From the NCBI GenBank assembly GCA_963678705.1, contig OY783222.1, positions 1 to 64,000 on the forward strand: a stretch of 64,000 nucleotides of DNA, read 5' to 3'. Both the position numbers and the translations under genes were made by a program. The notes beneath the pieces were generated by a model that was given only the letters and a program-made list of their open reading frames with translations, did not search any database and was not told the DNA's origin. Positions 1-64,000 of the stretch are shown one piece after another. Position 1 is the stretch's first letter; every line of letters starts with the position of its first letter. This DNA comes from Panorpa germanica. Its lineage: Eukaryota; Arthropoda; Insecta; Mecoptera; Panorpidae.

Positions 1-3000
1 CGAATACCGCCTCCTTACATAGATTTAGGCCTATAGTTCACATTGCTATTGAAGCGTATTCGAGTTATGAGCAAAAATCCAAAAAAAATTTGATGAAAAT
101 CCCATAACTTTTACAGTTTTTATCACAGAAAGTTGAAATAGTGCTAAAACGACGAATTGAGAAAAAATAATGCGATTTACGTTATTTTGAACATTCTCCA
201 TATAAAATTGACTGAGAATCAGAAAATATTTTTAAAAAAATCGCTGTTACTTGTGAAATCTTATAGCTACAAAAAAACAATGTAGTAGACATGTGCGAAT
301 ACCGCCACCTTACATAGATTTAGGCCTATAGTTTACATTGCTATTGAAGCGTATTCGAGATATGAGTAAAAATCCAAAAAAAAATTGATGAAAATCCCAT
401 AACTTTTACAGTTTTTATCACAGAAAGTTGAAATAGTGCTAAAACGACGAATTGAGAAAAAATAATGCGATTTATGCTATTTTGAACATTCTCCATATAA
501 AATTGACTGAGAATCAGAAAATATTTTTAAAAAAATCGCTGTTACTTGTGAAATCTTATAGCTACAAAAAAACAATGTACTAGACATGTGCGAATACCGC
601 CTCCTTACATAGATTTAGGCCTATAGTTCACATTGCTATTGAAGCGTATTCGAGTTATGAGCAAAAATCCAAAAACAATTTGAAGAAAATGCTATAACTC
701 TTACAGTTTTTATCACAAAAAGTTGAAATAGTTCTAAAACGACGAATTGAGAAAAAATAATGCGTTTTACGCTATTTTGAACATTCTCCATATAAAATTG
801 ACTGAGAATCAGAAAATATTTAAAAAAAAATCGCTGTTACTTGTGAAATCTTATAGCTACAAAAAAACAATGTACTAGACATGTGCGGATACCGCCTCCT
901 TACATAAAGTTAGGCTCATAGTTCACATTGCTATTGAAGCGTATTCGAGTTATAAGCAAAAATCCAAAAAAAATTTGAAGAAAATGCCATAACTCTTACA
1001 GTTTTTATCAAAAAAAGTTGAAATAGTTCTAAAACGACGAATTGAGAAAAAATAATGCGTTTTACGCTATTTTGAACATTCTCCATATAAAATTGACTGA
1101 GAATCAGAAAATATTTAAAAAAAAATCGCTGTTACTTGTGAAATCTTATAGCTACAAAAAAACAATGTACTAGACATGTGCGAATACCGCCTCCTTACAT
1201 AGATTTAGGCCTATAGTTCACATTGCTATTGAAGCGTATGCGAGGTAAGAGCAAAAATCCCAAAAAAATTTGAAGAAAATGCCATAACTCTTACAGTTTT
1301 TATCACAGAAAGTTGAAATAGTGCTAAAACGACAAATTGAGAAAAAATAATGCGATTTACGCTATTTTGAACATTCTCCATATAAAATTGACTGAGAATC
1401 AGAAAATATTTAAAAAAAAATCGCTTTTACTTGTGAAATCTTATAGCTACAAAAAAACAACGTACTAGACATGTGCGAATACCGCCTCCTTACATAGATT
1501 TAGGCCTATAGTTCACATTGCTATTGAAGCGTATTCGAGTTACTTGTGAAATTTTATAGCTACAAAAAAACAATGTACTAGACATGTGCGAATACCGCCT
1601 CCTTACATAGATTTAGGCCTATAGTTCACATTGCTATTGAAGCGTATTCGAGTTATGAGCAAAAATCCAAAAAAAATTTAATGAAAATCCCATAACTTTT
1701 ACAGTTTTTATCACAGAAAGTTGAAATAGTGCTAAATCGACGAATTGAGAAAATATAATGCGATTTACGCTATTTTGAACATTCTCCATATAAAATTGAC
1801 TGAGAATCAGAATTTTTTTTTAAAAAAATCGCTGTTACTTGTGAAATCTTATAGCTACAAAAAAACAATGTACAAGACATGTGCGAATACCGCCTCCTTA
1901 CATAGATTTAGGCCTATAGTTTACATTGCTATTGAAGCGTATTCGAGTTATGAGTAAAAATCCAAAAAAAATTTGATGAAAATCCCATAACTTTTACAGT
2001 TTTTATCACAGAAAGTTGAAATAGTGCTAAAACGACGAATTGAGAAAAATTAATGCGATTTATGCTATTTTGAACATTCTCCATATAAAATTGACTGAGA
2101 ATCAGAAAATATTTTTAAAAAAATCGCTGTTACTTGTGAAATCTTAAAGCTACAAAAAAACAATGTGCTAGACATGTGCGAATACCGCCTCCTTACATAG
2201 ATTTAGGCCTATAGTTCACATTGCTATTGAAGCGTATTCGAGTTATGAGCAAAAATCCAAAAAAAATTTGAAGAAAATGCCATAACTCTTACAGTTTTTA
2301 TCACAAAAAGTTGAAATAGTTCTAAAACGACGAATTGAGAAAAAATAATGCGTTTTACGCTATTGTAAACATTCTCCATATAAAATTGACTGAGAATCAG
2401 AAAATATTTTTAAAAAATCGCTGTTACTTGTGAAATCTTATAGCTACAAAAAAACAATGTACTAGACATGTGCGAATACCGCCTCCTTACATAGATTTAG
2501 GCCTATAGTTCACATTGCTATCGAAGCGTATTCGAGTTATGAGCAAAAATCCAAAAAAAAATTGAAGAAAATCCCATAACTTTTACAGTTTTTATCACAT
2601 AAAGTTGAAATAGTGCTAAAACGACGAATTGAGAAAAAATAATGCGTTTTACGCTATTTTGAACATTCTCCATATAAAATTGACTGAGAATCAGAAAATA
2701 TTTAAAAAAAAATCGCTGTTACTTGTGAAATCTTATAGCTACAAAAAAACAATGTACTAGACATGTGCAAATACCGCCTCCTTACCTAGATTTAGGCCTA
2801 TAGTTCACATTGCTATTCAAGCGTATTCGAGTTATCAGCAAAAATCCAAAAAAAAAATTTAAGAAAATGCCATAACTCTTACAGTTTTCATCACAGAAAG
2901 TTGAAATACTGCTAAAACGACGAATTGAGAAAAAATAATGCTATTTTGAACATTCTCCATATAAAATTGCTGTTACTTGTGAAATCTTATAGCTACAAAA

Positions 3001-6000
3001 AAACAATGTACTAGACATGTGCGAATACCGCCTCCTTACATAGATTTAGGCCTATAGTTTACATTGCTATTGAAGCGTATTCGAGTTATAAGCAAAAAAC
3101 AAAAAAAATTTGAAGAAAAGGCCATAACTCTTACAGTTTTTATCACAGAAAGTTGAAATAGTGCTAAACCGACGAATTGAGAAAAAATAATGCGTTTTAC
3201 GCTATTTTGAACATTCTCCATATAAAATTGACTGAGAATCAGAAAATATTTTTAAAAAAATCGCTGTTACTTGTGAAATCTTATAGCTACAAATAAACAA
3301 TGTACTAGACATGTGCGAATACCGCCTCCTTACATAGATTTAGGCCTATAGTTCACATTGCTATTGAAGCGTATTCGAGTTATGAGCAAAAATCCAAAAA
3401 AAAATTGAAGAAAATCCCATAACTTTTACAGTTTTTATCACATAAAGTTGATATAGTGCTAAAACGACGAATTGAGAAAAAATAATGCGTTTTACGCTAT
3501 TTTCAACATTCTCCATATAAAATTGACTGAGAATCAGAAAATATTTAAAAAAAAATCGCTGTTACTTGTGAAATCTTATAGCTACAAAAAAACAATGTAC
3601 TAGACATGTGCGAATACCGCCTCCTTACCTAGATTTAGGCCTATAGTTCACATTGCTATTCAAGCGTATTCGAGTTATCAGCAAAAAACTAAAAAAAAAT
3701 TGAAAAAAATGCCATAACTCTTACAGTTTTCATCACAGAAAGTTGAAATAGTGCTAAAACGACGAATTGAGAAAAAATAATGCTATTTTGAACATTCTCT
3801 ATATAAAATTGACTGAGAATCAAAAAATATTTTAAAAAAACTCGCTGTTACTTGTGAAATCTTATAGCTACAAAAAAACAATGTACTAGACATGTGCGAA
3901 TACCGCCTCCTTACATAGATTTAGGCCTATAGTTCACATTGCTATTGAAGCGTATTCGAGTTATGAGCAAAAATCCAAAAAAAATTTGATGAAAATCCCA
4001 TAACTTTTACAGTTTTTATCACAGAAAGTTGAAATAATGCTAAAACGACGAATTGAGAAAAAATAATGCGATTTATGCTATTTTGAACATTCTCCATATA
4101 AAATTGACTGAGAATCAGAAAATATTTTTAAAAAAATCGCTGTTACTTCTGAAATCTTATAGCTACAAAAAAACAATGTACTAGACATGTGCGAATACCG
4201 CCTCCTTACATAGATTTAGGCCTATAGTTCACATTGCTATTGAAGCGTATTCGAGTTATGAGCAAAAATCCAAAAAAAATTTAAAGAAAATGCCATAACT
4301 CTTACAGTTTTTATCACAAAAAGTTGAAATAGTTCTAAAACGACGAATTGAGAAAAAATAATGCGTTTTACGCTATTTTGAACATTCTCCATATAAAATT
4401 GACTGAGAATCAGAAAATATTTTTAAAAAAATCGCTGTTACTTGTGAAATCTTATAGCTACAAAAAAACAATGTACTAGACATGTGCGAATACCGCCTCC
4501 TTACATAGATTTAGGCCTATAGTTCACATTGCTATTGAAGCGTATTCGAGTTATGAGCAAAAATCCAAAAAAAAATTGAAGAAAATCCCATAACTTTTAC
4601 AGTTTTTATCACATAAAGTTGAAATAGTGCTAAAACGACGAATTGAGAAAAAATAATGCGTTTTACGCTATTTTGAACATTCTCCATATAAAATTGACTG
4701 AGAATCAGAAAATAATTTTTAAAAAATCGCTGTTACTTGTGAAATCTTATAGCTACAAAAAAACAATGTACTAGACATGTGCGAATACCGCCTCCTTACA
4801 TAGATTTAGGCCTATAGTTCACATTGCTATTGAAGCGTATTCGAGGTAAGAGCAAAAATCCCAAAAAAATTTGAAGAAAATGCCATAACTCTTACAGTTT
4901 TTATCACAGAAAGTTGAAATAGTGCTAAAACGACGAATTGAGAAAAAATAATGCGTTTTACGCTATTTTGAACATTCTCCATATAAAATTGACTGAGAAT
5001 CAGAAAATATTTAAAAAAAAATCGCTGTTACTTGTGAAATCTTATAGCTACAAAAAAACAACGTACAAGACATGTGCGAATACCGCCTCCTTACATAGAT
5101 TTAGGCCTATAGTTCACATTGCTATTGAAGCGTATTCGAGTTACTTGTGAAATCTTATAGCTACAAAAAAACAATGTACTAGACATGTGCGAATACCGCC
5201 TCCTTACATAGATTTAGGCCTATAGTTCACATTGCTATTGAAGCGTATTCGAGTTATGAGCAAAAATCCAAAAAAAATTTGAAGAAAATACCATAACTCT
5301 TACAGTTTTTATCAAAAAAAGTTGAAATAGTTCTAAAACGACGAATTGAGAAAAAATAATGCGTTTTACGCTATTTTGAACATTCTCCATATAAAATTGA
5401 CTGAGAATCAGAAAATATTTAAAAAAAAATCGCTGTTACTTGTGAAATCTTATAGCTACAAAAAAACAATGTACTAGACATGTGCGAATACCGCCTCCTT
5501 ACATAGATTTAGGCCTATAGTTCACATTGCTATTGAAGCGTATTCGAGGTAAGAGCAAAAATCCCAAAAAAATTTGAAGAAAATGCCATAACTCTTACAG
5601 TTTTTATCACAGAAAGTTGAAATAGTGCTAAAACGACGAATTGAGAAAAAATAATGCGTTTTACGCTATTTTGAACATTCTCCATATAAAATTGACTGAG
5701 AATCAGAAAATATTTAAAAAAAAATCGCTGTTACTTGTGAAATCTTATAGCTACAAAAAAACAACGTACTAGACATGTGCGAATACCGCCTCCTTACATA
5801 GATTTAGGCCTATAGTTCACATTGCTATTGAAGCGTATTCGAGTTACTTGTGAAATCTTATAGCTACAAAAAAACAATGTACTAGACATGTGCGAATACC
5901 GCCTCCTTACATAGATTTAGGCCTATAGTTCACATTGCTATTGAAGCGTATTCGAGTTATGAGCAAAAATCCAAAAAAAATTTGATGAAAATCCCATAAC

Positions 6001-9000
6001 TTTTACAGTTTTTATCACAGAAAGTTGAAATAGTGCTAAAACGACGAATTGAGAAAATATAATGCGATTTACGCTATTTTGAACATTCTCCATATAAAAT
6101 TGACTGAGAATCAGAAATTTTTTTTAAAAAAATCGCTGTTACTTGTGAAATCTTATAGCTACAAAAAAACAATGTACTAGACATGTGCGAATACCGCCTC
6201 CTTACATAGATTTAGGCCTATAGTTTACATTGCTATTGAAGCGTATTCGAGTTATGAGTAAAAATCCAAAAAAAATTTGATGAAAATCCCATAACTTTTA
6301 CAGTTTTTATCACAGAAAGTTGAAATAGTGCTAAAACGACGAATTGAGAAAAATTAATGCGATTTATGCTATTTTGAACATTCTCCATATAAAATTGACT
6401 GAGAATCAGAAAATATTTTTAAAAAAATCGCTGTTACTTGTGAAATCTTATAGCTACAAAAAAACAATGTACTAGACATGTGCGAATTCCGCCTCCTTAC
6501 ATAGATTTAGGCCTATAGTTCACATTGCTATTGAAGCGTATTCGAGTTATGAGCAAAAATCCAAAAAAAATTTGAAGAAAATGCCATAACTCTTACAGTT
6601 TTTATCACAAAAAGTTGAAATAGTTCTAAAACGACGAATTGAGAAAAAATAATGCGTTTTACGCTATTGTAAACATTCTCCATATAAAATTGACTGAGAA
6701 TCAGAAAATATTTTTAAAAAAATCGCTGTTACTTGTGAAATCTTATAGCTACAAAAAAACAATGTACTAGACATGTGCGAATACCGCCTCCTTACATAGA
6801 TTTAGGCCTATAGTTCACATTGCTATCGAAGCGTATTCGAGTTATGAGCAAAAATCCAAAAAAAAATTGAAGAAAATCCCATAACTTTTACAGTTTTTAT
6901 CACATAAAGTTGAAATAGTGCTAAAACGACGAATTGAGAAAAAATAATGCGTTTTACGCTATTTTGAACATTCTCCATATAAAATTGACTGAGAATCAGA
7001 AAATATTTAAAAAAAAATCGCTGTTACTTGTGAAATCTTATAGCTACAAAAAAACAATGTACTAGACATGTGCAAATACCGCCTCCTTACCTAGATTTAG
7101 GCCTATAGTTCACATTGCTATTCAAGCGTATTCAAGTTATCAGCAAAAATCCAAAAAAAAATTTAAGAAAATGCCATAACTCTTACAGTTTTCATCACAG
7201 AAAGTTGAAATACTGCTAAAACGACGAATTGAGAAAAAATAATGCTATTTTGAACATTCTCCATATAAAATTGACTGAGAATCAGAAAATATTTTAAAAA
7301 AACTTGCTGTTACTTGTGAAATCTTATAGCTACAAAAAAACAATGTACTAGACATGTGCGAATACCGCCTCCTTACATAGATTTAGGCCTATAGTTTACA
7401 TTGCTATTAAAGCGTATTCGAGTTATAAGCAAAAAACAAAAAAAATTTGAAGAAAAGGCCATAACTCTTACAGTTTTTATCACAGAAAGTTGAAATAGTG
7501 CTAAAACGACGAATTGAGAAAAAATAATGCGTTTTACGCTATTTTGAACATTCTCCATATAAAATTGACTGAGAAACAGAAAATATTTTTAAAAAAATCG
7601 CTGTTACTTGTGAAATCTTATAGCTACAAATAAACAATGTACTAGACATGTGCGAATACCGCCTCCTTACATAGATTTAGGCCTATAGTTCACATTGCTA
7701 TTGAAGCGTATTCGAGTTATGAGCAAAAATCCCAAAAAAATTTGAAGAAAATGCCATAACTCTTACAGTTTTTATCACAGAAATTTCAAATAGTGCTAAA
7801 ACGACGAATTGAGAAAAAATAATGCGTTTTACGCTATTTTGAACATTCTCCATATAAAATTGACTGAGAATCAGAAAATATTTTTTAAAAAATCGCTGTT
7901 ACTTGTGAAATCTTATAGCTACAAATAAACAATGAACTAGACATGTGCGAATACCGCCTCCTTACATAGATTTAGGCCTATAGTTCACATTGCTATTGAA
8001 GCGTATTCGAGTTATGAGCAAAAATCCCAAAAAAATTAGAAGAAAATGCCATAACTCTTACAGTTTTTATCACAGAAAGTTGAAATAGTGCTAAAACGAC
8101 GAATTGAGAAAAAATAATGCGTTTTACGCTATTTTGAACATTCTCCATATAAAATTGACTAAGAATCAGAAAATATTTAAAAAAAAATCGCTGTTACTTG
8201 TGAAATCTTATAGCTACAAAAAAACAACGTACTAGACATGTGCGTATACCGCCTCCTTACATAGATTTAGGCCTAAATTTCACATTGCTATTGAAGCGTA
8301 TTTGAGTTACTTGTGAAATCTTATAGCTACAAAAAAACAATGTACTAGACATGTGCGAATACCGCCTCCTTACATAGATTTAGGCCTATAGTTTACATTG
8401 CTATTGAAGCGTATTCGAGTTATGAGCAAAAATCCAAAAAAAATTTGATGAAAATCCCATAACTTTTACAGTTTTTATCACAGAAAGTTAAAATAGTGCT
8501 AAAACGACGAATTGAGAAAATATAATGCGATTTACGCTATTTTGAACATTCTCCATATAAAATTGACTGAGAATCAGAAATTTTTTTTAAAAAAATCGCT
8601 GTTACTTGTGAAATCTTATAGCTACAAAAAAACAATGTACTAGACATGTGCGAATACCGCCTCCTTACATAGATTTAGGCCTATAGTTTACATTGCTATT
8701 GAAGCGTATTCGAGTTATGAGTAAAAATCCAAAAAAAATTTGATGAAAATCCCATAACTTTTACAGTTTTTATCACAGAAAGTTGAAATAGTGCTAAAAC
8801 GACGAATTGAGAAAAATTAATGCGATTTATGCTATTTTGAACATTCTCCATATAAAATTGACTGAGAATCAGAAAATATTTTTAAAAAAATCGCTGTTAC
8901 TTGTGAAATCTTAAAGCTACAAAAAAACAATGTACTAGACATGTGCGGATACCGCCTCCTTACATAAAATTAGGCTCATAGTTCACATTGCTATTGAAGC

Positions 9001-12000
9001 GTATTCGAGTTATGAGCAAAAATCCCAAAAAAATTTGAAGAAAATGCCATAACTCTTACAGTTTTTATCAAAAAAAGTTGAAATAGTTCTAAAACGACGA
9101 ATTGAGAAAAAATAATGCGTTTTACGCTATTTTGAACATTCTCCATATAAAATTGACTGAGAATCAGAAAATATTTAAAAAAAAATCGCTGTTACTTGTG
9201 AAATCTTATAGCTACAAAAAAACAATGTACGAGACATGTGCGAATACCGCCTCCTTACATAGATTTAGGCCTATAGTTCACATTGCTATTGAAGCGTATT
9301 CGAGGTAAGAGCAAAAATCCCAAAAAAATTTGAAGAAAATGCCATAACTCTTACAGTTTTTATCACAGAAAGTTGAAATAGTGCTAAAACGACGAATTGA
9401 GAAAAAATAATGCGTTTTACGCTATTTTGAACATTCTCCATATAAAATTGACTGAGAATCAGAAAATATTTAAAAAAAAATCGCTGTTACTTGTGAAATC
9501 TTATAGCTACAAAAAAACAACGTACTAGACATGTGCGAATACCGCCTCCTTACATAGATTTAGGCCTATAGTTCACATTGCTATTGAAGCGTATTCGAGT
9601 TACTTGTGAAATCTTATAGCTACAGAAAAACAATGTACTAGACATGTGCGAATACCGCCTCCTTACATAGCTTTAGGCCTATAGTTTACATTGCTATTGA
9701 AGCGTATTCGAGTTATGAGTAAAAATCCAAAAAAAATTTGATGAAAATCCCATAACTTTTACAGTTTTTATCACAGAAAGTTAAATTGTGCTAAAACGAC
9801 GAATTGAGAAAAATTAATGCGATTTATGCTATTTTGAACATTCTCCATATAAAATTGACTGAGAATCAGAAAATATTTTTAAAAAAATCGCTGTTACTTG
9901 TGAAATCTTAAAGCTACAAAAAAACAATGTACTAGACATGTGCGAATACCGCCTCCTTACATAGATTTAGGCCTATAGTTCACATTGCTATTGAAGCGTA
10001 TTCGAGTTATGAGCAAAAATCCAAAAAAAATTTGAAGAAAATGCCATAACTCTTACAGTTTTTATCACAAAAAGTTGAAATAGTTCTAAAACGACGAATT
10101 GAGAAAAAATAATGCGTTTTACGCTATTGTAAACATTCTCCATATAAAATTGACTGAGAATCAGAAAATATTTTTAAAAAAATCGCTGTTACTTGTGAAA
10201 TCTTATAGCTACAAAAAAACAATGTACTAGACATGTGCGAATACCGCCTCCTTACATAGATTTAGGCCTATAGTTCACATTGCTATCGAAGCGTATTCGA
10301 GTTATGAGCAAAAATCCAAAAAAAAATTGAAGAAAATCCCATAACTTTTACAGTTTTTATCACATAAAGTTGAAATAGTGCTAAAACGACGAATTGAGAA
10401 AAAATAATGCGTTTTACGCTAATTTGAACATTCTCCATATAAAATTGACTGAGAATCAGAAAATATTTAAAAAAAAATCGCTGTTACTTGTGAAATCTTA
10501 TAGCTACAAAAAAACAATGTACTAGACATGTGCAAATACCGCCTCCTTACCTAGATTTAGGCCTATAGTTCACATTGCTATTCAAGCGTATTCGAGTTAT
10601 CAGCAAAAATCCAAAAAAAAAATTAAGAAAATGCCATAACTCTTACAGTTTTCATCACAGAAAGTTGAAATACTGCTAAAACGACGAATTGAGAAAAAAT
10701 AATGCTATTTTGAACATTCTCCATATAAAATTGACTGAGAATCAGAAAATATTTTAAAAAAACTTGCTGTTACTTGTGAAATCTTATAGCTACAAAAAAA
10801 CAATGTACTAGACATGTGCGAATACCGCCTCCTTACATAGATTTAGGCCTATAGTTTACATTGCTATTGAAGCGTATTCGAGTTATAAGCAAAAAACAAA
10901 AAAAATTTGAAGAAAAGGCCATAACTCTTACAGTTTTTATCACAGAAAGTTGAAATAGTGCTAAAACGACGAATTGAGAAAAAATAATGCGTTTTACGCT
11001 ATTTTGAACATTCTCCATATAACATTGACTGAGAATCAGAAAATATTTTTAAAAAAATCGCTGTTACTTGTGAAATCTTATAGCTACAAATAAACAATGT
11101 ACTAGACATGTGCGAATACCGCCTCCTTACATAGATTTAGGCCTATAGTTCACATTGCTATTGAAGCGTATTCGAGTTATGAGCAAAAATCCCAAAAAAA
11201 TTTGAAGAAAATGCCATAACTCTTACAGTTTTTATCACAGAAAGTTGAAATAGTGCTAAAACGACGAATTGAGAAAAAATAATGCGTTTTACGCTATTTT
11301 GAACATTCTCCATATAAAATTGACTGAGAATCAGAAAATATTTTTTAAAAAATCGCTGTTACTTGTGAAATCTTATAGCTACAAATAAACAATAAACTAG
11401 ACATGTGCGAATACCGCCTAGTTACATAGATTTAGGCCTATAGTTCACATTGCTATTGAAGCGTATTCGAGTTATAAGCAAAAATCCCAAAAAAATTTGA
11501 AGAAAATGCCATAACTCTTACAGTTTTTATCACAGAAAGTTGAAATAGTGCTAAAACGACGAATTGAGAAAAAATAATGCGTTTTACGCTATTTTGAACA
11601 TTCTCCATATAAAATTGACTAAGAATCAGAAAATATTTAAAAAAAAATCGCTGTTACTTGTGAAATCTTATAGCTACAACAAAACAACGTACTAGACATG
11701 TGCGAGTACCGCCTCCTTACATAGATTTAGGCCTAAATTTCACATTGCTATTGAAGCGTATTCGAGTTACTTGTGAAATCTTATAGCTACAAAAAAACAA
11801 TGTACTAGACATGTGCGAATACCGCCTCCTTACATAGATTTAGGCCTATAGTTCACATTGCTATTGAAGCGTATTCGAGTTATGAGCAAAAATCCAAAAA
11901 AAATTTGAAGAAAATGCCATAACTCTTACAGTTTTTATCACAAAAAGTTGAAATAGTTCTAAAACGACGAATTGAGAAAAAATAATGCGTTTTACGCTAT

Positions 12001-14110
12001 TTTGAACATTCTCCATATAAAATTGACTGAGAATCAGAAAATATTTAAAAAAAAATCGCTGTTACTTGTGAAATCTTATAGCTACAAAAAAACAATGTAC
12101 TAGACATGTGCGAATACCGCCTCCTTACATAGATTTAGGCCTATAGTTCACATTGCTATTGAAGCGTATTCGAGTTATGAGCAAAAATCCAAAAAAAAAT
12201 TGAAGAAAATCCCATAACTTTTACAGTTTTTATCACATAAAGTTGAAATAGTGCTAAAACGACGAATTGAGAAAAAATAATGCGTTTTACGCTATTTTCA
12301 ACATTCTCCATATAAAATTGACTGAGAATCAGAAAATATTTTAAAAAAAATCGCAGTTACTTGTGAAATCTTATAGCTACAAAAAAACAATGTACTAGAC
12401 ATGTGCGAATACCGCCTCCTTACATAGATTTAGGCCTATAGTTCACATTGCTATTCAAGCGTATTCGAGTTATCAGCAAAAATCTAAAAAAAATTTGAAA
12501 AAAATGCCATAACTCTTACAGTTTTCATCACAGAAAGTTGAAATAGTGCTAAAACGACGAATTGAGAAAAAATAATGCTATTTTGAACATTCTCTATATA
12601 AAATTGACTGAGAATCAGAAAATATTTTAAAAAAACTCGCTGTTACTTGTGAAATCTTATAGCTACAAAAAAACAATGTACTAGACATGTGCGAATACCG
12701 CCTCCTTACATAGATTTAGGCCTATAGTTCACATTGCTATTGAAGCGTATTCGAGTTATGAGCAAAAATCCAAAAAAAATTTGATGAAAATCCCATAACT
12801 TTTACAGTTTTTATCACAGAAAGTTGAAATAGTGCTAAAACGACGAATTAAGAAAATATAATGCGATTTACGCTATTTTGAACATTCTCCATATAAAATT
12901 GACTGAGAATCAGAAAATATTTTTAAAAAAATCGCTGTTACTTGTGAAATCTTATAGCTACAAAAAAACAATGTACTAGACATGTGCGAATACCGCCTCC
13001 TTACATAGATTTAGGCCTATAGTTCACATTGCTATTGAAGCGTATTCGAGTTATGAGTAAAAATCCAAAAAAAATTTGATGAAAATCCCATAACTTTTAC
13101 AGTTTTTATCACAGAAAGTTGAAATAGTGCTAAAACGACGAATTGAGAAAAAATAATGCGATTTATGCTATTTTGAACATTCTCCATATAAAATTGACTG
13201 AGAATCAGAAAATATTTTTAAAAAAATCGCTGTTACTTCTGAAATCTTATAGCTACAAAAAAACAATGTACTAGACATGTGCGAATACCGCCTCAATACA
13301 TAGATTTAGGCCTATAGTTCACATTGCTATTGAAGCGTATTCGAGTTATGAGCAAAAATCCAAAAAAAATTTAAAGAAAATGCCATAACTCTTACAGTTT
13401 TTATCACAAAAAGTTGAAATAGTTCTAAAACGACGAATTGAGAAAAAATAATGCGTTTTACGCTATTTTGAACATTCTCCATATAAAATTGACTGAGAAT
13501 CAGAAAATATTTTTAAAAAAATCGCTGTTACTTGTGAAATCTTATAGCTACAAAAAAACAATGTACTAGACATGTGCGAATACCGCCTCCTTACATAGGT
13601 TTAGGCCTATAGTTCACATTGCTATTGAAGCGTATTCGAGTTATGAGCAAAAATCCAAAAAAAAATTGAAGAAAATCCCATAACTTTTACAGTTTTTATC
13701 ACATAAAGTTGAAATAGTGCTAAAACGACGAATTGAGAAAAAATAATGCGTTTTACGCTATTTTGAACATTCTCCATATAAAATTGACTGAGAATCAGAA
13801 AATATTTAAAAAAAAATCGCTGTTACTTGTGAAATCTTATAGCTACAAAAAAATAATGTACTAGACATGTGCGAATACCGCCTCCTTACAAAGATTTAGG
13901 CCTATAGTTCACATTGCTATTGAAGCGTATTCGAGTTATGAGCAAAAATCCAAAAAAAATTTGAAGAAAATCCCATAACTCTTACAGTTTTTATCACAGA
14001 AAGTTGAAATAGTGCTAAAACGACGAATTGAGAAAAAATAATGCGTTTTACGCTATTTTGAACATTCTCCATATAAAATTGACTGAGAATCAGAAAATAT
14101 TTAAAAAAAA
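1..14110. repeat. Satellite 1 array, ~295-bp units
   Basis: About 52 tandem head-to-tail units fill this stretch. The recurring marker 'gaataccgcc' falls at about 2, 297, 591, 887, 1181, 1477 and so on, a step of about 295 bp. Each unit is AT-rich with several A-tracts, plus a conserved block containing 'tttaggcctatag' (an AGGCCT site in nearly every unit). Variant units are a 112-bp short form, a form lacking about 8 bp near 'aataatgctattttg', and one of about 253 bp (2767-3020). The array runs off the left edge and ends at an A-run near 14110. Open frames of 60-70 codons recur here once per unit or per higher-order block and are chance products of the repeat. Pericentromeric or centromeric satellite is a plausible role, but nothing in the sequence proves it. 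Confidence 0.97.
1476..1588. repeat. Satellite 1 short unit (112 bp)
   Basis: This is one of six short units; the others begin near 5077, 5781, 8243, 9535 and 11702. The middle ~183 bp of the normal unit is missing. The join lies at 'cgagttacttgtg', where 'gagttatgagc' and 'ctgttacttgtg' of the full unit share GTTA. The short form is therefore best explained by a deletion between GTTA repeats that was later copied along the array. Confidence 0.85.
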
Positions 14111-14112
14111 AA

Positions 14113-14900
14113 AACAAGTAATATCTGGTTCATGATTGAAACAATTCAAATTGTTAAAATGTATTTATTTAACAACATCCAATTCATTAGAGAGGTAACT
14201 CTGAGAAAAATCCATAATTCGTCAATATCTCAATACTCAAAATTGGGGCTAGACTCCTTAATGAACTAACCGATCGATATATACATATATAAAAATAGTT
14301 CATAATATTTTTAAATATGTATATGTAAAAAGAAATTTGGAATCACTGGAATGCAGGTATAAAAATATTAACAGATAATAGAAAATTGATTTACAACACA
14401 CTATATGTTTATTAATAGTTGATATATTAATTAATGATCTATTTATAAACAAAGCTTGAACATTTATCTGACTCAAGTTTATATGGTTTAAATAGCTCAA
14501 TCGTGTGCAAAGTTATTAACGTTTTTATATTTGAAAACATTGAGTGCTAGTACAAATTTGTAAATCGATTGTCATTTTAGTACACTATATCAATATGTTG
14601 CCATCTATATCTAAGTGCATAAGTAATGTTTCACCAAAAGATATATTTCAATCAAAAATTTAAAAAAACGACCCCAAAAAATAAGTGCAGAAGCCCATTC
14701 TAAGTTACTATAGTTCAAATTAAGAGAGTTCTGCGGGGACTCATAATTAAAACAAGTTGTCGAGTATAAACTGCTGATATAACCAAAAAGCATTACCTCA
14801 CTTATTTTTCTATAGTTTATATAAGAATGAATAAGATAAAAATTCGTTATCGTATTATAGATTTATACCGCTCTTATAACCTCTTTTAAGTATAAGTCAC
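14113..14900. other. AT-rich spacer with no recognised gene
   Basis: Single-copy-looking AT-rich sequence sits between the end of satellite 1 and a transposon terminus at 14901. Two open frames of 60-66 codons on the minus strand (14300-14500, 14611-14793) are low in complexity and resemble no protein I know. It may be the inside of the P-like element whose end lies at 14927, but I see no similarity to the inside of the 48.5-55.7 kb copy. Confidence 0.5.
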
Positions 14901-14927
14901 CGCCGAACTATCGTGATTTGGACTATA
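14901..14927 (-). repeat. Lone terminal inverted repeat of the P-like family
   Basis: This 27-bp block ends in 'ggactata' and matches the right terminus of the 7.2-kb element at 55645-55671 at 23 of 27 positions. The matching 'gtcac' just outside the block is also shared. It marks the right end of a second, older member of that family. No matching left terminus was found between here and satellite 1, so the rest is deleted, diverged, or lies beneath the satellite junction. Confidence 0.6.
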
Positions 14928-16044
14928 TCTGGTTTTCTTGGTCTGGTTTTTGTCGGTGAGTGCAAAACCCGCGATGGACGAATTTTAACCCAATATTGCT
15001 AGTACACATTGCGATAATTTCCTTTGTTTAACCGTTACATTGTATAAAATGGATTTATTATTCTGAGTGTTGAAGTCGAACGAACCACATCTCTTAGGAG
15101 AATTTCAAAGTAGGCAACTAAGTTTTATATTACAAAATGATATAGTGCGTCATAGTAATAAAAAGCATGTGCAGCCTAAAATGAAACTTAAAAAAAGACA
15201 CACGATGTGACGGACGTGTTAGCTACTCTACTGATCGACTCGAAAATGACATAATAAAAACATGACATAATAAAAACAACGACGAACAACTTAGATGCAT
15301 GAATAAAGGAAAAACCCACAGCCCTATTGGAAGTGCGTCAAGCTCTGATCAAAGACCATCGCCACAATTATGAAGAACAAAAGCTCTTCGTTATGTTCTC
15401 AGAAGACATCGACATGGAAGTAATAGTAAACGACAATGTAGAAGGTTCTCCCAAATGAATTCTCACACCAGAAAGGCCAGCCAGCATATACGTGAAAAAT
15501 ACTTTCCTCTTTCAAGCTACAACATGCAAATTTCTGGAAAAATTCACACAACAATCATACCTCTGGATAACTACTAGGCGAGTAGTAGACAAAAGCACAT
15601 ACCCTACAAATCTACAATGAGATATTTAGACAGTCTAAATTTAAGAACTTCTACCTTCCAACTGAAGGAGGAGATACGAATGCTATAAAGTTTCCCCTCT
15701 GAAGCACTAAATCCAGAGGAAATTAAGCTAGTGTTAACAGCGGAAGATATTAAGGAGAAACAGAATGAAGCCCATGAGAGCGTATAAAGCTTGGAGTTTT
15801 TGTTATACTTCAAACACTGTATAAACTTAAGGAATCAGCAATGTTCAAGAATCCACAAAAGTGGATAGAGTAGACCAAAACAAATCTGACCAAACCAAAA
15901 AGTCAACAGCAAACCAGTTTGTCCATAGAACTCAGGCAAATGACACAAAGCATTATGTAATGCTACTATATGACAACAACTGGATGTTGTGCTACGTTAC
16001 AGACAAAATAGATTATTTTAGTTGTAAATTGTTACTTTTTTAAA
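14928..16044 (+). other. Unidentified stretch, possible decayed coding remnant
   Basis: Base composition is more even here than in the flanks. Short stretches read as protein-like sequence on the plus strand, for example about 15310-15460 (KPTALLEVRQALIKDHRH...) and 15700-15790. Stops interrupt every frame, and I recognise no family. It is probably the remains of a mobile-element gene. Nothing else is visible in the interval. Confidence 0.3.
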
Positions 16045-16830
16045 TTGAACTTCTTCGCTACTTCTTTTTCTTTTTTCTCATTTTTTATTTCGACGTCCTC
16101 TGCTTTCCCATCCTTTCTTAAGTTCGATCTGGCCTTTCTTTTCCTATCTGTATTCTGTTGTATTTCACTTGTATCAAACTTCGCTTTAACCACCGTCTTT
16201 ACGGTATTCTCCATCTCAACAATTTTTTCTTTTTTCTTCTTTTTGTTTCGTTGTTTTTCATCCTCTGGTTTTTATTCGTCATCATCCCCTTCTTCATCAT
16301 CTTTCTCTATTGATTATTTCTTGGTACCTTTCCTATGAGTATTACGTTTTTTATTTCTTTCTAACACTGTGCCGTTGCCACTTCTGTCTCCCCTTCGAGG
16401 AAAATGAACTGAAGTAGATTTTTTGCTCTCCTATCCATTTTGTAATTTTCTTAATGTAGCCAGATTCCTCACGCGCGAAACATCTCCTGGTCTTTCCCTT
16501 TTCAATCACTGTTGCCCATTTTTAATTTAAACATATTTTTACCGGGACCACTCTCTACGGTATTATCCTTAGAATCTTATACTTCGTTTCTATTTTTATT
16601 AGATCCTTCTCCATCCACACTTCCTCTTCGTACTTTATATCTTTTTCGTACCACTCTGCGTATTTCCTCCTCTGTCTAGATATCTATTCCCTATTGCAAG
16701 CAGACTGTCCTCTGTCTTAAATTTACAAATAACTTCACATACGTCATGTTTATGCCGATCATGTTCCCTATTTCTCTCTCCTTCAGCACGCTCCTCCACA
16801 TCTAGTGCACTTCCAGCGGTGATGGTTCCT
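16045..16830 (-). other. Pyrimidine-rich stretch; decayed minus-strand reading frames
   Basis: The plus strand is strikingly T/C-rich. Read on the minus strand it gives lysine- and glutamate-rich frames (for example 16032-16214), interrupted by stops. Charged, low-complexity frames like these occur in LINE ORF1 proteins and in many unrelated proteins, so no family is assigned. A purine/pyrimidine strand asymmetry of this length could also simply be low-complexity repeat. Confidence 0.3.
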
Positions 16831-16899
16831 TTCCCACCGCTTCAAAATCCACCACCAACGTATTGTGTCTTTCCATCTTATTGCTTAATCCTCCTATCC

Positions 16900-17530
16900 T
16901 CCTATATTATAATGTTCCAGGTGTATCTGACTTGTTTATATGTTTATATGTTTGGTACTGAATTTTGTATGAAAACGCCTCCGTCAATGTTTTTGAAAAT
17001 TGTCTATTTCGTAGAGAAAAAATTTCTAAGACTTTTGACGTCCTTGGATTTTCCCTTAAATTTCCTGGAAACCCGTAAAAAAAAATTTTTTCTTTTTGCT
17101 CTATAATTTTTAATTCGTAAAAGAAACAAAATGAAATTTTTGTGGTAAAAGATACAAAAATGAAAGTTGGTATGTGTATTTAGGTGTTTAATGTTAACAT
17201 TTTTTGAAAATTAGTAATTAATAAGGGGGCTTTGAGAAAATTAGGGGGCCCGGAAGGAAACTTTGGAGAAAACTCGATTACTTAATAATGAAATATGTTA
17301 TTAAAAGAAAAGAAATTCAAAGTTTCAAAATTTTAATTGGGGGCACGGGGGTGGTTTTTGCTGAGAGTGGAAGTTGTGCTAGAAAGTTTTGTATATGGGC
17401 TAACTTTGGCACCTAATTTACAAATATAAAAAAAATTCCCAAATTTTAAAAAAAAGTTGGTCAAATAACGAATAAATTGAAAATATTTTATATTTTGTTG
17501 AAAAATAATTTTTTTTATTCAGTTTATATG
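16900..17530 (+). mobile_element. Helitron R3, copy A (3'-truncated, non-autonomous)
   Basis: It begins 'TCCTATATTATAATG', the same 5' start as the copies at 49222 and at 27059 (minus). It then follows the R3 sequence through the shared blocks 'cctggaaacccgt', 'gggggcccgg' and 'gggggcacggggg'. Similarity fades near 17530, before the 3' hairpin, so this copy is truncated. It carries no protein gene. An open frame at 16819-17106 simply runs across its 5' part. The classification rests on the intact 3' ends of copies B, C and D. Confidence 0.7.
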
Positions 17531-17820
17531 ACGTGACGTTTCAGTGACGCAGATATATTTGAATTAATGGTAGTGGTACTATTTACATATACTAAATTAT
17601 CTTGTATATTATGTATTATATAGATATATATTTGCAAATACGAAGTAAGTATTAATGTTTTTTAATCAGTATATTTATTAGAGCTGTGAAGTCAGAGTCG
17701 GAAGCAATTTCTGATCAATTACTGAACTACGTATGTCTTCAATAATATTGAGACTATTTGAAAAAAATCCATTTGAGATACGGGTATCAATGATACGGGG
17801 CTCCCGAGCTACAGGGGCCC
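17531..17820. other. Short AT-rich interval, nothing recognised
   Basis: No open frame, tandem repeat or terminus was identified between the Helitron fragment and the hAT remnant. Near 17798-17825 there is a GC-richer patch ('gggctcccgagctacagggg') that could belong to the 5' part of the hAT element. Confidence 0.4.
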
Positions 17821-19470
17821 CAAACATGTGTAAGCCAAAATTTATAAAATGTTATTCACAATCTCACTTACACTCTTAGGCTGTACTTCCCAAGAACAAA
17901 TCATATATTAAAACAGTGTCCAACGTGTGATATTGTTAATTTGCTTGGTGCCACAGGTACAGAAAATATTGCTTTAGACATTGCAATTCCTTTTTGGGGT
18001 TAATAGTATTCAAACCAGTGCAGAAGGATTGAAAACTATAATCTAAAATACCATGAAATAATATGGAATTGATTTGTTCAAATGTAGATAGCAGGGCTAC
18101 GATGGAGCAAATGTTATGTCTGATGTATATGGAGGATTACAAGCCCTTAAAAATGAGCATAACCCAATTGCCGATTATGTTCCTTGTGTGGCACACGCAT
18201 TAAATTTAATTTTAAACGATGCTCCTGAAGTGTCCAATAGTATAAAATGCTAGTCAATGTTGATTAACGATTCATTTAAAAAATATAAAATGACCCTTAA
18301 AAGCATGTGTCCTACTAGATGGTCTTTAAGAAACGACGCTTTATCAGCTATTAGGAAAAATTATTCATTAATAATGAAAACTTTATACCAACTAAATTTA
18401 ATTTCCACTAAAAAAGACGAATGTAAAAATATAATTAACATTTCAGAGATCTACGATTTTGTAGTGCTTGTCGCCATTTTTTCTTCACTATTTGAAATCA
18501 TTAAACCTGTTCCTAAAGCTCTACAGCATGAAATTAATAACTTACAAAAAGCTAAGATTTTTCTAAGTAATCTTTTGAATAGACTGAGCGAAATAAGAAA
18601 TCCAAATTCATTCCATGGTTTGCTGAACGAGTCCAGAGATTTAGCAAAAGAGTGGGTGTAACAACTGTTTTCAAAAATAAAAGAAAGAAGATAACGAAGC
18701 GCTTTTTTGATGAGTTATCAGAAGATGAGAGAATTTCAAACACGGAATTGATCTTCAAAATCAATATATATTATTGCTGTTTAGATAGATTAATTTCTCA
18801 CACTAAACAAGATTTCAGAGCCTCTGTGACCTAAGTAATATGTTCGAAGTACAACCGAAGAAACTCTTATCTTTTTCAAACGAAATAATAAAAAAGTATG
18901 CCGAAAAACTTTCTGCTAAATACAGAAAAAAAATGTCAGTTGATCTTTATGAACAAATAACTGATTTGAAAACATGCTTAAAATCTGAAATTCAGAAAAT
19001 TCATTCCGTAAGGAACTCATGGAATTATTACTGATAAAATTCAATAGCCTTGCATTCAGTTTCTCGGAAGTAATAACACCATGCTTTCTATTCTTGACCG
19101 TTCCGGTGTCAACTGCAACAGCTGAAAGAAGTTTTTCGAAATTAAAACTGATAATTTTTTATAAGTTTTAATTTCGAAACTAAAATCTAAAGACTTCTCT
19201 GGGACTGAAAAGGCCATCGGACTTGTTACTATTGTCTATAGAAGCAGAAAATTTAGAAAAACTGAAATCGTCTTCAGCTATAAATGAAATAGGCAGGGAA
19301 AGTGTATATTTGATTTGAATAGTTTGGCTACCTTAGTTCCTAAGAGTATTAATTGTAAATAATAACGTATAATCAATATATAATTATTTTAATTCAAAGC
19401 AAGCGTTTTTGTTCCTTTTGTCTTTACCCATTATTTGGGCTCTGCAACAAATTTTGATTATGGAGGATAT
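17821..19470 (+). pseudogene. hAT-superfamily transposase remnant (ZMYM1-like)
   Basis: Three pieces in order identify a hAT transposase. Around 18095-18240 the frame reads GYDGANVMSD, then YVPCVAHALNLIL, the conserved middle region of ZMYM1/DUF4371-type hAT proteins. At 18257-18661 an open frame of 134 codons follows, with CPTRWSLRNDA in the usual place. Near 19066-19150 the frame reads TVPVSTATAERSFSKLKL, the hAT C-terminal dimerisation signature. The gene is broken: a stop falls between the first two pieces and several frame changes follow (18652, 18834, 19034). After 19420 the sequence 'tttacccattatttgggc' matches, in reverse, the terminal fragment at 38385-38470, so the element's 3' untranslated end is included here. 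The protein is inactive as it stands. Confidence 0.72.
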
Positions 19471-20554
19471 GGATACGGAGGGTTAATTATGTATTTTTCT
19501 ATGCATAACAATACATTGAATTGAAGTACAATTACAATTGCGAAATCTTTTTAGTGTGTATGATTTGAATTCAATAAAATAATTCGTATTTTTATGTTGT
19601 TAAGTTTTATAAAAACCCGTGGTTTTCTATAAGGGACTTTCTTTATTATTTTATTTTTTATTTAATTTAATTATATTTTTTTTTATTGTATAAATCTTAT
19701 TTGTGATTTGTGATTTATTTGTGAAGAAAATAACGGATGTACGCTTAATACAATATATTTTAAACTTTTACCGCATGAACGTATAATTACAACTATTATT
19801 TTAGAACAATCTTAAAAACTAACAGAAAATCAAACTTTGACACAATGTACAATGGAAGAGGATAACAATATCAATAGACAGAAATTTCTTTTCTCTTGCG
19901 AACAATTATAAATATTCTGTAAACAGTGTTAAAACAGTATCAATTCAATAAATGCCTTGTTGAATTTGTCTGCAAGTCAATGAGAAACATTTAAATAAAA
20001 AACTATATAAAAATATGTTTGCTTCGATCTGCGCAATACTGAACAATATGCGCAATATTGAAGTATTTAACTATTAATTAATTAAAAAATTTAATATTGA
20101 ATAATAATAAAATAATTTTTCATATAAACTGACCAAAAAAGTATACTTTTTCAACAAAATATAAAATATTTTCAATTTAATGACAGAAATTCGCGCCGCT
20201 TTTGAACTTAAACTTTGGATTTTCAATTATTGCAAAATGTGCATAATTATGATCTCAATAGACACCCTAATTTTATCTTTTCTAGTTCATGAGATAATGA
20301 AAAAAATATATTTCGTGGAAAATTTCAGGGACGCAGAAAGTCTTAGAAATGTATCCTCCTCCAAATATCAAATTTTAAAAAAGTTTGTAGGCGCCGTTTA
20401 GAAGATACCATATAGGATTTTGAGACCCGATAAATATAACACGGTTTTTCATACAAACGGTGGAATATTTTGACAACTACTAACATTATAATACGGAGTC
20501 AAGCGAGGACTGTCTTTTGTGTATATAATATTGCTTTCAACAAAATATAAAATA
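19471..20554. other. AT-rich interval without a recognisable gene
   Basis: Very AT-rich sequence. A 73-codon frame at 20180-20401 shows no family resemblance. The phrase 'tttcaacaaaatataaaata' occurs twice (about 20150 and 20535), and the second copy directly flanks the Helitron 3' end, so part of this interval is a repeat. No hairpin terminus or RNA gene was seen. Confidence 0.4.
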
Positions 20555-20692
20555 CTACCGGTTATTCCCGTCGCAAGCGACGACCGTTTTCAAAAAAATT
20601 CAACTTTCTAGCACAATTTATACTCCCAATAAAAACCACCATCCGTGCCCGCAAATAAAAGTTTGCAATTTTGAATTTTCTTTTATTAATAA

Positions 20693-22164
20693 CTAGCAAA
20701 CCCGGCGAACTCCGTTTCGCCATCAGATGGCTTCGCTATGTAACATTTCGTTTGGTGATTAAAAGATGAAGAAAAATTTTTTTTTTGTTTTATATTTGAA
20801 AAGGAAAAATTTTATTTCATTTCACAACAGTAATGAATTCATTTCGATTAGTGTTATTTAGTTGAACTTCTCTAAGTAAATGAAAGTGATTCCAAAGTAA
20901 ATACTGAATCGAAGCGTTATACGTGTCCGCAAATTATCCGTTTCATTAAAGTGCTCTTTGGTTAACCACATTTTTTGTTTTTTGGTCTGACGTTAACACA
21001 AACAAAGCGGATGGTTTCCCAACTCGTGAACACGCAACGTATAACTGCCCATGTGAAAAACAATGATTTTTTAAATTTATCCCGCAAACACTAAGCGATT
21101 GGCCTTGCGACTTGTTAATTGTCATTGCGAACGCAAGGCGAACTGGAAATTGCAATCGTTTGAAGTCAAACGGAAGATCAGTCGGAATCATTGGTATTCG
21201 AGGAATACATACATTTTCACCTGCGTACTTTCCGTTAATAATGGTTGCCTCAATCAAATTCGGCATAAGTCTTTTTATCGAAAGTCGAGTACCGTTGCAA
21301 AGTCGCGGTGGATTCAAATTACGCAATATCATAATAACTGTACCAAATTTGAGTTGCAAGTTATGTGGTGGAAATCCTGGTAACTCCAGAGAGTTCAAAA
21401 ACTCCGTTGGATAATTTACTACATCATCGGGATTTGTTATGGAATCAACGGATTTGTATGTCACCAAATCGCCAGCAATTTTTGATTGAATGGTGAAATT
21501 CAGTGCGTGTACATCATTATTCTTTGCGGCAAGAATTGCTCGTTGACTTAACCAAGGCTAATTCTGATAATTCTCACTAATGTTTGGGAAAACATTTTCA
21601 ATAAGAGCTAATTGAGAGTCTACAAATCGGCAAAAGTCGTTGGTAAGAGTAATTAATCCAGATGTCGCATCAACTGGGACTTTTCCATTTCCAACAGCTA
21701 ACAATTGTTTGGAAAATTGTGCAGCACTCTGATCATTTTAAAGTTAAACTCTCATATTAGTGGTTAGCGATATTGTTTTTACGTTATTCTATAAAGGTAA
21801 TGCCTTTAGGCAAGCATTCAATTCATCTGCAGTCGCCTGAAATCGCCTGCCAACAATATCATCATCACATGAAATTAACTGAGCAGAGAACAATGAGTAG
21901 CTGTCAAACAATGTATCACGCACCGGCGCTATCTACTTAAAATATTGGTTTGTATCTATGCTATGTATCAGAGATGGCGCTGTATGTGATAAAAGATTTT
22001 CCCGCTTTTCTGTTAAATTTTTTCCTAAATTCCTGAATTTTCTTTGCTATAAACCTCACGGAGCCCGAGACCTTTCCAACGAATGCAAAACCGTGAAAAT
22101 CGGTTCGTGCGTTCTGGAGTTATAACGTCAGGAAGGAAAACCCGACTTATTTTTATATAGTAGA
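20693..22164 (-). mobile_element. Helitron with Pif1-helicase remnant
   Basis: On the minus strand the element opens with 'TCTACTATATAAAAATAAG' at 22164, preceded by A. It ends in CTAG at 20693, followed by T. Eight bases upstream of CTAG there is a hairpin with a GGCGAA/TTCGCC stem (20704-20721). A-to-T insertion, 5' TC, 3' CTRR and a subterminal hairpin are the defining features of Helitrons, which move by rolling-circle replication. The copy is 1472 bp and holds only the last part of the Rep-helicase gene. It sits inside another Helitron (R3 copy D). It is internally deleted and non-autonomous. Confidence 0.85.
20946..21467 (-). pseudogene. Helitron RepHel helicase, C-terminal piece (Pif1-like)
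   Basis: The 173-codon frame carries the C-terminal end of a Pif1-family helicase. The run INKSQGQSL near residues 117-125 and HGQLYVACSRV near residues 139-149 are the late helicase motifs typical of Helitron RepHel proteins. Upstream on the same strand, decayed frames to about 21930 continue the homology: the sequence before the frame reads RAILAAKNNDVHALN, a stretch usually just ahead of this region. Stops at about 21545 and 21740 break that part. A full RepHel protein is well over 1,000 residues; here the Rep nuclease and the ATP-binding helicase motifs are absent. It cannot function alone. Confidence 0.85.
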
Positions 22165-22564
22165 TGTACTTAATTATTCTATAATCCAAAATATGAACTT
22201 TCTCCAAAGTTCTATGCCGAACCCCCTAATATTCTTCATGCCCCCTTTTTTAATTATTGAATTTCTAATTTTTGAAATATGTCAATTTGCTAACTACCTC
22301 TGTGATCTACACCGATGGCGGCTCTAAGCAGTTTCACGACCAGACCCTTCTGCGCCATGATTGAACACCGTAATACACATACAAAATTTCAACCTTCTAT
22401 GTTATACGAATTAAAAGTAATACAAAATTATTTTTTTCCAAAAATTCGAGGATGCCAAAGGTCTTTTTAGAAATTTTTTTCTCTACACAATAGGAAAATT
22501 TCAAAAACATTGACGTAGGCGTTTTCGAGCTACCATACGAATCGCGTAAGCATATAAAACATAA

Positions 22565-22733
22565 TGTTGGATTTAAATTTAGCGCCCTCTAGTAATTGAC
22601 ACTTCTACTCTTCTTTTCTAATTTTTACTAACTGTAATTCTGTACTCTGTGATACCCAATGCAAGTGTACTTTTGGTTAATAAAATATACCTGATTAATA
22701 TAAAATAATAGTTTATTTCTGCTAAATATAATA
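22565..22733 (+). repeat. 5' LTR of Copia copy 1
   Basis: The LTR starts TGTTGG and ends in ATAATA just before the primer-binding site. It contains an AATAAA polyadenylation signal ('gttaataaaatatac'). Confidence 0.88.
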
Positions 22734-25700
22734 GGTTATGGGTCCAGTTAAGTCCAGAGACGTTTTAGTGAGTGTTTTTCAAAAAGTAAACAGTGAATAA
22801 AGACTTTTAGTGGTGAACATAACCTTAAAAAAAAACGTGACTGTTGAAACTGTTTCTATTAAAAAAAAAAAAAAACTTCTTTGTGTTTAAAGTGTTCTCA
22901 ACGAATAAAATGGCATCGAACAATTCACTGGCATTTATCGAGAAGTTAACTGGCCGTGAAAACTATTCGACTATACAACACGAAGAACTATGGGATTGCA
23001 TTGAGGTTAACCCGGCGTCACCCGCAGATTCAAAACGTGATACAAAAGCGAAAACAAAGGTTCTGGTTGATCCGATCAATTACGTTCATATCCAAGAGGA
23101 AAACACGGCCAAAGGAGTTTGGGACAAATTGGCCGCAGCGTTCGACGACTCCGGACTTACACGCCGAGTTGGTCTGCTGCGTGATTTATGTAACACATCG
23201 CTCAGTGGATGTCAAAATATAGAAGAGTATGTGAGCAAAATTATGTCAACAGCTCACAAGCTGCGCAACATTGGCTTTAAAGTGGACGACGAGTGGCTCG
23301 GGACGTTGCTGCTCTCCGGTCTGCCCGAATCATATCAACCAATGATTATTGCGATCGAAAGCTCTGGCACAAAAATAACTGCAGACAGTGTTAAAGCAAA
23401 ACTATTGCAAGATGTTAGAAATTCAGACAACAACACAACGGCTTTTGCTGTCAACAAGAAGTTTCATAACAACTCTGTAAACAAGAAGTTCTCCAAGGGT
23501 CCGAGATGTTATTCCTGCAATCAATATGGACATAAACGCTCTGAATGCAACAAACACAAACCCAAGAACAAGACACAGAAACCTAGCTCTTCTTATGCCG
23601 CTGTGTTTGTTGCATCATCCCACTATGATGATGCTTGGTACATAGACTCCGGTGCTTCGGCACATATGACTAAGACCAAGAATATAATTGTAAAGGAAAC
23701 TACCCCTATAACAAAGAACATTCGAGTTGCTAATAACAAAGTGTTATCTGTGCAAAGCTCAGGAGATGTGAGCTTAAATATTTATTACCAAAACGGGCAA
23801 GAGAATAAGATTCTGTTCACAAATGTATTATATGTTCCTGAATTGGCAACTAATCTGATATCTGTAAGCCAAATTATTAAAAATGGAAGCCAAGTGAAAT
23901 TTGATACCTCAGGCTGTGTGATCATGAACAGCAAGAATCAAATAATAGCAACTGCGAGCATTGTAAATAACATGTACCGGCTGAACATGCCTGAAAGCCT
24001 TGCGCACATGTCCAGTGTTGAACATGAACAAGATGCTTCTTGCTGGCACCAGAGAATGGGACATCTTAATTTCCAAACTTTGAAAAAAATGTCTGATAAC
24101 ACCGAGCATTTAACTTTCTCAGAAAAAACAGAAAATCTGACATGCATAACCTGTAAAGAAGGAAAGCAGACACGGTTACCTTTTAAAAGTGATAGATTAA
24201 GAGTCACCAAACCCCTAGAACTGGTCCATTCTGACGTATGTGGGCCAATGGAAACCCAGTCTCTCGGTGGGAGCAGATATTTTTTAACCTTCCTTGATGA
24301 ATATTCCAAGAAGATTTCAGTATACTTTCTTCAGAACAAGTCTGAAGTGCTCAGTAAATTCAAAGAATTCAAGCAAGAAGTTGAAAATCAATTGGATGCT
24401 CGTATAAAGGTTCTTCGTACAGACAACGGACTTGAATACGATAACAAAGCCTTCTCTGAGTACCTGAAAGGTGCCGGAATCATCCATAAAACCACCACAC
24501 CATACATGCCTGAACAAAATGGGACTGCGGAACGCATGAATCGGACATTGGTTGAAAAAGCGAAGTGCATGCTACTCAACGCTGGTCTGCCGAAGTTGTA
24601 TTGGGCAGATGCAATACACACTGCTGCTTACATCATCAATTGTTCCCCAACCAGATCCTTGGTTTTCAAGACTCCTATGGAAATGTGGTCTGGACGCAAA
24701 CCAAATGTTGATCATATGCGTATATTTGGCTGCGAGGCAATGGTTCATCTGCCTAAAGAAAAACGCAGAAAATGGGACCCATAGGCTCACAGAATGATTT
24801 TCATCGGATACTGCGACCATACAAAAGGATACAGATTCACATTACCAAATTCTAGAAAGGTAATAAAGAGCAGAGATGCTACATTTCTTGAATCCTCAGT
24901 GAAGAGAGACTTTGTTTCGGTAGAATTGTCTGAGACAGACACTGAAAATGACAAAATAAATACAAAAAAGGAAGAGGTAAGAGAGAAAGCAAAAAAGGAA
25001 GAGGACAGCTTGATTGACAATGACACAAATTCAGAAAGTTCATATGAGACAGTGAAAGGAAACAGGTCAACGTCCGACAGTGAATACTTACCTGACACCA
25101 GTATTGATTCTCCTCCTGTCAGTAATGTGACATTGAGACCAAGAAATAAAACAAAAAAAAATTTCAACTCATCATGTACTGAAGAACATACTCATCTGAG
25201 TTTATTCTCATCCTGTGTTCCTGTAACATATGAAGAAGCAGTACATTCAACAAATAAAAATGAATGGATAAAGTCAATCAATGAAGAACTTGATGCTCAT
25301 AAGAAAAATGAAACCTGGACATTGATAGAAAAAACCTCCAAATGCCAAAGTGATCGGCAGTAAATGGGTGTTCCGAATAAAGGAAGAGTCAACGGGTCCA
25401 CAGTTCAAATCGAGACTTTGTGCTAAGGGATTTGCACAAACCGCAGGTATTGACTACACAGAAACCTTCCCTCCGACTGTAAGGTATGATTCAATACGTT
25501 TATTGCTTTCCATGGTTGTCCAAAATAAACTTAAAATCTTACAACTTGATGTAAAAACTGCATTTCTATATGGTGAACTTGAAGAGACCATATTTATGTC
25601 TCCGCCTGAAGGTCTATCCTGTGAAAACAACATGGTATGCAAGCTCAACAAGTCGCTGTATGGTTTAAAGCAAGCCCCCAGAAGCTGGAATAAGAAATTT

Positions 25701-26861
25701 GACTCAATATTAAAGAAATTTGGCTTCATCAACAGCAAAGCTGATCAATGTGTGTATGTTAGTCATGTCAATAATGAGAAATGTTATCTTTGTCTGTATG
25801 TGGATGATGGCCTACTATTTTCTAAAATTGAATCCACTCTGAAAGAAATAACTAAAGAACTACAATCTGTACTGGAAGTAAAGATATTAAACACACCAAG
25901 TAATTTTGTGGGCATGCAAATTGAGATATTTAGCAACGGTATTTTTATACATCAGACCAAGTATGTTGAACAACTGTTAGAGAAGTTTAACATGACTGAT
26001 GCTAACTCGAACACTGTTCCAGTGGACCCCCATGTCAAGCTACAAAAGGGAGATGGAGAACCAGAGAAAAACTATCCATACAGAGAAGCTGTGGGTTCTC
26101 TTATGCATCTGGCTACAGTTAGTCAACCAGAAATTATGTTTGCCGTGAGCCTGGTGAGTCGATTTTTAAGTTGCTATAACAAATCACACTGGAACGCTGT
26201 CATGAAGATCTTCAAGTACCTGAAGGATACTAAAGATTATGGCCTGTACTACTCATCAACATCAGAGCCACCAGCTGTTACTGGTTATAGCGATGCTGAT
26301 TATGCAAATGATATTGATACAAGACGCTCAGTTACTGGCTACGTCTTCATAAAGAATGGTGCTGCTGTGACATGGTCCAGCCAACGCCAACAGACGGTTG
26401 CTCTGTCAACAACAGAAGCTGAATTTATGGCAGCCTGTGCTGCAACAAAAGAGGCTATGTGGATAAAGCAAGTGTTATGTGATATTGGTAAATATAAACA
26501 AGACACTATGTGTTTACATTTGGACAATCAAAGTGCCATTAGTGTAATCAAGAATATAAATTTTCATAAAAGATGTAAACATATTGATATTAAGTATCAC
26601 TTCATAAAAGAAAAATATTTTCAAAAAAAATTATAGATCTTAAATCTGTAAGCACTGCTGATCAATATGCAGATATATTAACTAAAGCATTGTCAAAAGA
26701 TAAATTCCAATTCTTTAGATCTAAACTTGGTATGTTTAACTACAACTCTGTTTCCAAGTGATATGTCAGAATATCTTGTAGTGTAACCTGATTAATATTT
26801 TCATGTTTTTGATACTCAATTAATTATGATTTATTGTTAGAATGTCTAAATTTAGAGGGAG

Positions 26862-27031
26862 TGTTGAATTTAAATTTAGCGCCCTCTAGTAATTGACACT
26901 TCTACTTTTCTTTTCTAATTTTTACTAACTGTAATTCTGTACTCTGTGATATCCCAATGCAAGTGTACTTTTGGTTAATAAAATATACCTGATTAATATA
27001 AAATAATTGTTTATTTCTGCTAAATATAATA
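26862..27031 (+). repeat. 3' LTR of Copia copy 1
   Basis: It is near-identical to the 5' LTR, with about four differences over 170 bp. A purine-rich tract precedes it. Confidence 0.88.
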
Positions 27032-27059
27032 CATACACCTGAAACATTATAATATAGGA

Positions 27060-27700
27060 CCCTGATATTAGAGCCCTGTATTGAACAATGTCCAGTACCT
27101 CACCCATAAACACCAATTATCACCTTTTGGCTCCATAGCTCTCTATCGTTCCCGCACTTTAAATTTAATTCCTCTGCTGCTTCACCACAGCGCCCAATAC
27201 CAGCACCATGGCACACGTTCCGAAACTATTTATCGCTTCTGATCTGAGCGCCGTTGCCCTTTAGAGCACTGCTCCAATATCCCGCTCCTGCATTTCGAAT
27301 AAAATAAGACTGTGCTTTTGTTCTCCTGCATGCAAATCTCTTAACCATTAATTTTCTTTATTTTCTTTAATTCTACACAATAATTTTCCAGATTTGCACA
27401 TTGTCTTTAAATAATTATTCCCGAAGATAATGTTTGCTAAAATTTACCCGTTCTCGCACATTTAATTTAATTTCACTCCACCGCCACCACTACTTCCAGC
27501 ACCTCGGCACTTGCTCTGCAGCGGCTCTACCTCACAAAGACACTGCCCCATCGCCCTTACTGTCACCTTAAGTGTCACCGCCCTTTAGCGTGTTGACGCC
27601 CAGCACCGCCCTCCCCAATCCCCACAAACATGCACTTCCAATTCGATACTATGGCAGTTCATTTACATAATTAATACTGCACTGTAAATTTACAAACTAA
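27060..27700. repeat. Old repeat, ~300-bp tandem pair, related to palindrome arms
   Basis: The phrase 'tcccgcactttaaatttaatt' near 27150 recurs in altered form as 'tctcgcacatttaatttaatt' near 27450, giving two diverged units about 300 bp apart. The opening 'gctctgtattgaacaat'-like phrase (27075) also occurs in the palindrome arms at about 30846 and 37985. No coding potential is visible. Confidence 0.5.
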
Positions 27701-29290
27701 ATTTAATATTTATATCTGCAATATAATATCTCCTATTATCTCCGCCACTGAAGTAAAATTATCAAAATTTGGGCACAGAAACCTATTTTGCTCGTACCCA
27801 AGATTACATATGCTAAATTATAACTATTTACAAATTATAGCTCTCCAGCTTATTTAAGTGAGTGTTTATCAATCGCAAATGTTGCTTGATAGCAATGATG
27901 TTCGAAGACTTCGCAGGACTAAACCCTCGAACCTAGTAATCTCATCATGTAGAATTGTTCATTGGAGCAATCTCTAGCACACCGTGTATTTATAGAAATG
28001 TAAGCTACTAGATAAGTATATCTATACTTAGTTCTTGTATTATAGAAAAATAAAAAAAAATCAATTCAATCTACTATCCTACTGGATCTTAAGGAATCCT
28101 ACTGGAAGTAATTTAAATATCTAACAAAAGAAAAGAACTATTTTGCTTCTACTTAATGTTCTGCATGCAAAATTATCGTTGTACATCTATATTTTTCACC
28201 AATTTTCGTTATTACTATGTCAATCTATATCTGCATTCAGCTTTGTATTTATATTTAAGCATAATCTACCACTGAACGAAATTTGTCAAATTTTAGGCAC
28301 GAGTACCTATTTTATTAGTATTCAAGGGCATATATTCTAAATTGTAGCCTTTGATCTATATATATTTTATATTTCTGGTTCTTGTCCCCTGGCGACCGCT
28401 GCCCCTGAAAACTTGCTGTTTTCTATAGCTTTTATTTAATGAGCGTTTCTAATTTCAACGTTATTGCTTTTTTGAAACATTGCCCCTAAAATTTTCTCCG
28501 CTACTGAACAAAAATTTTGGTGTTACAATTATTAGCTAATATGCACAATTACCATAGTGTCTCAATACATACCCAAACTTTAAAATTTTTTTATTCAATA
28601 TTTCTGACTTTTTCCGTCCCAACTCTCGTCGCTACTGGAAATTTGAAGTTTTCAATATTTTTCATTAATTAGTATACGCAGTGAACCTACATACTGAATT
28701 TCAACATTGGACCTCTATTCTAACGTTACTCCCAAAAATTCGCGCCGCTACTGAATTATAATTTTCGTGTTCTATATATTGTCAAATATGCTCAATTAGT
28801 GTATCTATACATATTCTAACTTAAAATTTTCTTCATTAAATATTTCTAGATTTCAGGGTCTCAACTCCCGCCGCCACTGAAAGTTTAGGGTTTTCTATTT
28901 TTATTTATTAGTTACTGTGTACAGTGAGTCTACATACCAAATTTCTATATTCTAACTCTATTCTAACATTGCCTCCAGAAATTCGCGCCGCTACTTTATA
29001 ATTTATCATTTTGGTGTTCTGATTATTGGCCAATATGCACAATTAGTGTCTATACACGTCATAAGTTAAAATTTTCTTTATTCAATATTTCTAAATTTTA
29101 GTCTAAACTTGAGGTTTACATTTTTTCTTCCTTAATACTACAATACTTAATAACACTGTCTACAGCGAACCAAATTTCAACGTTCTAACTTTATTCTACA
29201 TTGCCCAGTGAAATTCGTGTCGCTATTGAGTTCAAATTTCAGAATTCTAATTTTTGGAAAATAAATTAAATTATAAACTAAATTCTCAGT
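27700..29290. repeat. Degenerate tandem repeat, ~240-bp units
   Basis: A motif 'ttcgcgccgctac' or a close variant occurs near 28496, 28740, 28980 and 29214, a step of about 240 bp. Between these lie shared phrases such as 'tattctaac' and 'caatatgcacaattagtgtc'. Earlier, more diverged units appear near 27738 and 28262 ('ccactgaa' followed by a similar downstream sequence). The units differ strongly from one another, so this is an old, decaying array. No gene is seen in it. Confidence 0.7.
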
Positions 29291-29649
29291 GTTCTATCAA
29301 TTCTTGTTCATGGGATATTTGCAAAGGATTTTTTTTGGAATTTTCCAGTTTTTCCTAAAATACTTCTTCCAGGGAAATTCAGGAAAAATATATATAATAT
29401 AATATATAGTTACTTACATACGATTTAAACATAAAAAAACATGGTTTTTTCGATAATATTTAACTTAATGTATAATATCGCCATCTATATTTCGTGAATC
29501 AAAATATTACACTCCTTAATCTCTAAATTTAAGCTTTGCAAAACAATAATTTAAAAAATAATTAAAAACACTATAGCACATGAAAATAATCTATAAGAAA
29601 CAAATAATTTTATAAGACACTAAGTACACTAGTTTTAAAAATGACAATT
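29291..29649. other. AT-rich interval downstream of the SKP1-like gene
   Basis: This should hold the 3' untranslated region of the minus-strand SKP1-like gene. No clear polyadenylation signal could be chosen with confidence. A phrase near 29345-29390 ('ggaattttccagtttttcc') faintly resembles the reverse of Helitron R3. Nothing else is seen. Confidence 0.4.
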
Positions 29650-30306
29650 TCATTTTTTGGCATCAGAAGGGCCTTCTTCGACATCTACATCGCATTGTTT
29701 TCTTTTTTGTTCATATGTCGTACAAAATGTTAAATTTGTTTTTATTTCCTCAGCAGATTTATTGCATATAAGAGGTGCCATAACCTGCGCAATTATCCGC
29801 CGTAATTCGATAACGCCAATCTGATTAGCATATTCTACTATATCAAGGGTTTCTTCATTCACAGGCTCGAAGAAGTGTCTATCCCAGTCTGTAATCTCAA
29901 CGTCCTTCAAATTTTCCTTATGGTGGTCTAGCCAGTTAATTATCTATTAAAAATTGATTTAAATAAATCCTAACTACTGTTACAATCAGTTCCTACTTCG
30001 CTAGTTCCTGCTTCCTACTTCAATTCCGTGGAATGGAGTCACTTAGTTCCATGATTGACAATGAAATTAAGTCACCAATTAATAAAGAAATTATAAAAAT
30101 CTATTTATATTATATAAAGTATATGAAGTAAATACCTTTTTTAGGGTGTAGGAGGGGACATCAATTTTTATATCAAGCTCTTCTTCTGGCTCCAGCGTTT
30201 GTAACATAATTTGAATGTAGTCCGAAGTAGAAAAGCACCTTTCATCGACTACGAAGACAATCTCATCACTAGATGTTAATTTGATACATCTCGGTTTCGG
30301 TTCGGT
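29650..30306 (-). CDS. Divergent SKP1-like protein (SCF ubiquitin ligase adaptor family)
   Basis: Two exons join cleanly. The first exon visible runs 30306-30136 (57 codons, phase 0) and ends AAG/GTATTT; the second runs 29943-29650 (97 codons plus TGA) after an intron ending TTTTAATAG. Exon 1 reads IKLTSSDEIVFVVDERCF, matching the start of the SKP1 BTB/POZ fold; exon 2 reads IINWLDHHK, then DWDRHFFEPVNEETL, then LRRIIAQVMAPLICNKSAEEI, matching the SKP1 dimerisation domain that binds F-box proteins. Known SKP1 proteins are about 160 residues, so this is nearly full length. The start codon is not visible: the sequence before exon 1 ends TTTGCAG, a good splice acceptor, so a short 5' exon is probably missing. 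The end reads CDVDVEEGPSDAKK instead of the usual tryptophan-rich tail. SKP1 links cullin to F-box proteins; whether this diverged copy does so is unknown. It could be a paralogue or a young pseudogene, though both exons are open. Confidence 0.78.
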
Positions 30307-30371
30307 CTGCAAATAAATAATTTCAAGTAAGTTGTTTTCAACATTTTAACAAAATGACTTATAAACTCTTG

Positions 30372-30372
<1 letters not shown>

Positions 30373-30442
<70 letters not shown>
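30373..30442. repeat. (TA)n microsatellite, about 35 repeats
   Basis: Uninterrupted TA repeat ending directly at the mariner terminus 'cgaggcgtg'. It marks the outer left edge of the palindromic rearrangement. Confidence 0.97.
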
Positions 30443-30443
<1 letters not shown>

Positions 30444-30646
30444 GAGGCGTGTTTTTTAAGTAAGTACCGTTTTGAAATTAAAAAAAGACGTGCAAAGATA
30501 TCGCAATAATTTTATTTTTACATGAAAGCCTGTACCTTAATCTACTTTTCTACATAATTTCCGTGAATATTGAGGCACTTGTCATAACGTGGCACCAGTT
30601 TTTGAATACCCTCCTCATAAAATTCTGCCGCCTGACTTGTTAACCA
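30443..30646 (-). mobile_element. Mariner 3' end fragment (204 bp)
   Basis: This segment matches 34434-34637, the terminal part of the minus-strand mariner, over its whole length as far as I can read. It includes the terminal inverted repeat and the last ~110 bases of the transposase frame. It stops at 'gttaacca' and passes directly into the outer end of the palindrome's left arm. It has only one terminus, so it is not a separate insertion but the product of a break and switch. Confidence 0.88.
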
Positions 30647-31926
30647 TAAGTTCATATTCGTTCAAATATACATTTATATGTCAACTAGCGCTTCTCCCTG
30701 TTGCAAGGCGACGTGCATATAATATTTGTGATTAAATTTAAATTGGACTGTAATTTGGTCTTATTTTTAAGTAATGTTGGCTAATATAAGTGTTTCTTAA
30801 AATCTATTTTCACCTATTTTACCCTGAACTTACCATTTACTGCCAATGAAGCTCTGTATTGAACAATACCCGACGCCACAACTCTTGCGCCATAGCCACT
30901 TAGCACCCCAACCCCTTATCAATCCTGTTACCGCACTTACAATTCAATTCAATTCCCCTACCCAGCATATTCATATGACATTGAACACGGTCAAATTTAT
31001 TCACCTTTTATACCTGAGTGACTATACAAACCGCCGGTCGATCTAACGAATCGTATAAGAGAGTAAATTAACAAAATATAGGGATTTATAAAATACTATC
31101 AGCTTTTGGGTTATGTGAAATATTTATAACTTATTAATAACTATTATAAATGCTCAATGAATAGAAGCATCTCGGAATCTGTTCATGATACTGCCTGGAG
31201 CTGCCATCGGTGCAGATCTTGGTGATAGTAGCAAACTACTATTCCTTATTCCGATATTAAGTCCAGCGTTTGTCTTAACGCAAAACAATGTTTGTTTAAT
31301 ATATTTGATTTATATATATATGTGGAAAACGAGAGTACAATCCCAATTCTGATGTGGAAAATAAGAACTATCCAACTTCTTATGTGGAAAACAATAACCA
31401 ATCGCACTTCTCTGATGTGGAATCAAGGTACCCTTATTTAATTTAGGGCAAATGTCAATTCAATTAATATTCAACTATGCAATATCTTAGTTACTTGTCA
31501 GGATGATAAAGAATCACATAATTTGTTTAATACATTTATTTAATAAAATAATAACGATGATAATAATAATGATAATAATACAATAAGGTTACAATATAAA
31601 CGTTGGTATTTACTTTACAAATACAGAACAATAAATGCTCAAACCATCTTAAGTTCTAGTTAATATATACTCAGTCCTACATTAGTTTTCAGCTTGACTT
31701 AATAGGTTTATTTTTAATACTTTTAAGAATACGTTTAGTTAATTTCGGTAAGCACATTCCCTTACGTATTCAGTCAGTGGTTTAAAGTTTCACACATTTT
31801 AATTGCTTTAACCTTACACTTGGTTTCCGTTCAAACTATACCCTCATTAATCACATTCTTTACGACTTTCCTAGACCGGGTGTTATAGTTATGATTACTT
31901 TGTATGCTCGATTTATTTTTACAACC

Positions 31927-31928
<2 letters not shown>
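30647..31928 (+). repeat. Outer part of left palindrome arm
   Basis: Non-coding, AT-rich. It holds an old repeat phrase shared with 27075 (30846-31000), and a ~40-bp phrase shared with 22310 ('caccgatggcggctc', here near 31190-31230). There is also a short run of about four 'tgtggaaaa' units 31-38 bp apart (31319-31430) and an 'ataataatgataataata' stretch near 31560. The mirrored copy is at 36908-38190. No gene is seen. Confidence 0.7.

Positions 31929-32022
<94 letters not shown>
31929..32022. repeat. (TA)n microsatellite, left arm
   Basis: About 46 TA repeats directly abutting the truncated 5' end of an R1-type LINE. Its mirror at 36821-36907 is 6 bp shorter. Confidence 0.97.
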
Positions 32023-32025
<3 letters not shown>

Positions 32026-32946
32026 CTCGCTCCTGAAAAAACGGAGGCAATCGTACTTTATGGTGGAAGAAAACTGAAGGAAATACCCTTGGAGGTAGGC
32101 ACAATGAAAATTAAATCCAAAGAACACTTAAAGTACCTGGGGCTCTATATTGGAAGGAATGCAGACATGAAGCAACATGTTATACAAGCGGCCAAGAAAT
32201 CCGAAGAAAAACTTATGACGTTAAGTAGACTAATGCCAAATCTGAAGGGACCGAAGGCAAGTAAGAGAAGAGTGTTAGCGTCGGTGGTTCACTCAATAAT
32301 GCTGTATGCTGCACCGATATGGGAAGAAGCTGTAAAACTCAAAAAATATAGAAATATGTTATTGAGTGTGCAACGTAGAATGGCAATACGTGTGAGTAGT
32401 GCTTATCGCACAATCTCGGCAGAAGCTGTCCAGGTGATAAGCGGAATAGTACCTCTGGCACTACTGGTGGAAGAGCGGAAAAGGGTCTATATGGAAAAAG
32501 AAGAAAAACACCAGGAAGTAAGGAAAGAAGTTTTAAAAAAGTGGCAATGCGAGTGGGAGAAAGAGACCGGTAAAGCGGTGTGGATTAAAAGGCTAATACG
32601 GAAGATCAGTACTTGGAAAAATCGAAAATACGGGGAAATTGATTATTTTATAACACAATTTCTCGGAGGACATGGATGCTTTGGGAGTTACTTGAAGAGA
32701 TTCAAAAAGAGAGAGTCCGACAAATGTTGGTACTGTGAACATGTCGATACACCAGAACATACGTTCTTCTATTGTGGCCGATGGACGATGGAAAGGGAAG
32801 AAGTACGGACGATAACGGGAACCACACTGACCGTAGATAATATTGTTAATATTATGGTGGAGAAGGAAGAGTATTGGAGTGCGGTTCGAGTCTTCGTCAC
32901 GAAAATTCTCAAAACCAAGGAAGTGGACGTCAACACAACATCGTAA
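32023..32946 (+). pseudogene. R1-type LINE ORF2, C-terminal portion
   Basis: The frame, about 308 codons after the TA tract, reads LAPEKTEAIVLYGG and then LKYLGLYIG, the region just after the catalytic core of R1-clade reverse transcriptases. Further on, RRVLASVVHSIMLYAAPIW is the typical thumb-region block. Near the end, CWYCEHVDTPEHTFFYC gives the C-terminal CCHC zinc knuckle of this clade. The frame is open to its stop at 32944-32946, but the endonuclease and the catalytic FADD motif are absent. The TA tract also translates as a Tyr-Ile run, which is not part of the protein. Identical in the other arm. Confidence 0.85.
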
Positions 32947-33070
32947 CCGGAACTCGGGTATCAAGATCCAGTCTGAAGGAATGCAATTGCGGTACCAGAA
33001 CGTCCCGACGGGCTGTCAGGCGACAGTCTTATAGAAGATTTCTCCTCCTCACCACAAAAAAAAAAAAAAA
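32023..33070 (+). mobile_element. R1-type LINE, 5'-truncated copy, left arm
   Basis: Starts abruptly at the (TA)n tract and ends in 15 A residues (33056-33070) followed by more TA. It contains only the end of the reverse-transcriptase ORF and a ~110-bp 3' untranslated region. A truncated 5' end and an A tail are what target-primed reverse transcription leaves. TA on both sides means that it landed in a TA microsatellite. Confidence 0.82.
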
Positions 33071-33078
33071 TATATATA

Positions 33079-34409
33079 CGAGGCATGTTTTTTAAGTAAG
33101 TACCGTTCTGCGTTTCCGCCTTTGCAGCGCTACGGTCGGCGTTCCGCGCATGCGCGCTGGTTACCTACATCTCTTTTCTACGCACTGACGCCATTACAGT
33201 CTGATTCTTCATTGTATACGTTGTTTACTGAGTGTTTAAGATGCTTCCGACAATCGTCAGTCCCGCCGATTGTGAAGTACGGGCTGTTATACGATTTCTT
33301 AGTGCTAAAGGCGTAAACCGATCGATATTCATCGTGAGATCTGTGAAGTTTACGGACAAAACATTATGAGTGATGAAATGGTAAGGAAATGGGTGAGAGC
33401 ATTTAAATATGGCCGCACAAATGTGCATGATGAAGAACGGAGTGGGCGTCCTTCGGTCTTTAATGAAGATTTTGTGCAGAAAGTGGAAGAAAAGGTGAGA
33501 GAAAACAGACGCTTTACAATTTCATCAATGTGCGACTGGTTTCCTCAATATTCTCGTAGGGTTTTGTATCGCATTGTGACCGAGAACTTGAATTACCGGA
33601 AATTGTGTTCACGTTGGGTTCCAAAAATGTTGACGGATTTACACAAAACCCAACGTTTAGGCAGTGCATTGACTTTCCTTGAGCGGTACCACAATGAAGG
33701 TGAAGATTTTTTAGACCAAATTGTTACTGGTGACGAAACATGGGTGGCCTACGTCACACCAGAATCAAAACAACAATCCATGGAATGGCGACATTCATCA
33801 TCACCCAAAAGAGTGAAGTTTAAGCAAACAATCTCTGCCCGGAAAATCATGTGCACAGTTTTTTGGGACAAAAAAGGAGTATTGCTAGTGGAGTTTCTGC
33901 CTCGTAATGAGACAATCAATGCAGCGTCTTATTGTGAGACATTGAACAATCTGCGTCGTGCAATCCAGAACAAAAGACGTGGCAAGTTGAGTAAGGGTAT
34001 CGTTTTGCTGCATGACAATGCCCGTCCACATGTGGCTAATCGGACCAAAGATCTCATCAAATCTTTTAAATGGAAAACTCTAGATCATCCTCCATACAGC
34101 CCTGATCTGGTGCCCAGCGACTACCATTTGTTCCTGCACTTGAAGAAACACCTGGGTGGTCAGCGTCTTCAAGACGATAACGAAGTCAAAACAGTTGTGA
34201 TACAGTGGTTAACAAGTCAGGCGGCAGAATTTTATGAGGAGGGTATTCAAAAACTGGTGCCACGTTATGACAAGTGCCTCAATATTCACGGAAATTATGT
34301 AGAAAAGTAGATTAAGGTACAGGCTTTCATGTAAAAATAAAATTATTGCGATATCTTTGCACGTCTTTTTTTAATTTCAAAACGGTACTTACTTAAAAAA
34401 CACGCCTCG
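33079..34409 (+). mobile_element. Full-length mariner transposon, left arm
   Basis: 1331 bp between TA dinucleotides. Inverted ends of about 30 bp read 'cgaggcatgttttttaagta' on the left and, reversed, 'cgaggcgtgttttttaagta' on the right. TA duplication is the mariner signature, although here the TA-rich surroundings make it uninformative alone. It holds one transposase gene with a single frame break, so the copy is complete in structure but probably inactive. Confidence 0.93.
33241..34310 (+). pseudogene. Mariner transposase (one 5' frameshift), left arm
   Basis: Mariner transposases cut and paste their own element. The N-terminal part starts at ATG 33241 (MLPTIVSPADCEVRAVIRFL). The rest is open from about 33315 in another frame (KPIDIHREICEVYGQNIMSDEM...), ending at 34310. 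One missing base near 33314 separates the two, in a family where this region is normally continuous; total length would be near 355 residues. The catalytic DD34D set is visible: TGDETWV, HDNARPH and YSPDLVPSDY; WVPKML precedes them in its usual place. The ORF from Met 33366 lacks the first part of the DNA-binding helix-turn-helix domain. Active-site residues look intact, so the frameshift and the N-terminal loss are the visible defects. Confidence 0.9.
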
Positions 34410-34433
34410 TATATATATATATATATATATATA
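34410..34433. repeat. (TA)12 at the palindrome centre
   Basis: Twelve TA repeats lie exactly between the two mariner ends. A TA tract is its own reverse complement, so the true point of fold-back could be anywhere in it. Confidence 0.95.
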
Positions 34434-35764
34434 CGAGGCGTGTTTTTTAAGTAAGTACCGTTTTGAAATTAAAAAAAGACGTGCAAAGATATCGCAATAA
34501 TTTTATTTTTACATGAAAGCCTGTACCTTAATCTACTTTTCTACATAATTTCCGTGAATATTGAGGCACTTGTCATAACGTGGCACCAGTTTTTGAATAC
34601 CCTCCTCATAAAATTCTGCCGCCTGACTTGTTAACCACTGTATCACAACTGTTTTGACTTCGTTATCGTCTTGAAGACGCTGACCACCCAGGTGTTTCTT
34701 CAAGTGCAGGAACAAATGGTAGTCGCTGGGCACCAGATCAGGGCTGTATGGAGGATGATCTAGAGTTTTCCATTTAAAAGATTTGATGAGATCTTTGGTC
34801 CGATTAGCCACATGTGGACGGGCATTGTCATGCAGCAAAACGATACCCTTACTCAACTTGCCACGTCTTTTGTTCTGGATTGCACGACGCAGATTGTTCA
34901 ATGTCTCACAATAAGACGCTGCATTGATTGTCTCATTACGAGGCAGAAACTCCACTAGCAATACTCCTTTTTTGTCCCAAAAAACTGTGCACATGATTTT
35001 CCGGGCAGAGATTGTTTGCTTAAACTTCACTCTTTTGGGTGATGATGAATGTCGCCATTCCATGGATTGTTGTTTTGATTCTGGTGTGACGTAGGCCACC
35101 CATGTTTCGTCACCAGTAACAATTTGGTCTAAAAAATCTTCACCTTCATTGTGGTACCGCTCAAGGAAAGTCAATGCACTGCCTAAACGTTGGGTTTTGT
35201 GTAAATCCGTCAACATTTTTGGAACCCAACGTGAACACAATTTCCGGTAATTCAAGTTCTCGGTCACAATGCGATACAAAACCCTACGAGAATATTGAGG
35301 AAACCAGTCGCACATTGATGAAATTGTAAAGCGTCTGTTTTCTCTCACCTTTTCTTCCACTTTCTGCACAAAATCTTCATTAAAGACCGAAGGACGCCCA
35401 CTCCGTTCTTCATCATGCACATTTGTGCGGCCATATTTAAATGCTCTCACCCATTTCCTTACCATTTCATCACTCATAATGTTTTGTCCGTAAACTTCAC
35501 AGATCTCACGATGAATATCGATCGGTTTACGCCTTTAGCACTAAGAAATCGTATAACAGCCCGTACTTCACAATCGGCGGGACTGACGATTGTCGGAAGC
35601 ATCTTAAACACTCAGTAAACAACGTATACAATGAAGAATCAGACTGTAATGGCGTCAGTGCGTAGAAAAGAGATGTAGGTAACCAGCGCGCATGCGCGGA
35701 ACGCCGACCGTAGCGCTGCAAAGGCGGAAACGCAGAACGGTACTTACTTAAAAAACATGCCTCG
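34434..35764 (-). mobile_element. Full-length mariner transposon, right arm
   Basis: Mirror image of 33079-34409, with the same 1331-bp length, the same ends and the same transposase frame break. It is a product of the arm duplication, not of an independent transposition. Confidence 0.93.
34533..35602 (-). pseudogene. Mariner transposase (same frameshift), right arm
   Basis: Mirror copy of 33241-34310. The 314-codon open frame (35477-34533) is identical in translation to the left-arm copy, and the N-terminal piece is again split off by the same one-base loss (about 35529). TGDETWV, HDNARPH and YSPDLVPSDY are present. Sharing the same defect shows that the two copies arose by duplicating one already broken element. 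Confidence 0.9.
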
Positions 35765-35772
35765 TATATATA

Positions 35773-36817
35773 TTTTTTTTTTTTTTTGTGGTGAGGAGGA
35801 GAAATCTTCTATAAGACTGTCGCCTGACAGCCCGTCGGGACGTTCTGGTACCGCAATTGCATTCCTTCAGACTGGATCTTGATACCCGAGTTCCGGTTAC
35901 GATGTTGTGTTGACGTCCACTTCCTTGGTTTTGAGAATTTTCGTGACGAAGACTCGAACCGCACTCCAATACTCTTCCTTCTCCACCATAATATTAACAA
36001 TATTATCTACGGTCAGTGTGGTTCCCGTTATCGTCCGTACTTCTTCCCTTTCCATCGTCCATCGGCCACAATAGAAGAACGTATGTTCTGGTGTATCGAC
36101 ATGTTCACAGTACCAACATTTGTCGGACTCTCTCTTTTTGAATCTCTTCAAGTAACTCCCAAAGCATCCATGTCCTCCGAGAAATTGTGTTATAAAATAA
36201 TCAATTTCCCCGTATTTTCGATTTTTCCAAGTACTGATCTTCCGTATTAGCCTTTTAATCCACACCGCTTTACCGGTCTCTTTCTCCCACTCGCATTGCC
36301 ACTTTTTTAAAACTTCTTTCCTTACTTCCTGGTGTTTTTCTTCTTTTTCCATATAGACCCTTTTCCGCTCTTCCACCAGTAGTGCCAGAGGTACTATTCC
36401 GCTTATCACCTGGACAGCTTCTGCCGAGATTGTGCGATAAGCACTACTCACACGTATTGCCATTCTACGTTGCACACTCAATAACATATTTCTATATTTT
36501 TTGAGTTTTACAGCTTCTTCCCATATCGGTGCAGCATACAGCATTATTGAGTGAACCACCGACGCTAACACTCTTCTCTTACTTGCCTTCGGTCCCTTCA
36601 GATTTGGCATTAGTCTACTTAACGTCATAAGTTTTTCTTCGGATTTCTTGGCCGCTTGTATAACATGTTGCTTCATGTCTGCATTCCTTCCAATATAGAG
36701 CCCCAGGTACTTTAAGTGTTCTTTGGATTTAATTTTCATTGTGCCTACCTCCAAGGGTATTTCCTTCAGTTTTCTTCCACCATAAAGTACGATTGCCTCC
36801 GTTTTTTCAGGAGCGAG

Positions 36818-36820
<3 letters not shown>
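35773..36820 (-). mobile_element. R1-type LINE, 5'-truncated copy, right arm
   Basis: Mirror of 32023-33070: the A tail lies at 35773-35787 (as T on the plus strand), the C-terminal reverse-transcriptase frame at 36820-35897, and the truncated end abuts the TA tract at 36821. The translation is the same as in the left arm. Confidence 0.82.

Positions 36821-36907
<87 letters not shown>
36821..36907. repeat. (TA)n microsatellite, right arm
   Basis: Mirror of 31929-32022, shorter by 6 bp; this is the only arm difference found. Confidence 0.95.
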
Positions 36908-36910
<3 letters not shown>

Positions 36911-38192
36911 GGTTGTAAAAATAAATCGAGCATACAAAGTAATCATAACTATAACACCCGGTCTAGGAAAGTCGTAAAGAATGTGATTAATGAGGGTATA
37001 GTTTGAACGGAAACCAAGTGTAAGGTTAAAGCAATTAAAATGTGTGAAACTTTAAACCACTGACTGAATACGTAAGGGAATGTGCTTACCGAAATTAACT
37101 AAACGTATTCTTAAAAGTATTAAAAATAAACCTATTAAGTCAAGCTGAAAACTAATGTAGGACTGAGTATATATTAACTAGAACTTAAGATGGTTTGAGC
37201 ATTTATTGTTCTGTATTTGTAAAGTAAATACCAACGTTTATATTGTAACCTTATTGTATTATTATCATTATTATTATCATCGTTATTATTTTATTAAATA
37301 AATGTATTAAACAAATTATGTGATTCTTTATCATCCTGACAAGTAACTAAGATATTGCATAGTTGAATATTAATTGAATTGACATTTGCCCTAAATTAAA
37401 TAAGGGTACCTTGATTCCACATCAGAGAAGTGCGATTGGTTATTGTTTTCCACATAAGAAGTTGGATAGTTCTTATTTTCCACATCAGAATTGGGATTGT
37501 ACTCTCGTTTTCCACATATATATATAAATCAAATATATTAAACAAACATTGTTTTGCGTTAAGACAAACGCTGGACTTAATATCGGAATAAGGAATAGTA
37601 GTTTGCTACTATCACCAAGATCTGCACCGATGGCAGCTCCAGGCAGTATCATGAACAGATTCCGAGATGCTTCTATTCATTGAGCATTTATAATAGTTAT
37701 TAATAAGTTATAAATATTTCACATAACCCAAAAGCTGATAGTATTTTATAAATCCCTATATTTTGTTAATTTACTCTCTTATACGATTCGTTAGATCGAC
37801 CGGCGGTTTGTATAGTCACTCAGGTATAAAAGGTGAATAAATTTGACCGTGTTCAATGTCATATGAATATGCTGGGTAGGGGAATTGAATTGAATTGTAA
37901 GTGCGGTAACAGGATTGATAAGGGGTTGGGGTGCTAAGTGGCTATGGCGCAAGAGTTGTGGCGTCGGGTATTGTTCAATACAGAGCTTCATTGGCAGTAA
38001 ATGGTAAGTTCAGGGTAAAATAGGTGAAAATAGATTTTAAGAAACACTTATATTAGCCAACATTACTTAAAAATAAGACCAAATTACAGTCCAATTTAAA
38101 TTTAATCACAAATATTATATGCACGTCGCCTTGCAACAGGGAGAAGCGCTAGTTGACATATAAATGTATATTTGAACGAATATGAACTTATG
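36908..38192 (-). repeat. Outer part of right palindrome arm
   Basis: Mirror image of the outer left arm. It contains the same short 'ttttccaca' repeats (37410-37520), the shared ~40-bp phrase near 37615-37655, and the old repeat phrase at about 37860-37985. Non-coding. The arm match ends at 38192 and single-copy-looking sequence follows. Confidence 0.8.
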
Positions 38193-38350
38193 AGCTACAA
38201 TTTTGCGGTACATCAGCTAACTGAAACATTGAGATCTTACAAATATTCTGATATAAAACATTCTGCATGACCATGTTATGCAACAAACCTACATACCTTA
38301 CCATACCTACGGTGAGACAAGAATTTGAAACTCGAAAGGTGAAATACAAA

Positions 38351-38505
38351 GACTAAGTTGTAAACCATCCAAATACCTTTGTGACAGTGGCGTAGCGTGC
38401 CTTAGAGTGGCCCTGTATCAAAATTTGTTGGGTGGTCCAAATAATGGGTAAAGATTTTTTACAAAAGGAACACTAAGTTGTGAACCATCCAAATACCCTT
38501 GTGAC
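38351..38505. mobile_element. hAT terminal fragment between 35-bp direct repeats
   Basis: 'CAGTGGCGTAGCGTGCC' at 38385 is a typical hAT terminal sequence. The following ~85 bp ('atcaaaatttgttg', 'ccaaataatgggtaaag') match in reverse the 3' end of the hAT remnant near 19420-19465, so both come from one family. The flanks 'actaagttgtaaaccatcc' (38352) and 'actaagttgtgaaccatcc' (38472) continue as near-identical 35-bp direct repeats, far longer than the 8-bp duplication hAT elements make. No transposase is present. Confidence 0.55.
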
Positions 38506-39195
38506 CAACCTAATGGAGACAGGATTACCTTCATTAGAATGAAGAGGAAGGCGCCTCAGGACTTAATTAAATAAAATAATAATTCATCTATAGTTCATAT
38601 GTCACTTGACACGTAATGTGCAAGTTGAATTCTATTATACACCAATCGTTAAATGTCCATATGACAGTTTCAATATACATAAAAAATAGAATCAGTGAAT
38701 TACAAACTAACATGTGATATAAATGTATTATTTTGTTAGGTCTCTCTTGTGGAGAGATTGTAAAGAAAGAAAATATTTATTAATAGACGGGCAACGTTAT
38801 TCAAAAATTCATTTATAAATGTTTAAAAGATTTGTAACCTATAAAATAACCTATTGCAGTTATTTATATGACAATAAACGCAATATGAAATATTAAAATT
38901 TATCCAAAATTAAATAATTTAATTTAAAATTCACTTTATTGACACTATATTTACCTCCATTTTAATTACGTCTGTTTATTTCGAGTAAAATATAACCTCT
39001 TGTACACAACGACGCACTGTGAATAAATTTAGTTTAAAATGATAACATTAAACAAACGAACGAACGCTATCTATTGTATCAATGAAACCATTATATTATT
39101 TTCTCTTTGTTCCTAAATAAAACTAGTTCTTCGTCCATCTTGCTTTTGTTGTTTACTAAAACTGATTAAAACGGTTGATTTATTTTTTAATCACA
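38506..39195. other. AT-rich interval, nothing recognised
   Basis: No tandem repeat, terminus or convincing frame was seen in this interval. Confidence 0.45.
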
Positions 39196-39240
39196 TAAGG
39201 TTATGGGCCCAGTATGTCCTATAGTTTTTCTCAGAAGAAA
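39196..39240 (+). mobile_element. Possible Copia leader remnant (fossil)
   Basis: 'aggttatgggcccag' at 39200 is the primer-binding site found just inside the 5' LTR of Copia-type elements, and it resembles the one at 22734. No LTR pair or coding region in the same orientation is evident nearby, so this is at most an old scrap. A chance match is possible. Confidence 0.3.
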
Positions 39241-40185
39241 GGGTAAGGGAGTACACTTCAAAATGTTTACACTTCACTGCCTTCACACTTCCTTCTCTTC
39301 AGATGTTGAGTCGCCGAGAATTTTACTTCATGGAAGATATAATATTCCAACTGGGGTCGCCTAAAGCTTCTAATTCTATGTCAAATAATTTTACTCTTAT
39401 TGATAGTACCCTAGTTTTTCTAGTAGATTTAGTACAGAGATTTGTGACGATTAGGTACTTAGTTCGCAGTAAACAATTTGGTGAAGTGTCCCGGTTTGCG
39501 ACGTTTCTATCACTATTGCTCTTCAATTATAGTTCGCATCAACTTCATCTTCATTTGTATTCTGACAGGTGGAATGGTTTCTCAATTTGTAGCCGAAAAA
39601 ATAGACATACCATATGAACGACTGTGAGCCACTGTACACTAAACACTATTAATATATAAATAAAAAAAATAACAAGAATTTTAATTAGTTCAATGAAAAA
39701 AAGATAGATGGTTTATAAATTATATTTATTTATCAAAAAATCTATTTAGCAATTTATAATATATATAAACGGTAATCGTAAGTTACTCATCTTATTTAAC
39801 TTAAAAGTCTATCGACGAGTCTTGGATAACTACATATTATTTTTGGTTTTCGTGTAGCAGCAAGTTTAACGGAATCCTGCATTGAAGTGGGAGTGTTCAT
39901 GGACCTATGGCAACGTTTATTTACTTTTCTTTTAAATCACTGCTATGAACTCTACATACACAAATGAAAAAATCAACATTTGACTGCAAATTGCATTGAC
40001 CTATTTCTGCAGTACAATATCATTCGCCCTACTTGATTAGGGTTTTCATACTGCTAACAAAATCTACGAAGTCATCTTCTTCACAATTTGTATTTATTCT
40101 ATGGGTATTAATCGTATCGATTTTCTGCATAATACTGGCTTATTTGGATTTAAACCAAATCATTTTATTAAGATTCATACCATAT
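39241..40185. other. Interval without a recognised gene
   Basis: Open frames of 104 codons (39303-39617, plus) and 67 codons (39323-39526, minus) overlap each other, and neither resembles a known protein. The rest is AT-rich with no clear structure. Confidence 0.4.
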
Positions 40186-40520
40186 GGTATAAAAAAAGCG
40201 CGGTGCTTTTAAATAATTAATTTTACATGTTTCTAATTTAGTATTTATATAGATGTAGAGTTTACATTAGTTCGATAATAAGATAAATAAAGATAACTAT
40301 ATATAATTACTAAATGAAAAACATGTAAAACCAAAAACCAAACATGTTATACCAAAACCGCCTTACCTTATAACAACAATTTTCATTTACTCTTAATCTC
40401 TTTAAATACATATAACTTACATATAAAGACTAAATTAGAAACATGTAAGATTAAGTATTTAGAGAGAGAAAAAAAATTTTTGTTATAAGAAAAGGCGGTT
40501 TTGGTATAAAAAAAGCGCGG
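40186..40520. repeat. Inverted-repeat (MITE-like) structure with direct-repeat edges
   Basis: 'ccaaaaccgcct' with 'ttataacaacaatttt' (about 40346-40383) pairs with 'aatttttgttataag' with 'aggcggttttgg' (about 40475-40507). Further out, 'ttttacatgtttctaattta' (40222-40241) pairs with 'taaattagaaacatgtaaga' near 40433. The phrase 'ggtataaaaaaagcgcgg' occurs in direct orientation at both edges (about 40185 and 40507). This suggests a small non-autonomous element or two nested ones. No family can be named. Confidence 0.5.
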
Positions 40521-41380
40521 CGCATCCTCATTATCTGACTCGGTAATTGTAGTTTCAGTTGTCGTGCTCTCATTCTTTTTCCTTTTATTTTCTATTCTTG
40601 AGCCTGGTACTTTAAATATATATTTTTCTTCGCCAATAATATTTACCGCTATTTTTCCCTTTGTCATTGACCCAATTTGGGAAGTCATGTTCGTTGATAA
40701 CACCTGGTAATCTATTACCTATTGCTTCTATATTGTTTTCAGTTATTGTATTTTTTCCTATTATCCACGCATAGCTGAGAGTTGTCCTTTTTTCTGTAAT
40801 TCTATTTTTAAAGTTTGTCGGACAATCTTGTCCCAAATGATCCAGGCTGTCACATAGTCTGTATATTTTCCATTGGTTTCTATAGCTTGCCCATACTTTT
40901 GTACGATGGGATTTCTTTTTTTTAAATCATTTTTACTGCTCGTATCCCATTATACACCAGAAATGGCATCTCTTTCTCCCAAGTTTCTTTTCTTATGTTA
41001 ATTATTTTTCCATAATCTTGGAGTGCATGTTGTATGGTAATTTTTTTCATTTCATATTCAATATCGGGTAATTTTACTATCGTATACCTGTCAGCTCTTT
41101 CCAATATAACTTTGTATGTCTTGTTATCCGTTCCAATATATTCTATTTCTTCCTATTCTTCTAGTAGTTCATCAATTGGTCTGGTTTTTTTTAATTTCAC
41201 TAATATTTTATTTCCATTGACTTGCATGGCCAACACATCATCTACATTTAGTTTTAACTTATTTCTCAGAAACAGATGCAGTTCAGTGATTCCTATATTC
41301 AACATTAACAAATTCCACACTCATAGTATTTTTCCTGTTTTGTTCCATTTTATTGTCTTATTTCATTTCACTTTAATTTA
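40515..41380 (-). pseudogene. LINE ORF1 (gag-like) remnant
   Basis: Minus-strand frames at 41104-40922 (IEYEMKKITIQHALQDYGKII, then NGIRAVKMI) and 40900-40612 (IYRLCDSLDHLGQDCP) fit the ORF1 protein of R1/Jockey/I-type LINEs. There a conserved NGIR-V-K segment sits a short way before CCHC zinc knuckles. Only one degenerate knuckle is visible here, and stops and frame changes are frequent. Upstream frames to 41380 are decayed. No reverse transcriptase belonging to it is visible; downstream on this strand lies the inverted-repeat element. It could also be a related retroelement gag, so the family assignment is tentative. Confidence 0.45.
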
Positions 41381-41569
41381 AGCTATTGATTTTTGTTTAT
41401 GAAATAAACAATGAACAATGAGTTCATAGCAGTATTTCGCTTTACTGGAGTAATCACAAAAAGATGTTTAACCATCAGCGGTCGGATCGAGCAATCATTA
41501 ATTTTAATGTGATTAAGAAAAAAAACAACTAATCTAATCTGACTAGTCTAATCTGATCTAAAATAGCTA

Positions 41570-42871
41570 TTAACGTTTCAGTCTCATTTTCACAATTCGA
41601 ATCTTCGATCTTTTTCTTATTAAAATAAATGTCTGGCTGTACCATATAAATATCTTCTTTGAGGTAACCGTTTAAGAAAGCCGTTTTAACATCTAAATGT
41701 GTTGCATTTACATTTAATTGAACTGACAGTGCAAATAACCATTTTAAAGTAGAATGCCTGACTACAGAGGAACAGTTTCTTCGTAGTCAACACCAGGCTT
41801 CTGCGTAAACGCATTAGCCACAATACCCGCTCTATACCTAACACTATTCACATTCTTTTTAAAAATCCATTTACACTAGAGTCACTAGAGTCTTGTCCAA
41901 AGGTAGATTGTCTCTGAACCCTTGCAGCTAGTCTTCCATAGCCTCGATCCACTTTTCTTTATCAGGATTCGACAGGGCTTCTTGAACGGTAACTGGATTC
42001 TGGGTAACATCTAAACTTGACGTTGTACACAGGCGTGCATAGCCAAAACACTCTGGTTGCCTTCTATCTCACTTGGTAGTTAAAATTTCTGGCTGCTCTG
42101 GTTCACCTTTATCTTTTGTGGTTTGCTGCAACGTAGAATCCAAATCAGTCAAAGAGATAAGATAATAAAATTCCGAAGAAATATTTGGGCTTTCAGTACT
42201 TGAAAGTTCTTCTCTTATTTCTTCCTTGATATTCTCAACATGACTTTCTGACTTATCTGTTTGGATTACGTCCCCAACTGAAACTGTAACACTATCATCC
42301 AGAATACATTTCTTTTTAGTATTTTCGTGTATTACTACGTCTTTACTCGTTTTGATTTACGCGTCACTAGATCGTACACCCTGTAGCCTTGCACATTTTC
42401 TGCAATACCAACAAGGATATGTTTCTACTTTGGAATGTGAACCATCACCTTACTACAAAATATTCGGATGTGACTTAAATCTGGTTTGTTTTCAGTGCAG
42501 ACTTCATACGGAGTTTTATTATCTAAGCCTGAGGCAATGGAATGATTTCTAAGATAGACAGCTATATTTGTTGCGTCTGCCCAAAACTTCTTATCTAATT
42601 CTGCGTCAAATAGTAAACACCGCATTCTCTCAACTATATTTCTGTTGATACGTTCGCTCATACAATTTTGCTCAGAAGAATAAGCATTTGTCTTTTGATG
42701 CACAATACCTACATCCTTTAGAAAATCTTCAAACTCATTACAGAACTCTAAGCCGTTATCCGTTCTGAATATTTTTATTTTCTTATTCTGTTGGTTTTCT
42801 ACCAATGCCTTGAATTCTTTAAAATACTTTAATACCTTACTTTTAGCTTTAAGAAAATAACAATAAACCAT
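41570..42871 (-). mobile_element. Copia-type pol remnant (fossil)
   Basis: On the minus strand the integrase core is recognisable at about 42871-42425 (FRTDNGLEF, and further on FWADATNIAVYLRN). Reverse-transcriptase sequence then follows towards 41570. The order and motifs are those of the Copia superfamily, but the sequence is clearly diverged from the two well-preserved copies at 22.6 and 57.4 kb, so it is another family. No LTRs were found. It is a partial and heavily broken copy, hence older. Confidence 0.75.
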
Positions 42872-43430
42872 GCGTGTATAGTAAAGTGGCCCTTATTTCC
42901 AAAGTTAAAATATTTTTTGCGGCACCCTCACATTTGGTGCCAATGCTTAAAAAAATAATCTGTGTAAAATTTTAAGTCAATCGGATACCGGGAAAACGTG
43001 CACCAAGAGACCGGAAAATTGAAAAATCGCAGATTTTTCTTTTAAAATTGATATATCTTGCGAAATATTAATTTTATGCAAAAACTTATTATGCAAAAGT
43101 TGTAGATCTAATAAATATACATATATTATCATCTATTACTTTTTCTTGTACAACTGAAAAATTTCGAGAAATAGATGAAAATCAGTTCATTTACTAAAAA
43201 TCCACGAAAATCGAAAAATCACAAAATCATGAAATAAAAATCGATTTTACTTATTTATTTTACAAAATATTTATTATACACAAAAAAGTGTTTTACAAAA
43301 GTTGTATATATCTATTAAAAATGCATATATTATCCTCTATCACTTTTTTTTATACACCTAACAGTTTCCGCGCAAATGATGAAAATCAATTCATTTTTCT
43401 AAATATTTTGACGCTGTAATAAAGTCGATA
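42872..43430. repeat. 3' end of an unidentified element, with a ~203-bp diverged duplication
   Basis: 'gttgtagatctaataaatat' near 43099 and 'gttgtatatatctattaaaa' near 43302 start two diverged copies of the same ~115-bp phrase, each containing 'catatattatc' and 'gatgaaaatca'. The interval starts with 'gtatagtaaagtggccctt' (about 42877), which looks like an element terminus. Read on the minus strand it lies immediately downstream of the coding remnant at 43431-43832, so it is probably that element's 3' untranslated end. Confidence 0.5.
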
Positions 43431-43832
43431 TTGTATAGCCTGGAAACTTTCGGCTATAATTTACAACTTGAAGTACACACTGTTTCTGTTGTTCATTTTT
43501 CGTAAATAATTTATTATAATCTTTCATGAGCCCCCCTCTCTCGGCCGAATCATTTACAACTTTTAATTTATTCACTAATTCCAGACCTTTTATGTAACTT
43601 TCATTTTTATGCCACGCCGATGGTTCTGTCTAAGGAATTCATCATTCAAGTCAAATCTTATGAAAAATTGTCTAGTTTCAGAAGAAACGAATTGTTCAAT
43701 TCCATCATTATTAATTTCTGGAATTTCATCTATTAGCATCTGTATTCGCTTCTCATTTGTTACTGATAAATCAGTTTCGCGATTCAAAGCATTGACCATT
43801 TTCATTTTTGAATCAAATGTCAAATTTGGAAA
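43431..43832 (-). pseudogene. Unidentified transposon-type gene, C-terminal fragment
   Basis: A minus-strand frame at 43823-43590 (LIDEIPEINNDGIEQFVSSE, then ETRQFFIRFDLNDEFL) continues after one frame change near 43625 as EPSAWHKNESYIKGLELVNK and LKVVNDSAERGGLMKDYNKL, then QKQCVLQVVNYSRKFPG, to about 43431. The 'VVND.AERG' block followed by an 'E.QKQ.LLQVV' block is one I remember from many repeated invertebrate predicted proteins of unknown function; this is from memory and unverified. The gene is cut off at its 5' side by satellite 2 at 43833. It is therefore a truncated, frameshifted copy. Confidence 0.45.
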
Positions 43833-43976
43833 TATAAAAGTTATTGGTCCTGATTGAAAAATTTATTACACTTCTTAACGTAAAATGTTATACTGATCCT
43901 ATACATGCAATTTATTTTTTAATATCGCTTTCTGATTTCCAGATATTAGCGTTTCAAGGGTTACATAATAGAAATT
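43833..43976 (+). repeat. Satellite 2 partial unit left of the I-type LINE
   Basis: It reads 'ataaaagttattggtcctg' through 'gggttacataatagaaatt', which matches the unit of the arrays at 55.7-64 kb, and stops at the LINE. This shows that the satellite 2 field extends at least this far left. Confidence 0.9.
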
Positions 43977-43979
43977 GGG

Positions 43980-44684
43980 TGCTGGAAATTTGGCCACTCC
44001 ACTAATTTCTGCAGAAGTGCTGAATGTTGCCAATTTTGTGGTGGAGATCACAGCTCTTTAAGTTGCAAGAAGGAGAAGTTATTTTGTCGCAACTGTAAAG
44101 AAGACCATAAAGCTGACGATAGATCCTGCAGCAAATACTTAGAATTGAAAAATAAAAACGAAGCTAAAGCTAAAACTACCTATATAGAAAAAATTAAAAT
44201 TAATCGTGGGAAAGAGGTATTTACATTAAACCTTTTTGAGTTCCCTTCTTTGGAAGAAAGTATAAATAAAAATAAAATTACAGACTGTATTATAAGCGGT
44301 GAACCGGAAAAGAAAATCCGTAGAGTTTTGAAAATTTCAGAACCCCGCAGATCCCCCCGAGAAGTAAAGAAAAGGACGTGGAAACCTGACAATACACATA
44401 AGGCAAAGGAAAACGAACGCTCTAAGCCAATTCCCGTAAATAAAACCGATAAAGTGAAGAAACCAGAGATAATTAAGAAATCAGAGTTCGTTAAGAAAAC
44501 TGATTTAGACAAAAATATTATTGAGAATTCAGAAGAGATCAGAGATTCAGAGGAGATAAACCAAAATATTGATACTGACGAAGTAGTTTTAGAAGCAGAA
44601 ACTATTACTAATAATTTGAACCCAAAAATTGTAAATAACCATACTATTCCACCCCCAGATAATCAAAATATTGAAATGTTCTAA
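43980..44684 (+). pseudogene. I-type LINE ORF1, C-terminal part
   Basis: The frame opens at the truncated end with three CCHC-type zinc knuckles in a row: CWKFGHSTNFCR, then CCQFCGGDHSSLSCK, then CRNCKEDHKADDRSC. This triple knuckle is typical of ORF1 nucleic-acid-binding proteins in I/Jockey-group LINEs. A lysine-rich tail of about 170 residues follows, with many EIKK/VKK-type stretches, up to the stop at 44682-44684. The N-terminal half is missing because the element is 5'-truncated. The remaining frame is open. Confidence 0.8.
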
Positions 44685-44740
44685 TACAAATATTAGTTAA
44701 CAAACATAATAAATAATGTATAAAAATACTTGTATAATGC

Positions 44741-47700
44741 AATGGAGCTGCCGCAGTTTAAAATCCAAATTGATAAATCTTAAACAACTAGTTTTTGAAA
44801 ATAATATTGAAATAATCGCGCTCTCGGAAACCTAGCTTGATCCGTCCTTTAAAATCAAATGGAGAAATATGGAACTAGTAAGAGCAGATAGAAATAACAA
44901 CGGTGGAAGCGTTGCTCTAGTAATAAACCACAACATTTTTATTGACAAAATTTTAATTCCTCTCTCAGGGGATATTGAAATTATAGGAGCAAAAATTAAA
45001 TGGGGTAATGAGCATATTAATGTTGTATCTCTTTATGCCCCAGCAACAGCATCTATTACTACAGGAATATTGAATGCAATATTAAGATCTATTCCAGAAC
45101 CAAGGCTAATTCTAGGTGACTGGAATGCTAAAGCCATTGCTTGGGGAAACACCTATGACTGTCCAAGGGGTAAAATTATATGTCAGGTGATGGACAATAA
45201 CAACATGATGTTCCTTAATGATGGTTCTCCTACTCGAATCAACATCCATTCAGGAACAGCGTCAGCAATTGATTTATCATGGGCAACTCCATCTCTTGGT
45301 AGCCAACTTTCATGGAACGTTTCATGGATCAATTAGGTTCAGATCACGCCATTATACTTATGAATGGGGCACAAATTGGTCAATCAAGCAGAGGCAAGGA
45401 AAGATTTAAATTAAACATTGTACCAAATACAATGGACTGGGACAATTTGTCTAACCAAATAGAAGCAGACTTATTGGCAAACCAAATTCAGTCCAATACT
45501 ACGCTGGAAAAAAAGTATAATTACCTCATTGACTCAATTGAGTCTGCAGCTAAAAAGTGGGGGAAAAATATTACAAACAATAAAATCTCAAAATATCCGC
45601 CAAATCCTTGGTGGGATGATGAATGCAAAGAGGCTGTGTAAAACAGAAAAAGAGCCTACAGAAGATACCACGGAAATAGTTCTGAAACAAATAAAGTAGC
45701 TTTAAAAAAAGTAGAATCTGAAACGACCAACTTACTAAAGTTCAAGAAAAGACAACAGTGAGGACTTGTTATGTGAACTTTCACAAGTAATAGCACCGCC
45801 CTGGGTACCTGAGCAAGAAAGCGTACTATATGGAGTCACTCAAGACGAATCTAGTAAAGTGATGATTAAAGAAGTAGAAATGTGGGAGCTACAATCTCAC
45901 CTTATAATGACGAAAACAACCACGCCCGGTACAGATGGAATATCTTATGAAATGTTAGGCCATCTCCCATCAATCGCTAAAAAGTTATTATTAAACATAT
46001 ACAACACAATTTTGGAAGAAGAACTAATTCCTGAGTCCTGGAAAAATACTCAGATTGTTCCAATATTAAAAATAGATAAGCCAGTAAATCAACCAACCTC
46101 ATATAGACCTATAACTCTCATTAATTGCTGCAGAAAAGTCTTTGAGAAAATATTGAAAACGAGATTAGAATATTGGTTAGATTCTAAGTCGTTAATACCA
46201 AAGCAAATTTTAGGCTCTAGAAGAGGTAGAAGTACCAGGGATGGCATAGTTGCATTATCAGCTAGAATTGAAGCAGGAAAAAGCAAAGGCAATGTATCAA
46301 TGGCCTGTTTTGTAGATATCAAAGCAGCTTTCGATAATGTAAACATCAATTTTTTATTAAGACAATTATATGTAATAGGAGTACCGAGAGTAATAATTAA
46401 TATACTAAAAAATTTACTAAGTGGCAGGAAAACTCAACTATGGTTTAATGGATTACTATCGGACTGGAGACTATGTTCCAAAGGCATTCCACAAGACTCA
46501 GCACTAAGTCCTCTCCTCTTTAATATGATGGTTAGATCAATAAAACCGTATCTCAACCCAACAATATCATGGATATCATATGTGGATGACTTAGTTTTCT
46601 TATCACAAGAAAATACTATAAAGGAGACTGGAAAAAAAATGCAAAAGATTGTAAATAACTTAGAGAAATGGCTTAATGATGCTTGTTTAGAAGCATCAAC
46701 AGAAAAATCTAAACTAATGATTTTTAACATGAGTTCAAAAATATCACAGCCACCTATAATAACTCTAGGTAAACAAAAATTGGAATACACAAATAATTAT
46801 ATATACTTAGGATTTCCATTTTCCACAAATAAATCTGAAAAATCAATAATACTCAATATTAAAAAGAAAGCTGAACCTGCAATCAATATACTCAAAATAT
46901 TTGCTGGACAAAGATGGGGACTAAATACATCTTCGCTACTAAATTTATATAAATCATTAGTCCGCCCTCATTTGGAGTATGGTGCAGAGGTACTAATAAT
47001 GTGTAAAAACAATACAATAGAATCACTTGAAAAATTGCAATATAAAGCTTTAAGAATAGTATTAGGAGCTATCTGTACAACTCATACCCTTTCATTACTA
47101 GCAGAGGCTTGTATGCCACCATTAAAAGAAAGATGGATAAAGAAAACGTCTTACTTTATGTCTAGCGCTTTAATGACAAATAACACATTAATAAGGGACG
47201 AACTTTACGAATTATCAAGAACAGGTTCAAGAAGTCATGAGCTTAATGCAATTTGGATAAATGAAAAAAGGAAATGGACAGAAAGAGGAACCCCAATAGA
47301 AATACCAATTTTCGAATTAGATTATTATTACTCAGGTAGAGGAACTCCTGCAAATATAACTATTGGCAAGAAGCTAAATATGAGTAACATATTACCTGAG
47401 CTAATAACTATAGACTTACAACAAAAATTAAATCAACAATTCCCGAATTATACAAAATTATATACTGACAGCTCAAACGAAGCAGATGGAGTGGGTGCAG
47501 CAGTAGTAGATATTAACAATAGCAGAATTTACAAGAGCTTCATAATCAAGCATCCATATATACAGCTGAGTTATGTGCCATAGATCTAGCTGTGGATCAA
47601 ATCATTACTGATGACAGAGACAACACTTTAATATTACCCGACTCGTTATCAGTCATACAGTCGTTAAGCAGTAAGGGAATCAATACAAAATTAGACAACA

Positions 47701-48226
47701 AAATTTATTATGTCAAAGAAAAAATAAATAGGGAAATAGATAAGGGCCGAAATATTAAACTAATTTGGATACCGTCACATAAGGGAATTAAGGGAAATGA
47801 AAAAGCTGATCAAATGGCCAAGGTAGCTACTCCTGTGATAAATATATTTCATTTTTTATAAAATCAGACATGAAAGCAGAATTACAAAAAAATGAAATGA
47901 AACATTAGCAAGACAAGTGGGATAATTCTGATAAAGGTAGAGAATTTTATACAATACAACCAATACTGAGACATAAGCCATGGTTTGCCAAACTAAAATG
48001 GCCAAGAAGATTAATTACAATGACCTCAAGACTAAGAATGAATCATACTGGAGCTCCGAAACATCTAGCAAGAAACAAAATCATTCCAAACTCTAAGTGC
48101 GAATGTGGTGAAGAAGAGGCAGACCCTGACCACATTCTGTGGCAATTTAAAAATACATCAATGGCAAGAAATGGACTCCAAAGGGCGGTGCTACAGACTT
48201 CGCTCCTGTTAACACCGCTTTTTTGA
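44741..48226 (+). pseudogene. I-type LINE ORF2: endonuclease, reverse transcriptase, RNase H
   Basis: The apurinic-type endonuclease spans about 44741-45620: LSET near 44825 with a TAG where Trp is expected, SLYAP, LILGDWNAK, then GSDHAI near 45339 after a frame change. A TAA at 45639 and another frame change precede the reverse transcriptase at about 45766-47300. Its motifs are PGTDGISYEML, SYRPITLINCCRKVFEK, FVDIKAAFDNV, GIPQDSALSPLLFN and YVDDL. RNase H follows from about 47460 (YTDSSNEADGVGAAVV, then after a shift near 47583 PDSLSVIQSL and IWIPSHKGIKGNEKADQMAK). The tail, CECGEEEADPDHILW near 48090-48135, is the usual C-terminal cysteine/histidine motif. GIPQD replaces the common GIPQG. 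At least five lesions make it inactive. Confidence 0.88.
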
Positions 48227-48378
48227 TTGAGAAACCGAGATTTATAACTGCAGTAGCCATGAATAGATCATTCTTGTTATCTGGGTATAATATATAAGAA
48301 GAGACAGAATAGTATTAGGGGCGATAAAAGGCTACGTGCCTACGAAGCCCGAGAAACTATATTTAAAAAAAAAAAAAA

Positions 48379-48478
48379 ACCTTTAAAATTTTATAAAAGT
48401 TATTGGTCCTGATTGAAAAATTTATTACTGTTCTTAAAGTAAAATGTTATACTGATCCTAAACATGCAATTTTTTATG
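48379..48478 (+). repeat. Satellite 2 partial unit between the LINE and the P-like element
   Basis: 'cctttaaaattttataaaag' through 'catgcaatttttta' matches the satellite unit and is cut by the terminal repeat of the P-like element at 48479. After that element the same unit continues at 55672 ('atatcgctttttgttttcg'). Confidence 0.9.
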
Positions 48479-48505
48479 TATAGTCAAAGTTACGATAGAT
48501 CGGCG
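48479..48505 (+). repeat. Left terminal inverted repeat of the P-like element
   Basis: 27 bases that are the exact reverse complement of 55645-55671. A diverged copy stands alone at 14901-14927. Confidence 0.88.
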
Positions 48506-49221
48506 ATGAGTCATACTTTTAAAAGCTCAGCTGTATAAAGCTACGACACATTAAAAAAGCATTGTCTCACTCTTATTACTATAATATTTATGGGAGTGAA
48601 AACGATAAAAAATTCACCAGTTGTCTGCTATGTTAAGGATAGACTGATGTATAAACGTATGTCTGTGCTTATTTTGAAAACAAATTTAAATTTATTTATT
48701 TAAATAGAACGAACTGTCAAATTTATTGTCAAATATTATAATATTATAAGCATATAAGGTGTGAAAATATTTAGATCTTTGAAAAGAAAAGCATTGCGAT
48801 ATTTTGAAAATGATGGACCAAACATTATTGCCGTTAACATTTATAATATTGGTAAAGTTTAACATAAATATTGGATAATTATTCAAATATTACTTAAAGT
48901 TGCAATAGAAATACAATTCTGGATTAGCTTGAACCCCAGTTAGTCTGGTTAATTGGAGCCCTACAGTACAAACATTTTCTGTACGCGTAGAGGACAACAG
49001 AAGCATGTAGTATATAGGAGAAAAATCACTGTGAGTGTCAAAAAGTGTGTAGTTGCTGCTGGTTCTGGACATAGAAAAGAAAGTATATATAGAATGGAAA
49101 CTCAGCTATATTTTGGGAACTTTTTTTAACGATAAACCAGTCGCAAGGCGCCGCTGCTGCGCTGCTATTTTACCCTGGTTTACAACCGCTTTTTTTAAAT
49201 AAATATTGGTTCTCATAAACA

Positions 49222-50012
49222 TCCTATATTATAATGTCCGAGGTGTATGTTTGTTTTCTTATATGTTTATATGTTTACGCGATTCGTATGGTAGCTCGAA
49301 AACGGCTCCAGGGAAGTTTTTAAAAATTTCCTATTTCGTAGAGAAAAAAATTCTAAGACTTTTGGCGTCCCCGAATTTTTCCCTGAATTTCCTGGAAACC
49401 CGTAATTTTGGAAAAACTGGAAAAAAAGTGATCCCTTTTTTGCTGTATTACTTTCAAGTCGTAAAAGATAGAAAGTTGAAATTTTGCATGTGTATTAAGC
49501 TATTTAATGCTGACATTTCCCAAAAATTAGAATTTCAAAAATAGAAAAAGGGGGGGTTGAAGAAATTCGGGGGCCCGGTAGGGAACTTTGGAGAAAGTTC
49601 ATATTCTGGATTGTAGAATAATTAAATATATTATTAATAAAAAAAAATTCAAAATTTCAAAATTTTATTTGGGGGCACGGGGGCAGTATTTTCCGAGAGT
49701 AAAAATTGTGCTAGAAAGTTGAAATTTTGTATATAGGCTAACCTTGGTAACGTATTTACGAATCGAAAAAAAAAATCCCAAATTTTGAAAAAAAGTTGGT
49801 CAAATAACGCATAAATTGAAAATATTTTTTATTTTGATAAAAAAATAATATTTTTTTAGTCAATTTATATGTGTGTATATGTGCGCGAGTTTATTTATTA
49901 TTTCAATTTAAAAATAGAACAGTTAAATATGAAATTTAATTACGAATTATTTTATTGGATTCAAATGATACACGCCAAAAAGACGTCGCATTGCGACGGG
50001 GGTAAACTCAAG
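49222..50012 (+). mobile_element. Helitron R3, copy B
   Basis: Starts 'TCCTATATTATAATG' after an A (49222). The end carries the hairpin 'cgtcgcattgcgacg' (about 49984-49998) and a tail ending 'ctcaag' at 50012. It has the same internal blocks as copies A, C and D and no protein gene. Copy C begins at the next base. Confidence 0.75.
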
Positions 50013-50809
50013 TATATTATAATGTCCCAAGTGTATATTATATTCTTATATGTTTATGTGTTTATATGTTTGGTTCGAATTTTGTATGGCATCTCGAAAA
50101 CGGTCCAGGGAAGTTTTTAAAAATTTCCTATTTCGTAGAGAAAAAAATTCTAAGACTTTTGGCGTCCCCGGATTTTCCCCTGAATTTCCTGGAAACCCGT
50201 AATTTTGGAAAAACTGGAAAAAAGTGATCCCTTTTTTGCTGTATTACTTTTAATTCGTATAAGATAGAAAGTTGAAATTTTGCATGTGTATTAAGGTATT
50301 CAATGCTGACATTTCTCAAAAATTAGAAATTCAAAACTTGAAAAAGGGCGGGTTAAAGAAATTCGGGGGCCCGGCAAGGAACTTTGGAGAAAATTCATTT
50401 TCTGGATTCTAGAATAATTAAGTATATTATTAATAAAAAAAAAATTTTAAATTTTAAAATTTTATTGGGGGGCACGGGGGCAGTATTTGCCGAGAGTAAA
50501 AATTGTGCTAGAAAGTTGAAATTTTGTATATAGGCTAACCTTGGTAACTTATTTACGAATCAAAAAAAAAATCACAAATTTTGAAAAAAAGTTGTTCAAA
50601 TATCGCATAAATTCAAAATATTTTTTATTTTGATATAAAAAATGTATTTTCTTAGTCAGTTTGTATGAAAAATTAATTGTTATTAAATGTAAAATCAATA
50701 TAGGACGAGTTCATTTATTATTTCAATTTAAAAATGGAATTAAATTTTGACATGAAATTCAAGCCACTCATAAAAAACAAACGTCGCTTGCGACGGGGGT
50801 AAAAGCTAG
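50013..50809 (+). mobile_element. Helitron R3, copy C
   Basis: It starts 'tatattataatg' immediately after copy B and lacks the first three bases (TCC) of a free copy. It ends with a perfect hairpin 'cgtcgcttgcgacg' (50781-50794) and the tail CTAG at 50806-50809, followed by T. CTAG before T, with a hairpin about 11 bases upstream, is the Helitron 3' signature. Copies B and C are of similar length and very similar sequence. An open frame on the minus strand (50128-50319) is chance. Confidence 0.8.
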
Positions 50810-50852
50810 TATATTATAAAGATATAAATTACACCATTTTTAGTACAACACA

Positions 50853-50875
50853 TTTATTTCATAAAAATATTTATT
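50853..50875 (-). promoter_or_regulatory. Probable polyadenylation signals of the P-like transposase
   Basis: Two AATAAA hexamers on the minus strand (50858-50853 and 50875-50870) lie about 150 bp downstream of the transposase stop at 51015 and just inside the Helitron border. Their position and strand fit transcript cleavage; no other evidence. Confidence 0.4.
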
Positions 50876-51014
50876 ACATTTACAATAAACTTTTATTTTA
50901 ATTGTTTCATGCATTTTATTTTAGATGCTTTGTTTTTAAATTTTTCATAATATTTATAAGCTGCATTACTTATTTCATCTTTTGAGTTTTTTTTTTCACC
51001 TCTTAGGGCTTTAT

Positions 51015-53910
51015 TTACATTTTTAACCCACGTTTATTCACAAGCACTTTCATCATTTCATCGCATAGTTTTTGCAATATGTTTGCCTTATTTGATAATG
51101 ATGGTAAGTAGTAATGTGCTACTTGGCAACATTTAGTAAAAATATGTACAAAAACAGGATTTGGATTTATTAAACATTTAGGCCCATATGCTTTCTCCTG
51201 AATTAGGATTGGCCGCGATAAGTTTGCTGATATCAAATTACCGCGACATTCGCAACATTTAATTTTTTTTAATAGTACCTTCGCTAAATATCCCGCTATG
51301 TAAGCATTAATTTGCTCAGTAATTTTATTTGGCGGAGCAAATGTGTGGATAGTTGGATGCAGTTCCAATTTGTCATCTACCATTTGTTGCTTCACGGCTA
51401 TTTCGTCACCATCTTCTATGAATTCTCTTAAATTATTTAAGACAAAACATGTATCCTTCTCGCAATTTGCTCCAGGAGAATGCGGAGACATAAAATTATT
51501 TACTATCAAACTTTTATACGATGCCTTAAATGCTCTGCAATTTGGATTAATATTTCTTGCACCATGGCTACGTATGCAGCCAAAAAAGTTTTCCAGGGGA
51601 TCTTGATTAAAATTCCTTAAAATAAGGTACTTAAAACCAATTGGCTGTAGTTGTTTCCAGATGTATCTGAAACAAATAAATTATATTTAATAACATTCAA
51701 AATGTTAATGCTGCGAAGAGCCATGTATTTAATATTGTTATACACACCTTAATCCTTGAATTGTTGTAATAAAATTTTTCACTGACGGTGGAGCATAATT
51801 TTTTCCTTTATATTTTAAAGTTCTTAACACTGGCAGTGCTTCGTTGTTCCAAAACTCTAAATGCTTGGAATTAGCAGTAATAGCGCACCTCAACATGTTT
51901 TTCTTTTGGGATTCAATTGCTGCCCCATTCACGCTATCAAATAATTTATTGATAAACAATAAAAAATCTGCAGTATCATTAAAACTTTTGGGACAATTAT
52001 TTGCATCTGAAAAATAACAATTTATTCATAAATTTATTCCTCCATAAATGTTATTGTAGGTTTAATACAGTTTTTGACACTTACTTAAGCGTACTAATGT
52101 TCTCATACATGCAGATACACTTCGTGAAAAAACTTGCGCTGCTCTATTTACTTTCATTTTCTTAATTTTTCCTTTGATAACATGGGATTCTGTCAATTTG
52201 TTGCACATTTTCTGTTCGTAATCTCCGACATCTAAATTATAAAATGTTACTACATCATTCCAGCTGGCAATTCTGTTGATGTCGCCGTTAAGTTTAAATT
52301 CGACGTCGGTTTCAAGCAGCATATTTCTAATGCCTTTTAGCAAGTGAGGTGGATCATACAGATGTATAATCTCCAACTCACTTGTTATATAGCCTAAGCT
52401 TCTATTTTCTATGCCTTTGCGCCCGCAATTTATTGTAGTCTCTTCTTTTAACATTTTGATAGCTTTGGTGTTTATGGAAAATTGGTCAGAAACTGTAGCT
52501 ACCACAGTAAGGCCACATTCCTTTAAGTTTGAAACGATCAATTTTATGTTTCTTACTAAATGCGGTGCACCCATACCAGCATTCGTGAAGAAATAAGCAA
52601 TTGGTTGCTTCCATTTCTTCCTAATTCCCCTTGCCATAAACACCATCGCATGGTCCGCAAAAATGGGTTTTCCAAACTCATCTCCATTATTTTCAAATCC
52701 ATCAATTTTATCGCTTCTGGGATCATATGTAATTGATGCATCTAGAGACATTTCATCAAACATTAATATGCAATATCTGTTTAGTTCAGGCATTCTCTCC
52801 ACAGATTTCTTTAACGATTCCGTTATTACTGTATTAATTCCACATTCAAATGGAATTTTGTTTAATAACGTAGTTAATGTTTTTCTACATGGAAGTGCAA
52901 ACATCTGCCTCAGAAATCTGTAAGCTTTAGGACCTTGTTTTAACAAAGATAATGCAAATATCTTGTCATTCATGGTGTATCTCCTACCATTATTATTTCT
53001 TTTTTGCATTTTCAACTGCGAGATTAAAAATTCGTAGGTGGTGTTATTCAAATTTTTATTTAAATAGCTATGCGTATTAGCATATCTCATACACTTTTTT
53101 AATCGTAGTTTTGCACAATTTTTTAATATTTCCTGCTTCCTTGCGTATTTCTTTAAATCTTTTGCAATACTATAGAAGTGCCTTGCTTTTGGATTGAGAT
53201 CTGCTGACCTCGTCACATTTGCAGATTTCAGTAAAGGACGTTTTTCTTTAATACTTTTACCTGGAAATTAATTTTATAACTATTATCAGTAGCAATGTAT
53301 CAAGAATAATTTAAATTATAGTTAAATATATTATTTGTAAATTTAATATTTACCTATTTCAAACTGAACCTGAGTTTTTTCAATATTAATAATTTCTTTT
53401 GATTTAATCCCAGTTTCCACGCTCTCTTTTTTCTCAATCTCAACACTTAAAACTTCATTATTACTAGTGCTTTCTAAAATTGGCCGAGAAGTAAAAGGCA
53501 AAATAGAATTTTCGATGGTGGGTGCTTCATGAAAATCTAAAAAATAATCATATTGTTAATACTCTTTCACGTTCTATAAATAAAGTGTGTCGTTGCGAGT
53601 ATTACTCACTCAAAGCAGCAAGTCCTGTTATTATTTTCAGGAAATCTGCAATGGTCACTAAAATGAATGGTACATAATCGTCTAAGTGCATATACCCTTT
53701 CCTTATCCATTTCAAAAAGACTTTGAATGTTCAGGCGTTTTAACCATGCTTCATATACCTGTAAATACATACAATCAAATAAATTGTAGTGCACAATATT
53801 AGATAAAATTATTAATAAAAGTTACTTACATCATTATCAATTGGAAATCTGTGAAAAGCATATGCTTTATTAGACGACTTGCAATTTGGTACACAGCACT
53901 TTAAAACCAT
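51015..53910 (-). CDS. THAP-domain transposase, P-element/THAP9 type
   Basis: Six exons can be laid out on the minus strand: 53910-53830, 53758-53610, 53536-53353, 53260-52085, 52006-51748 and 51666-51015, all with GT...AG introns. Exons 1-2 form the zinc-binding THAP DNA-binding domain: MVLKCCVPNCKSSNKAYAFHRF, then CTIHF completing the C2CH set. Exon 3 is a linker. Exon 4 holds the RNase-H-like catalytic region: LMFDEMSLDASI has the first acidic residue, later VVATVSDQFSIN and LYDPPHLLKGIRN, all typical of P/THAP9 proteins. Exon 6 has NFNQDPLENFFGCIRSHG, a hallmark of the C-terminal part. Joins 1-2, 3-4, 4-5 and 5-6 keep frame. Join 2-3 does not: the phases differ by one, so there is an indel or an unrecognised splice site there. 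Predicted size is about 830 residues, normal for the family. It cuts and pastes its own element; it may be inactive because of exon 2/3. Confidence 0.85.
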
Positions 53911-54399
53911 TTTAAATAATATTAATAACAATTATTATTATTATGATAAAAGAAGTCTCTAAGAATAATATATTAAATAAAATGCTTGCTGAGAACAAAC
54001 AACAAAATTGATACACTGATTTTTCTTTTCTAGGAAACTGATATAAGAGTACATGTCCTTTTTCAATTCAAACAACTTGTAAACAATATAAACTAGTACA
54101 GTGTAGTACAGTCAAACATAAAAACAGTCAAAAACTCTTCTTATTATTATTTCGGATATTTCAGCAGATTTCAGAGCATACCAGTGGCGCCAATGTGAAT
54201 GATTTTGGCGTTAGTCAGTAAACCAACTGCTTTATACTAAGGTATCAGCCCAAACGTACCCATTTCTCCACAGAAAACACGTAATCCTGTCAAAGCTCAG
54301 TCGGAAGATGCAGATGAATTTGTTAAATATGCCATAATTATACCGTAATAAGCGATTAATTTATGAGAAGAATTTTCAATGTAAGAATATATTTAGATG

Positions 54400-55030
54400 T
54401 ATGCACTTAAAAAATATTTTGAAATATTAATTATTTGCAAACTAATTTCAGTAGAGAATGCGCCACTAATATTTTCAACAAAGTGTCAGATATTGGATTA
54501 CCATGACAATATGAACGCGGAATTGTTCAAGAAATGGCTTAAAGAACAACTGATTCGCAATTTACAAGAGCCATTATTAATGACCATGGATAACGCTACA
54601 CACATTCCAAATAATATTGTTATAAAAATATTGGAACCGCTACCTAATACAACATGGAAAAAAACGATTTGGTTATTTATCTACAAAAAAATAATATCTC
54701 AACCACACCAGAAATGTTAAAAACCGAACTTTCGCGTCCTGCTAAGGAAAACCGTCTATCAAAAGTATATAAAATTATATACTTGTAATTATGTATTGCG
54801 TCTTCCACCTTATCACTACGATTTCAATGCTATTGACCTAGTATATGCCACCTGTAAAGAATTTTATATCAACAAAAACATTGACTGAAATAGACTGAAA
54901 AATCAAAATGTTTTATTTTTATCTATGTGGCAAGAATCGTTAAATAGTGTGGATGCGGCGTATTTTAGAAATTGCATAAAGGCTGTGTAAAACAAGATTT
55001 TGCAATGGTGGGATATTATAAAAAAGCACG
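54400..55030 (+). pseudogene. DDE-superfamily transposase remnant (DDE_3 / IS630-Tc1-like)
   Basis: The plus-strand frame at 54397-54720 reads DYHDNMNAELFKKWLKEQLI, then LLMTMDNATHIPN, which match the second part of DDE_3 transposases with their conserved DNA.YH-type aspartate. After a frame change near 54715 the text continues as ENRLSKVYKIIY and LRLPPYHYDFNAIDLVYATC, where the family has the third acidic residue (here Asp). The N-terminal part with the first aspartate is not recognisable upstream. Decayed sequence runs to about 55030. It is an older, separate element inside the P-like transposon, on the opposite strand from its transposase. Confidence 0.65.
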
Positions 55031-55644
55031 ACCGAAGATTTTTTTGTTATATAAATAGGAGATCCTGACAATGATATGAATAGTAATTAAAGAGGACTTA
55101 TTAATAATTGTTAGCGTTCTAACACTGACGACCTTAGAATATTGGAGTGTCGTCACCTCACATATGTGAACAACATCGCTGCTTTATAAGTATTATTATT
55201 ATAAGCGCATAGTAAATTTAATTGTTGAAACAACTAAACCGAACAAGAAGACACACAAGCATAATTGCTCTGTGCTATTGTGCCATAATTATTAATTGTA
55301 CATATTACATTATAAACAAATATAAAAAGAAACGTGAATAAAGAATTAAATTTTAACTCATATATTTGTTATTAACAAAAGTAACAGGCATTACAAATAT
55401 TTCATATGTATAAATATTAATTAATAAACAAGAAGTGCATGAAAACTAAATTTTTAATAAGTTAATTTAGTAAAAAATGGTTAATTTCAATATGAATCAT
55501 TTCTAAACGTACTCATACATATATTTTTCAAATTATTTCACAATAGCTCTCATAGATGACGCTCTTTTAAAATATATTTTGATGTATAATAAGAAAAATA
55601 CGTTCATCAAATCTTGATCCAGGCATTCCCTAGCCATACGTCAC

Positions 55645-55671
55645 CGCCGATCTATCGTAACTTTGACTATA
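55645..55671 (-). repeat. Right terminal inverted repeat of the P-like element
   Basis: 27 bases exactly complementary to 48479-48505; satellite 2 resumes at 55672. Confidence 0.88.
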
Positions 55672-57413
55672 ATATCGCTTTTTGTTTTCGAGATATTAGC
55701 GTTTCAAAAGTTAAATAATAGAAATTTTCTAAAATGGTTGCTAGATTTAAAATCAGCAAGAAAAAGTACGTCCAAAAACATATTTAAAAGTTGAATAAAA
55801 AAAATTTATTTTTTGAATAAAACAGGAAATTTACAAGGGGCTAACCTTTAAAATTTTATAAAAGTTATTGGTCCTGACTGAAGAATTTATTACTGTTCTT
55901 AACTTAAAATGTTATGCTGATGCTATATATAAAATTTATTTTTAATATCGCTTTCTGTTTTCGAGCTATTAGCGTTTCAAGGGTTACATAATAGAAATAT
56001 TCAAAAATAGTTTTTAGATTCAAAATCAGCAAGAAAAAGTACGTCCAAAAGCGTATTTAAAAGTTAAAATTTTTTTTTTATATATTTTGAATAAAACAGG
56101 AATTTTACAAGGGGATAACCTTTAAAATTTTATAAAAGCTATTAGTCCTGATTAAAGAATTTATTACTCTTCTTAACGTAAAATGTTATGCTGATCCTAT
56201 ACATGCAATTAATTTTTTATTATCGCTTTCTGTTTTCGAGCTATTAGCGTTTCAAGGGTTACATAATAGAAATATTCTAAAATGGTTTCTAAATTTAAAA
56301 TCAGCAAGAAAAAGTACGTCCAAAAGCATATTTAAAAGTTAAAAAAATTTTTTTTATATTTTTTGAATAAAACAGGAATTTTGCAAGGGGTTAACCTTTA
56401 AAATTTTATAAAAGTTATTGGTCCTGATTTAAAAATGTATTACTGTTCTTATCGTAAAATGTTATGCTGATGCTATATATGAAATTTATTTTTTATTATC
56501 ACTGCGTTTTCGAGCTATTAGCGTTTCAAGGGTTACACAATAGAAATATTCTAAAATGGTTTCTATATTTAAAATCAGCAGGAAAAAGTACGTTTAAACA
56601 AATATATATAAGTTAAAAAAACAACATTTTATTTTTTGAATAAACCAGGAATTTTACAAGGAGTTAACCTTTAAAATTTTATAAAAGTTATTGGTCCTGA
56701 TTGAAAAATTTATTACTGTTCTTATCTTAAAATGTTATGCTGATGCTATATATGAAATTTATTTTTTATTATCACTGTGTTTTCGAGCTATTAGCGTTTC
56801 AAGGGTTACATAATAAAAGAAATATTCTAAAATGGTTTCTAGATTTAAAATCAGCAAGAAAAAGGAAGTCCAAAAGCATATTTAAAAGTTAAAAAATTTT
56901 TTTTTATATTTTTTGAATAAAACAGGAAAGTTGCAAGGAATTAACCTTTAAAATTTTATAAAAGTTATTGGTCCTGATTGAAGAATTTATTACTCTTCTT
57001 AACGTAAAATGTTATGGTGATCCTATATATGCAAATTATTTTTTAATATCGTTTTCTGTCTTCGAGCTATTAGCGTTTCAAGGATTACATAATAGAAATA
57101 TACTAAAATAGTTTCTAGATATAAAATCAGCAAGAAAAAGTACGTCCAAACACATATTTATAAGTTAAAAAAAAAACCTTTTATTTTTTGAATAAACCAG
57201 GAATTTTACAAGGGGTTAAGCTTTAAAATTTTATAAAAGTTATTGGTCCTGATTGAAGAATTTATTACTCTTCTTAACGTAAAATGTTATGCTGATCCTA
57301 TACATGCATCTTTTTTTTATTATCGCTTTTTGTTTTCGAGATATTAGCGTTTCAAGGGTTACATAATAGAAATATTCTAAAATTGTTTCATGATTTAAAA
57401 TCAGCAAGAAAAA
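55672..57413 (+). repeat. Satellite 2 array, ~274-bp units (left block)
   Basis: 'ttattggtcctgatt' or a close variant recurs at about 55867, 56140, 56417, 56687, 56967 and 57241, a step of about 275 bp. Each unit holds 'cgagctattagcgtttcaag', 'aaatcagcaagaaaaagtac' and a T-rich block before 'tgaataaaacaggaa'. Units differ by several percent. The block is cut at 57413 by the second Copia copy. No genuine gene; the open frame at 57240-57440 is a satellite reading. Confidence 0.96.
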
Positions 57414-57582
57414 TGTTGGATTTAAATTTAGCGCCCTCAAGTAATTGACACTTCTACTCTTCTTTTCTAATTTTTACTAACTGTAATTCTGTACTCTGTG
57501 ATACCCAATGCAAGTGTACTTTTGGTTAATAAAATATACCTGATTAATATAAAATAATAGTTTATTTCTGCTAAATATAATA
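57414..57582 (+). repeat. 5' LTR of Copia copy 2
   Basis: Starts TGTTGG, ends ATAATA, 169 bp. AAAAA lies just outside. Confidence 0.9.
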
Positions 57583-60500
57583 GGTTATGGTTAACCTTAA
57601 AAAAAAACGTGACTGTTGAAACTGTTTCTATTAAAAAAAAAAAAAAAAACTTCTTTGTGTTTAAAGTGTTCTCAACGAATAAAAATGGCATCGAACAATT
57701 CACTGGCATTTATCGAGAAGTTAACTGGCCGTGAAAACTATTCGACTTGGCAATTCGCAGTGAAAACATACCTACAACACGAAGAACTATGGGATTGCAT
57801 TGAGGTTAACCCGGCGTCACCCGCAGATTCAAAACGTGATACAAAAGCGAAAACAAAGATAATTCTTCTGGTTGATCCGATCAATTACGTTCATATCCAA
57901 GAGGAAAACACCACCAAAGGAGTTTGGGACAAATTGGCCGCAGCGTTCGACGACTCCGGACTTACACGCCGAGTTGGTCTGCTGCGTGATTTATGTAACA
58001 CATCGCTCAGTGGATGTCAAAATATAGAAGAGTATGTGAGCAAAATTATGTCAACAGCTCACAAGCTGCGCAACATTGGCTTTAAAGTGGACGACGAGTG
58101 GCTCGGGAGGTTGCTGCTCTCCGGTCTGCCCGAATCATATCAACCAATGATTATTGCGATCGAAAGCTCTGGCACAAAAATAACTGCAGACAGTGTTAAA
58201 GCAAAACTATTGCAAGATGTTAGAAATTCAGACAACAACACAACGGCTTTTGCTGTCAACAAGAAGTTTCATAACAACTCTGTAAACAAGAAGTTCTCCA
58301 AGGGTCCGAGATGTTATTCCTGCAATCAATATGGACATAAACGCTCTGAATGCAACAAACACAAACCCAAGAACAAGACACAGAAACCTAGCTCTTCTTA
58401 TGCCGCTGTGTTTGTTGCATCATCCCACTACGATGATGCTTGGTACATAGACTCCGGTGCTTCGGCACATATGACTAAGACCAAGAATATAATTGTAAAG
58501 GAAACTACCCCTATAACAAAGAACATTCGAGTTGCTGATAACAAAGTGTTATCTGTGCAAAGCTCAGGAGATGTGAGCTTAAATATTTATTACCAAAACG
58601 GGCAAGAGAATAAGATTCTGTTCACAAATGTCTTATATGTTCCTGAATTGGCAACTAATCTGATATTTGTAAGCCAAATTATTAAAAATGGAGGCCAAGT
58701 GAAATTTGATACCTCAGGCTGTGTGATCATGAACAGCAAGAATCAAATAATAGCAACTGCGAGCATTGTAAATAACATGTACCGGCTGAACATGCCTGAA
58801 AGCCTTGCGCACATGTCCAGTGTTGAACATGAACAAGATGCTTTTTGCTGGCACCAGAGAATGGGACATCTTAATTTCCAAACTTTGAAAAAAATGTCTG
58901 ATAACACCGAGCATTTAACTTTCTCACAAAAAACAGAAAATCTGACATGCATAACCTGTAAAGAAGGAAAGCAGACACGGTTACCTTTTAAAAGTGATAG
59001 ATTAAGAGTCACCAAACCCCTAGAACTGGTCCATTCTGACGTATGTGGGCCAATGGAAACCCAGTCTCTCGGTGGGAGCAGATATTTTTTAACCTTCCTT
59101 GATGAATATTCCAAGAAGATTTCAGTATACTTTCTTCAGAACAAGTCTGAAGTGCTCAGTAAATTCAAAGAATTCAAGCAAGAAGTTGAAAATCAATTGG
59201 ATGCTCGTATAAAGGTTCTTCGTACAGACAACGGACTTGAATACGATAACAAAGCCTTCTCTGAGTACCTGAAAGGTGCCGGAATCATCCATCAAACCAC
59301 CACACCATACACACCTGAACAGAATGGGACTGCAGAACGCATGAATCGGACATTGGTTGAACAAGCGAAGTGCATGCTACTCAACGCTGGTCTGCCGAAG
59401 TTGTATTGGGCAGATGCAATACACACTGCTGCTTACATCATCAATCGTTCCCCAACCAGATCCTTGGTTTTCAAGACTCCTATGGAAATGTGGTCTGGAC
59501 GCAAACCAAATGTTGATCATATGCGTATATTTGGCTGCGAGGCAATGGTTCATCTGCCTAAAGAAAAACGCAGAAAATGGGACCCAAAGGCTCACAGAAT
59601 GATTTTCATCGGATACTGTGACCATACAAAAGGATACAGATTCACATTACCAAATACTAGAAAGGTAATAAAGAGCAGAGATGCTACATTTCTTGAATCC
59701 TCAGTGAAGAGAGACTTTGTTTCGGTAGAATTGTCTGAGACAGACACTGAAAATGACAAAATAAATACAAAAAAAGAAGAGAGAAAGCAAAAACGGAAGA
59801 GGACAGCTTGATTGACAATGACACAAATTCAGACAGATGATAAAGTTCATATAAGACAGTGAAAGGAAACAGGTCAACGTCCGACAGTGAATACTTACCT
59901 GACACCAGTATTGATTCTTCTCATATCAGTAATGTGACATTGAGACCAAGAAATAAAACAAAAAAATATTTCAACTCATCATGTACTGAAGAACATACTC
60001 ATCTGTGTTTATTCTCATCCTGTGTTCCTGTAACATATGAAGAAGCAGTACATTCAACAAATAAAAATGAATGGATAAAGCCATTCAATGAAGAACTTGA
60101 TGGTCATAAGAAAAATGAAACCTGAACATTGATAGAAAAACCTCCAAATGCCAAAGTGATCGGCAGTAAATGGGTGTTCCGAATAAAGGAAGAGTCAACG
60201 GGTCCACGGTTCAAATCGAGACTTTGTGCTAAGGGATTTGCACAAACCGCAGGTATTGACTACACAGAAACCTTCGCTCCGACTGTAAGGTATGATTCAA
60301 TACGTTTATTGCTTTCCATGGCTGTCCAAAATAAACTTAAAATCTTACAACTTGATGTAAAAACTGCATTTCTATATGGTGAACTTGAAGAGACCATATT
60401 TATATCTCCGCCTGAAGGTCTATCCTGTGAAAACAACATGGTATGCAAGCTCAACAAGTCGCTGTATGGTTTAAAGCAAGCCCCCAGAAGCTGGAATAAG

Positions 60501-61665
60501 AAATTTGACTCAATATTAAAGAAATTTGGATTCATCAACAGCAAAGCGGATCAATGTGTGTATGTTGGTCATGTCAATAATAAAAAATGTTATCTTTGTC
60601 TGTATGTGGATGATGGCCTACTATTTTCTAAAATTGAATCCACTCTGAAAGAAATAACTAAAGAACTACAATCTGTACTGGAAGTAAAGATATTAAACAC
60701 ACCAAGTAATTTTGTGGGCATGCAAATTGAGATACTTAGCAACAGTATTTTTATACACCAGACCAAGTATGTTGAACAACTGTTAGAGAAGTTTAACATA
60801 ACTGATACTAACCCGAACACTGTTCCGGTGGACCCCCATGTCAAGCTACAAAAGGGAGATGGAGAACCAGAGAAAAACTATCCATACAGAGAAGCTGTGG
60901 GTTCTCTTATGCATCTGGCTACAGTTAGTCGACCAGAAATTATGTTTTCCGTGAGCCTGGTGAGTCGATTTTTAAGTTGCTATAACAAATCACACTGGAA
61001 CGCTGTCATGAAGATCTTCAAGTACCTGAAGGATACTAAAGATTATGGCCTGTACTACTCATCAACATCAGAGCCACCAGCTGTTACTGGTTATAGTGAT
61101 GCTGATTATGCAAATGATATTGATACAAGACGCTCAGTTACTGACTACGTCTTCATAAAGAATGGTGCTGCTGTGACATGGTCCAGCCAACGCCAACAGA
61201 CGGTTGCTCTGTCAACAACAGAAGCTGAATTTATGGCAGCCTGTGCTGCAACAAAAGAGGCTATGTGGATAAAGCAAGTGTTATGTGATATTGGTGAATA
61301 TAAACAAGACACTATGTGTTTACATTTGGACAATCAAAGTGCCATTAGTGTAATCAAGAATATAAATTTTCATAAAAGATGTAAACATATTGATATTAAG
61401 TATCACTTCATAAAAGAAAAATATTTTCAAAAAATTATAGATCTTAAATCTGTAAGTACTGCTGATCAATATGCAGATATATTAACTAAAGCATTGTCAA
61501 AAGATAAATTCCAATTCTTAAGATCTAAACTTGGTATGTTTAACTACAACTCTGTTCCCAAGTGATATGTCAGAATATCTTGTAGTGTAACCTGATTAAT
61601 ATTTTCATGTTTTTGATACTCAATTAATTATGATTTATTGTTAGAATGTCTAAATTTAGAGGGAG

Positions 61666-61835
61666 TGTTGGATTTAAATTTAGCGCCCTCTAGTAATTGA
61701 CACTTCTACTCTTCTTTTCTAATTTTTACTAACTGTAATACTGTACTCTGTGACATCACAATGCAAGTGTACTTTTGGTTAATAAAATATACCTGATTAA
61801 TATAAAATAATAGTTTACTTCTGCTAAATATAATA
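61666..61835 (+). repeat. 3' LTR of Copia copy 2
   Basis: It follows the purine tract 'agagggag', matches the 5' LTR with about 6-7 differences, and is followed by AAAAA and then satellite 2 sequence. Confidence 0.9.
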
Positions 61836-64000
61836 AAAAAGTACGTCCATAAGCATATTTAAAAGTTAAAAAAAAACATTTTATTTTTTGAATAAAACAG
61901 GAATTTTACAAGGGGTTAACCTTTAAAATTTTATAAAAGTTATTGGTCCTGATTGAAAAATTTATTACTGTTCTTATCGTAAAATGTTATGCTGATGCTA
62001 TATATGAAATATATTTTCAATATCGCTTTCTGTTTTCGAGCTAATAGCGTGTCAAGGGTTTCATAATAGAAATATTCTAAAATGGTTTCTAAATTTAAAA
62101 TCAGCAAGAAAAAGTACGTCCAAAAGCATATTTAGAAGTTAAAATAAAACATTTTAATTTTTGAATAGAACAGTAGTTTTACAAGAGGTTAAAATTTAAA
62201 ATTTTATAAAAGTTATTGGTCCTGATTGAAAAATTTATTACTGTTCTCAACGTAAAATGTTCTGCTGATGCTATATATGAAATTTATTTTTTAATATGGC
62301 ACTCTGTTTTCGAGCTATTAGCGTTTCAAGGGTTACATAATAGAACTATTCTAAAATTGTTTCATGATTTGAAATCAGCAAGAAAAAGTACGTCCATAAG
62401 AATATTTAAAAGTTAAAAAATAATTTTTAAATTTTTTGAATAAAACAGGAAATTTGCAAGGGGTTAATTTTTAAAATTTTATAAAAGTTATTGGTCCTGA
62501 TTAAAAAATTTATTACTCTTCTTAACGTAATATGTTATGGTGATCCTATATATGCAAATTATTTTTTAATATCGTTTTCTGTTTTCGAGCTATTAGCGTT
62601 TTAAGGGTTACATAATTAGAATATTCTAAAATGGTTTCTAGATTTAAAATCAGCAAGAAAAAGTACGTCCAAAAGCATATTTAGAAGTTAAAATTTTTTT
62701 TTTATATTTTTTGAATTAAAATGGATATTTGCAAGGGGTAACCTTTAAAATTTTATAAAAGTTATTGGTCCTGATTGAAGAATTTATTACTGTTCTTAAC
62801 GTAAAATGATATGCTGATGCTATATATAAAATTTATTTTTCAATATCGCTTTCTGTTTTCGAGCTATTAGCGTTTCAAGGGTTACATAATAGAAATATTC
62901 TAAAATTGTTTCATGATTTAAAATCAGCAAGAAAAAGTACGTCCAAACACATATTTATAAGTTAAAAAAAAAACATTTAATTTTTTGAATAAAATAGGAA
63001 TTTTACAAGGGGATAACCTTTAAAATTTTATAAATGTTATTGGTCCTGTTTAAAAATTTATTACTTTTCTTAGCGTAAAATGTTATGCTGATGCTATACA
63101 TGCAGTTTATTTTTTAGTACCGCTTTCTGTTTTCGAAATATTAGCGTTTCCGGGGTTACATAATAGAAATATTATAAAATGGTTTCTAGATTTAAAATCA
63201 GCAGGAAAAAGTACGTCCAAAAGCATATTTAAAAGTTGAAATTTTTTTTTTTATATTTTTTGAATAAAACAGGAATTTTACTAGGGGTTAACCTTTAAAA
63301 TTTTAAAAAATTTATTGGTCCTGATTGAAAAATTTATTACTGTTCTTAACGTAAAATGATATGCTGATGCTATATATAAAATTTATTTTTCAATATCGCT
63401 TTCTGTTTTCGAGCTATTAGCGTTTCAAGGGTTACATAATAGAAATATTCTAAAATTGTTTCATGATTTAAAATCAGCAAGAAAAAGTACGTCCAAACAC
63501 ATATTTATAAGTTAAAAAAAAAACATTTAATTTTTTGAATAAAATAGGAATTTTACAAGGGTGATAACCTTTAAAATTTTATAAATGTTATTGGTCCTGT
63601 TTAAAAATTTATTACTTTTCTTAGCGTAAAATGTTATGCTGATGCTATACATGCAGTTTATTTTTTAGTACCGCTTTCTGTTTTCGAAATATTAGCGTTT
63701 CCGGGGTTACATAATAGAAATATTATAAAATGGTTTCTAGATTTAAAATCAGCAGGAAAAAGTACGTCCAAAAGCATATTTAAAAGTTGAAATTTTTTTT
63801 TTTATATTTTTTGAATAAAACAGGAATTTTACTAGGGGTTAACCTTTAAAATTTTAAAAAATTTATTGGTCCTGATTGAAAAATTTATTACTGTTCTTAA
63901 CGTAAAATGATATGCTGATGCTATATATAAAATTTATTTTTCAATATCGCTTTCTGTTTTCGAGCTATTAGCGTTTCAAGGGTTACATAATAGAAATATT
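61836..64000 (+). repeat. Satellite 2 array (right block), with a 549-bp dimer at the end
   Basis: It continues the interrupted unit ('aaaaagtacgtcc') and runs off the right edge. 'ttattggtcctg' recurs near 61935, 62213, 62493, 62765, 63040, 63314, 63588 and 63863. From about 62770 the units alternate between two types. The pair at 62770-63318 is repeated almost exactly at 63319-63868, giving a 549-bp higher-order unit. No gene. Confidence 0.96.

Follow-up and report, generated by a model that had tools for sequence, protein, structure and literature searches.

How does a palindrome with kilobase-long arms come to lie intact beside a host gene in an insect genome, and is it a genuine feature of the chromosome? 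The palindrome considered here is in the first 64,000 nucleotides of contig OY783222.1 of Panorpa germanica (the window, i.e., the whole stretch of DNA analysed), which form the start of a 13.76-Mb contig. Positions 30645-38192 constitute an inverted repeat with 99.84% identity over 7,554 aligned columns, no mismatches and two gap openings, which is far beyond chance.

Arms, centre and contents of the palindrome

An earlier note on this DNA had described reverse-complement arms of about 3.77 kb with a 6-bp difference in a TA tract, a description that our alignment confirms (Table 1). Pairing is exact over the outer 1,372 bp and over the innermost 2,486 bp of each arm, with the two stretches overlapping in the TA tract; the length of this tract is the sole difference, and with the outer TA tracts excluded the arms match at 3,684 of 3,684 bp. 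As the (TA)12 at the centre is self-complementary, the palindrome has no unique spacer: TA and zero unique bases lie between the mariner ends, and the inverted second copy directly adjoins the original. A search of 464 Mb of genome found the exact tail-to-tail join of the two mariners a single time. Among 20 stretches of 10 kb sampled from this genome, none contained an inverted repeat of at least 500 bp at 95% identity or higher; weaker ones of at least 200 bp were present in two (L033, with eight alignments at 76-91%, four of them at least 500 bp; and L039, at 85%). TA tracts of at least 20 bp make up 0.15% of 200 kb sampled (six tracts) compared with 4.1% of the ancestral interval. About 30 kb of sequence separates the palindrome from the contig start, and satellites lie nearby.

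Table 1. Positions of features at the palindrome and in its left flank
Feature	Positions	Strand	Basis or remark
SKP1-like gene, last exon, ending at stop codon	29650..29943	-	GT-AG intron, translation
SKP1-like gene, upstream exon	30136..30306	-	starts at splice acceptor, without start codon
(TA)35 tract flush with third mariner copy	30373..30442		putative ancestral TA tract on left flank
Third mariner 3' end copy, 204 bp, broken off inside element	30443..30646	-	sequence identity with arm copies
Outer junction	30645..30646		CA common to both parents
Left palindrome arm	30645..34421	+	probable inverted extra copy
MITE-like high-copy repeat in left outer arm, mirrored in right arm	31299..31922		TA-rich edges, short inverted ends
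TA tract, left arm	31930..32022		93 bp
LINE-like 3' part, 5'-truncated; mirror at 35767-36820	32023..33076	+	repeat copies in genome
Mariner element, 1331 bp, then TA	33079..34409	+	Transposase_1 7.2e-22; Mos1/SETMAR chains; family present in genome
(TA)12 at palindrome centre, 24 bp	34410..34433		self-complementary; short inverted sequence at turn
Right palindrome arm	34422..38192	-	probable ancestral orientation
Mirror mariner element	34434..35764	-	arm identity; family present in genome
TA tract, right arm	36821..36907		87 bp

The mariner boundaries in Table 1, with the TA of the centre tract following the element proper, slightly correct those of the note. A DDE transposase, inverted ends of ~30 bp and a TA target are all present; upstream of the open frame the element also lacks a single base, a deletion private to it, and the transposase frame is apparently broken. 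Relatives of the transposase were found neither in viral_contigs nor in phages, nine stretches of genome_contigs fitted a pattern with none confirmed, and plasmids gave two weak matches (24% and 44% identity), making the prokaryotic and viral comparison uninformative. The LINE-like part, presumably a LINE from its structure and poly-A tail, has at least 38 other genome copies (40 of 355 candidates scored) and a 307-aa frame without a Pfam match. The MITE-like label is our own, from the TA-rich edges and short inverted ends; this repeat gave 2,298 first-look candidates, of which 40 were scored, and TA runs adjoin most of the six copies examined. No further match to the outer arm's first 0.65 kb appeared among the 46 listed (40 of 2,298 candidates scored).

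The left flank (29500-30372), with which the palindrome is continuous, has one full genome match and two short ones at 77-89%, and the right flank (38193 to ~39230) had no other match among the 46 listed (40 of 3,958 candidates scored). On the left lies an SKP1-like gene, the spliced product of which (154 aa) matches Skp1_POZ (6.8e-8) and SKP1 chains in the PDB (best 2.8e-10); a paralogue at C19:546556-547282 has an identical exon layout. Because the upstream exon begins at a splice acceptor and lacks a start codon, the first exon should sit to the right, across the palindrome. The palindrome is located just upstream of the gene and probably within its first intron.

The third mariner copy, the outer junction and age

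At its left edge the palindrome meets a further 204-bp copy of the minus-strand mariner end, as the note had reported. Positions 30443-30646 equal 34434-34637 and the reverse of 34206-34409, with 0 of 204 differences. This third copy carries the one locus-specific variant within its span, and a perfect score for the 204 bp was reached by only three matches, all in the window, among the 41 listed (40 of 948 candidates scored); for these two reasons we assign it to the present locus. The left junction reads gttaacCAtaagttc, in which the bases CA are, as the note had held, compatible with both parents. As a signature of template switching, however, this overlap is not supported: in simulation, a random junction in the region shares at least 2 bp in 18% of trials, so the CA does not count as evidence. 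Microhomology is 2 bp at the outer junction, and the centre has TA. No target duplication was seen at 30645/38192, and the return point is 204 bp from the same TA tract as the palindrome centre.

The palindrome appears to be recent, as previously proposed, because the arms show no divergence (95% upper bound 0.08%) although the nearest LINE sibling among those scored (40 of 355 candidates) differs at ~3 of 977 bp, a figure inferred from bit scores. Zero divergence could also be explained by gene conversion between the arms or by consensus polishing. PMC10766186, in the part cited, presents long palindromes as seldom found in natural genomes and as unstable wherever they are introduced, and instability of short-spacer palindromes is treated in the cited portion of PMC8053094, from which a spacer-free palindrome would be expected to be unstable. 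This counts against the explanation preferred below, under which its survival requires recency or tolerance.

A proposed fold-back in a TA tract and rival explanations

We think it probable, given the arrangement of the copies, that the locus is a real and recent inverted duplication arising by fold-back in a TA tract, with ~3.77 kb copied and rejoining 204 bp inside the mariner. The ancestral order given in the note is supported: left flank, (TA)n, mariner on the minus strand, LINE, outer arm, right flank. In our version, the LINE fragment would have been followed, before the right flank, by another (TA)n, the MITE-like repeat and unique sequence. Synthesis or a resected end arriving from the right would have stalled or broken in the (TA)n adjoining the mariner. 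The self-complementary TA strand may then have turned back and, acting as its own primer, been extended through the mariner, LINE and outer arm as far as 38192. At a point 204 bp into the mariner, the new end would have been attached almost bluntly (overlap of 2 bp, CA) to the sequence on the left. The attachment may have been a template switch, returning to the stalled fork or sister, or an end-joining event at a staggered break; it would have restored continuity with the left flank and left the third 204-bp copy. This scheme is favoured by the arms, the centre in TA, the junctions, the identical third copy and flanks for which the matches listed included no second full copy. According to the cited parts of PMC3907307, PMC7467729 and PMC10622511, folding back at short inverted sequences is an established mechanism. 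The human and yeast products described there (PMC3907307, PMC7467729) are either terminal or have been stabilised by further rearrangement, telomere capture being one example, and the interstitial position of the present palindrome, by that analogy, counts against a fold-back reading. A mariner excision scar was rejected as the direct cause: both central mariner ends are complete with TA between them, and the turn therefore lay in flanking TA rather than at a transposase cut.

The direction of synthesis is not readable from the sequence. In the scheme of the earlier note, a fork moving from left to right would have left its template 204 bp into the mariner, jumped 3.6 kb forward to the opposite strand, copied back to the TA tract and rejoined there (MMBIR/FoSTeS). 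Exactly the same sequence is predicted and the junctions fit, but the first jump would have only 2 bp of overlap, within chance, and would land ahead of the fork, while the TA tract, a likely stall and fold site, would have no role in the first step. What stands of that proposal is the ancestral order, the inverted duplication centred in TA and its recency; the polarity is doubtful, and in our estimation quite unlikely, because an initial 3.6-kb forward jump is less simple than a TA-tract fold-back returning 204 bp short. It is also possible, although unlikely, that origin-dependent inverted-repeat amplification (ODIRA) first produced an inverted triplication, palindromic at both of its junctions, and that a deletion then struck the left junction. 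This deletion would have removed sequence beyond 38192 and all of the left copy except the (TA)n and a 204-bp piece of the mariner. The 204-bp remnant and the near-blunt CA join would then be an ordinary end-joined deletion, and secondary rearrangement of palindromic junctions is what this model predicts (PMC10766186, in the part cited); a triplication followed by one-sided deletion, a decayed ODIRA form, is a possible source of an identical sequence. Against it are the need for two events and a lost intermediate, and the finding that the window contains the LINE part and the outer arm only twice each.

An assembly or library artefact, in which fold-back or chimeric molecules arose, for example, from TA-tract hairpin ends during library preparation or whole-genome amplification, would account for the perfect arms, the TA tract at the fold and the location 30 kb from the contig end beside satellites. 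Fold-back reads are put at 0.55-0.6% of ONT genomic reads in the cited part of PMC12870357, where PacBio HiFi and Mas-Seq are virtually free of them and Iso-Seq has 0.03%; the bearing of these rates on the present assembly would depend on its platform. However, comparable palindromes were found in none of the 20 sampled stretches, the arms differ in TA length, and a 204-bp return leads asymmetrically into a unique left flank, which was found once. Two junctions, one of them asymmetric, would require two chimeras to coincide, so that an artefact is a poorer explanation here than it would be for a simple fold-back read, and we rate its probability as low. Finally, it is most improbable that the 204 bp derive from an old mariner fragment of separate origin, beside which a fold-back transposon inserted. 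Mariner pieces are indeed common (the 204 bp drew 948 first-look candidates), but an independent fragment was rejected on the shared private variant, with perfect scores otherwise confined to the two arms (40 of 948 candidates scored), and a fold-back transposon on the missing target duplication and on the outer 0.65 kb, unmatched among the matches listed (40 of 2,298 scored).

Known systems and a possible role in silencing

The fold-back inverted duplications of humans (PMC3907307) and yeast (PMC7467729, PMC10622511) resemble the preferred TA-tract fold-back, in the passages cited, in having a short self-complementary turning point and then a second junction, whereas the present locus is kilobase-sized rather than a large segment, is interstitial and retains both flanks; its far end showed neither a terminal deletion nor telomere capture, the sequence being continuous with the left flank. 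The human cases have a single-copy spacer, unlike the spacer-free turn here, and yeast short-loop hairpins (PMC7467729) need no long spacer. ODIRA triplications, as presented in PMC10766186, share a palindromic junction at a short inverted sequence, and their decayed forms are predicted to have an altered junction on the other side, as here. In place of an inverted triplication with two short-inverted-repeat junctions, however, the present locus has two copies and a 204-bp remnant. A literature search for insect or mariner palindromes gave, among the papers listed, none recognisable as this locus, which is not a claim that it is unpublished.

A long inverted repeat of a transposon, as in silencers of the Mu killer or hpRNA type, is present. 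In maize, Mu killer (a partial, inverted duplication of mudrA) likewise doubles a transposon in inverted form, transposase gene and transposon end included, near a host gene that could read through, according to the part of PMC3440606 cited; the present case differs in being a mariner in an animal host, with a whole element in each arm. The hpRNA loci of Drosophila in PMC10317233 are similarly recently arisen hairpin loci in an insect genome, but those described there are siRNA sources that suppress selfish genes, with siRNAs measured. By extension, the palindrome might be transcribed from the SKP1-like first intron as a ~3.7-kb hairpin and be a newborn silencing locus, whose small RNAs would target a large mariner family, a young LINE and the MITE-like repeat together; we regard this as very doubtful. 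If true, it would represent an animal equivalent of Mu killer seen at its very origin, both junctions of that event still being readable. The unmutated junctions tie the TA microsatellite beside the mariner to the birth event, and the fold-back, template-switch and triplication models could therefore be distinguishable in relatives and in individuals of one species. If transcribed, the palindrome may show the origin of transposon-silencing hairpins.

Anatomy of the palindrome

The genome searched comprises 464 Mb in 249 contigs; one of these, C19 (13.76 Mb), opens with the 64 kb of the window, whose introns and transposons point to an insect source. The near-perfect palindrome with arms of about 3.77 kb described in the earlier note is confirmed: its arms are identical at 3684/3684 positions when the outer TA tracts (93 versus 87 bp) are set aside, with pairing unbroken over the outermost 1372 bp of each arm and over 2486 bp to either side of the middle. 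Since the arms meet at a self-complementary (TA)12, they have no unique base between them. At the left edge, a third copy of the mariner's last 204 bp, flush with (TA)35, meets the arm end at CA. The earlier note read this overlap as a template-switch signature, but at least 2 bp were shared in 18% of random junctions drawn from the palindrome region, and hence CA is uninformative, arguing neither for nor against microhomology. An exact tail-to-tail mariner junction with a 2- to 32-bp spacer occurs once in the genome.

Features of the palindrome and other repeats in the window
Feature	Position	Strand	Observations
295-bp satellite array	1-14111		reaches contig start; repeatedly interrupted by 113- and 408-bp register shifts
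Pif1-type helicase fragment	20946-21467		domain match; possible Helitron origin
Repeat pair, taken to be Ty1/copia-like from their frames	22820-27031 and 57592-61835		97.3% identity over 4254 aligned columns; second lies between 274-bp satellite blocks 55673-57413 and 61836-64000
SKP1-like gene	29650-30306	minus	divergent family; 12 matching genome stretches, 9 on C19 and 3 on contig C20
Mariner 3' end (third copy)	30443-30646	minus	belongs to a large family; first-look candidates: 948 (204 bp), 816 (whole element)
Inverted repeat	30645-38192		arms of 3777 and 3771 bp
Mariner		minus (ancestral order)	1331 bp; Transposase_1 domain, 7.2e-22
LINE copy	32023-33076		~68 bp absent between query positions 977 and 978, present in 38 other scored copies
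P-element-like transposase	52062-53216	minus	TNP-like RNase H and Tnp_P_element domains

With the right arm taken as the reference orientation, the locus is inferred to have run, before duplication, from the left flank through a TA tract, minus-strand mariner, short TA run and poly-T, LINE-like 3' part, long TA tract, MITE-like repeat and a 0.65-kb stretch to the right flank. The mariner also matches the Mos1 and SETMAR structures; a private one-base deletion lies upstream of its open frame, which starts some 40 residues past the beginning of the Mos1 alignment, and the gene looks broken, equally in both arms. Many short derivatives may belong to the family. Of the best 40 (of 355) candidates scored for the LINE-like part, 38 are other copies; the closest differs at roughly 3 of 977 bp, judging by its bit score. 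The MITE-like repeat gave 2298 first-look candidates (best 40 scored), and the 0.65-kb stretch had no other match among those listed (best 40 of 2298 candidates). The palindrome is an unusually clean example of an already known kind of structure.

Origin of the third mariner copy and age

Six full-length mariner relatives were fetched from 118 matches listed (best 40 of 816 candidates scored); loci L007 and L008, which have common flanks, were counted as one insertion among them. Against these, the palindrome mariner is set apart by 14 private positions, the same in either arm. One of them is located in the 204-bp stretch and also occurs in the third copy, which differs from the palindrome mariner at 0/204 positions and from the relatives at 2-4. 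Searching with the 204 bp listed 41 matches (best 40 of 948 candidates), of which three, all in the window, had a perfect score; scores of the other 38 fit one mismatch, with identity rounding to 100% for all. It is most likely from these comparisons, as the earlier note proposed, that the left flank once adjoined a full mariner at this locus. The weak point of this argument is that a single variant carries it.

The arm divergence of 0/3684 has a 95% upper bound of 0.08%, whereas a duplication dating back to the divergence of the nearest scored LINE sibling (~0.3%) should show about 11 differences. This supports the suggested recent origin, subject to the cautions that gene conversion between arms would erase differences and that consensus polishing would do likewise.

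Mechanism and alternatives

TA tracts of at least 20 bp make up 0.15% of a sampled 200 kb; the fold falls within such a tract, and the second junction lies within 204 bp of it in the ancestral order. The most economical history would begin with a stall or break within this tract beside the mariner, whereupon the self-complementary TA strand may have folded back and primed itself, 3.77 kb would have been copied and a nearly blunt return made to the left side. The earlier note, whose observation stands and whose interpretation is supported in part, had the switch run with the reverse polarity, jumping first at mariner position 204; we think this order very unlikely, but it yields the identical sequence, which thus does not decide polarity. 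An inverted triplication followed by one-sided deletion (PMC10766186) gives that sequence too and seems improbable.

An assembly or library artefact is likewise unlikely, as it requires two joins, the fold at the TA tract and an asymmetric second join back to the left flank. For the left flank (29500-30372), the search gave a single full match plus two that were short and diverged (3/3 candidates scored), and for the right flank (38193 to ~39230) no other match among 46 listed (best 40 of 3958 candidates). As neither search gave a second full copy among the matches listed, they revealed no unrearranged haplotype in the assembly. Inverted repeats of at least 500 bp at 95% identity occurred in 0/20 sampled 10-kb genome stretches, and weaker ones in 2/20. 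Returning to fold-back at the TA tract, PMC8053094 cites MUS81 attack on AT-rich microsatellites upon WRN depletion and reports yeast breakage to be strongest at inverted repeats with spacers below 9 bp; these observations fit the palindrome's birth and also explain why its survival is puzzling.

The neighbouring SKP1-like gene

Directly left of the palindrome lies an SKP1-like coding region of two exons (154 aa), open throughout, with a paralogue of identical layout and 53-55% identity at C19:546556-547282. Because the region opens at a splice acceptor and lacks a start codon, a first exon should lie to the right, although it was not found. The palindrome would then occupy the gene's first intron. 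If so, the primary transcript would carry a hairpin of transposon sequence, a lead that recalls Mu killer of maize, where a hairpin of this kind has been proposed.
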